From: Gossypium raimondii
Taxonomy: Eukaryota > Streptophyta > Magnoliopsida > Malvales > Malvaceae
Reading direction: 5' to 3'
Assembly: GCF_025698545.1 (NCBI RefSeq)
Contig: NC_068576.1
Coordinates: forward strand, 56,828,094 to 56,892,093
DNA: 64,000 nt
Of the stretch, positions 1 to 64,000 are shown piece after piece. Made by a program: the position numbers and the translations under genes. Numbering within the stretch: position 1 is the first letter of the stretch; each line of letters begins with the position of its first letter. Under the pieces are notes generated by a model that ran no database searches, was not told where the DNA came from, and saw nothing but the letters and a program-made list of their open reading frames with translations.

Positions 1-1069
1 TGGTTTTTAAGAGTGGGAGGGTGAATGGATTTCTTATATTACAACGGCCATGACTAACATAATCAAAGTCTTACTTTAACCCATTTTTATTCTCTTTCTT
101 ACTTTTTTTTTCCTTTAATGATTTTAATTAATTATACTAATATCATAATTCATAAACTTTTGATTCTGTTGAAAATACAACAAATATTTATATTATAGAA
201 ATCTTTGGACAAGCCATCTTAATCTTTTTTATAAATATTTTCATCCATATAATAAATGTACCGGAAACAACAATTGCTTTTTATTTATGGAAAAAATATT
301 TATCTACCTATTATTATGATTTTTACTTATTTCCTATATTTTCGTACCTTTAAATTTTAATTATTTTATTATTCATATTTCAAATTCAACTTCTTCTTTT
401 TACAATGCATAAATTCTATCCAAAATTTTCAGAATCGGATTGATGATTGAACTAGTCAAATCATTTGTTTGTTGATTCGATCGATTCATTTGATTCAATT
501 AAATAAATTATTAAAAAAATTAAAATTCAATTCATTCGACTGGTACCCATTTTCAAAATTCAATGCCCTTCTCTAGGCTGGTAGCTTGACCAATCTAATT
601 CGGTTCAATTAAATGAAAAATGCGCTTAAGTACTGCACTTGAACTTGACCTTCATTGTTGTTACACTAGTCACGATGCCGACTAAGCTAAAACTAAGTCA
701 AAAAATTCAATTGTTAACACCTTTAAAGCTTTTCACTTGTGTGGTATTTTAAAATAAGAAAAATACTTACTTGCTAATCATGTAACAAATTATAAAAATT
801 AAATTTAATAAAAAATAATAATGTTAACAATTAAATTTAACATTTTAAAATTTGGAAAAAAAAATTAAATTCTAACACAATTTTAACATTGTATAATAAT
901 ATTGGATACATTGTTAATAAAATTTTAAATATTAAATGCAAGAGTTTACTAAAGTAATATTTAATATTGAGGTTGATCACTTGATTGCCCATCTTTTTAA
1001 ATTAATTATTATTTTATTAATATACTGAAAATATTTGGTTTTTTGAAATTCGACACAATCGCTTTCAGC

Positions 1070-1290
1070 CTTTTGATGGCGATGTAATGACGTCATCATA
1101 GTTACGTAAGCACACGTTATATGGAGTGGGTATCATGGGTGTACTAATGAAATGCTTGAAACGATAAGGACGATGCATCACGCGCAAAGTCGGCAACGCG
1201 CTAGCACCGTAAATGTAAGAGGGAATAAAAATAGGTGGGCCCACCAGAACAATGGTGCTAGTGGACTTTTATATTTGTCCGAAATGTAGG
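1070..1290. promoter_or_regulatory. Promoter-like patch without an adjacent gene
   Basis: This segment is clearly richer in G and C than its surroundings. It carries the palindrome TGACGTCA at 1088-1095, a bZIP-type ACGT core. Further ACGT cores follow (TTACGTAAG, CACACGTTAT), and a GTGGGCCCACC block lies near 1236 that resembles TCP/site II elements. No open frame of any size follows on either strand within 1 kb. It may be a promoter relic, the edge of a transposable element or a non-coding RNA promoter. The motifs are visible; function is inferred. Confidence 0.25.
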
Positions 1291-1479
1291 AAGAGAGAGG
1301 GTAACGTCTATGGTGATATTTTATTATAATGGGATTTTGGGAGTTAAAAAAAAAAATTGTGGTTGAGAGATAAAAGTGCGAAAATTATAGTGGTTTGATC
1401 AAGTTATATTAAAAATGAAAAAATTGTAAGTAAAAGTATCAAAGTCGCCATCGTACTATGATTCAAATTATATTTTATT

Positions 1480-1800
1480 TTTTATTTAAAAAATAAGTAA
1501 ATTAATCATTAACTTATTATATGTTAGATTAAAGAGTAAATTGATTTTTTTTGTTAAAAATTATTTTCTATTGTTAAAATTTGGTCTCTATATGTCAAAA
1601 TGAGGTACTCATGGTACATCATGTATAACTATATAGTTATTCTATCAACCACGTCAATTTTTAACAGTAAAAATAGATGAAATTTCAACATAAAATATTG
1701 GTTTGCTCTTTGGTCTAATGTACAAAGTCTAATTTCCCTTTTTAGTAAAGGGGAAAAAATGCAATTTGATTCCTAATATAGGGGCTTTCATGGTACTTTT
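1480..1800. repeat. Foldback repeat family A, copy 1
   Basis: One of about seven diverged copies of a foldback element in this window. The shared core is GTTAAAAAT followed by a central block mentioning AGTTATTCTATCA and then TTTTTAACAGTAAAAAT with ATCAAAGAGCAAA-type words on both sides in opposite orientation. No coding capacity. The other copies are near 22490, 35385, 36865, 46200, 53920 and 56775. Confidence 0.55.
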
Positions 1801-2369
1801 ATTGAAAATTGTACTGGTGACTGGAGCCTGTTAAATTGGTTATCGAATACCTTGCTTTTATCTGAAAATAAGTTCTTCTCATTCTTTAGTGTTGAAACTG
1901 ATTGAACTGGTTAAATGTGAACTTATGCTTCTCAAATACAAATCCTACATGACATGATCAACGGTGGATTGGTGTTTACTGTTCTCCCTTTTTTTATTTC
2001 AATTGTTGATTTAAAAAGATCCCACTATAAGGGGATCTTTAAATAGATGCCACGAAGTTAGAGTGAAAAAAATTAAGTTTGAAAGATGTGTTTGGACAAA
2101 AAAATTAAACTTGTGTAAAATATGGATCAAGCTTCTCATACTTAGCTTGACTCGACCCATTTTCAAGTTTTTAATATCTTTTCCCTTTTCCTTTATGTAA
2201 TTTATAAAGTAAATATTTAAAATATATTAAGTTTATACTTTTAAAAGTAAAAGTAACTTGAGTTGCATTAAATTAGATTGAATTAACCATTTACAAATAT
2301 AAATAGATTTAAACAAAAATTGACTCATATGTCGAATCGAGCGAACTTGAAATTTTGAATTTAGCCGCT

Positions 2370-2650
2370 ATATTTTTTTATGAATTTAGCCCTTCTATTT
2401 TTAGGTTTCAAAATTTAAATTCAATTATTAACATTATTAATTTTATTGATGTGACATATTGACATAAAAAACTCATTGGTAGTCATATAACTAAAAATTG
2501 ACGTTGTAATGAACATAAATTTAACAAAATAATTTTAACAATGTTAACAGTTAAATCTAAATTTTAAAATCTAAAAAGTAAAAGGAGTGAATTCTTATAA
2601 GAAAAAGGTTGAGGGATTAAATTCCGAATTTATAAAGAGCCCGAGGACTT
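2370..2650. repeat. Foldback repeat family B, copy 1
   Basis: An AT-rich foldback with arms reading roughly TGAATTTAGCCCTTCTATTTTT on the left and the complement AAAAGTAAAAGGAGTGAATTC on the right, around a centre with TTAACA words. Related copies lie near 34390-34680 and in an intron at about 38190-38505. Non-coding MITE-like element. Confidence 0.45.
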
Positions 2651-3432
2651 ATAGTACATCGCTTAAGTACTACAAAAGAAAAAAAAAGAGTAATGCGCGA
2701 TTGTTCAATACGCGCGGAGTGAGGGACGGTGCAACGTGGCACTATAAAGAGCGAGAAATTTCCGCGATGATTCATGAAGACCTTACTTAAAGCTAAGGTC
2801 AACATTTTTATTGGAAAGAATTTGGAGTTATAAGCTGTAGCGCAACGTAGAGTAAGCGCTTGAGAATCGAATTGTATGGCCGTTCGATTAAAGTTGGAAT
2901 GGATTGGTGGAAGGCATCTGCATCGTATATCAATAAACAAAGGCAAAAAGTGATTGATTTGAAATTTGGGCAACTTACAGCCCATATCAATTAAGAATCT
3001 CGAAAAGGGTTTTGGTTTTAATTTAAATTAATAATATTCCAATAATTATAAGAAAAAAAGTGATACCCACATTATCAGAGAAGAAAAATAAATATATAAA
3101 GAATAAAAAATCGACAATAAAAATTAAATTCGCACTTAAAGGATTTTAATTTAAATTAATAATTTTCAGGGAAAGAGGAATTTTTGCCAACACCACCTTT
3201 CCATTTCGTGTGCCATCTATCTAACTCTGAATTAGAATGACAAAATTGGGAATCCTTTGCACCGTGCTGAGGCTGACCCCACGTAGATCTAGAGAACCAC
3301 AAGCTAACTGAATATTGCTTACAATGGTGTCCTAAATGTTAACAACATTGTCAATAGATGAGTGTTAATCCTCCTCATGTGCCCAATCAATAGTCTGTTG
3401 CGGGACGCTCAAGTCTCTGCATCAAATTTAGC

Positions 3433-3675
3433 TTAAAGCTCCCTCGCTACTAGTTCACTGCATGCATACTTAAGCTTGCCATTCAACTTCTTAACTTTGG
3501 TCTCAAGATTGATAACCCAAGTTTCAAGATGGCAACCTTCACTCATATGCACCAAATTATTGACGTTATTCTCTTTCTCATTGAAAAACCTCTCCTTCCA
3601 GAGTTTATCCTCTTGCTTACATGTCTTAGCCTTCTGCTCCTCAAAAGGTAATGGGTTTTTTTTCACATTATTCAA
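3433..3675 (-). pseudogene. Short coiled-coil open frame, probable retroelement remnant
   Basis: An 80-residue open frame on the minus strand is rich in Lys and Glu and looks like a coiled coil (for example METKVKKL-like heptads near its end). It has no recognisable catalytic domain and sits between dispersed repeats. It resembles the spacer region of plant retrotransposon gag-like proteins, but that is an impression, not a demonstrated match. It could equally be a chance open frame. Confidence 0.2.
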
Positions 3676-4029
3676 CTCGAAATCTAGGGGGCTGGCAGGG
3701 GCCCGCCCCCTAAAATGAAAAATTGATATTTAGGTAATTCAAAAAAATTAAAATTTAAAATTAGTAAAGGTAAATTGTATTTTGGCCCCCCTAAAATTAT
3801 AAAAATTTGATTTAATCTTTTAAAAATTATAAAGATATAGACTATAAAAAAAATTACATTTCATTCGCCACTCCCTAAAAAATTGTTTTGGCTTCGCCCT
3901 GCCAATGACATGCCTGGTTAGAACCAAAGTGCATGATTTGTCGACAGAATTTAGTTTATCTACATCCAAGAGGCAAAATGTTACGCAAGACAATAAATGA
4001 GAAGTGAAACGATTCAATTTTCACTGGCG

Positions 4030-5361
4030 TCAGAAAATACAGTTTTAGAATCTTATTTCTGTAAAATGAGTCCGTAAATATTAAATAAAGATATTTATGG
4101 AGTTATTATATTGATGAATTTAAATTTGGATAGCCAATTTAGTCAAATTTGTGATTAATCAAGGCCCAGAAACTAAATTGTAAAATTCAACCGCTATAGA
4201 TTTTTAATTGATAAATGGCTTGGAGACGTAAATTGCAATTAACCAAAGGTTCGGAACATCAATTAAACCATGTTTAAATAGGTGTTAGTGGATGGTAAGA
4301 TGAAATGACCATTAACTTAAAACAAATTAAGGTTAATTAACTTAATTTACAAATTAATCCCACTGTATAAGTGATAATTCGGTGGGAAAAGAGGTAAACT
4401 CATCTTCTTCAACCGGATAGAAGAAAAGAAGAAGAATAAAAAACCTCATTAAAGGTTTTTCAAGCTTTTAGCTTCAATTTTAGCTAATGTTGACACGGAA
4501 TCATCAACAGGGAAAAGGAAATCGAAGATCAACAACGAATAACTCAGAAATTCAGTATAGCGAATTCTTGATAGTTCGAGCAGTTGATCTAGCATCCCGG
4601 AAGCAATCCCTAAATCAAAAAAGTTTGTATAAATTCCATTTTGATTTAAGTATGACATGTACCTAGGTTGAGTCAAATTTGGTACAAAACTATGTTTATA
4701 TGCACTTTTAGTTTGTAAAGGTTAATGTGTGAACTTTGTTAATAGAACATGACATGTTAATGGATTCAAATATGGGTTGAAACAGTATGAAATGTTGTAA
4801 TTGTAGAAGAACTTGGTGATTAGGTAAGTATGCTTATGGTTTTGTATGAATTATGTTAATTAGTTAACTTATGGGTAATATGTAAATGGTAGACCATGGT
4901 TCAAAGTGTTTAGTTACGTTTGATACCTAGAGAATTTATGTTTGGGCTGGAAATGTAGTTGGAATATGTAGAACAGAATGTCACGTCGCAATGTTAAGTG
5001 TACGTCGTCTCTATGAGATCAAGCCACCATGTTATGCCACGATGTCGAGCATAGTTCGTCAACACGATCCCAAAAAAATATGTTGCATCGTAACGAGGAA
5101 CCCACTGACGCTACCACGTGAACTTAAACTTTTAAAAATATTACAGTTTAATCTTAATTCAATCTCGAGTTGACATTAGAGCTTTCGTAAGCTCGTATAT
5201 GACCTGTAAATGAATACGAATTGTTGTAAATGCTTGTTTTATTAATATTTTAATGTTTAAAGTTTTACATCTAATTGTAATTTGATCATAGTAGCCCCAA
5301 CAATGAGTGTGACACCTTATAGTTCGAATTCGACGATCGGGTCAAGTATAAGGTGTTACAA
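4030..5361. repeat. LTR-like fragment ending in TGACACC...GGTGTTACA hairpin
   Basis: The right end holds a 52-base inverted pair at 5310-5361, TGACACCTTATA facing TATAAGGTGTTACA. I recognise this arrangement as typical of the 3' end of some plant gypsy-type LTRs. The preceding sequence, with several CGTCG words near 4980-5110, is also unlike ordinary spacer. No matching left end with TG and no target-site duplication could be found, so the left border is a guess and the element is probably truncated. Confidence 0.3.
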
Positions 5362-6437
5362 GAAAAGTCACATATGACATATAAATCCATCACATTTGAA
5401 AAACACATTGTCTAATTTCTTCAGGTCGATTCCAACAGTGCTTTAAGTTAACATTACCACCCTATTATGACACCCATGGAATAGGAAATTCAATAGTCGA
5501 AGCTTGTGTCCAACCTCTCTTCCTCCATAAACTCCCCTTCATCATTGAGGTAAAGTGGACAATAAATCTATGTGGTGCTTTGCAAAATCTCTACCACATT
5601 CACTTTTTTAAAACTTCCAAGTTTGGCAACTCTTCGTAGATTCGACGATGTGAGTTGCTTCCAACATAACAACTCTTCGCACCGTACTCTTTAGTGTGAA
5701 CTATCACAACCACTCACCCCCAACTTTTATGTTGTAACAAACAAAATAAAATTGTTAATTTTATAAATAATTCACTAGATCAGTCTAGAAATTGTAATTA
5801 AACCTCAACTATACTCGTTCTTGCACCTATATTTTTACTTGTGAACTCTCAGAAGAAAAATTAGGATTAATAATATTATTTGGTACATGAGTTTGGCTTT
5901 ACTGTCACAACCACCTATACTTTTACTAGAGTTTTTTTGTCCCACTTAAAAACACAAATTGGCTTCAATGTTCAATTTGATACTTGAGCTATTTTTGTCC
6001 CAATTAAGTGCTTGTGGTTTTTTACTATGACACATGTATCAAATATTCATTCGACCATATGATGCCATTTGATATGAATATCAAATTAAATATTGAAACT
6101 AAATTTAAATACCAAATTAAACATTAAAACTAAAAATCAAATGATATATTAACCTAGGATTTTGAATACCAAATATTCCTTCTTTTTGCTTTTTAAATAG
6201 GACTTTTCCCGCTTAATGGATAAGCATTTGCTACCAATGAGTAATTTTTTCTCATCTTAAATTCCAAGATTGGATTTGCGCCAATGGAAACCATAAATTT
6301 CATACACAATAGAAGGATATGGTAGATCTATCTTTTTTAGATAGTGAACGGATGAACCCCATTCTATTCACTGGTACGGTTCGTTGATACTAAAAAAGTT
6401 GTTTTTTTTCTCAGCCCATGATCTGAACAAGTTGCAC

Positions 6438-6551
6438 ATACACCCTAGTACATGTTCCTCGGCCCTGAGGGCATCCTCTAAGAGTAGGGGATTTCGTGAC
6501 ATTTCTAATTGGCTGTCTTGCATTTCTAATAAGTTGTTTAATAGTTGGCAT
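6438..6551 (-). pseudogene. rps12: Plastid rps12 5' exon copy
   Basis: The 114-base exon encodes the first 38 residues of plastid ribosomal protein S12, starting [17 protein letters not shown] and ending GTCTRVY. It is uninterrupted. It is followed on the minus strand by GTGCAACTTG, the 5' end of the trans-spliced group II intron. In plastids this exon is joined in trans to exons elsewhere in the plastome, so a nuclear copy cannot make a complete protein. It is part of the NUPT. Confidence 0.93.
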
Positions 6552-6723
6552 ACTGAATCATATACATAATAGACTGGTTTAGATCGATCATAACCAGATG
6601 ATTCTGAATTACTTCTTTTTCTATTTAATAGATTAATAAAATATTAACCCTTTAGGCTTAAGTTAAGAAGGAAAGGAAGAAGATGGATTAAATCAATCTT
6701 AATTAAATTGTGAATTGGTGCTA

Positions 6724-6790
6724 AATCGTTGCTATTGCTATTTGTTATTTAACTTATTTACTTATTTAATCGTTGCTATTGCTATTTGTT
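6724..6790. repeat. 23-bp direct repeat at the clpP truncation point
   Basis: The words AATCGTTGCTATTGCTATTT plus GTT occur twice, at 6724-6746 and 6768-6790. The second copy abuts the position where homology to clpP exon 3 stops. This looks like the scar of a deletion or slippage event in the inserted plastid DNA. Confidence 0.7.
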
Positions 6791-8726
6791 CTTTATACAT
6801 AAACCTGTGTGAGGCTTTCGCGAAGTTTCAGTAGTTCTTCCGTTTCTAGGATAAATTCTCCTGTTTGTGCCCCATAAAAAGAACTAGCAGGTTGATAGAT
6901 AATTACCCTGATCATATAACTTAATAAAAGGTTGTTCTAACTCACATAATGAGGCGAGAAGAATAGCTAAAGAATAATAAGAAAAAAAATATATAATTGA
7001 ACAACTGTATAGGCATTTTTTGTGTATTGCATACGACTTTACAATGGAATTCTCTTTTTTCTTTCATCTAAAAAAGAAAAAGAGAAAATATAGAGAGCGT
7101 CTATTAGGCCCAGATCACTAAATAATCCAATTACCACCCTTCTTTTTTTTTTCAGAAAAGTTCAAAAATACTATGATGGCTCCATTGCTTTATATATTTA
7201 TTTCGTCTATAATTCAGCAATCCCAAAGTTTGTGACGCTGAGATAGGCCCACGAAAGCTAAGATAAAATTGGAATGCCCGTTCTCTCATACTACTCTTTC
7301 GATACATAATCTAATGTTTTGAAAAAAAAAAGAAAAAAAATTTCATATCGAATTCGAAGTGCCATGCTATTATTACTTACTAATTCATATTTCATATGGC
7401 AAAGGCATAGTCTTCTTTTTTCTTTCCATCAAATAAAAAAAACTCATTGGCGCCGAGCGTGAGGGAATGCTAGACGTTTGGTAATTTCTCCTCCGGCAAG
7501 GAGAAAAGATCCCATTGAAGCAGCCAATCCCATGCATATTGTATGCACATTTGGTTGCACAAATTGCACAGTATCATAAATAGCTACTCCGGGTATTACC
7601 CATCCGCCAGGAGAGTTTTTAAACAAATATAGATATTTGGTATCATTCTCTATACTGAGATATACCAGAAGACTAATAAGTTGATTCGAGATCTCACTAT
7701 CAACCTCTTGGCCTAAAAAAAGTAATCTTTCTCGATAAAGTCGGTTGATTAGGATAAAATTGTATCCCTTAGTAGCCGTACAAGCACCTTTTGATGCAAA
7801 CGGTTCAACAAAAATTGCGAAAAATAATCAATGTGTAGATTCCAGCCATCCTTCGTTTTTTCTAGTGTGCCTTTTCTAACTTCTAATTTCTAACGAATGA
7901 GCTTTTTTTTATTTACATTTTTTAAATAAAATGAAATTCAAAATGAAATTAAAGAAAGATAAGTTTTGGCCTATTTTCCTATAATCTATAATATAGAAAA
8001 AAATTCGCTAAACTTATCGCACAAACTTTTCATTTATCTATTTTTTCATTGGGATTCAATCCAAATCACGATGTCATTTTCTTATTCTTGAATGGGCTTC
8101 ATCAATTTTTTTTTCATTTTTTTTTGTTTTATGCTCTACTCCGAGTAAAGATCCGTCCGATTTTGATTTGCGCATATAGGACAAATGACTGAATACCACA
8201 TCCTTTTTTCTATGATTTCATTTCCTTTTTTATTTTGTTTTAATTCCTTTTTCTTTCATGTTTTCTGCCAAATATTCAACGTATTTCTCATATTATTCGA
8301 TTGATTAATAGTTTGAAATCGTTCTTATTTCTATTTCGAATTTGTAAATAAAAAAGATTTATGATTATGATATAGGTGGTAATCATAAATGTATTACAAA
8401 TTGGGTTTTTTTCTAAACGGAGCATGGATGCTTCATTTTTTCGGTCCAACCAAGCCAACCATAAATCATTCTAATTGAAAATATTAATCTGGACACCCCC
8501 CAAAAATGAAATAGATCTCTAATTGCACTTCATTATACTTCACGCTACAAATTTTTGATAATTCAATGAATCTTTTTTGGGCGAAACAGAGGATATCTCG
8601 ATCGGGTGAGAGAATTGGGGAATCTCATATGACCCAATATATTGACAAGTCGCACTATATGCCAACCCAAACTGCATCTTCTTCTCCCGAATTTCGGAAA
8701 GGAACTTTTGAAACACTAATAGGCAT
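6788..8726 (-). pseudogene. clpP: Plastid clpP copy, 3'-truncated
   Basis: Copy of the plastid gene for the catalytic subunit of the Clp protease. Exon 1 at 8656-8726 (71 bases) reads MPISVSKVPFRNSGEED. Exon 2 at about 7454-7748 is open and contains [16 protein letters not shown] and the GLAASMGS segment around the active serine. Exon 3 survives only from 6906 to about 6788 ([18 protein letters not shown] onwards), then hits a TAA where a CAA is expected and loses homology. The catalytic Asp region at the 3' end is therefore missing. Both group II introns are retained. Non-functional NUPT member. Confidence 0.93.
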
Positions 8727-9137
8727 TAAAGGAAAGAAAAAGAATTAAATACTATATTTCACTTTGATCTGGAAGCGTAATGATGGTCATAACAATATTG
8801 GCCTAATATTTTATACATAGATAGAATAATGCCATAAAATAAAGAAAAACAGAATGAATGAAAGAGAATTCTTACCAATAGGTCATTTGAATGACGAACA
8901 AATAGGGATGCGTTCATTCATAAAAAATAGGATCAACCCCTGTTGTGTATTGATACTTATAGGGTATAGAATAGATCTATTTCTCTTTTTTCTTATGAGC
9001 CGAATTCTTCCCTTAATTACTAAGGGGATAGAACAAATATTAATCATTTCTCCGAAAGAATCCATCGAAAATGGGAGGTATTCAAATGCAATAAAGTTAC
9101 ATAGTGTCTATTTTTCGTCGATAAAAAGGTTATTTCC

Positions 9138-10648
9138 ATGGGTTTGCCTTGGTATCGTGTTCATGCTGTCGTATTGAATGATCCCGGTCACTTGCTTTCT
9201 ATTCATATAATGCATACGGATCTGGTTGCTGGTTGGGTCGGTTCAATGGCTCTATATGAATTAGTCGTTTTTGATCCCTCCAATCCCGTTATTGATCTAA
9301 TGTAGAGACCAGGTATATTCGTTATAACCTTAATGACTCATTTAGGAATAACCAATTCATGGGGCGGTTGGAGTATTATAGGGAGGACTATAACAAATTC
9401 GGGTATTTAGAGTTACAAAGGTGTGGTCGGAGCACATATTGTATTTTCTAGCTTGTGCTTATTAGCAGCTATCTGGCATTGGGTATATTGGGATCTAGAA
9501 ATTTTTTGTGATTAGAGCACAGGAAAACCTTCTTTGGATTTGCCCAAGATTTTTGGAATTAATTTATTTATTTCAGGAGTGGCTTGCTTTGGCTTTGGCG
9601 TATTTCATGTAGCATGAGTGTATGGTCTTGGAATATGGGTGTCAGACCCTTATGGACTAACTAGCAAGGTCCAACCTGTAAATCCGACGTGGGGCATGGA
9701 AGGTTTTGATCCTTTTGTTTCGGGAGGAATAGCCTCTCATCATATTGCAGAAGGGACATTAGGCATATTAGCGGGCTTATTCCATCTTAGTGTCCGCCCG
9801 CCCCATTTATACAAAGGATTACGTATGGGAAATATTGAAATCATCTTTTTCAGTAGTATAGCTGCTGCCTTTTTTGCAGCTTTTGTTGTTGTCAGAACTA
9901 TGTGGTATGGTTCAACAACTACCCCCATCGAATTATTTGGTCCTACTCGTTATCAATAGGATCAAGGATACTTCCAGCAAGAAATATATCGAAGGGTTAG
10001 TGTTGGGTTAGCCGAAAATCAAAGTTTATTAGAAGCTTGGTCTAAAATTCCTAAAAAAATAGCTTTTTATAATTACATTGGCAATAATCCGATAAAAGGA
10101 GGATTATTCAGAGTGGGTTCAATGGATAACGGGGATAGAATAGCCATTGGGTGGTTAGGGCACCCTATCACAAACATAAACTTTTTTTTATGTCGTATGC
10201 CTACTTTTTTTGAAACATTTTCGGTTGCTTTGGTAGACAGAGACGAAATTGTTAGAGTGGATGTCCCTTTTAGAATGGTAGAATCAAAGTATAGTGTCGA
10301 ACAAGTAGGTGTAATTGTTAAGTTTTATGGCGGCGAACTCAATGGAGTGAGTTATAGTGATCCTGCTACTGTGAAAAAATATGCTAGACGCGCTCAATTG
10401 GGTGAAATTTTTGAATTAGATCGTGCTACTTTGAAATCCGATGATGTTTTTCGTAGCAGTCCGAGGGGTTAGTTTACTTTTGGGCATACTTCGTTTGCCT
10501 TGCTTTTCTTCTTGGACACATTTTCCATGGTGCTAGAACCCTGTTTAGAGATATTTTTGCCGATATTGATCCAGATTTGGATGCTCAAGTGGAATTTTGA
10601 GCATTCCAAAAACTTGAAGATCCAACTACAAGAAGACAAGTTGTCTGA
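9138..10648 (+). pseudogene. psbB: Plastid psbB copy (CP47), multiple stops and a frameshift
   Basis: Begins [18 protein letters not shown], the N-terminus of photosystem II protein CP47, and ends near QKLEDPTTRRQ. In-frame stops occur at 9303, 9408, 9513, 9615, 9957 and 10470. A single-base loss near 10513 shifts the frame, and a short deletion lies near 10170 (GHPI then directly toward RMPTFFETF). Four of the six stops replace tryptophan (TGG to TAG). The open pieces at 9618-9959 and 10113-10472 are remnants of the same frame, not genes. Confidence 0.96.
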
Positions 10649-10829
10649 TGCAAGATTGCTTTGTTATTTTTCGCTTCTACTTCTATTTGTGATTTGTCAT
10701 AGGCTGCTGGAAAAATCTTGATTTAAATCGCTGCCTTTTCTTTTATTCTTGTTCTTTCTTTATTTTATTCGGGAGATGATTCCAAATAAACAGGTACGGA
10801 AGCTATAATTGTAAACCACAATCGAATTT

Positions 10830-10937
10830 ATGGAAGCATTGGTTTATACATTCCTCTTAGTATCTACTCTCGGGATATTTTTTTTCGCTATCTTTTTTAG
10901 AGAACTGCCTAAAATTCTAACTAAAAAAATGAAATGA
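10830..10937 (+). pseudogene. psbT: Plastid psbT copy, frame open
   Basis: A 35-residue frame starting [16 protein letters not shown] and ending KKMK matches the small photosystem II subunit PsbT, including its single membrane helix. The frame is open, but several residues differ from the usual sequence near the C-terminus. It lies in order downstream of the psbB copy. With no plastid promoter context or transit peptide in the nucleus, it is taken as non-functional. Confidence 0.9.
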
Positions 10938-10953
10938 TTTTTCATTATCTCAA

Positions 10954-11097
<144 letters not shown>

Positions 11098-11189
11098 TCA
11101 AGATCAGAATCGGTCTATGATAAGATTGTTTATTTACAACGGAATGATATACAAAGTCAACAGATCTCACTGAATACAAAATAAGATTT

Positions 11190-11411
11190 ATGGCTATAGA
11201 AACCTTTGAGGGTAGTTCTAGATCTGGTCCAAGACGAACTGTTGTAGGGGATTTTTTGAAACCATTGAATTCGAAATATGGTAAGGTAGCCCTTGGATGG
11301 GGAACGACTCCTTTGATGGGTGTCGCAATGGCTTTATTTGCGATATTCTTATCTATTATTTTGGAGATTTATAATTCTTCCGTTTTACTGGATGAAATTT
11401 CAATGAATTAG
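11190..11411 (+). pseudogene. psbH: Plastid psbH copy, frame open
   Basis: A 73-residue frame matches photosystem II phosphoprotein PsbH over its full length: the N-terminal [20 protein letters not shown] with its phosphorylated Thr region, the membrane helix [17 protein letters not shown] and the end LLDEISMN. Several replacements relative to the usual sequence (GDFLK, NSKYGK, ALGWG) indicate relaxed constraint. The frame survives although neighbouring psbB does not, which is plausible by chance given its short length. Confidence 0.93.
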
Positions 11412-11539
11412 ATTCACAAGAATCACGAAGCCTCGCTTTTCAATACAAAAAGTGAAACCTTTAGTTCTCGGATTTTTTTAGCCCCATTTTATTTCGGTAG
11501 TTCGACGGTGAAATTTATTTGTTTCTATATTTCCGGAAT

Positions 11540-11545
11540 ATGAGT
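11540..11545 (+). pseudogene. petB: petB first exon (6 bases) in plastid insertion
   Basis: ATGAGT followed by GTGTGACTTG is the tiny first exon of plastid petB (cytochrome b6) and the start of its group II intron. Only a few dozen bases of the intron follow before nuclear sequence resumes, which places the right edge of the plastid insertion near 11590. Confidence 0.85.
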
Positions 11546-11599
11546 GTGTGACTTGTTATAATTGATCCTATTGATAGTACAGAAAATGTATACTCTGAG

Positions 11600-12751
11600 A
11601 TAGAGATTTTTAGGCACTGAATATTTAAAAAATGTGAAAAACATTATTTGTTGAATAATAATAATAACATAAAAAAGACATTTTTTTGTTAAAACTTTAA
11701 AAATGTGAAAAAAGCATTTTTGTTGAAAAACATTTAAATTAATAATTTTTTTATGTTTAATGATTAATTTAAAATTTAGATTACAGTCTGAGATTATCAA
11801 TGTAATAAACTCTAATTTATTTAGGGTGTGTTTGAATGAGCGGAATGTTTATCTACGTAAAAATAACGATGGCGATGATATTAGATACTATAACAATACT
11901 GTAGCATAAGATAAAAAGTAACTAAACATACCGTACTGCGCATCCAAATTTACCCATCGTAAAAAGTGTCTCATTATTGCAAACACAAATTATCGAAAAG
12001 ATGTGATGATGATAATAAAGAAAACAAATGGTATAGTGAACAGAATATAAAATAGTTCAAATTTTAAAACAAAAACTGAAGAATAAAATTCACAATATAA
12101 AATTTATAAGAATTTTGTATTTGAAATTAATTGATTAATTATTGAAATTATATCTATTACTATGTTATATCAACTTATAGATTAAAAATCTTAAATCTCT
12201 ACTTATTATATGTAATTAATATTTGAAGAGGCTTAACCACTTAAAAACTTAATTTAATTATTAATAAAATTAATATAAAATTATTTTAAATAAAATAAAT
12301 AAAAGTCATTAATGTTTTATTTCTAACTTAATTGTTATTGGGTTAACTCGTAACACTAAATTTAATTAAAAATATAAATTATTTAAGCAATTTAGTTTAA
12401 AAATTAAATTAAAAATATAAAAAAAACTAATAAGAGTTTAATTAAAATAACATAGTTGAAGCTTTGAGGATTTGGGTGTTTTAAATTTATTTTGGGTTTT
12501 TAAATATTTGTCCAAGTGAATTAACTCAGTTTTTGTATTTATGAGTTGAAGATATTCTTACCTTTACTACCAAAAAAACAGATTTTTTGTTACCTTTTAT
12601 AATTGTCGGTGAATGAATTTATGGTATTTTCTTGAGAATCAAATTTGTCAAAACATAGTCAAATATTTCTTTATTTCATTGACTTTCTCCATTAATTTAA
12701 AATCAATAGTTCGAAGGGAGGGAGACAGAGCTGTGTTTAACTTTAAACACA
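11600..12751. other. AT-rich spacer upstream of the ERF gene
   Basis: No gene seen. The segment holds two related direct repeats built on AATGTGAAAAA...TTTTTGTTGA near 11630 and 11700, a small MITE-like element at about 11823-11956, and otherwise AT-rich sequence. The last few hundred bases are presumably the promoter of the ERF gene, but no convincing TATA box was identified. Confidence 0.55.
11823..11956. repeat. Small MITE-like element
   Basis: The left end GGGTGTGTTTGAATG and the right end CATCCAAATTTACCC are imperfect inverted repeats, enclosing about 105 bases with no coding capacity. The ends resemble hAT-type MITE termini. No clear target-site duplication was seen. Confidence 0.4.
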
Positions 12752-13507
12752 ATGCCAGCCTTTGAACCCAAAAATCAACGTTTAAACTCAGAGAATTCGA
12801 AAATTTCAAAGAAGTTTCGAATCAAATACACCGATCCCAATGCTACAGATTCATCTAGTGAAGAAGAAGAAGAGAATCAAATTGTGGGTATTAAACGAAT
12901 CGTCAAAGAGATTTCTTGGTCAACCGTTGTTTTAGATAATGACTTCACCAGTTCTTCTTCAATGACGGCGAAGGGTGTTCGAAAAAGGCCTTGGGGTAAA
13001 TTCGCTGCTGAAATTAGAGATCCTTTTACAAAGAAACGATTATGGCTTGGTACTTTTGATACTGAAAAGGAAGCTGCCGTTGTTTATAATAAAAAGAAAC
13101 GTGAATTTCAAATTATGTCGGCGGCGGCGGAAGATGAGTTGTATTGTCGACGGTCGCCGTCGTCGGTGCTTGATGTTTGTGTTGGTAAGGTTGAAGATGA
13201 AACTGATATGAAACGGCACGTGGTGAAGAAAGTTGTGAAAGAAAGTAGAATTATAGAGCCATGTAAAAGGACTATAGAAGAAGATGAAGTATGTGTTAAT
13301 GCTGTTTGGGACGATGTAGGATCGGTTATGGAGTTATCATGGGAACCTCCCCCGCCGTTATGGGATGAGGAGCTTTTGGGGCCTTGTTGCCTTCAAGATA
13401 CGGTGGATTACGGGCTGACGTTGCCGGAGAATCTGCCGGCGATTGAAACAGACTTTGTGCAAGATATGGCTTGGGTGGATGAATTTTTCAACGTGGAAAG
13501 CGAGTAA
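12752..13507 (+). CDS. AP2/ERF transcription factor, CRF-like (group VI/VI-L)
   Basis: Single-exon gene for a 251-residue nuclear transcription factor. Residues 20-41 ([20 protein letters not shown]) match the CRF motif of cytokinin response factors. Residues about 74-122 form one AP2/ERF DNA-binding domain ([17 protein letters not shown], then [20 protein letters not shown]). The usual WAAEIRD is FAAEIRD here. The last part of the domain reads KKKREFQ instead of the common AAIxLRG, which suggests the CRF10-12-like VI-L branch. The tail is acidic and Trp-rich ([21 protein letters not shown]), consistent with an activation region. The start is the first ATG of the frame. DNA binding of GCC-box type is inferred from the family. 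Confidence 0.9.
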
Positions 13508-14250
13508 AACTCAATTTTGTTAGTGTTGTTGCGGGAGCTGTTAATTTTTGGGAGAAGTGTACGAGAAAATCGTAAAATTTTTAGTTATTCAATATTATTT
13601 TTCATAAAAATTCTATTTTTTTCTTTTATTTTATTAATTTTACTGAACATTAATATATGTCTGAGAGTTTGAAAAAGCGCGTCCGGATAGTACATTAGAT
13701 AAAAATATTAAATTACAATAAACAACCATACTAAACTTATTAAAAGATTTAACCATACTTCGTAACCTTCTTTATTAGTTTTATTTGTAAATTACAGTTT
13801 TGTCCACTCTATTATGAGGTCTCTGTATTTCTTTTATAAAATTGATTTTTTTATATTTTTATTTTAAAGAATTTTCATATTTCAAATTTCAAAATTTTAT
13901 TAAATTTATTGGTATAACATTTTAAAATTAAAGAAAATTATTCGCTTGATAATAATGTAACTACAAAGAAGAATTAAATTCTTAAAAATAATTAAATTTT
14001 AAATTTTGCAAGCAAGAACTTATAACGTATTTTAATTGAATTGTATTTTCTTAACAGATAATTATAACATTCATTTAAAAATTCAATTTCGAAAATTTTA
14101 AAATTTGTATTTTATTATAGTGATCTAATATTATCATGACATTGATATCATTTTTAAATGCATCATGATTATCTGATAATTATTTAATAAGTATTATTAA
14201 AAATAAAATGTTCTATTAAAAAGAATTAAAATAATTGTATATTTAAAGGT
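13508..14250. other. AT-rich 3' flank and spacer
   Basis: Downstream region of the ERF gene. It contains several AATAAA-like words and a diverged family-B-like repeat at about 13800-14060. No gene is seen. Confidence 0.5.
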
Positions 14251-14263
14251 GCATAGTATTTAA

Positions 14264-14614
14264 GGTTGAATTATGGGGCATTTTAGATGGTCTTCTCGTT
14301 CTGCTTAGCAATGATTTCAGAATGGCGACAATCCAATTAGATAATCTAGAGGTGATCAGAGTCTTGCAAGATAATGAGATGGTGAACTCAGGAATCACAA
14401 TACATAGAAGGAACCAACGGGTTATGAGAGCTGAAGGACAATGGCTGATTAGGTATATTCCTAGAGAAAATAATGTAGTGGCTGATTGTTTTGCCAAGTT
14501 GAGTTTAGTATGGAGGTTAAGTCTGCAGATTTTCGATGATGCGTCAAATAAAGTTTTGGAATTTTTACAACAGGACAAAGTTAGTGGTGCTTTTGTTCAA
14601 TTTAATCAGATGTA
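14264..14614 (+). pseudogene. RNase H domain fragment of a retroelement
   Basis: The frame VELWGILDGLLVLLSN, then QLDNLEVIRVLQD, then RYIPRENNVVADCFAKL and a stop at 14612-14614 follows the plant RNase H-like (RVT_3) pattern of C-terminal ends of LINE-type reverse transcriptases. The catalytic acidic residues of the E-L-W-G and D-N-L-E positions and the NxxAD motif can be recognised. The start of the domain and all reverse transcriptase sequence are missing, and no methionine begins the piece. It is best read as a 5'-truncated remnant, although host genes with the same domain exist. Confidence 0.75.
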
Positions 14615-14615
14615 A

Positions 14616-17599
14616 TTGTTGTCTATTGTTTATCACAGAAAAAAAAAGAGTATATATATTAAAATCTTATCAAAAGAAAAAAATCATCTAAAATTAGATC
14701 AGTTAGTGATTAGATTGATTAGATTCTTTCCGACAATCCATGATCATACTACTTATGAAATTATCATAAATTTTTATAAATATGATGTATGATAAAAGGA
14801 AAAATTAAGGAATAAAATTTTTGGTATATTGCATTTTATAAAGTGATTGATAAATGTAAAATTTAAATTTTAAAAATATTATTTTATTTTTATAGAAAAT
14901 TTTATTAAGCGTTTTTATTATATTTAAAAAATCAAATCATTAAAAATATTAATTTAAAAGAAATGTCTAATTATAATATCCTTTACTGAATAGATTTTTT
15001 TTTTTACTTTGAGCATGCAAAATACGCGGTGTATTTAAGGTTTTTATGTCAAATTGTGGACCGCTCAAAGGAGATTGCTTTCTTCTTACTCCCTTTACCA
15101 TATTAATAAAAATGGACCATTTTCCCAACCACACTATCACCCTTGGACTTGGTCGCGGGAATTTTAGGCTTTAGAATATTACATTTTCAATAAATATTAA
15201 AAATTAATGAGGTTATTATATTATTTGGTATGTTAGCTCAGTTTGGTGTTTGAATTTTGAGATTTTCTTTGTTTCAATTTGGTATTTAAGTTTGAGTAGT
15301 GATGGCAATAGGGTGAATTTTTGCTCACTTCGGCCTCAACCCAATACTCTAGTACTATACCCTGACCTCATCCAACCTCAAGCTTAAACAAATTTAACCC
15401 ACGAACATTAATTGTATACTCGACTTGATTCGACCCGTATTCAATTTTTTTTATTTGAAATTATGATTAATTAAATTAATATATATATGTTAAAAAAGAC
15501 CATGCTTCGTAGAAAACAAAAGAACGAAAATGAGAGGGAAACTTGAAAAAATAAATTAAAATGAGAGAGAGAAAGAAACTAGTATGAAATGAGAGTAAAG
15601 ATGGTAAACTGAAGTTGGTAGTGATAAAGTTTAAGAATTTTTTAACCTAATTAATATTAAAAGACATATAAGGATAATTTTGTAAATATCTTCGGGCAGG
15701 GTGGTTTCATGTTAAACCTAACCTAACTATTCTCTAAAGCTAACCCGCCCCGAAACTCGATTTCAAGAAAAACAAATTGATCCTATCAGATTAGACTAGC
15801 TCAAACTCATTGATATCGAGGTTTTTTTTTGCCACCCCTAAGTTTACTGCAAGGGCCACATGATGTCGTCAGGGGGCAATTCTAGCAAAGGCCCCTTAAA
15901 ATGTAAACAAATACTTTTGACTCTTTAAATTTTACAATATTTTAATTTAGTAAAAAGTAAAATTATATTTTGATTCTAACAATGATGAAATTTTAATTTA
16001 ATCTTTTAAAAACTATAAAAATGAAATTATATTTTAACTCTTATAAAATATACAATTTAATTTTAACACCTTAAAAATTTTATGACTTCAATAAATATAC
16101 CAATTTAAATATTAAAATCAAACTCAAATACCAAATAATATAATAAATATATAAAAAACATATCTAAATGCAATTAAAACGGTACAAGCAATAATTTCAC
16201 AACCATATTTGTAGCCTTACCTATACATAATAATATTAGTGTCATGCATTTCCTAACCGAAATGTAACCGATACCTTTAACACCTCTACAGTGTACACCC
16301 ACTTCACTTCCTTCTAGAATTACTATTATTTTCCTTCTATCAATTTTAATACCACGAGGAAAAAGGCAGTACTTTTGAGGTTGACAACCTTGTGTGACAT
16401 TAAATGTAACATATTACGTACAAAATTTATCAACTGTAGAGATTTAGATAAATTTATATTTTAATTATTTAATTTTAAAATTTTCATTTAAATCATCAAA
16501 TAATTTTTAAAATTATTTATCACTGGGCTATTATGTTTTCCTTTTAATTTTCAAATAACTGAACTCCAAATGACAATCGGATGATCAATATGATAGATTA
16601 ATATCCATCGACGAGTAAAAAATATACATTAAATTTAAGTCTATTATACAATAAATTAAAAAAACTGTTAAGATTTTGATATGCAAATTCATAATATTTA
16701 ATTGTTTCATAAAAAAACTAAACTGTAAAAAAAATTTCAATTGATATAAACAGTACAAACGAAAAAAGCCATACAACATTAATTCAATGATCGTTTTGTA
16801 ACTTCTTAATAGTTTAATAATATATTCATGCATTAATACTATTTTTTACAAATACATAATAAAATACAATCAATACATACAAGACAACATAATTCACATC
16901 ACAATTATACGTGATGAAACTAAAAATTATGCTTAGTAAAACCCCAACTCAAATACTAAAAGAAAAAAAATAACCTTCTGTTATCAATACAAGACCTCAT
17001 TAGCTTTTCAATTTATTTTTTTGATAATATCATGATTTTAATTAATATTTTTCCTTATTGGTTTAATCTCAAAACATTTTAACAAAGTCGAGACTTCTAT
17101 GTCTCAATCCATCGGCAAAAGCCCTAAATTAAATAATAAATCAGTCGGTTTAAATCAAATCAAATTCTTAATCACTAGCAAAAAAAATCTGAAAACTGGT
17201 TTTACGGCCACAAACTGTAATCAAATCAATAGAGCAAAACTATTTCCACAATTCTCATTAAATAACAATCTAATATCGACTTACATCAGGATTAAAAGTT
17301 AAAACACCGAATCAGATAAAATTAGAAATAAAAAAAATAAAGAAATCGCATTATCTACAAATGATCTATTTGGCTCACCTGCATAATTCATAATGGCACT
17401 TCTTTGTTTTCCATATAAATATAGAATCCAGCTCCAGCTCCGGCTCCGGTACATCAGTAGTTTTCTTCGGAGAAAAGTTTTAGCATTATCGGATGATTTT
17501 GCGTTTTTCTCTCTATGCATGTCAAAGAGGATATTTCTACATAATTTTCAGATCCCCAAGAAAACCATAATGTTTATAACTCCATAGAAAACATAACAA
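14616..17599. other. AT-rich spacer between the RNase H fragment and the CCR4-like gene
   Basis: No gene is supported. Around 15300-15830 lies a diverged copy of a dispersed repeat with the words AACCCACGAAC and CTCAAACTCAT. A GC-rich-ended repeat occurs at about 15855-16080 (AGGGGGCAATTCTAGCAAAGG onwards). Short open frames here are low-complexity. The bases just before 17600 should contain the 3' UTR of the minus-strand gene. Confidence 0.5.
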
Positions 17600-20500
17600 T
17601 CAGGGTTCCTTGCAATCATCAGCAAAGGCCAATTCACATACAAGAGCAAGATGGTCGCTACCCCACCTCTGCAAAGTCATAAATTCTCGATTAATATACC
17701 AAGAACTCGACTCATTATACACTTTATTAATCGATTTATAACTAGCATCCCCACATGGGATGTTAGTATAGCTATGTAATGCTCAACCAAGCTCACTAAA
17801 TTGAACAAGGGGTACCTCACTAGGAAGGCTTGCATTCCTTCTCAATACGTCTACAGGCAATGTGTCGAGAACTTTCACAGGAATAAGTTCCCCTGTATGC
17901 CTGAATGAAACACTGAAGTTAGTAAATGAAAGTTCCCGAAATATGCGGACATTTTCAAAATGCAATCGTTATACCATATATAATCTACAGTTCCCATAAA
18001 CTTGGAGTGGTATGATGTTGCCAAGGGCTCTCCATGACTATCTCTTGTTCTATGGCTCCCCTAGAAAAAGAATAACCACTATTTATTAGACAAAAAGAAC
18101 CAAAAAGAAAGTTTGGATTCAAAATATTAATTTCGAATCATACAAGACGATCATGGCTTTCTTGCAAGGCCTAGCCATTTATTTCCAAAGTCCAAAATTA
18201 TAATGAGAGAGCAAAGGAGCTTGAAAAAACTTACAGGAGCCCCAAGATAAGCACTGGAAAGGTTTAATTTGTGCTGCAGATGAGTGACACCTTTATTGCC
18301 AGTTGCAAGAACTAATTCTTCATCACTCCATGAAGACGTTAACTGCCTGGAGAAAGGCGTCCAAACATGGTGCCTGATATACCAAATCCAGTTAAAAGCA
18401 AATAAAACAAACGAAAGCTATGTTATTTATTGCATCCAAAAACTATACATTCAAAAACTAACCTCATATGCACTCACTCACATTAGTGTATAATAACAAG
18501 TTCTTGTAAAGAAGGTCTTTTAATATAGGATTCTGAAATTGACCTCAGCAAACAACTTTTTATCATTTTTATTAAACTACCTTATCAATTCAAAACTGAA
18601 TTGCTTTCAATGAACTCAACTGAGACAATTTCACATTTTCCAATATATCAATGGATATAAAATAACATCAATGAGTATCCAACTTAATTCATAATTAAGC
18701 TGATAAGTTCAAAACTTTGTGCAAGGAAAGTGAGCCACTTCAGATTCGTGTCTCAGTCTCCTTTCAAAAATGCTTCAAAATTTTAAAAGAAATCTAATGT
18801 ATATATATAACCTGTCTATATCCTTGTTTTGAGCTCTAATTTCTCTTCTCCGCGATGAATGTTCAAGTTGCCCTGAAATCCGTCGGCGATCATGGAGATG
18901 GATATTGAGCTACAAAATGAAAATCAAACTACAATTAATGATGCATATAGCCAGTCAATCAAAATAATACCTCTCAGTTAAAAAAAAAAAGAATACTTAA
19001 AGGATGTGGACTTCAAACTCTACAATCTACAAGAGAACCAAAACTCACCTCAGATGATGCCAGAAATTGATACATAGCACTCTGGAGACAAGATGAAAAC
19101 AAGCTCAAGATACAAATGGGCCAGCAGAAACTAGATAACAAATTAAATACTGAATCCGTATGTATTCACGTAGTGTTTAGGTTGCATGACCCCACCTGAG
19201 GAATGCTGTTAAAATCTCCTACAAGTATAACGGGGATGTTGCCCCATTCTTGTGATAGCTTGTAAGCCTTCTCAAGAAACAGCCGGACCTAAACCATTGC
19301 ATATCATATTTCTAAGCATCAACAGCTTCAATAATAAAAGACAATGGGATCCTAAACTAGAAAGATTCCCCCACCCTCCATAATTTTTTTAAAGGAAAAA
19401 GGCACAAGCAAGAGCGTTTAGCTTAAGAGGACCTGGCATTAATTTTGTGGTCTAGAAAAATAGCAAACATCATGCTGAGCACTCAGTACCTGGCCCAGCT
19501 TTATGTCTCCACGGTTTGGGTTGAACAGCACATGTATATTCCCAACCAATAATCTTCGACTTCGCATTTGTCTTTTCCTGTATATTCAGTTTGCAAGAAA
19601 AGGTTTTTAAAAATTAAAAAAATTCACCCAACTAATTATCAATGAAAATTTTCCTCTTAGCCATAAAACACATATGTGACTTTCTTAATAGTTAACCGTC
19701 CAAGTAAAGCCATACTTTATCTAAAATTTGTCTTAAATTCAACCTAAATCCCATCAATCATCTCTAAGAGGCATGGATAAAGGGGAACAAAGTTTCGAAC
19801 CTTGATGATTCTATGGTACACTCCTCGATCCAAAAGTTACCACTTAATACATTTTTTTTTATTTAACCCAAATTCATTTAAGTGATAACAACTTTCATTT
19901 TCTAGACTTATTTTGATAACATGGGAAGCTAAAGTTTGTTAATTTAAAAAATTAAAAGTATATCAATAAAAAACTGACCAAATGTTACCAAACACAAGTA
20001 ATTCCTACTGCAATCTATACAAAGTAGGATGTGGCAAAAAAGTTTAAACTTACTTTGATGGTTTTGCATGTGAACTAGACTCTGATTGATGTCGATTCAT
20101 CTGTATAATGAGAATTATTAAACATCCAGGCAAGGAACCACAGAAATTTACTGCTAAAATAAGAATATACAATAGTAATGGATATGTAATAATTAAAGAA
20201 AGAAAGAGAGAGAGAGAGGACAATACCAGATTATGTCGAGGGTTCAATTGGTAAAAGTAAAAGAATAAATGCTTAGGTTAAGACTTTTATCAAAGTTTGA
20301 GGTCTTATTTTATCACTAAGCCGAAAATGAAGACATGATAATTGTAGAAGTTAGAAGACTTAATATCCTTAGCAGGAAATGGATGGTAGAATTAGAAAAA
20401 CCATTTATCTCCGCAACTGATAAAGTTCCCAAACATCTTTTAGAAATCATCAAAATGAGGAAATGCCTTGAGGGGAACAGAAAATTACATAATTTAGCAA

Positions 20501-22242
20501 AAGCTCAAGAAAATCAACCAGCTTAATAGAATTAAAACAATTAAGGTTTAACTGATTGGACAAACGACAATGTACTAAAACCTACAACAAGAGGGTGAGA
20601 TGAGCCATGCAGCAATACACCATCCCCTAAATACCTTCAAAACACAAAATTGTGCAACATTGTTACGAAGGTCAAAATCCTGGAACTCTATACTGTCTTC
20701 ATGCAATAGGGTAAATCTGCATTTGGAATATAACATTTTACAAGTTGGATATAGCACAGATGAACACTGAAAAAGAAAACAAGATAAACGAAACGATTTT
20801 AATAAAATATAAGCTCAAAAGAAGTGAAACAAACTTTTAAAGGGCCAACTCTATCGTAAACAAAAGCCATAAGCATATATAACTGCTTGCGACATCTCTC
20901 AGATGTTTATTAAGCAAATGAGGTGAGAGTAGACTGGCATGACAAATAAAATAATTGCGATAATAATAGCTCATATTTATCTTCAACTCATATGAAGAAT
21001 AAGCATCTAGGCATTTACAATTATAGGCAATAAATGTTGCATATGGCAAAAATAGAAATTATACCAAATCAAACTTATATTAAAGGAGGTTGATAAGATT
21101 ACTTTTTTTCATTCCAGAATAAAGCACAACCATCACATGCATCACCTGTGCGAACCTGGAGTAATTTGTAATTACAATTGTGTTAGTAGAAGAAGTTGAC
21201 AGTATAGCCACTGGACTGGGGGAAAGCACATAGAAAAATTTAGTATACCTTGTAAACACCTTTAAAGCCATTTTCATGCAGAAGATCATCCAAATCCTTA
21301 AAACGATCAACCTCCTACAGAAGTAAGAATGGACTATAAGAATATAACCAACAAATAAATTGTCAAGTCTCGCTGACTTCGACTAGGCGAATGTATTTGA
21401 TTTTAATCTTATATTAAAAGAATCATAAACTCACCTGAAAACACAGGATGTCAGCATTGTAATGATTGACCTCCTTACATATTAGGCCTTTACGTCTATC
21501 CCACTTTAAGAACTTTCGTGGGACATTAAGATACAAATCGGGATGCTTTGCTGCATTTTCCACACCAAGTATATTATATGAAACAATGACAACTTTATCT
21601 GCAAAACAATAGTTCAAAGATTAGGCAAGGATAAAACAAATTGAAAATTAGATGAAAAATTCATCTTCCCAAAATAGTTGAGATTCAAAAACATTCTTAA
21701 CTTTCTAGAAAAGGGTAATATAGAGCAGTAGTAATAAATGGTAGGGAAAGCTAATGTCCAATGCTCTAACTAACCAAAATACACTTACCATAATATTTAT
21801 ATGAAATTTTTATACCTTTGCAATCAGAACAATCGTAGGAAGAGAAGACCCAGTTGCGGGAAGCTTCCGAGCTTCTGCAATTGTTTCTCTTCTGCCACCG
21901 TTTGTGCACCCGAGACGACGAAGATGAGCAAGGACGAATGGCGTGGAAACGATTCCAACCCGGCGGGTTTCGTACCGGTTCCGGGTTTAGAGTTAGGGTT
22001 TTTGTTTTAGTTTTAGTTTCAGAAGACACCAATTTTTGCCGCTTGGTTTGTCGGTTACAATGAAATTCTTCAAAGTAAATATGCTTCCGTTTAACGGTGG
22101 CGCTCGACGTTTCCTCCGGCATAAGTAGGCATTCCTTTTTTGTCATGCTGCCGGAGAATTTTTTTTTATGGATAAGCCGGAGAATTATTCGACGACCGAC
22201 GAGTTTTTTTTTTTTTCCCCTTGCAGTGAGGCTTGCATACAA
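17600..22242 (-). CDS. CCR4-like endonuclease/exonuclease/phosphatase-family protein, 14 exons
   Basis: Predicted Mg-dependent poly(A)-specific exonuclease of the carbon catabolite repressor 4 homolog group (closest by eye to plant homologs 5/6), acting in mRNA deadenylation. Exons (minus): 22242 or 22146-21816, 21598-21435, 21314-21249, 21155-21103, 20716-20635, 20100-20054, 19577-19490, 19288-19196, 19081-19049, 18909-18812, 18373-18235, 18060-17975, 17900-17816, 17668-17600. All junctions are GT-AG, and phases sum to 477 aa from the ATG at 22146 or 509 aa from 22242; the first 96 bases cross a poly-T tract, so the inner start may be used. EEP catalytic motifs are complete: VSYNILG (Asn119), FQEVD (Glu166), VGDFNSIPQ (Asp302, Asn304), WGSDHLAL (Asp460, His461). 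The N-terminal ~110 residues are basic and disordered. Confidence 0.92.
22204..22217. repeat. Poly-T tract at the CCR4-like gene start
   Basis: An uninterrupted run of T lies between the two candidate start codons of the CCR4-like gene; on the minus strand it encodes the KKKK of the longer N-terminus. Such tracts are prone to length variation, which would shift the frame of the longer start but not of the one at 22146. Confidence 0.6.
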
Positions 22243-22489
22243 ATTAGAATAAAAGTATTTAGTTATTTAATAAGATAATAATTTTGTAAAGATTCTGCCC
22301 TTTCAAGGCTGAATAATTCGTAGGAGCCTGCTTCATTGAAATTTGGGCCTGTTTATGTAAGCTGCTAACATTGTGTTGTACATGATATTTTCTAATTAAA
22401 TGGCCTTCGTAGTCTGGCCCATTACTTTGCTGACAATTGTATTTACTAACTTACGCAACATAATATAACACAAATTAGAACCCATTTTA

Positions 22490-22745
22490 ACTCGAAGTAT
22501 TATGAAAGTTTTGTATTAAAAATTAGATTGTATTTTAGTTTTTTACGTAAAAAATAGATAAATTAGTCATTGTAGGTCAGAACGAGACGCCACGTGTAAA
22601 TGTTTAGTTACTCTATCAGCTACGCCAATTTTTAATAGTAGAATTTGATGAAATTTTAATAGAATGATCATTTTTTTTTCTAATTTATAGATACTAATTT
22701 ACCTGTTTTTTAAACAAAAGGGGTAAAATATAATTTACTTGGATA
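22490..22745. repeat. Foldback repeat family A, copy 2 (degenerate)
   Basis: Diverged copy recognised by GCCACGTGTAAATG, TTACTCTATCAGC and CAATTTTTAATAGTAGAA in the same order as in the other copies. No coding capacity. Confidence 0.45.
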
Positions 22746-23043
22746 TCTATACGACTTTTCCCTTATCAAGCTCAACATCTTGTGTCTAATTTCTATTCCC
22801 AAATGCTGAATTTCCATCTCCAACTCTCTATCTGAAGAAACATAAACACACCTAGACAACTTGTGTATTTAGTTATTATATTTTAATTTGTTTAAATTTA
22901 ATCATTATAATTTTGAATATGCCAACTTTAATGTTTGTATCTTATTTTAAAATGTGAAATTTTAATTTTAATCAAACAATAATAATTAAACCTATTTAAT
23001 TAAATATGGGAAGGTTTAAAAATAATCCGACCAAAACTCTGTA

Positions 23044-23190
23044 TTGGGTTGATTCTCCAAGGGTTTGTGTTAGGTGCAATAGCTGCACCATTATCTAATA
23101 TTGCGAAAAGTCTGGGTAGAAGAATATCCTATGAATGGGTGTTATCCATTTATGATCTTAATAAAGATATTATTATTTTACTAATTTTTT
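23044..23190 (+). other. Unassigned open segment resembling a protein fragment
   Basis: One frame reads CIGLILQGFVLGAIAAPLSN and continues with IAKSLGRRISYEWVLSIYDL before a stop near 23190. The composition is protein-like and distinctly less AT-rich than the flanks, with a small hydrophobic helix followed by a basic stretch. No start codon and no partner exon was found. It could be a captured exon fragment or a transposon piece; I do not recognise the family. Confidence 0.25.
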
Positions 23191-25436
23191 AGAAAAAAAA
23201 AATCTACCTACCATTTCATAATTATTATATTATTATTCTTTTTAATTTATTTTGGTATTTAAATCTTTTTTAGCTTAGCTAGATTAGTACCTAATATTAC
23301 ATTTTGTTACTAGTTCACTTCACTACCGTTAAAAAATGATATACTTTAATGGCGAAATGATGCTTTAAGCCATATCCATATATGATAAAGAGTGGAAGAA
23401 GAGTGAAATAATGAGGAATTGAGAGCATGCAAATACGAAGAGAGAATCTGGAAGGCAGGAGCTTAGAGCTAAGACAAATAAATACAAAAAACATCAGCAA
23501 ACCGTACTATCCTCGGAACTCAAACAAAATGCAATGTCTTCCGATGTAATCACATCCTTTGCAGCCTTTTTTCAATTTCCTTTAGGGTACGGTACGTATG
23601 TTGGTTGAATTAAGTTATCTCAATTTATTGTTAATTTTAAATTTAAAAAAATTAAAAAAGCTATGGACGGATATAAAAGTACGAATTTTTAATCTAAAAA
23701 TTATACTATTAATAAATAAAATAAGAACACAATTTACAACAATAGTTTTATGCCATTTTGTATCTTTTATAGAGTAAATATTTTGATGATCTAACCGTTA
23801 TACATGTAAATTTTTGAATTGATTCAATCTCTTTATCTTATTTATCTAAAATATTATATATATTAATATTTATTGAATGACCTACAGTCTTTTTATATAA
23901 AACAGATAGTTATAATTTTTAATTTTCATAAAATTTAACATATTAATCGTACAAAGAGATAGAAAATAATGTAAAACCACTTTAATTTTATATCAATACA
24001 AATCAATCTCTTCCTTAAATTTTATATTATAAATAAGTAAAATATGGACACAAATTAGAATAATATTATTAATTATATGATAATCGAGTAATATAGGGAT
24101 TTTAAAGGGTCCCTAAAATTGGTAACTTTTTAAATTGGCCCGTAACTTTTTATTCTTTAATGTTTAAAATATTTTTAAATTTTATATTTTTACAATTTCT
24201 TGTAATTTACTAAAAATTTAACCAAATTTATTTTTTAAAATATATTTAATTTTTTATTTCTTTGAAATTTTAACAAAATTTATTGTTTTTATTTTAAATT
24301 TATCTATATTCATTTTTTGTTTTCAATATATATATTTTTGAAGTTTTATAATTTATATATTTCTTGGGTTTTAACAAATTTTCAAGGTGTTTTAAAAAAA
24401 ATTAAGAACGGTTAAAGATGAATTCATGTGTCGTCCTCTTATTTCTCCAAGTGCCAGCCCCATACTTGTCCACATCAATAAATTTTTTAAAAAATAAATG
24501 ATGTTAATATAGGGACCAATTTATGTAACAAATGCTAACCTTAAAGACCAATATAAAAAAAAATTAAAGTTCAATGTGAGCAAAATTATCAAATCTAGAG
24601 GTGAATCTATATATTAAACCAAATTTAAACTAATTTGAAATAAACATAAGACTATTCACTAGATAACATCACATTGGCAAGGATGAAGTGCATATATTTC
24701 CACCATAAGATCAAGACCGTCCCTTTAATCTACGTCGAGGGAATCCAACGGTTGGGGTTTAAAAGGGGTGTAGATAGGTCAGTGTCGTGTGTGTATCTGG
24801 GAAAGCTATTTTAGTTTACGCCTTTTATATAATAATTCTACTGTCTTATTTGTCTTCTTGCATGAAATCAGGAAATAATTAAAAAAAGGACAGTGCCAAA
24901 GGTGAATCTGGTGAGAATAAAATGGTACGGCCAAATCTTTACAAAGATTCCATCAAATCTCAATCCGACAACACATGCTACATTGCTATGCGTAGACTAC
25001 CCTTTATTGTTTGAACCATTGTCTCTATATTTATGTCGTGTTTATAAAAAAATTCATATATTATTATATTGAAGTAGTTGGCATTTTTCTTTATGTCGAG
25101 AGGTGGACTTTTTCCTGATGAAATATTTGAAATGTTTTCCCCTTGATGTTAATGGGATTGGGTTTTATTTCTTGATTTTGTAAAAAGTTAAGTATTTAAT
25201 AAGGTAGATTCAACAGAGTAAAAAATTTTTGTCACGATAAATTACACGTGATAAAAGAACACTTTTCAAGAAAATATGAGTACTTGTGCTTGTGTCCTAA
25301 AATATATATGACATTTGAGGACTATTCGCCGTCTCAAGCATTTAGATTTTATACAAAGTTAAGAGATAAAACTTGAATTGGAGACAATACTGACCCGTTG
25401 AGAGTTTATCAACTTTAAATGAACGGCATTTGAGGA

Positions 25437-25461
25437 TTATTATTATTATTATTATTATTAT
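25437..25461. repeat. ATT microsatellite
   Basis: About eight perfect ATT/TTA triplets in a row. A candidate length-polymorphic marker upstream of MIR319. Confidence 0.8.
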
Positions 25462-25838
25462 TGAACATTTCCGGTCTAAAAGAAAAGCAGAAGAATCCAA
25501 GAGAAATGAAACATAGAAATCATAAAATAACCAGATAAACACGTATTTCAAGTACTTATATATTCATAGTTGATGAACCGTGTGGTTTGAAGTATTCTAC
25601 CAACTAATAAAATTGCTGGGTTGTTGTTATGGAATGAATCAATGATTCAAGACTTGTTAATATAATATGTAGATCTCATATCTTATTCTTAAACAACATT
25701 TTTAATAAAAATTTGAATCCTCGAACGAAGACAAAAAGGTATACAAAAAAGAGCTCGACTCTCATTTAGGTTCCAACTCGGCTGGATGTGCCAAACTTTA
25801 TGGTAGGTAAGGAGGGGGGGGGATAGAGTTTGTGTTAG

Positions 25839-25846
25839 TATATAAA
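25839..25846 (+). promoter_or_regulatory. TATA box of MIR319
   Basis: TATATAAA lies about 50 bases upstream of the base of the miR319 hairpin and is followed by GGAAGGAACAAGGGAGGG. This is the usual TATA form of plant Pol II microRNA promoters and would place the transcription start near 25870. Confidence 0.65.
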
Positions 25847-25889
25847 GGAAGGAACAAGGGAGGGAATTACACATCCCTTTCTCTTCTTG

Positions 25890-26100
25890 TTGAATAAAAG
25901 AAAGGGAGCTCCTTTTGGTCCAATACAGGGGGCAGAGAAGGGGATAGAGCTGCCATCTCATGCATTCCGGCTATGCTTAAACCTTTACCTCCATCGTCTA
26001 ATGTTAAGCAGAGCCAGATGCATGGTGTGGGAGCAACTCCTTCCCCATCCTTTGCCCACCCATTGGACTGAAGGGAGCTCCCTGCTTCATTGCATGCATG
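25890..26100 (+). ncRNA. MIR319: MIR319 microRNA precursor
   Basis: The 21-base mature miR319 sequence lies on the 3' arm at 26063-26083; it starts TTGGACTGAAG and ends GAGCTCCCT, identical to the canonical plant miR319 as I know it. The 5' arm at about 25900-25924 (GGGAGCTCCTTTTGGTCCAA) is its partner. The stem continues upward: GGGGGCAGAGAAGGGGATAG pairs with CCTTCCCCATCCTTTGCCC, giving the long stem typical of the miR159/miR319 families, processed from the loop downward. The Cys at position 6 (GGACTG, not GGATTG) separates it from miR159. Known targets are TCP transcription factors controlling leaf growth. Overlapping open frames on both strands are incidental. Confidence 0.95.
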
Positions 26101-26127
26101 TCATTGCATGCATGAATGCATGCATCT
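26085..26127 (+). repeat. CATGCA-rich tract next to the miR319 hairpin
   Basis: TGCATGCATG words recur several times (for example 26092-26100, 26106-26114, 26118-26125). They overlap the base of the hairpin. RY-type CATGCA elements bind B3 factors in other promoters; here the tract may only be a simple repeat. Confidence 0.6.
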
Positions 26128-27524
26128 TAAATATTTCTCTAAATCATTTGCCATTTTTGTTTATGATTGCTTGTTTTCCTAGTCCTTTTTAACTCTCTTT
26201 TTTATTTTTTCAGGCTTTTATTCAACTTCACGCAGTGATGAAAATGGAGGAAAGCAAAATTGCAGCTAAAGAGACAGTACAGTTGATGACATACAACACA
26301 ACGATAATGTCTCAAGATTTAAGAAAGTCCCCTCACCTTCATATTTCCCTTTGCAAAGGGTGTCTACAGAAAAGGGATATATTATGAACACCGTATCAGT
26401 GTAAACTCCAGTTTATTTTCCTTCTAAGCATGTATGAGGTAAATGATATTGTTAAATTTGGCTTTTCCTAAACCTTACATTTTTCTTATATTTGAAATTA
26501 AGTTATTTTGAAATTATTTTTAAGAATTAGTTTTTTTTTTAATTTTTGAGTTTAAAAATGTAAGTCACTGAAGTTTTCTCTTACATAGCTGATATGATTT
26601 GAGTACCTCCATAGGCATATGGCCATTCAAGAACAAACTCTTAGTTCCTTTTAAATTGCACTATTATTATTATTTTTTCTTTTGAAGAGGTTTCTTTAAT
26701 TATTGCAGTTACTTGAGGATCAAATTATGGTTGCTTGGAATGGTTAAAAGTATAATCTGTAGCATTCAACACATTTATTATTGGTAATATACAACATGAT
26801 TCCAAGCAAAATATACAGTAATTATGCTACAATGCATGTACTCCTATGATAGGCTATACCATATTCATGCATTTATTGTGTACGTGCTAGTTAAGGTTCA
26901 ATGCAATTATATACTTCAAAGGTATCAAAATATACATCTCAAAATTCATAAATAGTAGATAAGTATTTAAACTCAAAAATAAAAAAACATCAGACACATC
27001 TTTAAATCTAAAAAATAATCAACATTTACATGTATTTTTATTAAACAAGTTACACTAATTTTTGAAATTTAAGTTCTCAAATGTATCCCAACCTTAATTG
27101 AGAAACGAAATACATTACAAAAATGGTATGGCAAAACTACCCAGATTGAACCACCTTGTTTCACATAGTCAAAGCATCAAAACCCTTGATGGTAGTCCAT
27201 GACACTCGATACATGTAAGCCCTTCCCCAATTCAGCCATGATGTATAAAATACTCGTTGGTAAAAATATGCGCATGTCACGGGCTGAGACTTCACATACC
27301 TGACGTTATCAGGAAAAGGAAAATATTATGATTTTATGGCTTCTGGAATGCACACCAGAGAACAAAAAAGCCATAACAAGAATATTATATGGGACTTTGA
27401 GATGATAAACTTTCTCATCAGCCAAATGGAATTTCATAGTTCCTAAAGAAGCAATATAATGATTACCTCAAGGGGCTATGGCGAACATGAGAAACTGTTA
27501 ACTCCAAAATTTTTAGAAACTTGA
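26128..27524. other. Spacer between MIR319 and the 3' end of the CFM3-like gene
   Basis: Contains a strong polypyrimidine tract and CAG at about 26190-26213 that looks like a splice acceptor, followed by roughly 190 bases of less AT-rich sequence. This could be a downstream exon of the MIR319 primary transcript. The remainder is AT-rich. The sequence from about 27120 to 27524 should include the 3' UTR of the minus-strand CFM3-like gene. Confidence 0.4.
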
Positions 27525-30500
27525 TCAACAATGTCTGCGTAAATCGGATTTTTTAATGTTTGATTGTAAAGATTCTTCATCTTCCCACTCACTGTTGTCA
27601 GCCTCATCTTCATCGTCGTCATCAACAAATTCGCTATCATCTTCATTGTGGTCGTCAACGAATTCGCTATCATCTTCATAATCATCAAACTCATTTTTGT
27701 ATTCATCGTCAGTGTCAGGTGCTATGTTTTCTTCATCCTCACTCTGCAAACGAGCATTTGACAAATTATTCGTTAAAAAAGAAACATTTCCCCCCAACAG
27801 TAACAAGATATTTCAAATAACCACACTGAAGGCTTCTAACTGAAAACCATCCCCCACTCAAGAAGTTATACATGCAACAAATATCAGCAAGAATACTAAG
27901 AACATATAGTAACTCACTTCGGTGAATTCCGAGACGGGATCAAACTGGCCATGCTTGCCTGAGCCCCTATTATTATCATCATCAAACTGGCCATGCTCAC
28001 CTGAGCTCCTATTATTATCATCACCACCATCTTCTGAAGCATCCTACAAAACCAACAATAATTTCTCCAGTTTACTTCAAGCATACCAGGACAGAAAATA
28101 AGAACAACAATGTACTCAGCAAGACCATTGCAGGGCTTTGTTTACCAAAATAATATAAAATAATTAATTAATTATTGAAATAGGATAAGAAAAAAATTAC
28201 TTACCGAAATAAACATTTACTACAGTAACCCGCCGGTGCCGCCTGACCAACCAGCAGCACCACCCCCACTTCCCCCCAATCATTGTGGCATGATTAGTTT
28301 TTTTTTTTTTTAAAGAAAATTCTTTGGTACCATTACTGTAACAGGCGGCACCAATAATACTTTTTTAGTTGGTAAATTAATAGTTTAGCTTTTTTGGTTA
28401 GATAGTTAAATGTTGTTAATTTATCAACTAAAAAAATATTTTATTGGTGCCGCCTGACACAATGACAGCACCAAATTTTTTTTTTTAAACTTATCATGCC
28501 GCAATGATTGGGGGGAAGTGGGGGTGGTGCTGCCGGTTGGTCAGGCGACACTGGTGGGTTACTGTAGCGGATGCTTATTTCCGTAAATAATTCTTTTCCT
28601 ATCCTATTTTGATAATTAATTAATTAATTTATATTATCTGGGTAAAAAAGCCCCATTGCATACTCTCTCATTAAATAGGTGTTACTAAAGGAAACGTAGA
28701 GAAATCTACATGGCATACCAGTAACCATAAATAATGTAGCACTATGAGTAGATTATCAATCAATTTATTACTTCAGAAAGTGCTACCTTATGTTGGCTCA
28801 ATTCTGTGATCCACCTAACAACATTACCATGAACGACATTGCCTTTCTAAATCTTCGATCTTGATTGGTTTAGGTCAAAGCCTTGAATCTTTCTTAACTA
28901 TTTACAACTCACCTCTTTTGCAATAGGAAAAGAATCTAGTATCCTTTAGTGTTCTTTCATTATTATTACTTATTTTCATGTAAAGCTTAACTACAATACA
29001 TATATTCTCTTGCAGTAGAGAACCCAATTAGTTCAGCCAACATTTAAAACTCATGTCTTCCACTATGAAGAATTACCTGCTTATACCAACCCTTTTTTAA
29101 GGATAGCTTAAATATTTAGGCTATATCTTAAGACTTCGTACCATTTGAAAATTGAAATTCAAGGTTTGCATGTAATAAAGATCCTAAATCATTACAGTAG
29201 TATGTTAATATCCTATAGCTTAGCACAAGCGTTGAACTAGTTCAGCATTTTATCTTCGTAACCTTCTCTTATCTCCAATAATGAAATTAGAATCTCATAG
29301 TCAGAAGAGGTTTGACTATGAGAGGCAGAATCCTGAAACAGAAACCAGAATAACGGGAGAACAAGACATCTAAATTATGAGTAACCTCGGCGTATAATAA
29401 AGTGCAACTAACATTTATACAACCAGTTTGGTTTCAACTATTATAAAAATGACTTGGGCTAAACGAAAGTTCATATACAAAGGTGTGTCACGCAAGAAAC
29501 GGAAGTCCCTACCAGTTGCTATATATATATAGCATAGAAATAGAGTTTCAAAAGTGACTGTATATAGGAAAAAGAACACTTACAATTTCCTTTTTCATTT
29601 GCTCAATGGTATTCTCCAATTTAGAAATATGCTGACTTAGAGCCTACAAATAGCATGATGTAAGACATAAAAGCAATATGGAACAATTGTTATGAAGCAC
29701 AACAATAATATCAGAATGTAAGAGATCAAACCTCATGGCGTTGCATTGCAACTGAGCGCTTCAATGCCTTTGCCTTTGTTAGAAGGTTTCTTGGCCTTAT
29801 GCTAATGGGTCGACGGTAATTTTTTCCACGATAGTAGATAAGAGCATATCCTTTGGGGACCCTTTCTATTGCCACCAGTATCCCACCACTTTCATACTCC
29901 AATAACCTTGCTGAATCTTCAACAAATGCAAGGACCTTTTGTTTGGATATTAGCTTCACAAGTTCTCGGTGCTTCCAATGCAGATGCATATTTTCAATAA
30001 CACCATCGAAAACACCACGAACACCTAGTACATTATTATACAAACCGTCAGCATTTTAATTCTAGGTTCAAATTTCAATCACCAAATGAAAAGATCACAC
30101 ACCAAGAGGTAAGTATGGTTTCATTCTTAAACCAACTCTGCGAAACATAACCCGTTCCTCATCAGTGATTGTTTCTTGGTCATAATCAGGAGCAGCAGGG
30201 ATCATGGAGGCTTCTATTTTAGCTAGTAGTCTCTCTGCTCTAAGCTTTTTGGCTTGGGCCTGTTTGCATATTCAAGCATGCAATAAAAGTCAATAACCAA
30301 ATAAATAAAATATCTAAAAACATATTGTGAACTGGTAGCAGGTACAAACATGGAAAAGTTTATATCATACAGCAACTACCTAGATGCACTAAACAGGAAA
30401 CTGATGACCTTCAAAAATAAATAGCAAACTAAGGACCAAAAATAGCAGCCTGTTTCAGATCTTCAGAAAAGTAACTAATCAAGCATATTTGACATACGAG

Positions 30501-33500
30501 ATAATAGCAGTAGCCTTTCCAAGAAGCTAGACATGCTTATACAAAGAAGCTTGTATGGTTAATTTTCCAATGGTTACTAACAATAAACTAGTAACAGATT
30601 CAAAATTGCATATTCTTTGTAAGATTTTTCATTTCAACCAACAGGGTATAGATATTATACTTACAATAGCTAATTTATGTTCCACGCGTTTTACAAGTTT
30701 AGCGTGCTTAGCTTTGGAAGCTTCTTCAATCATCTTTTCACGTTCTTCAGCAGATATATCTCTTCCCCAGCGGGCTTGAGCCTCATAAAACTCAGCCAAA
30801 GTACCAGCTGGTGCCTGTCCTTTGTCTTCACCTGATTGAGCTGGCTCAACTGCTTTGATCCGGAGTTTCTCTTCAGCATCTTGTATCTGTTTTGTCAAAT
30901 CTTGTCTTTCTGCCAGAGCAGCTGCAACATTTGTTGGAAGGAAATCTTTTCCGCGGTATATGACAATAAAATACTTGTTTCTAAGCAGCAAGACACCTCC
31001 AGTTAAGTTCTGCAAAATTGTTAGTACGCATGAGAAGTATATTCTTCTGTCTCTTTTGAAAGTGCAGCATATCTTAAATGATGAAGAGTCCAAAGAAAGA
31101 CAAAAAAATGTCATACACCAGTAAAAAAGATCACTTCAGTATGAATCAGGAATATGAATATGCAATTGCAACAAGGCAGAAGACTATGATCATGCAAAAC
31201 ACAAGATACCAAAGCCTATACACAAAAATATCACTTCAGTAAAAAAATGTATGACATTTTCTAAGCAGCAAGACACCTCCAGTTAAGTTCTGCAAAATTG
31301 TTAGTACGCATGAGAAGTATATTCTTCTGTCTCTTTTGAAAGTGCAGCATATCTTAAATGATGAAGAGTCCAAAGAAAGACAAAAAAATGTCATACACCA
31401 GTAAAAAAGATCACTTCAGTATGAATCAGGAATATGAATATGCAATTGCAACAAGGCAGAAGAATATGATCATGCAAAACACAAGATACCAAAGCCTATA
31501 AGTTGTAAAAGAACATACCTTTAGCTCCTCAGCCATAAGCTTGTTATTTGTATTCTGAATACCTCGTTTTACAGCAATCTTTGCAACGACGCTTTTCTCC
31601 CAAAGTTTAATTATTGCTGCTGCCAATCCCTGGTGGTTTCTATTCCTCCCTAGAAGAATATTTAAATAGTGAAACTCTGTATAATGTCACCAACAGAAAA
31701 GGTAAAGTAAGAGAAAGCATGGAGAAAAGGTGAACATACCCAGGGCAAAATGACAAGGAAGTGATTTAGCAATTTTCCGTAAATTTGTCATCTCTGCATT
31801 GGTAAGCCGTGGTCTCATTCCAGCAGGAAGAAGCCTGAAAGGTGTTTTATAACCAGGTATCTTTGGAGGAAGTAAATCAGCATCAACTGGAAGTATTCCT
31901 GTACCCCACCACTCAACAAATCGAGGTCCTAGACCATCTAGTAGGATGTTATACTCAGCTTCCTCCTCAGTCATGCTTTCACTACGTTCTGGCTTCACCA
32001 CAACCTTATCAGATTTTTCTGAGGTTGAACCTGATCCTGTTTCACTTTCCCTTTTGCCAGCAGAAGAAACATCTGGGATAAAAAGAGCTTCTCCTTCTCC
32101 AGATTGGGATTTAGAAGGACCTTCGTAGTTACTCCCACGATAGACCACCATAACACTTCCAGATCTCCATATAACTAATCCTCCTGTACGACGCTGACCA
32201 TCAATTCAAGCCGTGAATATTATATGTTGTAATAAGTGCTCAGAAGTTAGAAACAGACACCAGATTAAAGCACGGAAGCAAGGAATTATAGAATTTGGCG
32301 ACACACATCCTAGTTACTTCAAAACCTACCCAAAAAAACAAACAATCCGATCTACCACTCAACTTAAAACTAAATGGCCTGTTACTTATATGACAAGCTC
32401 CTTATTTATGTCCAACAAGCAATTCATATGTCCATGAAACATTTGATCTATCCATTTCAAATGAAAAACTAAATCAATACTACATCATTATCACCATTCA
32501 CCATGTAAAAACAAAAACCAAAAGTCTTAAATGCTTAATGTATCAACCAATCTATATCTACTCCATAGAAATCAAAATCTTATTATAACTATATTGCTTC
32601 CATGATAAGATCATTCAAATTTTCTTTTAGAAAGCAAAATTCTTAGATATAAACTTAACCCCAAGGCTAAAAAAGGATCCTTAAGTCAGACGCATGAATA
32701 ACAAAAACTCGAACCAATAACATAATCTCGAACTACATTACTCGGACTCTTCATTTTTCATGCATAACAAAAAAATCTTAGATATAAACTTAACCCCAAG
32801 GCTAAAAGATGATCCTTAAGTCATAGCCATGCATGACTATGTTGCTCGGTCTCTTCATTTTTCATGCAGTACTTGTGTCTCAGATTCGTATCCGAGATAT
32901 CGGGATACTGGGATATGACCTCCTTCAAATACATACAAAAACTAATCATAGCCATGTCGGATATATACCCGTATCCGACGCTCACAACCGAGTCCAAACA
33001 ACACCGGCAAAAACAAAAACTCTTACATTTCTAATGACAAGAGCAAAAACCAACCTCAACAATCTCATGAGCAGTCCTCATATCGACGGCGAGAAATTCA
33101 TGAAACTTAAGCCTAACTAGCTCCTCCTTTCTCCACTTATCATGAATCTTTTCAAGAACCACCTTCGTAATCCCCGCCTTGGGTACATTGATTCTTTCCC
33201 TTAAATGCATCCCCATCCTCCTCAACCTCCTAAGCTCCTCATCCTCAATTGTCAGCTCAGCCAACGTTGGCGCCTTGACTGTCCTCTTTTTTAGTAGACC
33301 TCCCTCCTTCACCACCACCTCCACCACCGCCTCCTCTCGCTCCCACGGCAGCACAGCTTCTTCTTTTTCTTTCTCTATCAGCCTCGTATCAGGCCGAACC
33401 CATTCTCTCTTCAACAAATCACCTAACCTCTCTTCTCCAGTCACCGGCGTCGAATTATAATCGTCAGTTCCGTCATCTTCTTCGTCTTCGTCATCTGATC

Positions 33501-33876
33501 CTAACCCTAAGTTCCGCAACCTGAGAACAATTCTGTCTATAGCGCTTTGCCCTTTATTGAGATACCGAGTTTCAGAATCGGCCTTACCGTTACCGTCCGA
33601 TTGGATGACTTTTTCAGAAGGAGAAGACCAAGCTTGAAGGGAAGAAGAAGAAGAAGAGGCGCCGGTGGATAGGCGATGATACCACGGGTGAGAATAGCGG
33701 TTCGAAATGGAACCCGGATTAGTTCCGGACCGGAGAGAAGAGGAAGTAGTAAAGAAACAAAATGAAGGCTTTGGAAGTGAGAAGAAAAGGTTGAGAGAAG
33801 AAGAATAGGAATTGGATGAGAAAGGGAGTGGGGTTCTGAGGGGCATTTCCGTCAATCTTGTTGTAGTAATGGCCAT
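27525..33876 (-). CDS. CFM3: CRM-domain organelle RNA-splicing factor (CFM3-type), 9 exons
   Basis: Predicted chloroplast (possibly also mitochondrial) group II intron splicing factor of 868 aa. Exons (minus): 33876-33055, 32193-31740, 31649-31519, 31009-30665, 30259-30103, 30024-29732, 29643-29584, 28043-27918, 27743-27525; all GT-AG with consistent phases. The N-terminus is Ser/Thr-rich and basic, as for a transit peptide. Three CRM (CRS1/YhbY) RNA-binding domains lie at about 213-303 (VYRGSNY at its end), 404-495 (VIYRGKDF) and 613-708 (IYYRGKNY). The tail (about 755-868) is very acidic ([18 protein letters not shown]). Size and three-domain layout match the CFM3 group better than CRS1 or CAF. 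Intron 3 carries a duplicated acceptor and intron 7 a foldback element. Confidence 0.93.
28133..28653. mobile_element. Foldback MITE in intron 7 of the CFM3-like gene, with target-site duplication
   Basis: Two arms of about 190 bases form a long imperfect inverted repeat: GGGCTTTGTTTACC at the left end faces GGTAAAAAAGCCC at the right end, and internal words such as CCCCCACTTCCCCCCAATCA and TGATTGGGGGGAAGTGGGGG face each other. The element is flanked by CATTGCA at 28126-28132 and 28654-28660 (8 bases, CCATTGCA, if one terminal base is assigned differently), which fits a target-site duplication. The sequence between is AT-rich and non-coding. Four copies of a GGTGCCGCCTG-like word lie within it. 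Confidence 0.85.
30978..31220. repeat. Tandem duplication, copy 1 (spans the true exon 4 acceptor of the CFM3-like gene)
   Basis: A 243-base unit that includes the first 32 bases of exon 4, its splice acceptor and the upstream intron sequence. It is repeated at 31258-31500 with only one mismatch noticed (AGACTATGAT versus AGAATATGAT) and a 37-base linker between. Confidence 0.93.
31258..31500. repeat. Tandem duplication, copy 2 (decoy acceptor in intron 3)
   Basis: Near-identical second copy of the unit at 30978-31220. On the minus strand it reproduces TTTTGCAG and the first codons [10 protein letters not shown] of exon 4, ending at a point with no donor. Reading on from this decoy acceptor gives a stop after 17 codons. 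Confidence 0.93.
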
Positions 33877-35074
33877 TACTCTCTTTTTCTTTTTTGTTAT
33901 TGAGGATTTGCTGCCATTGTTGTAGCTTTGGTTAAGTGACAGTGAACCGAGGGAGAAAAGATAAGATCTTTTATTTTGGATTTTAAAAGAGAAAAAATTG
34001 ATATTTTTGGTAATGGATATGGCTGGTTTTATTATTGGATCGGGATAATTTCATTTTAATGGCCCCAAATTATAGTTTAATTCGTAAACTAGTCCCTAAA
34101 CTATAAAACGATTCAGTTAAATCTTCGAATTCAAGTATCATTTCAATCGAATTAACTTCAGATTCTAACTGTAAATGATAAATTTGGCACCTACATTTTT
34201 TTATCTCTTTAGATATTGAACTTGACAACGATATGATATTTTAAAATTATGTCACATCATTATTTATTTTTTAAATAGTGACATGACATAATTTCATAAT
34301 GTCACATCATTTAACTTTTATATTTGCTACATTTAGGGAGCAAAATTGTCAAATTCAAAGACTAAAAATTATGCTTTTGGCTATTGAGACCGACTATTAA
34401 ATACTAATATATTAAAAATAATGTTAAAATACCATAAATTCATGTACTCTTCACAAACTTAAAATTTAATCCTTATAATTTTATTTTTAAAATTTAATCT
34501 CTTTGCTTTTCAAATTTCAAAAATTTAAATCCAATTTTTAACACTGGTAAATTTTTATTATTAAATTGAATCTAAATTTAAACATTTAAAAATTAGAAAG
34601 ACTAAATTCTTAAAAATAAAAATACAAAGACTAAATTTTAAATTTATAAGAAGTTAAAACATATTTTAATCTAAAATAGCTAGGAATGTAATTACAGCTT
34701 AAATAGTATAAACTTATTCATTTCCATTATGTGAATAAAATTAAAATTGTGAAAATAATAATTTTCAATATATCAAATAATTTTTATAATACAAATTCTG
34801 ATAAATTTAATACTTAATTTTTCAGCATTTAGCTTCTTTCGACCCATAAACTAACCAAATATGAATACAAATACATGACCTTATCTACCACTTTATATTT
34901 GAACTGACTTAAACTAGCAGTAGCCCTTAATACAATCCATGCTATTTGCTTGCAGGCTACTCTATGAAGATTATTATGTTGAGTTTGGTGTACATGATGT
35001 TATCAGTAAGCAAAAGCTATATCGGTGGAACGATAATCGTGACGTGTAATATCGGAATATGGTAAAGATTGGCT
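33877..35074. other. Intergenic: CFM3 promoter side and 3' flank of the C2-domain gene
   Basis: The first few hundred bases are the upstream region of the minus-strand CFM3-like gene. A foldback repeat of family B lies at about 34390-34680, and another diverged repeat (TTAATGGCCCCAAATTATAG onward) at about 34050-34380. The last part is the presumed 3' UTR of the C2-domain gene. No separate gene is seen. Confidence 0.5.
34390..34680. repeat. Foldback repeat family B, copy 2
   Basis: AT-rich inverted-repeat element: the words ATTCATGTACTC and AAATTTAATCTCTTTG on the left face AAAGACTAAATT and GTTAAAACATATTTTAA on the right. Similar in order to the copies at 2370-2650 and 38190-38505. Confidence 0.45.
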
Positions 35075-38000
35075 TCAACTTCCAAACGAATTTCTACTGA
35101 GAGAAGGCGATGAGTTCAACATCTCTTGACCGACCTCCTTTATCTTGTTCAGTAGAAGCATCTGCTCGGTTTCGAGCTGTACCATGTATTCTTCTTGCAT
35201 ATCTTGAAGAGCTTCGAGTTCACTGAGTGGAGTTGAAATCCCTTCGAGGATGCCATCATCGATTAAAGATTGAAGCTTGATCATCATTTGTTTCATCTGT
35301 ACAAAACCCGCATCCAACAAAATATGTCAGGGTTCGATTTGTTCGGTCTATTCACTAGTTCATTAAGTGATCAATGGGTAAAAGTACTACGGAGGTCCTT
35401 ATACTAAAAATCGAATTGTATTTTGTCAATTCTACTCAAAAAATGAGCAAATTAATTCATGTGCGTTAAATTCAAGATTCCTTCTATTAAAAAGTTCATC
35501 AATTTCTACTGTTAAAAATAACATGGCTGACAGAATAATAGTCGAAATTGATAAAAATTTTAACTGAAAGAACCAATTACTCTTTGATTTAACACACAGA
35601 AACTAATTTGTTCATTTTTTTAATAAATGAGATAGAATACAATCTGACTCCTTGTGCTTTTATTGTGATCAATGATGATCGAGATAAACAAGATGTTTTC
35701 ACCTGGCTCGATATTTGATGAGCTTTTGTCAAGGATGTATCAGGGTCGACACTCGGTTTTTTCTCTAGTTCCGGAACTTTTCTCGTAACTTGAATGTGAA
35801 TCTCTCCCCTTTTGACCCCTTGAAGCGGTATCCACTTGTCAGCCATCTGGTTTGGAGGCAATCTCTGATATTCTACAACACAATCACCTATGCTCGATGT
35901 CGGTAGCACCGCGTTGTGGTCTTTCACGTGCAACTCTAAAGGATTGCCATTGTCGGGGAATTCCAATGTTTGATGCCACTTAGGATTTAATGTTTTGTAC
36001 ATAACCTGCAGGGGCAATCCATGGAACCATCAAACACTATTGCCATTGTCACTGCAAATATTTATTTTCGTGAAGGATGAAAGATCGTGCAAAGGGAGAG
36101 GGGTGCAGGCAGTGGCCTTGACCCCCAAAAGATGAAAAATTTTTTGTATAGTCCCTTTAGTTTTTAGAAAATCACAAATTAATATAATAGTAAAATTACA
36201 CTTTGGCCTCCCAAAAAATAAAATTCACTTGAAAAACATACCAGCATATATATATTGCAATTATTTCAAAATTATGTTGTCTCAATACCTTTGTTCGTCT
36301 CTTCAAGTTTCCATACTGCACCCTAACATATGGATCACTTGTCCCCCTTAGATCAGCAGCTACGAGATCTCTTGCTTCGATAAGCACAAGTTCAATCCAA
36401 CCATTGCCAGAATATGAAGAACCCTTGAGGAAAAAATGAACACGTATCAGCATAGATGCACTTCAGATCGAAGATCATCAACTAGTATGCATTATATCAT
36501 AAAGGCCATGCAGGTAGGTTTAAAAGTGCTACCCAACTTGCTTATGCACATAACCTTATTTACTAAAATCATTTACAATATGTTGCATATGTTCGAAGTT
36601 TTCTTTCTGTGAACCAAATGATTTAGCCTGAAGTTAAATGTCTTTTATATATACATGTAGGTTTAAAAGAGCTACCCAACTCGCTTATGCACGTAACGCT
36701 ATTTACTAAAAACATGTATTTCTGTGAATCAAACGAACGCCACTTTTGCATATAAATGACATTTTATCTTTAGGCTAAATTGTTTGGTTCACACAAAGAA
36801 TATTATGAAAACATGCGTACATGTTTTTAGTAGATAAAGTTACGTGCATAAGTGAGTTGAGAGTAAAAGTATATGGAAGTCTTTGTATTAGGAGTCGAAT
36901 TGCATTTTACTCCCTCTCCTCAAAAAATGTGTAAACTAGTTTTTGTATATTAGATCAAAGAGCAAACCAGTCATTTGTTAAAAATTTCATACATTTTTAC
37001 TGTTAAAAACTGGTCCTTATACCTCAGCATGAAGTACACATGGCACATGTAATTGCCTAGTCATTCTGTCAATTAAACCAGTTTTCAAAAGTAAAAATGG
37101 ATGGAATTTTTAACAAAAAAGACCAGTTTGCTCTTTGATTTAATATACAGAGACTAATTTGCCCATTTTTTTAGTAAAGATGGCAAAATGCAATCCAACT
37201 CCAGGAGCCTCCATGAGACTTTTGTCGTGAGCAGAGTAGCACTTTTAAACCTACCAGCATGGCCTGTGTAATATATTATTTTAATTCTTTTTCCCCATAG
37301 CTACTATTTTTTTTCCTTCCTTCAAAAGATTACAGCAATGCTCTACCACTTCATGCAAAAAAAAAAAAAAGTTACCCTTGATCCTTCATAGTCATCGATC
37401 CGAACTGCTTCTATCTGGATCCTTAGTTCTCCTGAATTCACTTTCTCAAGAGGGATCCACACATCCCTCGGTGACCCTTCTACCAATCCCTCGAGACTTA
37501 TATGCGCACTGCCAATGCTGTCATCTCCAAAGACCTCTTCAGTGTAGCATTTTATCTTCAGATATTCGTTATCTCCTATTTCATCAAACTCGAATCTCTG
37601 GTTCCAAACCGGATTAAAAGAATGTGCAGTCTTTGTTTTCTGAAGAACCTGAAAAGAATTCATAGTAAAGATCAACGGTAAGCATAATTAATTCCGGTAT
37701 AATAATGTGTAATATTACACTCACAACCTCAACTCCATCATACCTTTCCATATTGCAATTTAACATATGGATTACACTTTCCACTTTTGTCTTTCGTAAT
37801 AAGATCCTTCCCTTCCACAACTGTTACAATAATTTTCCTTCCAGTTCCTGGAAGGAAATTTGATGACCCGTTCAGTGACGGTTGTGAGCTAACACGGAGG
37901 TTGTTGAAGCTAAGAGAACCATCGGAAAATTGCCATTCTTTTATCACAAGCTTCACTGCCAACTGCTCAGCACATATGAATTTCGATAGTTTAATATTCT

Positions 38001-41000
38001 ACTGAAGAAATTTATATACACATACATTACACATGAAAGGCTAATAAATATTCATTCACCATTAAATCCAAAAACACACTAATAATTGGCAATGATTTCT
38101 TGGACCCTAAGTGCATCCAACATACCCACATTGCACAATTAATTTAGGATATAAGCAACATCTTTTTATCAAATATAACAGGTTATAATATGCCATAAGT
38201 CTATGTAGTTTTCAAAATTTTGGAATTTAGTTCCTTTACTTTTATTTTCATAAATTTAGTCCCTCTATTTTTTCAGATTTCAAAATTCAAGTCCAGCACT
38301 GTTAAAATATTTTTGCTAAATTCAGGTTAACATTGTTAAAATGTCACGCCAATAAATTTAACAAAAAAATTTCACAGTGTTAACAGTTGAACCTGAATTT
38401 GAAATCTGAAAGTAAATGAGCTAAATTAATGAAAATAAAAGTAGAAGGACTAAATTCCAAATTTTTGAAGAGTACAGGGACTTATAACATATTTTAACTA
38501 GTATAACACATCATCATTATGAATTCTATCCTTTTACCTTCCAATTACGGCAATCAAGAAATAGGTTTACTGAGAGAGTGAGAAACAGAAAAAAGCACGT
38601 TGCGTCATACCTCCCCTATATTGACACCTTCAAATGGAAGAACCATTTCAACAGCTTTGCCACAAGATTCAGAATGCCTGGCTATTACACTCGAGTCTGG
38701 CCCTATCGCCCAAAAGGTTGTGGAATCATCTGTATTGTATCTCATCTGTTCAATGGACATGTAAATGGGAAATCAACTTACCAGTGCCACAAAAGATGAT
38801 CAATAGCATGTTACTCTGTCATATTCATAAGGTAATGATTTATCCAAAATTGGAAGCTTGGAAACAGGAAAACCAGAGGCAAGCATAAAAAAATTACAGG
38901 TTATTTTCCTATATAGACCTTTTCTGCAGCTAAACTACTTATGTAACATATGAAAGCAAAGCCAGTATTCGACATCTTTAACATTAGGGTAAACTACACA
39001 CAAGGTCACTAAACTATTAGTAAGTTTACGTTTTGGTCACTTAACTTCAAAAAGTTATAAAATGGTCATTAAACTGTTCGAAAGTTATTATTTAAGTCAC
39101 TAGGCTGTTAAAAGCGTTGTCATATGGCGTTCTTTGTTCGCACTGCCTGCACCAATCGAAAACTCTCCTTCCCCTTCTCTTTTACAATTTAGTTTTTTTT
39201 TTTATTTTTTTATGAAAGAACTTTGAACGTAGGAATCTGCAAACCAAAATTCAAACAACTTTTTTCTTTAACCTCCGACCTTGATTGTTAGACCGGCTTG
39301 GATCTAAAGTGTGTTTTTTTACCGCCGATGGGTACGGATTCACCGTACTGATCATCGAATTATCACTTAGAGCTTACTAGTTGAACTTTTAAAAAAAAAA
39401 CACCTTAACCCAGTGACTTAAATAAAAATTTTCAAGTTAAGTGACTTAAATGAATAATTCGGTGACTATTTTGTAACTTTTAACCAAAACATAAATTTAC
39501 TAATAGTTAATTGACCTTGGGTGTAGTTTAAGTAAATTTTATTTCCATAGGGTCCCAAGGGTCCAATATTTATATTGCTTGCATTTCTCTTACACCATAA
39601 GAAAACTACTTAACATCATAGATCAATCTTTGGATTTGGAAATTTTGATAAAATAAGCATCAACTTTACATTACCTTAATCTCACAGCTTGCTAGATAGT
39701 CACACATCATTCTGCCAGGAGTATGCTCAAAGAGATGGAATCGAACGATTCCTGTATTATCATGTAAAATCATGTTAAATGTCGAATCCCATTGCGGACT
39801 GGAACCTGGCCTCACATTTGTTCTTCTGGTTAGCTCTCCTAACTCAACTTCAACAAATGTCTGTAGATCTTTATCATCAGAGTGCTCTCGTAAACCATCT
39901 ACACCAGAACTTGGTTGCCTTCTTGATGGGCTTCCTTTTAAGCTACTCCTAGAAAGTTTATTTCCAGAAATGACTGTCACATAAACAATACCACCAACAG
40001 CCTTCTTCCTTAAATCTACAGCTGATAAAGAGAAACATTGACGACGAGGTTCAACCATTGTCTTAGCTAAGGTATCAGTCAAAAGTTTAACCTGCACTAC
40101 GGGAAACAAGTTAAGAATTAGCCAATTAGTGGCAAGTAAAAGTTAAAATTATTGAGATGACCTGTTGGTGATGAAACAGTATTGAAGAAACATACCAACC
40201 AAGAAGAAACACCTGGCAGCTCTGTTCCACTGCCAAAGGTAACTGTTATCCTAACTTCAGGAGTGGATATAAACGAGTACAGAATTGCTTTCCCATCCAG
40301 AATTGGCATCAAGAGAAGCTGCAGAACGTAAATAAGGCATAATATCAATATATCATAATCAACATGCGAAGAGTCAATACCATTTAAAACTCATCAATGG
40401 TATTGACTTTAAAACAAGGGCAGCAAGTTGGATGACAGCCTTTTTAAGAATGACACAACAGTAAAGGAAAGTTTTTATTTTTTATCATCAAATGTTGATG
40501 GCCATTTCTTAAGATCCATATCTGAAAGCTATATACTCGTAACAATAATTTGTTAATACTCCATATCCAAAGACTTAAATAAGTAAATTTATAAATCAAT
40601 CCATCAAATAGGTCAAGTTTCTAGATAGGACTTCGTTAACCTATAAAAAGGAAAGAATGAAGGGATACATGGCAGAAACATTTCGACGTACATCACCCTT
40701 AATGCGAAGGCTATTTATAACAATCTTTGCAGTTCCAAAGAATGGCTTAGCCACCTTGGCAAGCAACATAATGCTGATGTCAGTTGTGTCCCAATCAAAA
40801 CCCAAGCGCATAACTTGCTGTCAAAATGAACAACAGATGCTTTGGTGAAGATGTCTTTTCATATTAACCCTCTATTCCTTCATGGTAGAAAAGTATAAAG
40901 GAAAGTGAAGTTGGATAATAAGTTGTAATCGAAAAACCAAAATCCAAACCTGATCACCAAAAGTTGACCAACGAGTCCCTTGAAGACCCAACCAAGGTGG

Positions 41001-43074
41001 AGACGAACCTAGTGAAAACTCCAGCAATTCTAACTTTTCCTACAAGAATCAAAGTCTTATTGTTGAACACATTTCTAAGATTAACATCAACCAAAAGGCT
41101 CAAACTGTTAGTTTGAACTTTTTCATCAAAGCTGAATGCAAACTCACTTACAATAAGTCTTGATTTGTTACGTTTCAAGCGTTTCTGCATGCAAGAAGAT
41201 TCAATTAGTCACTTCAAAGTGGAGAATAGAGGATAGAAAGAACAACAGATGGACATTCAATTTGTCTATCAATAGAACCTTTGACAGATAAGAGTTAGAT
41301 GCAAACTTAAGCATTTCCCAAAGTTCATATAAACAAACATATATTTGTGTGGGTGCATCACCAGGCAATCCAATGCCCAGTATGTTAATCTAGAAGGAAG
41401 TGTCATGCAAAGATCCAACAAGTTTTGGACTGGATATGCACGCTTAAAACTGGAACTTGAAGTAAGACTAAATTCACATAATGCTCACCTCAACAATGGA
41501 TTGAAACCTTAATGAAAGCTTTGGATTTATGTAGTTGGACCAAATCTCTATTAAAAGCTTGTTTAGCCACTCACAGTGCTCCAATGGTGTTTTTGGCTGT
41601 TTAAAAGTGTCAAATATTTGATTATGGTAAAACTCATATATATAAGTAGAAAATTAAAGAAAGTGTAGGTACCGAGGAACTTAGTGCAAATCGCTTCCAC
41701 TTCTCATTCAAGTCTTCAACAGCCATTCGATGTTGATGATTACGATGCTGCAATGGAAGAGAAATACCTTATGTCACCATAATAAAAATTTTAAATACCA
41801 ATTGCCAGAACACCCTCGGCAAATGGCAAAGGGGAAAATCCTACAAAAAGTTTTTTACCCCCAAACATTTAGATATTACAAAATAGTATCAAATAAAATC
41901 CAAAGTGAAGAAAAGAAAAACATGACTAGAATGAGCCACAAGGTCCATAACAACAATTAAAGTGCTTAGTTATTATTAGTATCAAATAAGAGAAACCGAG
42001 ACAACCTACACCATTACCTTGGATTGAAAAATATAAATAATGCTTAGAGAATGGTTGAGCAGCTATATTGATGAAAGGGGAAACAGAAATTGGACCTACA
42101 TGTCGCTTTAAATCTTTTAATGCGACCCTCATAGCTAGCTGAATCTCCAAGCAAATATTAGCTAATAGGACTATGCCTAGCTAGTTCAAAATCCAACTAA
42201 AAGACAGATAAGCATACAATAGAATTCAATATATGCCAGTTTCCCTTTCAAAAATGAACTTCATCAGCACTCTTGTCTTAAAAGTAACAATGATATTTGA
42301 CATGGTAAAGGAGAGCAATAGCAATTGTGTAGTATCAAGTGCCAGAATAATGTAAAAGACCATGTTCCTCCCCAATGAGAACCATTGTCTGGCTATTTGA
42401 GAACAAATCAAAACAATTTACAAATATTGAGCCAACTTGAAAGTAATTATCAAAACAGAAGCAGGTCAAAGGGGGAAACTTAAAATCCAATACATGTTTT
42501 ATCAAAAAAGAAAAACTAATTTATATGTAAGCCTATTTACAGTTTGGACCTAAAATGGAGCAACTTAGGAATAATTAAAGTATTTTGTAATACTTTAAGC
42601 TCTTCTCACACTGCATTTTAATGGCAGATAGAAAATCTATAATGGGAAAAAAAGATAAAAAGTAATGAAGATCTGTAATTTTTGTCAAAACTTGTAAAAA
42701 AAAAAAGTAATACAGATTCCAATAACTAAGGAATATTACACTGAAAATTGTAATTCAAAAGACAAAGTACAACAGAATCATTTATTTACTAAACAATCTC
42801 CTATCGACATTAAAGCTGTTTAGATATCCCACTAAGCATATAAAACAGATCAAAAAAGAAAAGAATTTACCTGAACAGTTACCCAAACAGCAAGAACAAG
42901 AGGAACCCAATTAGATAAAGAGAAAATCCATTTCTCCAAAGCCCATAACATCAAAACCAAAGGGATCAACAAAGGAAGATAAGGCTTCTCCATCATGACA
43001 TTGTTGAAAAAGTCCATAACTCCATCAACATTAAATACGCTTCTTCTTTTTCTCCTACCCATTTCAACAAACAC
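35075..43074 (-). CDS. NTMC2T3: SMP/C2-domain membrane contact-site protein (NTMC2T3-like), 14 exons
   Basis: Predicted ER-anchored tether/lipid-transfer protein of the plant synaptotagmin-like NTMC2 group, 820 aa from 43074 or 816 aa from the better-conserved MGRRKRR start at 43062. Exons (minus): 43074-42871, 41747-41673, 41596-41489, 41184-41152, 41039-40950, 40817-40692, 40318-40196, 40091-39675, 38745-38611, 37962-37744, 37648-37376, 36423-36289, 36005-35703, 35296-35075; all GT-AG, all phase 0. An N-terminal hydrophobic hairpin (about 30-68, PYLPLLIPLVLMLWALEKW) is followed by an SMP domain (about 85-265), then C2 domains near 285-390, 478-590 (KDLITKDKSGKCNPYVK) and 610-715 (RDLVAADLRGTSDPYVRVQ), and a C-terminal coiled coil (750-800). 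The last two C2 domains keep the acidic loop residues for Ca/lipid binding. Length agrees with the Arabidopsis type-3 member as I recall it. Confidence 0.92.
35385..35655. repeat. Foldback repeat family A, copy 3 (intron 13 of NTMC2T3-like gene)
   Basis: Runs from CTTATACTAAAAATCGAATTG to ATACAATCTGACTCCTTG, with GTTCATCAATTTCTACTG facing GAAATTGATAAAAATTTTAAC. It lies wholly in the last intron. Confidence 0.6.
36085..36235. repeat. Dispersed GC-edged repeat in intron 12 of the NTMC2T3-like gene
   Basis: A fragment with CCTTGACCCCCAAAAGATGA and ACTTTGGCCTCCCAAAAA resembles copies near 3680, 15855, 55050 and 58290. Non-coding. Confidence 0.4.
36487..37280. mobile_element. Nested foldback element in intron 11 of the NTMC2T3-like gene
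   Basis: The left end (GGCCATGCAGGTAGGTTTAA then AAGTGCTACC) is the reverse complement of the right end (GTAGCACTTTTAAACCTACC then AGCATGGCC). Inside lie a direct repeat of the left arm at about 36655-36720, an inverted one at about 36800-36860, and an intact family A foldback at 36865-37235. The nesting indicates at least two successive insertions. Confidence 0.7.
36865..37235. repeat. Foldback repeat family A, copy 4 (best preserved)
   Basis: Left arm GGAGTCGAATTGCATTTTAC with GATCAAAGAGCAAACCAGTC faces right arm GACCAGTTTGCTCTTTGAT and AAAATGCAATCCAACTCC. The centre holds CTCAGCATGAAGTACACATG. About 370 bases, terminal inverted repeats over roughly 150 bases each. Confidence 0.75.
38190..38505. 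repeat. Foldback repeat family B, copy 3 (intron 9 of NTMC2T3-like gene)
   Basis: AAGTCTATGTAGTTTTCAAA and TAGTCCCTCTATTTTTTCAG on the left face GTAGAAGGACTAAATTCCAA and TACAGGGACTTATAAC on the right. The spacer contains TTAACATTGTTAAAATG. Non-coding. Confidence 0.6.
38989..39531. mobile_element. Foldback MITE in intron 8 of NTMC2T3-like gene
   Basis: Left end GTAAACTACACACAAGGTCA faces right end TTGACCTTGGGTGTAGTTTA; both continue with TTACTAATAG/CTATTAGTAA. About 540 bases with an internal non-repeated, less AT-rich segment near 39120-39340. No clear target-site duplication was identified. Confidence 0.7.
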
Positions 43075-43589
43075 CTACAGGATTAAAATATAATCTTTCA
43101 AATCTCTTTTTCCCCCTTTGAAGTTCTCTGCTCGAATTCACCAAAATCGATACTTTCAAAATTCCCCCACCATTAAAATGGAGGAAACAAAGAAAAGGGG
43201 ATATGAGAATAGTATTCAGTTGATTCAAATTATATTGGAAAACTCATAAAAGGAAACAAATATCCAAAGAGACAAACTTTGGGTCTCCATTTCTTTTTTT
43301 CCTGTAAGAGAATTAAGAACCGGAGAATAGATGGAGAAGAAAAGTCAAAGTCAGTCTAAAGGGTACAATACAACTAGAAGAACCGTAATGACTAAACTAT
43401 AATTAATTAATATTATTTTTTCTCTTTTTGGTCTTTAATAAATAATATAATAATATCGTTAAGACTTTAAAAGAAGGGCCCAAAAGAAAGTGATAATATA
43501 ATTTTTGGCCCCTAAAATTAGAAATTAGGCCACTTTGGTACCTGAACTTGGCAACTATGTCTATTTTGGTTTCCAAACTTGGATTGCGT

Positions 43590-43880
43590 CAATATTTGAT
43601 AATGTAACCAGTGTTACTAAAATAGGATTGGATCGATTGAAAAAAGAACCAATCAATATAACAGTCCGAACAAAGAAGTTGAATCGATTGAATCAGAAAC
43701 TGCTTTAAATTGGTAAAAATAAAAGATTTGAGACAAAAATCAATAGCCGAACAAGTTGAACCGATTTAATTAAAAATTATATTTTTTTATTTTTTTTAAT
43801 TATTGTTTGTCTAGTGGTCAAATCGGTTGAATTGGAAACTAATGGTCTAACCAGTTCAACCACTGGTTTGATTATTAAAA
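43590..43880. repeat. Dispersed repeat with GGTTGAA/TTCAACC words
   Basis: Left part has GGATTGGATCGATTGAA and the right part has CTAACCAGTTCAACCACTGG. Similar word sets recur near 430-600, 57410-57610, 60200-60430 and 62620-62930. A low-copy relationship to a foldback element is inferred. Confidence 0.4.
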
Positions 43881-44722
43881 TATTGAGTATTGTATCACGT
43901 CATTGCCAGAAAATTTATATAATTTTTTAAAATGTCAAGTGTTGACGTGGCACGATTTTAAAGTATCACATCATCAAACTTTTATATTTTTCAAATTTAA
44001 GGACCAAAATAAATATAGTTGTCACGTTTAAGTGTCAAGGTGAGCAAAAAAATGTACAAATTCAAAAATTGATCTAGTTATCAAAATCAGGGGACAAATT
44101 TTATATTATCCCAAAGGAAAATATAGTTAAGAACATGTTTAATTAATGTAATAAGAAAGCAGATTTGGATTATCTTTTGTTACTAAACTAATAAAATACC
44201 ATTCAAAACCAATGGTTGAATTGTTTCTTAGGGCCCACCAATTGTTTGTCTTATTTTTAATAAATAATTAAAACATTTTATCAAGTTTGTTGAAAAAAGT
44301 TATAAATATAATTTATTTATTTATTTAGTTATAATTTTACTTTTTGGTTGCTTTTTCTATTGACCTTCTAGATTTGATTAAATTTAACTTTTTGTAAGGT
44401 GATTAAATTTATTTGATTGTTTTTTGAATGTTAATTTTACTTTTAGTTTCTTATCATGTCGGTTCTTTTTAATGTAATTTTCTCACCCCTTAAATAGGAG
44501 GATAATATATTTCAATGTACTCAAATCTGCGTCCTTCTACACGGATAATAATATTGATACTAATCGAACTAAAACTCGATTGACAATTTTATTTGATTAT
44601 TAAAAAAAGAGGGGAATAGAAAAAAATAAAAACAAAAGTCTAGGTTATTAGAAACGGTTGAAGAATTTATTTGATCATCAAGACATCAACTACCACAAAA
44701 TTGAAGTAGACCATGAAGGGAA

Positions 44723-45054
44723 TAGACCTGTCCATGGGCAGGGCAGGGCCTGAAAAAAGTTCGGCCCACCTCCTAGGCCCGGGCCCGGCCTGAGAAAAAT
44801 ATCATAAGCCCGAGTCTGGCCAGACCCATTTTCAAAATAAACATTAAAAAATTATTTTAAAAATAAAAAAAATTTATTTTAAAAGTATTTTAAAATTAAA
44901 AATTAAAAAATATATATTTATTATATTCGGGCCCGGGCCCGAGGCCTTTTTTTGCCCAAGCCCATATTTCGAGCCTATATTTTTACCCGAACCCTCCCAT
45001 ATTTCGAGTGGGCCGTCGGGCCGGGCCGGGCAGCCCGGCCCATGGACAGATCTA
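44723..45054. mobile_element. GC-rich MITE with 8-9 bp target-site duplication
   Basis: Terminal inverted repeats TAGACCTGTCCATGGGC at the left and GCCCATGGACAGATCTA at the right enclose about 330 bases with GGCCCGGGCCCGG and GGGCCGGGCCGGG blocks around an AT-rich core. The flanks GAAGGGAA(T) at 44715-44723 and 45055-45063 are identical, as expected of a target-site duplication of 8 or 9 bases (hAT or Mutator-like). The open frame at 44952-45146 runs through the element and is not a gene. Confidence 0.88.
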
Positions 45055-46199
45055 GAAGGGAATGGTGTGGTTTACATTTACTTTTTCCTGAAAAAATAAA
45101 AATAAAAATGAAATTAATATTTAATGTTTATTTTTTATTACTTTAACTTTAATTTTTTTTAATTTAGCCCTTATTTTTTAAATTTAGTTAAATTACTTTT
45201 CTTCTTAAAAAACTAATTAAGTTATTAAAACTTTAACTTTAGTAAATCACGTAATGTTTGAGTGCAATTCATAAAAATATCAAGGTCGACACTATTAATT
45301 TTATTAATTTGCGTTAAAAGAATTATCCATGTCGACAATAAAATTAATATTATAATATATTAAGCCAAGAAAAAGGGTAAATAAAATTTTTTCAACGGAA
45401 TTGATAGATTGACTCGTGATACTAACTTCATACAAAAATCATAATAAATAAAGTTATATTAATAATTTTATGTATTTTTATTAAAAAATAATTTTATGTG
45501 AATAGTTGTCCCCACATCTTATTCTTGGATCCATAGATTTTGCTGCCAACTTTTTATGCTCTATTAAGCTCTTAATTCCATCCAAAACAAAACAAAATTT
45601 GGATCCCTATTTCAAATACTCAAACACGTGGACATCGAATATATATGACAACTATTTTATAGATAGTTCATATGAATCTTCCCAACACATTCAAGTATAC
45701 CTATAGATAGTTCATATGAGTTAATTGTAGATGGTTTTTTAATCAAACATATATGTAGGGGTGAAGTCAAAAAAATTTAAGATCGAAATTAAATTATAAT
45801 TTTTATGATAATAAAAATATATTTTAGATTAAATTAAAGATGTTCTTTCTTACGAAAATAACACTCTCTATCATTAGACATGTTTATGATTTGGATAGTC
45901 CATTTAATTTGGATTTATTTGGGCGGATTTGGATGATATATCCTTGATTTTAAGTTTGCCTAATTTGATTCAAAATCTAAATTAAATGATAAAAAATATT
46001 TTATTTTTACTTAATTATAAAATACATAAATATTAATATAAAAATACAAACTGTCGTGTTAATTTATTCATGTCCCAATTCAACTTAGAGTATAGATTTA
46101 TTCATAAATAGAGTTATTATTTTGATTCAATTGGATTATATATTGGATATAAATTTATATTTTGTAAATTAAATTATAAAATTTACCTTTAATAGTAAA

Positions 46200-46520
46200 A
46201 GTATTATAGAAGCTTCTATACTAGGAGTTAAATTGTATTTTATTTATTCTATTAAAAATAGGCAAATTTTTCTTTTGTGTGGTAGATCAAAGAACAAACT
46301 AGTCATCCTGTTAAAAAGTTCATCTATTTCTATTGTTAAAAATTGGTTATTGTACGTCAACATGAGGTATACGTGGGTGCCGTTGTCGAGTTATTCTATC
46401 AATTACATCAGTTTTTAATAGTACAAATGGATAGAATTTTTAACAGAAATAATCGGTCTGTTCATCGATCTAACATACAGGAATTAATTTACTTATTTTT
46501 TAGTATACGAGGAAAAACGT
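46200..46520. repeat. Foldback repeat family A, copy 5
   Basis: Starts CTATACTAGGAGTTAAATTG, contains ATCAAAGAACAAACTAGTCA, GTCAACATGAGGTATACGTG and TTTTTAATAGTACAAATGGA. The same order as copy 4 but more diverged. Confidence 0.6.
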
Positions 46521-46984
46521 AATTGACTTCAAATATATTAATATGACAAAATAACTTGTGCTAAATGGGTTCCAACCAGCCCAGTGCCCCAACACAATAA
46601 GGGCATTCTTTTAGCTTAAAGGATATATATAATTACACGAATATTTAAATATTTAGATATTACATAAAACAAAAGATAAATATATATATATATATATTAT
46701 AATGGGTTAACATTTGGTAACTGAAATTTTTTTTTTTTTACACAAGCCATGTTAAAAAATTATCACGTGTTTTTTAATATTTTACGATATTTCTATAAGA
46801 CATTTGTCATTCTCCCAACTTTATTTATGATATTTAAAATCTCCAATGACAATGTACTAAATATTTAAACTTGGAAGGCTCGCGTTAGATTATTAGAATT
46901 AAGTGACCGAATCATTATTTAAATAAAATACAGTGGTAAAATAAAATAAAAGTAAAATCCTATAGAACTACACTTTTTATTTTT

Positions 46985-47266
46985 TTAGAATAAGGTTTAA
47001 AACCTTATTAAACTCCATCTATTTGATATTGATTAAAATAAGGTATTTTAATGTTACTACACTTCTATTAGAATATGGTTTTACAAGCCTATAAATAGAC
47101 ATAATCTACTCCTATTGTAATTATTCGAATTCGACATGGTGAATTTTCTTCTCCTTTGTCCATGGTTTTTTCTCGAAAGGGTTTCCACGTAAAAGTCTGT
47201 GTGTTCTTTATTTTTATTTCTATTTTATTTGCGATATATTGTCATTACAGACATTCTATTTTTACA
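46985..47266 (+). repeat. Probable copia-type solo LTR fragment
   Basis: The left part TTAGAATAAGGTTTAAAACC, a TATA word at about 47091 (CTATAAATAGAC) and the tail with TTTCTCGAAAGGGTTTCCACG and ending TTTTTACA look like a short Ty1/copia LTR. A target-site duplication was not found, and no primer-binding site follows, so this is a remnant at most. Confidence 0.45.
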
Positions 47267-47451
47267 GACATATTTCTCAGGCGTAAAATACAGTGGCAAA
47301 TCTTTTGGCCAAAATTGAAAATCCAGAATTATTACGATTTCATCTATTGGAGGAACCTCCGCCTTCGATTAGAAAATTGCTTATGGTAGATTTTAATTTG
47401 TCCGCATTGAACTAAAATATTCTTTTGTTTCGCTTATGCTGTTTTACTTTA

Positions 47452-47454
<3 letters not shown>

Positions 47455-47493
<39 letters not shown>
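47455..47493. repeat. TA microsatellite
   Basis: About 19 TA dinucleotides in uninterrupted order; a candidate length-polymorphic locus. Similar shorter runs occur near 46682-46697 and 54519-54542. Confidence 0.85.
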
Positions 47494-47495
<2 letters not shown>

Positions 47496-48250
47496 TATTA
47501 TAATTGTCTAAAAGACAAACAAATGACTTTCTTTTCTTTAAATTTTTAAATTGAACGTTCATTCTTGCTCCTTTTTTTTTTTTGAGATCTACATTTTCTA
47601 GAGTCATGTGATACATAATCATCCCTTACATACACATAAACAATTACTTACATTGAAAAACCAACAAAAATGTAAAAAGAAACAATACCATCACTTTCTC
47701 TCCCTTAGAGAGAAAAGTAACTCTTGATCCTACACGATCTTTTTATTACAGGTGTGTATATTGTCAAAGAGTACAATAATTTTTATCTTTGAATGAGCTT
47801 AATTTAGAAAAAGATTTAACAATGACGAAATTAAATTATAAATTTTGAAAGATTAAAATATAATTTTATTTTGTATTAATTTTTATTTCATCATTTTTGA
47901 AAAAAGACTGAACATTTTTTTGGGACCAAATTACAGTTTTACTGTATATAAATTTATAATTTAATATTTTTAATAGGTTGAATTACAAATTTTCATTTTT
48001 GGGTTAGGCCACTGCCAGCACCATTACATTCACCTTCGTCCTCACTCTCCTCTCTCTATCACAGTTGAGTGGGTTTGAGACTTGGGCTTGTATTTGAATT
48101 GAGGTTTGGGCCTCATTTATGACTCTATAGTTCTATTGCCGTGCCATTGGTTTAAAATAGGGATGATGACAACAAATTTATTCTACTTTAGCAAAATTTT
48201 CAATGGAAGTACTAAATTAGAGACATTGAAAATAAAAATACTATTGCCAT

Positions 48251-51037
48251 TGTTGACACCATTTTTTTGATAAAACAGGGTCGACTTGGATTTTAAAAAT
48301 GAAAACGAGTATGGGAGTCACCACCAATCTTTTTTGATAAGGTGTGATCGGGCCACCTTGAAAAGTGGTTGTTTTTAATAAATGATTTAATTTTATTAAA
48401 ATAATGATTTTGGTCCATGAAATTTAGAAAAACGGGTTCGAAAGTCGGTTATATACGAGGAAGGATTAGCACCCTCGTAACGCCCAAAATTGGTACCTAG
48501 TTGATTAATTAATGTCTTAGTGTTGAAGATTGAAAACTTTAAAGAGATTTAAAAATACGATCATTTATTGAAATGTTTGAATATTTTTGAAAAAATGACA
48601 TATTTCACGTTAATCGAGAAAGAGACTTATGTCCAGTAAATTAGGACACAATGTCTTGAATTCCCGATGCGCGAATGAATGCCAAAATTTACTTATTTAG
48701 AAGATTTTTAGCTATCTCGGATTTAAAAAAGGGATCATGCCCAGTACGTTAGGACACGATCTTTTCTTAATTTCCCGAGATCATTTAAACTTGAGTTCGA
48801 AAAGATTCGTATATTTAGATTTATTGTGAAAATCGAAACCCAGTAAGTTAGGGTACGACCTTCTCGAATCTAAACATGAGATTTTGCTTATTCAAAAGTC
48901 ATAATTTATGCATTGAATAAAATTAATCTAACACGAAATAGTAGAAATGAAACATGGTGTCAATATTCGCAACAAAACAAAAATGAATACGATGATGTAA
49001 AAATAATACGAACAATAGCAACAAAAATAAGATAAATAAAAAGTACAAATCAATAACATACAAGATAACAAGCATATAAGCGAATAAAATTAAAACATTC
49101 ATTTTTTTAAATAATGATGAAAACGTGGAGAAATAATTAAAAGGAACGTGGACAAAATATAAATATGAATTGTAAAACATATAAAATATATACATGCATG
49201 AATTATAGGATATGAAAATATATAAAAGGTATATGTTAATATATATAGAATATATAAATATGTATATATATTTATGAAAAGAAAATGTGTAAGTAAATAT
49301 ATATATAGTTACGTACGCAAATTGCAAAGCATATATAAAAATATATAAGTAGGTATATATTCATATATATATAATTTATAAAATACGTATGTGTATGTGT
49401 ATATATATGTATATAAAAATTATAAAGTATAAAAATATATAAGTAGGTATACATATGATAGTATTGTATAAAAATATTATTGATTTTTAAAAACATAGAA
49501 GTATATACAAATAAAATTTCTTAAAATGTATTATAAAATAAAGTCATTAAAATATATAGACAATATTGAATTAATATAAAAACATAAACTAATATATTAT
49601 GAAATTAGACATGATATATGATAAAAGAATTAAAATAATAATCCATAATAAAATAAAATAATATGTAAAAAAGAGGGTAAATAAATGAATGAACTAATAC
49701 AATAATAATAACAATAATAATAATAACTTAATTAGTTTAATGATAAGGAAGGACTAAATTAAAAATAAACAAAATCTCAGGGGCAAGATCGGGAGTAAAT
49801 AAAAGATAAAAATATCAAATTGAACACGCGGAAGACGAGGAGGGGTGAATGGGAAATAATCCCATCCTCCAAAACGCGTAGTTCCATTAGGGACTGAAAT
49901 GTGATGAAAATAAAATTAGTAGGCTTAATTGAAAGAAACAAAAACAATCAGAAGGATCTAATTGAAACAAGTGTAAAATGCGGAAGGACCAAGAGGGATA
50001 TTCTCCCATTTTAAAAGAAAACAAGCGGATCCCTGGGTGCGGGTCGCCCAAAACGGCGCCGTTTTGGCGCTAAAACCCCCAGGTGAAACGATGTCATTTT
50101 ATTTGTGCTATAAAAGCAAAAATTTATTCAAAAATTTTCATTTCTCCATTCTTTAAAACAAAAAAACTAGAAAAACCTCTCTAGCCCCCCATTCACTCCC
50201 AGAGCCCGGCCAAAGGTACGGCCATCGGTCGCCGTGTCGGCTGCCGGCCACCGGCGACGGCGCCACCGTACACGGTTGCCGAAAAAGGGGAAAACTTTAG
50301 ATCTAGCATTTTCTAACCTCCCAAGCCCAAATCCGTGTTTAAAATCCCCAAAATATTAACCAAAAAGCCCCAAAAGCTCAAGAAACCTTTTGGTTTCCGG
50401 CCGCCTATCCTCGGAGGTGACTTCCTTGACCGTCCACGGCTTCGGAGACTCGAATATAGGTCAGTTTGACTCTCTTTTCCTGTTTATTTTACTTTTTTGT
50501 ATATGTAAATGTAATAAAAACAAAATAACACCAAAAAAAATCAAAAGATTAAGCGGAGAAAAAAATGGAAAGTAAAAACCTTTCGGGCTTTCTATTGATT
50601 TTTTCTTTCAATATTCAATTCTCTATTTTTTTTATTTTTGAATCGGTCCCCCCTTTTTACATTGGTTTTATCTGGCTCTTATAGCTGAAAATACTTGCCA
50701 CTGTTCCTCGCTATCTGCTGCTTCTATTTCTTTCTCTTATTGTTTGCAGGTCTGTGGAGACAATTGGCAAAAAGATTTGCCATTTTGGTGCAACATGGGT
50801 GAAGGCGTCGTTATTGGGCGTAGTGAGCGTTGAGGGTGCACATGGGGTAGCTGCGGCGCGAGGGAAGGGAGGGAACCCTAGGGTTCCCTGATGCTGTTTA
50901 GTTTTTGGGCCCCATTGGGCAGTTTAGGGTTTTTTAAAATTTGGGCTGTTTGGCCCGTTGTACATGGACTGCTATATATTTTTTGACTGTTTATTTTTTG
51001 GTTTTATTTCAGGCCCAGGCGAAATATGGGCTTTACA
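48251..51037. mobile_element. Solo LTR, 2787 bp, with 5-bp target-site duplication GCCAT
   Basis: The element begins TGTTGACACC and ends GGGCTTTACA, that is TG...CA. It is flanked by GCCAT at 48246-48250 and 51038-51042. No gag or pol frame lies between, so this is one LTR left after recombination between two. A TATA box (CTATAAAAGC) at about 50109-50117 is followed by a Cys/Gly-type GC-rich leader near 50200-50290. The 5' third carries three diverged repeats of CCAGTAxxTTAGGxxAC at about 48635, 48740 and 48840. LTR length this long is typical of some plant Ty3/gypsy groups; the family is not determined. Confidence 0.9.
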
Positions 51038-51042
51038 GCCAT

Positions 51043-54000
51043 TATCTAGTTTAAAAAGTCTATTTCATCAAACACAACAGTTTTGAGTTTTTTAAGCAAC
51101 AATCGGTGAAGTGAATAAAACATGTGGTTTAACAATGCCATCTCATGTTTCAAACTAATGACACATAATTTCATTAAGTCCATCTCATGAAAATAATAGT
51201 CAACAGATGACCACAAAACATGTAGAAAAATTTACCTTGCAGATATATCTATCACCCTAAACATTTGGTCAAACTAACACAAACTTGAATTAAATTTAAA
51301 ATTATCAAAATTTAAAATGATTTGAATTTGACCTATGAGAATCTGAATCTTAAACTTAAAATTTAACTCAAAACATCTTTAATCCAAAAAAATTAAAAAC
51401 TCGAATTGATCCGATTCAAATTAACTTGTTTGCAAACTTTTGTAAAATCTATATTTTGATGCAAGTAGAATGAATAATAATATTTTTGACCATCCAAATT
51501 GACTAGAAAGCTATATTAGTAGAAGATTTATCGAGTCTGAATTTTAAATATGATATCATTGAAAAAATAATCATAAATTCTAAAAGATTAATTTTCATAA
51601 AACTAATTTAAAAAGAAAAAACCTACTAAATTTGAGACCAAACCTATGTTAGCGAGGTCAAGGCCACGTTACCATAAAATTTATTTAAAATTCAAAATAT
51701 TGAAAAATAGTTGTAGAAAGTTCTTCAAATTATAACTAAATTCACTTATTTTTAACTATAATAAAGAGATTAATAACACAATTTCAACTAAAAGTAACAA
51801 TAATTGGAAGCTTTAATTAATAATTTTACATGTGTTAATGCTGTATGTTTATTTTAATATAAAATGAGAGTAAAATCATAACAATAACACGACTAATGCG
51901 ATCCGAACTTAAGTCAACACACGGAATCAGACAATTTTAATTTTTAATCTGTATATATTCTAATTTAATTTTATAATGACTTCAACACACTATCATTATC
52001 GTGTATTGTAGTTGTAAAAAATAATTGAAAATTGAATCGTGGCGTGTGTAAATTCAACGACATGAAATAATTTAATGTTAAATGTTGCAATCGTAGGTAC
52101 TGGCGTTAATCACGCGTTGATACATCCTCTGCTCTCGTCACACACATTCTGTTTTCTAACCCAAGTCTTTGGTCATTCTTAAATCCTAAAGAAATAAATT
52201 CATCCAATTACTTTATTCATGTTTAGAGATGGAGCTCCCTCCATTATTAAAAATTAAAAATGGTTATGCAGCTTGACATTTTCAAGTGAATGATTATGAG
52301 ATTGTAGCGTGAGACAAAAAGTAAACCCACCCTAAGCAATGCCTCAATTAGTCACCCTTGATTCATGTCCATATCGATATCTTATAATAATTATAAAAAT
52401 GCATCTATACCATGGGATAATTCCTCTTAAAAAGTTGTAATAAAGCCACGTCTGATACAGCAATATGAGTTCAGTTTTTGCACGTAAATTAAAAAGTATC
52501 ATACCATAATTGTTTCCATTTCGAGGTTATTATAAATAATGTCTTTTCATCTTTCACACTAACTTAATTAAATTTAAGTTTTATTATGTACAATTAAGTT
52601 TGTATTATTTGTCGCATGTGGATCTCGTTTGAATATATCTCAAATTTTCAATCTATTTTATTCTTTTATTTAAGTTAATCGGATATATATATTATTATTT
52701 GTTATATGCACTTGTACTTGCGCCTTTAATTATACTTTTAAACACATTAAAAAATACGTGCCTTGTCGTTAATAATTAAATTGAAGTTTCATTAATCGAG
52801 CTAAATCACGAATTCAAATTTATTGTCGATTAATTATCTAAATAATTTATTTTTGAATACAAATGCCTAGACTTACCTATAATCCCTCCCCAACACTTAC
52901 ATAAGAGAATAAATGCACTTCAACGCATTTAAATATCAATACCAACCGAGCTAGGATTCAGTTGGTAATTATCGAAATAATTTAGATTAACAGAACCTAA
53001 AAACAAAACATAATGAATGTATTAATAACCATTAAATATCAATTTAATACGTATTAAAAGTATAAAATAAATAAAAAATAAATCATGAAAACTTAGGAGA
53101 ATTATTAGTTACGCAGGCGAATTTTTAGAGTTTAGAAGTAACGTTAGGGGTTGACAAATGTCTTATAAGATATAAAATAATTTTAAAAAATACATGCCAA
53201 ATTTTAAAACTACTAAAAATATCAATGTATTAAATACTAACCCTTAAACTTAATTTATAATTAAAATAATATTTAAATATCAAAATTTGATAACTCAAAA
53301 AATAATTATATATATTTAAATTTCCTTTAGATAAAATGTCGGCTCCTTTGGCCAATACCCACGTTTTCTTCTGCACTGCTAGTAGTAATGAATACTTTGT
53401 TCAGTCAAGCACGTTTCATGCTTTTGAATAATTTAAGTGAGATTAATATTTAGTAACTCACTTAAACTTGTATTAGTTTTCAACTTAATCCGTTTTCTCA
53501 ATTTGGATTTTTTAAAGACGTGACTTGAAAAATTTTAGAAAATATATATAAAATCTAAAAATATAAAAATTAAATTTATTAAAATTAAATCACATCAATG
53601 ACACAATCTCAAAATCTCATACCATCATATCTTAACGGAATTAAAATTTAATGATTAAATTTAAAAAAATCCAAGTTAGATCGCACAATTTTAGAGTGTC
53701 ATTCTATTATAACTTAACAAAATTTAAATTCAGTGACTAAATTTAGAAAAATTACTAAATTTCAAGACTAATATGTATAAAAAATAGACAAGTTTAAAGA
53801 CTAAATTTTTTACATAAAAATGAAATATAAAGAAAAAAATCCATTTTCACCTAACAGCACCACATTTGGTATTCCTTAAAAAACACATTTTCATGGCAAA
53901 ATATTATGAGGTCCTACACAATGAGTTAGATTACATTTTACCTCTTTTACTCAAAAAAATGAGTAAATTAGTATGTTAGATCAAAGAGCTAATTGGTTAT

Positions 54001-54516
54001 TTATGTTAAAATTTTATCTACTTTTACTATTAAAACGCGACTGATAGAATAACCGGGAAGTTAAACGTGGCATTCTGACATAGGAGACTAATTTTTAATA
54101 GTAGAAATGAATGAAAATTTTTACAGAAAAATCAATTTACTCGTTTATTTAATGTATAAGGATTAATTTATCATTTTTTGAGTAGAGGAGAGAAAATGCA
54201 ATAAAACTCCTAGTATAAGGGCTCCATGTTAATTTTACGGAATTTCATTTTCAACATCAAAAGGGAGAAAAATAGGCCAATATTTGCAGTGATTCGTTAA
54301 CTCTGTGTTGGCAAAATTATATCTATCCGTCAACTGTTTTGATGAAACTAAAGGGAAATGAGATTAATCGGTGAGATTGATAGGCCAAAAGATAAAATCC
54401 ATCGCTGTGTTTTCTTTGACCAAAGGAAAGGAATTCCAGTAATCCATTTCCTTAAAAAACAAAAGTTGTTGATTAAGTACAGTAAATTAGGTGAAGAAGC
54501 TTTCAAACTTTTCTGC

Positions 54517-54547
<31 letters not shown>

Positions 54548-54600
54548 TTGGCCATGGCTGTTGCTTATTAAAGTTTCATTTTCCAGTTCAAAATTGAACC
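51043..54600. other. AT-rich region upstream of the MYB gene
   Basis: Nothing recognisable as a gene. A family A foldback lies at about 53920-54235. The remainder is AT-rich with scattered short repeats, and the last 100 bases carry a TA run (54519-54542) and a possible TATA context just upstream of the MYB start codon. The MYB promoter should lie within the final kilobase. Confidence 0.5.
53920..54235. repeat. Foldback repeat family A, copy 6
   Basis: Recognised by CTCAAAAAAATGAGTAAATT and GATCAAAGAGCTAATTGGTT on the left and by GGGCTCCATGTTAATTTTAC and ATGCAATAAAACTCCTAG on the right, about 300 bases upstream of the MYB start codon. Confidence 0.55.
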
Positions 54601-55952
54601 ATGACATCACCATCATCGTCGTCGTCATCATCTCTTAAAAAAACAAGCACAAGTTGCAGTGAAGATGAAGGTGATCATCATCAACAGCAGCTGAGGAGAG
54701 GACCTTGGACTATAGAGGAAGATTCAGTCCTTGTTCATTACATTGCTCGACATGGTGAAGGTCGATGGAATTTTCTTGCAAAACATGCAGGTAACTGATA
54801 AAAGAGACAGCTGGTTTTATATGTTGAACAAGACAAGACTAAAACCCTTTTCTTGTTGGCTTTAAGGTTTAAGGAGAACAGGCAAGAGTTGCAGGTTGAG
54901 ATGGTTGAATTATTTGAAACCAGATGTTAAGCGTGGGAACCTTACTGCTGAAGAACAGTTTTTGATCCTTGAACTCCATTCTAAATTGGGTAACAGGTAT
55001 GTCTGTCTGTCTTAGGGGTGAAGGAGAAGTTTATCTTTGTATATGCTTGTTATTTTAGAAATTTAAAAGGATCAAATTGAAAAAAATTCACTTTTTCGGA
55101 AGGTCAGTGTATTTTTACCATTAAATTAACTTATAATTTTAAAAACTTTAAGGAACTAAATTAATAATTTGCCATTTTGGGCCTGCCCCCTTGACGCAGA
55201 TTAAACTTTTCATTTTTTGGAGGATCAAAGTGTATTTTTACTATTAAACTAACATGTAATTTTAAAAACTTCAAGGGACTAAAATAATAATTTGTCAATT
55301 TTGGGCTTACCTCCTTGGCATGTATGTATGTTTTTTCAGATAAAAGTTGGCTGTTTTGATCGGACATGACATTGTGTTTGTGAATTTTTTTAGGTGGTCC
55401 AAGATTGCACAGCATCTGCCTGGAAGAACCGATAATGAGATCAAGAATTACTGGAGAACCCGTGTGCAAAAACAGGCTCGGCAGCTTAACATCGATGCTA
55501 ACAGCGCGGCGTTTAAGAACATTCTCCGATATTATTGGATGCCAAGATTGGTTCAAAAGATGGAAGAGTCGTCGTCGCCCTGTTTTTCAACGACGGTTAT
55601 TCCTCGGAACCAACCGTTAATGAAGACCGATTACGTTGACGGGAATTCATGTGTTTCGTCATTAGAACATGTGGATGATATGAAAATGTCCCAATTTGGG
55701 ATATTTGGTAGCAATGATTGCAATAGTAATGCTCTTGCAAAGGACTGGTATGGTTATGTTGGTGATAATGGTAGCTATTGCCATGGCATGGAAACCATCA
55801 ACATGGCGTCCACGTCAGCACTGGTCGGGGAGGGATTTCCGACCCCCGCCGCGGATTGCCACTTGGCGGATGATAATTGGGTTAATGATGGTTTTGTAGA
55901 TGGGATATGGAGCATGGGGGAACTATGGGAACTTAGAAATGCATTGCATTGA
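54601..55952 (+). CDS. R2R3-MYB transcription factor, subgroup-20-like, 3 exons
   Basis: Predicted nuclear DNA-binding protein of 292 aa. Exons 54601-54790, 54867-54996, 55394-55952; introns are GT-AG and phases match (1 and 2). R2 spans about 32-82 with Trp at 36, 56 and 76; R3 spans about 86-133 with Phe95, Trp108 and Trp127, as usual for plant R3 repeats. The region after R3 ([16 protein letters not shown], then [10 protein letters not shown]) carries the WMPRL motif of subgroup 20, the group that includes MYB2/MYB62/MYB108/MYB112/MYB116; MYB62/MYB116 seems closest by eye. The C-terminus is acidic. Members act in stress, phosphate or stamen/senescence responses, but the specific role here is not shown. 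Confidence 0.92.
55050..55335. repeat. Tandem pair of a dispersed repeat in MYB intron 2
   Basis: Two copies of about 120-130 bases: 55050-55195 and 55200-55335. Each contains GTGTATTTTTACxATTAAA, ATTTTAAAAACTT, AAGGxACTAAA and a GGGCxTxCCxCCTTG end. They fill most of the 397-base intron 2. Similar single copies occur at about 36085 and 58290. Confidence 0.65.
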
Positions 55953-56774
55953 AGTGAACCTTGTCAATTTTTTTCTTTCGTAAAATTCTGATTTTGGTGC
56001 TTCTACTATATTCAAATTTAAAATTTAATCCCTATACTTCGATTTTGCATGATTTTCATCATCTACTTCTGAACACTTTTAATTATTATCATGGATTTTT
56101 ATTTAGTACCCCTTCCAACACACGCATAAACTCATCTCGAGTTTTTTAAGAAAATATTAATGTTAATGTTTTAACTGAACTAGTTCTATTTAGACTACTT
56201 AGTGATATTATAAAAGTAAAAGACCAAAATCCCAAATTATTGTATAGGGACTAAATTTTAAATTTAAACTTCAAATTTTTTCCTTATGACAGTTCACCAA
56301 TAGTTCAGAACCCTTTTTTTTCTTATTTTTGTCCAATAGTTCACGAATATATGTAATCTTGTTCTTACTTTTCTTTTGGATGGTTTAATGTTTTGGTATG
56401 ATTAATGTATATTCGTATTTATTTCACTACCCATAAATATTAATCTTTGCTTCTTTTAATAATATTAATTTTAGAATTTAGATTCGATTTTTTAAAGAAA
56501 TAAAATATATTAGCATAAAGTTAAATTTTCTATTTACTTTGAAGTGATTTGACAAACAACGTGAATTTAAGAAATAAAAAATGTTAAAATAATTTTTTTA
56601 AAGTTCAACCTATATATTACTATTACATCCAACCTTTTAAGTGGTTGCATCAAATTTGAAACTTGCATAAATTGAGCCAATTCTAGGAAATAAAAGTTTC
56701 TTGTAAACGTGTCCCTTGGGTGGCCCACCAATGTTTGAAATATGGGAAATCAAAATCTTATATAAGGTAAAAAT

Positions 56775-57010
56775 GTTAATAGAGATATTTATATTTGGAG
56801 TTGGATTGTATTTTATTTTTTTATTAAAAAATTTATCAATTTTTATCGTAAAAAACTGGCATATTTTTAACCGTAAAAATCAATGAAATTTTTTTAAAAA
56901 GGAACAATTTGCTCATTGATCTAGTGTTCAATGACTATTTTGTCCTTTTCTTTAGTAGATGAGACAAAATACAACCCGACTCCTGGTACAATGATTTCCA
57001 TAATACTTTT
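56775..57010. repeat. Foldback repeat family A, copy 7
   Basis: Shorter copy with TATTTGGAGTTGGATTGTAT on the left and ACAACCCGACTCCTGGTACA on the right, and AAAAACTGGCATATTTTTAAC in the middle. The central part is deleted relative to copy 4. Confidence 0.5.
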
Positions 57011-58289
57011 ACCCCTTTTATCATCAATATCTACGACAAAGTGGCAAGACACATTATAGTCTCGAGTTTTTTTTTCAAAATTCAAATTTTGGAAAGCAAT
57101 TTGATTGCTCAATTTTGATACATGTGATAATTATTTGATCAAAACTTAGAGATAAGCGATAATATCTTAATATAGAAGCTGTTACCACCATTTAAAATGA
57201 TTGTGTTTTTAAAATTAAAATTTGAATATAGAAGTGTGTAGTAAAATTAAAATTTGAAATATTGATTAGAAAATGACAAATATCATTAATAAATAATACT
57301 AGAGGTAAAGAATTTTTTTTATCATTATATTAGTTTATAATTTGATTGTTTTTCACAAGAATTAAATCATAATTTTGTGATGATTTTGTACAATATCAGA
57401 GTGTCACATTCAATATTTTAATAACTAGACCAGTGGTTGAACTAGTCAGACTACTAGTTCCCGGTTCAACCAGTTGAACTGTCGATTTTTATATCAGTTT
57501 TTGATTTTTACTAATTTCAAATATTTTCTGAGTCAATCGGTCCAACCTCTTTGTTCTAACCGTTATATTGATCAGTTTTCTATCCATCTGATCCAGATCT
57601 GTTTCAGTAGCATTGGATACATCATCAATTCTTAACAAGATCCAAGTTGAAGGACCAAAATAAATTTAATTACCAAATTTAAGAACTAAAGTAGATAAAA
57701 AAATACAAATATCAATGTGAACTTAATTACCAAATTCAAAGTTAAAAAATTAATATTATCTCTATATTTTATATTCATATTTAAATATATTATTACAAAT
57801 TAAAAAAAATAAAAAGAAAGAAAGATCAACTCATCCAAAATCTGTGAATATGAACCATGATTTTCATGATGCAATAATTGTGATTAGTTTACTGTTATAT
57901 CAAATCAAGATGTCGAGGGCTCGACAAAGAAATGCAAACCTATCCATTAATCCAACGGCCTAAAACCAATGGAATCAACCATTAATTATTGGGAAATTAT
58001 TTGCTCCATTTTCAATCGAGATAAAAAATGTGGGGATAAAGCATAATTTAATCCCTGAATTTGATATTTTTTTTATCTTGATCCTTGGATCTTTTTTGTC
58101 CACATTAGTCTCAGAACTTTACAGCTTTTCCAGTTGTGCCCCTAAACATGAATTTCATTGAAGTGTGATTACGTGACACTATGAGATTTTACCACATTAT
58201 TATTCAAAAGTACTTATTTTTTAAGCTCAATTAGATGTAATGATAAGGTACATTGCATTTTTAAAGGACGAAACAAGAGGCAAGTATGG

Positions 58290-58760
58290 GCATTAACCTC
58301 TTGATTAAAAGGGGTAATTGCAAGTTTAGCCTCTCATAATAATTAATTAGTTAATTTAAGTTTTTTTTAACCCTTTTAATTTAAGAAAATTTTGCATTTT
58401 TGGCCCATGCTAAAAATAATAATTCAATTTTATAATACTTAAAAACAATTTTATTTAGCTTTAACCCCTTCGAAAAATTTGGCTTCATCCTTGCTCCCAG
58501 CCTCCCAGGTAGGGGCCTCGGTCCCTTTAGTTAAATGGGATAATTAGAAGTTTAGTCCCTCTTGATAATTAATCAATTTATTTAAGTATTTTTTAAATTT
58601 TAATCCTTTTTAGTTATTGAAATTTTGTATTTTTAGCTCTTTCAAAAATTTAATAATTCAATTTAAACCCTTTTTAACAAACAAAAAAAAAAGAAGAAAG
58701 AAAGAAAGGAGAAGCTCTAGCCCCCTAAAATTTTATAAATTTATTTCACCTTCCCTCAAA
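58290..58760. repeat. Repeated dispersed fragments
   Basis: Two related pieces (about 58310-58500 and 58545-58760) share AATTxxAAGTTTAGxCCTCT, ATAATTAATxAxTTxATTTA and GGCTTCxTxCTTGC-like words. They belong to the same family as the MYB intron 2 repeats by eye. Confidence 0.45.
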
Positions 58761-61432
58761 AAAATTTTGGCTTCGTTTCTACTCTGAAAGAAAGAATTCA
58801 TTTTCGAATCTCGAATATAACATTATTGAAATTAATAAATACTTACAGATATAAAAGGTATCTTAATTTCACCGGAAAATAGGGAACGTGGAGAACACAT
58901 ATAGTAGATTACATGGGATTTGGAAGCTAAGGAATTCCTTGTCACATAGATTGCGGAAACTTTATCTCCATCAACCCTTTTTTCTCCAATATTTTAAATT
59001 TGTTAATTTATCAATTTGGTCATTATCAAATGGAAGCGTGGTGAGACGAAACTCTGTTTCTTTGGGTCTCTCTCTTTATGTATATCTTTTAAAGATACAT
59101 AGTGTTTTAGTTCCTTTCCATGCATGAATTGATCACGATGGTTGATCCTCAAATCTCATGGCGGGCCATCAAGAAAACCCTTCCCATGTCACTCTTTAAT
59201 CTCACCTCCTTTCAACATATGTTACAAGGTCCTGTTTGAATACAGGGACGAAGCAGTAGGGGTTAGAATTGAATACTTTTTTTTAGAGGAATAAAGTGTA
59301 ATTTGGTTGTTACATTGACTTATAATTTCAATATTTTTAAAGGGATTGAACCGAAATTTTACCATTTTTGGAGCAAAACTTTAGATTTATTGAATTGGGA
59401 TGGTTCGACTAAAATATTAGACCTAAAAATGAGTTCGAATAAAAAAATTTATATCCGTTTTAAATATGGGTTAGATTCGGATTTCAATATTCAAAAGCTC
59501 ATCTAATCATTTTTTCGAGTTTATAATACGTTCTTTTCTTTTCTTTTTTATATGTTGTATTTATGTCCTGTGAAATTAAATATATTATGCTATAGTTGAA
59601 TATTAAAATATATGTTTAGGGTTTTAATAAAAGAGAAATTACACGATGCTAGTAAAAGATATATAATTATTAAATATTAAATAAAATAATTATATTTAAA
59701 ATATTAAAATACAAACCAATTTAAAATGGGTTTAAATTAATAATTTAGATTTAGATAAAATTATATGTTCATATTACGAGTTAAATAAATATAAAATATA
59801 TTAATATTATATATCAATTCAACTTAACCCGACCTATGAATGCTGTTGTTGAGTTGATATTTGATAGGGAACTAACAGCTCATTAATCATGATAGGCTCA
59901 AGAAATTGGAATTGGAATATTATATGATCGTATGTGGTCCAAAAATAAAATTTAAAAGAAAGAAAGAGTTGTAGGTGAAGTGTGAATCTTAAACAAGTCG
60001 AATTGTAAGGCTTGAAAAGATTGAAGTGAAAAAAAAGTTACTGTAGTAATTATCTCAATAACACAAATTGTAGATCTATGGCATGATTGATGGAACTTAC
60101 ATATAAAAACAAAGAGTTCAAAAGGTATTGGAAGAACATGCTCGATGGAACTTACAAGTTAAATCAAGAATTTCACCTTCTTTTTTTTTTTAATATAACC
60201 TATGTTGATTCAACCAATCAATTTGGGTCGTCTGGTCGGATTAGTTAGATCGAAAATTAATTGGGATGTCGAGTCAAAAAGGGGTTTTGAAATGATTAAC
60301 TTGATAACGGATACAAATAAGTTAAATTGAATTTTTAAAATTTTAATAACTTTTAATTGAATTGGTTGAATTGATTGGACCGACGAGTCAGTAGTTTGAC
60401 CAGTACGACCACCTGATTTCAAAAACATTGAATATAAGTGATTCTTAGTTAGTTAGCGGGTTGAATTGAATTAGTTGAAATTGAAATTTGAAATTTAAAA
60501 ATAGAGAGATTGGATTCTTAGAATTGAAACTATATAGACTAAATTAAAATTTGAAAAAATACATAGACTTATAGCATATTTTAAATTTTTAATCCAAATC
60601 CGAGGATGAATCTTTACTCGATTCCTTGGATAGTTTTATTTGGGGAATAATTTAGGATTCCTTCATAAACGTTATTCTATTTTATTTTATGATTCAATTA
60701 ATGCGAAATACAAATAACCATAAAAAGAAGAGGGTAAATTTTACCGGTATTCACTCAATTATGAATAACTTTTGTTTTAGCCACTCAATTAAAAAAGTTA
60801 TAAATTTGTGACGCGTCATTTTTTAATTGGTATAATAATAAAATTGGTCCTCGATATATTATTTTGAATTTGATCCCGATTTTATATAAAATTGTAAAAA
60901 TATCGTTAAAAAATAAAAGTATAAAAAGTAATATATATACACACATAAATATAAAAAATGTATAGAAATTTTTAATTTTCTTAAAAAAATTATTATCTTA
61001 TAATTATTGAACTGGGGATTCAACTGAAATTAGTTCAACCACTTATCCAATTCTTCTAACATTGGTAATAAGGTGTTAAATTAAACTCTGTATTTTTTAT
61101 TTAATTATAAAATTAAAAAATATATTACATATTTATTAGAAAGAAGTTAGAAAAAGAAGCGGTTCGAACAAAAAAAGAAGAAGCGGCCCACCCATACAGG
61201 CCGAATTATCCAAAACCTGGCCCAACTCTAATTTAAGCAAATAAAAGGTAATCTACACAGTTGGTCATCCAACTTTCATAGAATTTTATTTTAGGAACTT
61301 GAAATAAAAAAGGTTGCAATATGGGCACTGTTATTACATACTTTTATCATTTTAGTCACCCAAATTTTAATTTGCCATTACATGCACTCACTTTTGTCAC
61401 CCAACTTTACTAACCAGCAGTAATGTAATGTA

Positions 61433-62062
61433 AAGTGACCTTAAAGATCATTACAAGCAGTCAAATCGATGTTTCCAGTAGCCGGAAAGCTGTTGTAATC
61501 CATGTTCCCTACAGATTGAGCAAAGCTTTTCGTAGGGTTCATGTTAAGCTCGTGAGGGAACTCGAAAGGAAGTTCAGTGGCAAGGTGGGGGTTGTTTCAT
61601 GTTCGAGTCATTGGGGATTTGTAAGTCAGACTTTTTGGGTTGGGTCATTTTTGGTTTGGGTTGTTTCTCTTTTATAGTCCGCACGTTTTCTCAGTTTTAA
61701 CTTAGTTTATCCTTACATGATAGGATGTGATTCTCATTTCCACCCGAAGGATATTAAGGCCTCCAAAAAAGGGCTCTGCTGTTCAGAGGCCACGCAGCCG
61801 TACATGAGGCAATGCTCGAAGATATCATTTTACCTGCCGAGATTGTCGGGAAGCGTCGATGGATTGAAGATGAATAAGGTACAAACAGTATGTAGTTATT
61901 GATGCTAATGCTAATTCATTCTGTGCCACCCTTGTTGTGTAGGTGTATTTGCACCCGAAGGAACAAAACAACACGGAGTATAAACTCGAGACCTTTTCTA
62001 CGGTTTACCGGAAGCTTGCCGGAAAGGATGTTGTGTTTGAGTTACCCGGTACAGTGACATAG
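61433..62062 (+). pseudogene. Truncated ribosomal protein eS7 (RPS7) pseudogene with retained introns
   Basis: Exon-like pieces read [20 protein letters not shown] then [20 protein letters not shown] and LERKFSGK (to about 61583); DVILISTRRILRPPKKGSAV and QRPRS (about 61724-61800); VHEAMLEDIILPAEIVGKR (about 61801-61880); and [20 protein letters not shown] then [16 protein letters not shown] to a TAG at 62060-62062. These match cytosolic 40S protein eS7. The first exon with the start codon is missing, and small deletions around 61798 and 61855 break the frame. Intron sequences with GT and AG ends remain, so this arose from genomic duplication, not from a cDNA. Confidence 0.9.
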
Positions 62063-64000
62063 ATAGATCCTTTTCAAGTGTATTGACACTTCGTGTTTTG
62101 GTCTTCTTTGCCTCCAAAACTGTTTTGTTGTAGTGTATCTTAAAATTTTGGCATTCATTTCATTATATAGTGCATCAAGCTGAATGTTCAATTAGGAAAA
62201 CAGCTATAAAATAGAATTTATCATCTTGAAGAAAACGGTTGAGGGGTTGGTAATTGATTACCAGTCTTAGCTTATCAAAGAGCGGCTCATCAGGCTAGAA
62301 GTTCACTCAACTAAGACCCACTTAAAAGTTCTTCCTGTCACATTCTAAATCTCTTGCAGTTTTGTTATCAACTCTTGGCCGCGGGAGACCTAAATTAAGC
62401 TCGTTAATTATATAAGTTTTTTCTATCACTCAAAAGAAGTTAAAACTATTTTACATATCACCACTCTATTAAAATATTTTATAATCTTATACATTTTCTG
62501 TAAAACTCTCTAAAACTATCATTAACGGTTCTTGGTATACTGTGTGAATCGCTTCTAATCTCCAAAACCATATTTTATATCAACATAAATGTTAAAAAAG
62601 AAAAAAGAACAAAACCCAGTTCAATACCCTTGTCTGGACCGATATACCTGTCAATTCTCGGGCCAACTAATCCAATCAATCTGATCCAATTCCAACAACA
62701 TTCTATCAAAATCCTTTATGATCATTATATTCTTTGTAAACTCTTCAAAACCATCACTAACAGCATTGAATATATAATGTGAACCGCTTTCAACCTTCAA
62801 AACCATATTTTGTATCAACAAAAATGTTTTAAAAAAAATCCAGTTTAATACCCTTATCTAAACCGATACAATCCTCAGTTCCTGATCCAACTGGTCCAAT
62901 CAATCATCTGAACCAGTTCCAAGAACCCTTTTACAGGTGAGTAATGTGGGGGTCTCTAAATATGTGGATCAACCACTTTTAAGGACTTCATTGTCTTCAG
63001 CTCTGATTCCCTATCGTCCAACACGAGCCAGGTCGACAACACATAGCCAAACACTGCTCACATGCCATTGCCCAAACTTCACTTATGCACATTAGGTAAC
63101 TTGTCCTTAACCCAAATAATATAACCTAACCTAAGGTCCTCATCTATTAGGGTCCCATTTTACTTTTGAACATCTCCATCGGCCTCACAATATTGTTTCA
63201 AAAAATGGGTCTGAACATATAGATAAAATAAGAGTTGAAAAATCAACATTTTCTATCTGCCCCCTGGTGAAGTAGGGTCAAGTGGATATTGGACCTCATA
63301 TCCATAAAGGGACCACTTTTTTGGCTAGGCTCTGTTCCCTGGTTTGGGATCTTTGGTCACTCTTGTTTACACTTGCATTCACCATAAGACATGGACACAA
63401 CTACTGGTACCATTCCTTTCCTCCAAGATCGCTTCCGGTACAATGATGTTGGGGGTTGCAGATACTGTGATTCGATTTTATAATGGTGATTATCTGAATC
63501 AATTGAATTAAAATAGTAAAATGAATTTGAAACGATGATATTATTACAAAATATTGATCATTCTTATGCCTTTGTTGAGTCAATGTCTATTGTACTAAAA
63601 CAGTGAAGATTCAAAAAGTACTAGATTCCTGCATTAATTTTTAAGATGGTGCCATTTTGTCAAAACTTTAGAATAAATTTCGTTACTAGTCTTTGTATTA
63701 TTTATAAATTGTGGATTTGATTCTTCTAGTTTGGTCATTTTAGTCATCATATTTTTCAATTTTAAAACTTCAGTTATTATCAAATAGCACTTATTAAATT
63801 CATTAAAATAAGTTAATCTATTTCCAAATTTTGATGTGGTAAATGTATTAACCCGTGTAATGCCATATTAGTTTGTTGTTTCCACATATTACAAAAAAAA
63901 GATCCAGATAATGAATATAACTGTTGTCGTTTTACGTCAAGATTGAAATTTTGAAACTCAAGAATTATTAAGGACTATGAATGATCGAATTGAAGAACAT
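62063..64000. other. Spacer at the right end of the window
   Basis: A tandem or related repeat with TCCAAAACCATATTTTxTATCA and CAGTTCAATACCCTTxTCT occurs twice (about 62560-62700 and 62790-62930). From 62940 to 63480 the sequence is less AT-rich but has no long frame on either strand and no recognised domain. It may be the edge of a gene or transposon that continues beyond the window. Confidence 0.4.

What the first reader, a model, noticed from the sequence alone, without database searches (positions are those of the whole stretch)
25890..26100. MIR319 gene with a perfect mature sequence and TATA box
The 21-base 3'-arm sequence at 26063-26083 is the canonical miR319, and the 5' arm and long upper stem pair with it. 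A TATATAAA at 25839-25846 fits a Pol II start. It is easily missed because overlapping open frames on both strands look like genes. miR319 regulates TCP genes, so this small locus is likely the most developmentally important element in the window.
Basis: partly seen in the sequence, partly recalled or inferred. Interest (0 to 1): 0.7.

Follow-up and report, generated by a model that had tools for sequence, protein, structure and literature searches.

The report
Ordinary plant microRNA319 gene
This stretch of a plant genome carries a standard gene for miR319, a small RNA that in well-studied plants restrains leaf- and flower-shaping TCP genes; the gene's kind is well known, and its one odd detail is an extra 130-base piece next to the base of its hairpin.

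Summary
Window 26063-26083 (+) is an exact 21-nt miR319. The stretch 25894-26094 matches Rfam RF00638 (MIR159 family) at 102.6 bits against a gathering score of 74, on the plus strand. It folds at -111 kcal/mol, z -8.6, with 0 of 200 shuffles as stable, and all 21 miRNA bases are paired. TATATAAA is at 25839-25846 as stated, but the word is common here (20 against 15.1 expected), so it is only supporting evidence. Four frames read across the hairpin have no Pfam match.

This is a new member of a known kind: a MIR319 gene, expected to be diced from loop to base and to repress TCP genes. One feature went unreported: a 12-bp lower stem (25889-25900 with 26215-26226) is separated from the miRNA by 130 nt (26084-26213) that end in a strong splice-acceptor-like sequence. 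That suggests an intron in the primary transcript, possibly one holding the whole hairpin (25807-26213), or an insertion; chance is not excluded. Expression, start site, splicing and targets could not be tested. Interest is low.

The parts
25839..25846 (+). TATATAAA, candidate TATA box; a CA initiator at 25870-25871 would put it at -32 to -25
   Evidence: Sequence; word frequency; TATA position and C/A initiator preference of maize MIR genes from PMC2773440 passages
25871..25871 (+). candidate transcription start (A of CA), giving a 32-nt leader before the hairpin and no ATG before 25960
   Evidence: Sequence; inference, no transcript data; such a leader is short next to the maize mean of 523 nt
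25903..26083 (+). MIR319 fold-back (Rfam match 25894-26094)
25905..25925 (+). expected miR319* (2-nt 3' overhangs), GGAGCTCCTTTTGGTCCAATA
   Evidence: Derived from the pairing, sequence printed; not shown by reads
26063..26083 (+). mature miR319, TTGGACTGAAGGGAGCTCCCT
   Evidence: identical to Arabidopsis miR319a.1 and b.1 in PMC2945783
26012..26038 (+). region corresponding to Arabidopsis miR319.2 (second duplex of the upper stem); its 5' end is uncertain by 5 nt; 26017-26034 pairs mainly with 25949-25966
   Evidence: Pairing; the pairwise alignment puts the start at 26012, my comparison by eye at 26017; small RNA letters from PMC2945783; inference
25889..25900 (+). 5' strand of a predicted 12-bp lower stem
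26215..26226 (+). 3' strand of the lower stem, perfect complement of 25889-25900
26084..26213 (+). 130-nt segment between the miRNA and the lower-stem partner; T 0.49 overall, T 0.57 and G 0.08 over 26130-26213; GCTT at 26084-26087 recurs at 26214-26217
26198..26214 (+). TTTTTTATTTTTTCAG|G, 3' splice-site-like sequence, the only match in the window to the pattern YYYYYYNYYYYYYCAGG
   Evidence: the shorter TTTTTTCAGG also occurs twice on the minus strand
25805..25812 (+). AG|GTAAGG, best 5' splice-site-like sequence near the hairpin; a candidate intron 25807-26213 would contain the hairpin and the TATA box

Best explanation
It is a nuclear plant MIR319 gene on the plus strand, in an interval between a minus-strand stretch that reads like a CCR4-type gene (by eye only) and a minus-strand CRM-domain gene. 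RNA polymerase II makes a non-coding transcript, probably from the TATA box at 25839 with a start near 25871. The transcript folds into a long hairpin, which DICER-LIKE1 is expected to cut from the loop towards the base in steps: an upper duplex (miR319.2-like) and then the miR319/miR319* duplex. miR319 loaded on ARGONAUTE1 (recalled) would cleave mRNAs of CIN-class TCP genes encoded elsewhere. Shown here: sequence, fold, profile match. Inferred from the family: transcription, start site, dicing order, the second duplex as a product, ARGONAUTE loading, targets.
For: Exact 21-mer, identical to Arabidopsis miR319a.1/b.1 (PMC2945783 passages) and to grapevine MIR319B/C (PMC2822795 passages). Rfam RF00638 102.6 bits over 196 of 196 model positions, plus strand. 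Fold -111 kcal/mol, z -8.63. Full pairing of the miRNA, probability 0.945 or more at each of 21 bases. A paired upper stem at about the place where Arabidopsis makes miR319.2. TATA box at a fitting distance from a CA initiator. No Pfam match for 4 frames over the hairpin.
Against: No transcript or small-RNA data. The TATA word is common in the window, and a 32-nt leader would be short: in maize the 5' region averaged 523 nt (PMC2773440 passages). The minus strand folds almost as well (-108.2 kcal/mol, z -7.45), as a near-palindromic region does. No TCP-type target site was found in the window: with up to 6 mismatches the script listed the two hairpin arms and one weak site at 52229. That says nothing about the rest of the genome, which could not be searched. 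Only one other MIR319 precursor was available for comparison.
Confidence: 0.95

Rival explanations
1. Still a MIR319 gene, but of other architecture: the hairpin lies in an intron (25807-26213) of a longer spliced non-coding transcript that starts upstream of 25805; miR319 comes from the unspliced RNA or the intron, and the TATA box at 25839 is a second promoter or chance.
For: AG|GTAAGG at 25805 is the best donor-like site among the GT sites of 25600-26204 (7 of 8 consensus positions). The acceptor at 26198-26214 is the only match to its pattern in 64 kb, both strands (0.18 expected). The segment before it is T-rich and G-poor, the sequence after it is not. An intronic plant miRNA is known: miR400 (PMC4454879 passages).
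Against: AGGTAAG occurs 7 times in the window with 6.22 expected; 18 of 100 shuffles contain an acceptor-like match, and the shorter TTTTTTCAGG occurs twice more, on the minus strand. [quoted passage not shown] The upstream sequence was not tested for exons.
Confidence: 0.25
2. Still a MIR319 gene, with a separated base: the 130-nt segment 26084-26213 parts the miRNA from its lower-stem strand, either as an intron in the 3' region of the pri-miRNA (for example 26100-26213) or as a DNA insertion with a 4-bp GCTT duplication.
For: A 12-nt perfect complement lies just below the hairpin and just after the acceptor: 5 of 3000 shuffles of 26084-26500 (3 of 3000 of 26084-26284) reach 12, and 0 of 150 other 417-nt stretches of the window do. 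All 12 pairs form in the minimum-energy fold with or without the segment. Arabidopsis MIR319a has a lower stem directly below its duplex.
Against: Noticed after the fact. With the search widened to 26084-27084, 20 of 3000 shuffles reach 12. No good donor lies between the hairpin and the acceptor (best 5 of 8, ATGTCATT at 26100). Alignment to Arabidopsis scores 49 without the segment and 48 with it, no real difference. A 4-bp repeat is weak evidence of insertion, and the segment has no other copy in the window.
Confidence: 0.35
3. The hairpin is a decayed or silent MIR319 copy.
For: No expression data. The window also holds a decayed plastid insert and MITE-like elements.
Against: Mature sequence exact, duplex fully paired, upper stem intact, full-length Rfam match.
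Confidence: 0.04

Closest known systems
Arabidopsis MIR319a (sequence of the artificial-miRNA backbone printed in PMC11506499)
   Same: Identical 21-nt miR319 on the 3' arm, long upper stem, a lower stem below the miRNA duplex
   Different: Window miRNA is paired at 21 of 21 bases; in the Arabidopsis fold 17 of 21. The Arabidopsis lower stem follows the miRNA directly; in the window its 3' strand is 130 nt away.
Rfam RF00638 (MIR159 family, whose consensus carries a miR319-like 3' arm)
   Same: Full-length match, 102.6 bits
   Different: Mature sequence is miR319, not miR159 (Arabidopsis miR159 TTTGGATTGAAGGGAGCTCTA is recalled)
Intron-split plant miRNAs: monocot MIR444 and Solanaceae miRtop14 (PMC11706861 passages)
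   Same: An intervening sequence separates the two strands of a stem in the primary transcript
   Different: [quoted passage not shown] here the miRNA duplex is contiguous and only the lower stem is parted. No splicing has been shown here.

Membership tests
MIR319 | Mature 21-nt miR319 sequence | tested here: met
   0 mismatches at 26063-26083
MIR319 | Precursor of the MIR159/MIR319 kind, miRNA on the 3' arm of a long fold-back | tested here: met
   Rfam RF00638 102.6 bits, gathering 74, positions 1-196 of 196; fold
MIR319 | miRNA/miRNA* pairing by plant miRNA criteria (few mismatches, no large bulge; criteria recalled) | tested here: met
   21 of 21 bases paired, 3 G:U
MIR319 | Paired upper stem giving miR319.2 | tested here: inconclusive
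   Paired stem at about the right place; compared with one species, alignment and eye differ by 5 nt; production not shown
MIR319 | 21-nt reads and DCL1-dependent loop-to-base processing | not testable with these tools
   No small-RNA or degradome reads here; mode known from other plants (PMC7577975 and PMC2945783 passages)
MIR319 | Targets CIN-class TCP mRNAs | not testable with these tools
   Own-genome search did not complete; targets from PMC6934063 passages
MIR159 | Mature miR159 sequence (TTTGGATTGAAGGGAGCTCTA, recalled) | tested here: not met
   The window sequence equals miR319 at all 21 positions
[quoted passage not shown]
   miRNA and star arms lie in one contiguous hairpin

The most novel reading that the evidence does not exclude
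A MIR319 primary transcript whose lower stem is split by an intron, or sits across a splice acceptor, so that splicing and the closing of the hairpin compete or cooperate. Loop-to-base dicing would explain why a split lower stem is tolerated. This would be an intron-split stem in a deeply conserved miRNA family.
Probability: 0.12. Interest if true: 0.4.

Novelty: new member of a known kind. Interest (0 to 1): 0.15.

Why it matters
It adds one correctly placed MIR319 gene to a plant genome, useful for annotation because open frames run across it on both strands. If the parted lower stem proves to be spliced, it would offer a natural test of whether loop-to-base precursors need their base at all, and of how splicing and dicing share one RNA.

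Tried and rejected
Protein-coding reading: ORFs 25887-26192 (+) and 25689-25961 (-) have no Pfam match, nor do 26193-26384 (+), 25870-26100 (-) and 25898-26068 (+). Antisense hairpin as the gene: it folds well, but the Rfam match at gathering score is on the plus strand and the exact miRNA is on plus. A leader-encoded peptide: no ATG between 25871 and 25960. A second MIR319 in the window: none with up to 3 mismatches. TCP-type motifs (recalled) in 24871-25870: no GTGGNCC, GGNCCAC, GGACCA or TGGTCC, so no support for feedback by TCP. Repeated TGCATG words in 26087-26126: not pursued. Relatives: the 21-mer has no exact match in viral contigs or genome contigs, as expected for collections of viruses and prokaryotes. 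Six short fragments, four from this precursor and two from the Rfam consensus, were searched in the paper library: 0 papers. The only full MIR319 precursor I found in text is that; of 3 papers listed and 6 (two papers are in both lists), I looked into three and not into PMC3502355, PMC4214822, PMC5751366 or PMC6636069. So no covariation test was made. The species was not identified; of the 16 papers listed for miR7502, 14 titles concern cotton, a weak hint only.

Full report
Check of the observation. The sequence at 26063-26083 on the plus strand is TTGGACTGAAGGGAGCTCCCT, exactly miR319; with up to 3 mismatches there are 2 matches in the window, this one and the complementary 5' arm, against a mean of 0.00 in 100 shuffles. 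The same letters are given for Arabidopsis miR319a.1 and miR319b.1 in PMC2945783 (passages) and for grapevine MIR319B and MIR319C in PMC2822795 (passages). The region 25880-26110 folds at -111 kcal/mol against a shuffle mean of -69.4 (z -8.63, 0 of 200 as stable). The hairpin 25903-26083 has 69 pairs, and all 21 miRNA bases are paired, three as G:U. The minus strand also folds well (z -7.45).

Family. A scan of the whole window against 4227 Rfam families at gathering score gives RF00638, the MIR159 family, at 25894-26094 (+) with 102.6 bits (gathering 74), E 2.9e-21, model positions 1-196 of 196, and no minus-strand match to that family. The mature sequence places it with miR319 and not miR159 (the miR159 letters are recalled).

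Promoter. TATATAAA is at 25839-25846. The word occurs 20 times in the window with 15.12 expected, 12 times on the plus strand, so its presence near the hairpin has roughly a 2% chance per 100 nt. A CA dinucleotide at 25870-25871 puts the A 32 nt after the first base of the word. In maize, 83% of pri-miRNAs have TATA-like motifs at -23 to -28, and C at -1 with A at +1 is common; but the 5' region there averages 523 nt (PMC2773440 passages), and a start at 25871 would leave a leader of only 32 nt, without an ATG. The start site is inference; no transcript data were available.

How it most likely works. In Arabidopsis, MIR319 precursors yield a second small RNA, miR319.2, on the loop side of the miRNA duplex, and cutting of miR159/miR319 precursors starts at the loop end (PMC2945783 passages; PMC7577975 passages on loop-to-base processing). 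The window has a paired stem at about the corresponding place: 26017-26034 pairs mainly with 25949-25966; the pairwise alignment puts the counterpart's start at 26012, my eye at 26017. miR319 targets are CIN-class TCP genes (PMC6934063 passages). No such target site was seen in the window: with up to 6 mismatches the script listed the two hairpin arms and one weak site at 52229.

The bases just below the hairpin, 25889-25900, are perfectly complementary to 26215-26226. The two strands pair in the minimum-energy fold of 25871-26250 and close a multiloop; in the fold of 25871-26240 their pair probabilities are 0.91 or more. Between the miRNA end and the second strand lie 130 nt, 26084-26213. A match this long to 25880-25902 is reached in 3 of 3000 shuffles of 26084-26284, 5 of 3000 of 26084-26500, 20 of 3000 of 26084-27084, and in 0 of 150 other 417-nt stretches of the window. 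Arabidopsis MIR319a, as printed in PMC11506499, folds with a lower stem directly below its duplex. Direct alignment does not prove homology of the two lower stems: scores 49 and 48 without and with the segment.

Intron-like features. The segment ends in TTTTTTATTTTTTCAG|G, the only match in the window to the pattern YYYYYYNYYYYYYCAGG (0.18 expected; 18 of 100 shuffles have one); the shorter TTTTTTCAGG occurs here and twice on the minus strand. It is T-rich and G-poor (26130-26213: T 0.57, G 0.08), unlike 26214-26440 (T 0.28, G 0.19). The best donor-like site nearby is AG|GTAAGG at 25805 (7 of 8), upstream of the TATA box; the best after the hairpin is weak, 5 of 8 at 26100. AGGTAAG is not rare (7 in the window, 6.22 expected). 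So either the hairpin lies in an intron 25807-26213 of a longer transcript, or a weak donor is used downstream, or the acceptor is chance. Introns downstream of the hairpin are usual in plant pri-miRNAs, and for MIR163 and MIR161 they raise miRNA levels (PMC3701235 abstract and passages). Introns that split the hairpin itself are known for miR444 and for miRtop14 of Solanaceae (PMC11706861 passages). The present case differs, because its miRNA duplex is contiguous.

Neighbourhood. On the minus strand lie pieces with CRM-domain matches between 29729 and 33876 (3 pieces; one, 31690-32205, is below the Pfam cut-off) and pieces with C2-domain matches between 35589 and 40109 (4 pieces); that each set is one gene is inference. 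A minus-strand stretch at 21426-21620 reads like a CCR4-type nuclease by eye but has no Pfam match. The MIR319 gene is in the interval between these, opposite in direction to both.

Verdict. An ordinary, well-supported MIR319 gene, a new member of a known kind, with a small structural peculiarity worth one look in RNA-seq. The whole-genome search did not complete, so paralogues, targets and relatives in this plant remain unknown.

Noticed in passing
window about 6197-11327: Decayed plastid DNA: Rfam matches for rps12, clpP (5'UTR and intron), psbT antisense and psbN, and psbB (CP47) in separate reading-frame pieces (9618-9959 and 10113-10472 match Pfam PSII; the first also CP47 chains of the PDB). 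Edges not determined.
   Followed up: partly
window 1552-1690, 36976-37115, 46309-46445: Three matches to Rfam MIR7502, two of them on both strands. The latter two have imperfect terminal inverted repeats (36 of 45 and 31 of 45 identical; 17 of 45 for the first, ungapped), so this 'miRNA family' looks like a MITE family.
   Followed up: partly
window 26087-26126: Three near-tandem copies of a TCATTGCATGCATG unit just after the miRNA, holding TGCATG words (RY-like, recalled).
   Followed up: no
window 30978-31220 and 31258-31500: A 243-nt stretch is present twice, 100% identical, 280 nt apart, between CRM-domain pieces: a recent local duplication or an assembly artefact.
   Followed up: partly
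window 12752-13507 (+) and 55347-55952 (+): ORFs with AP2 (just above the Pfam cut-off) and MYB DNA-binding domain matches.
   Followed up: no
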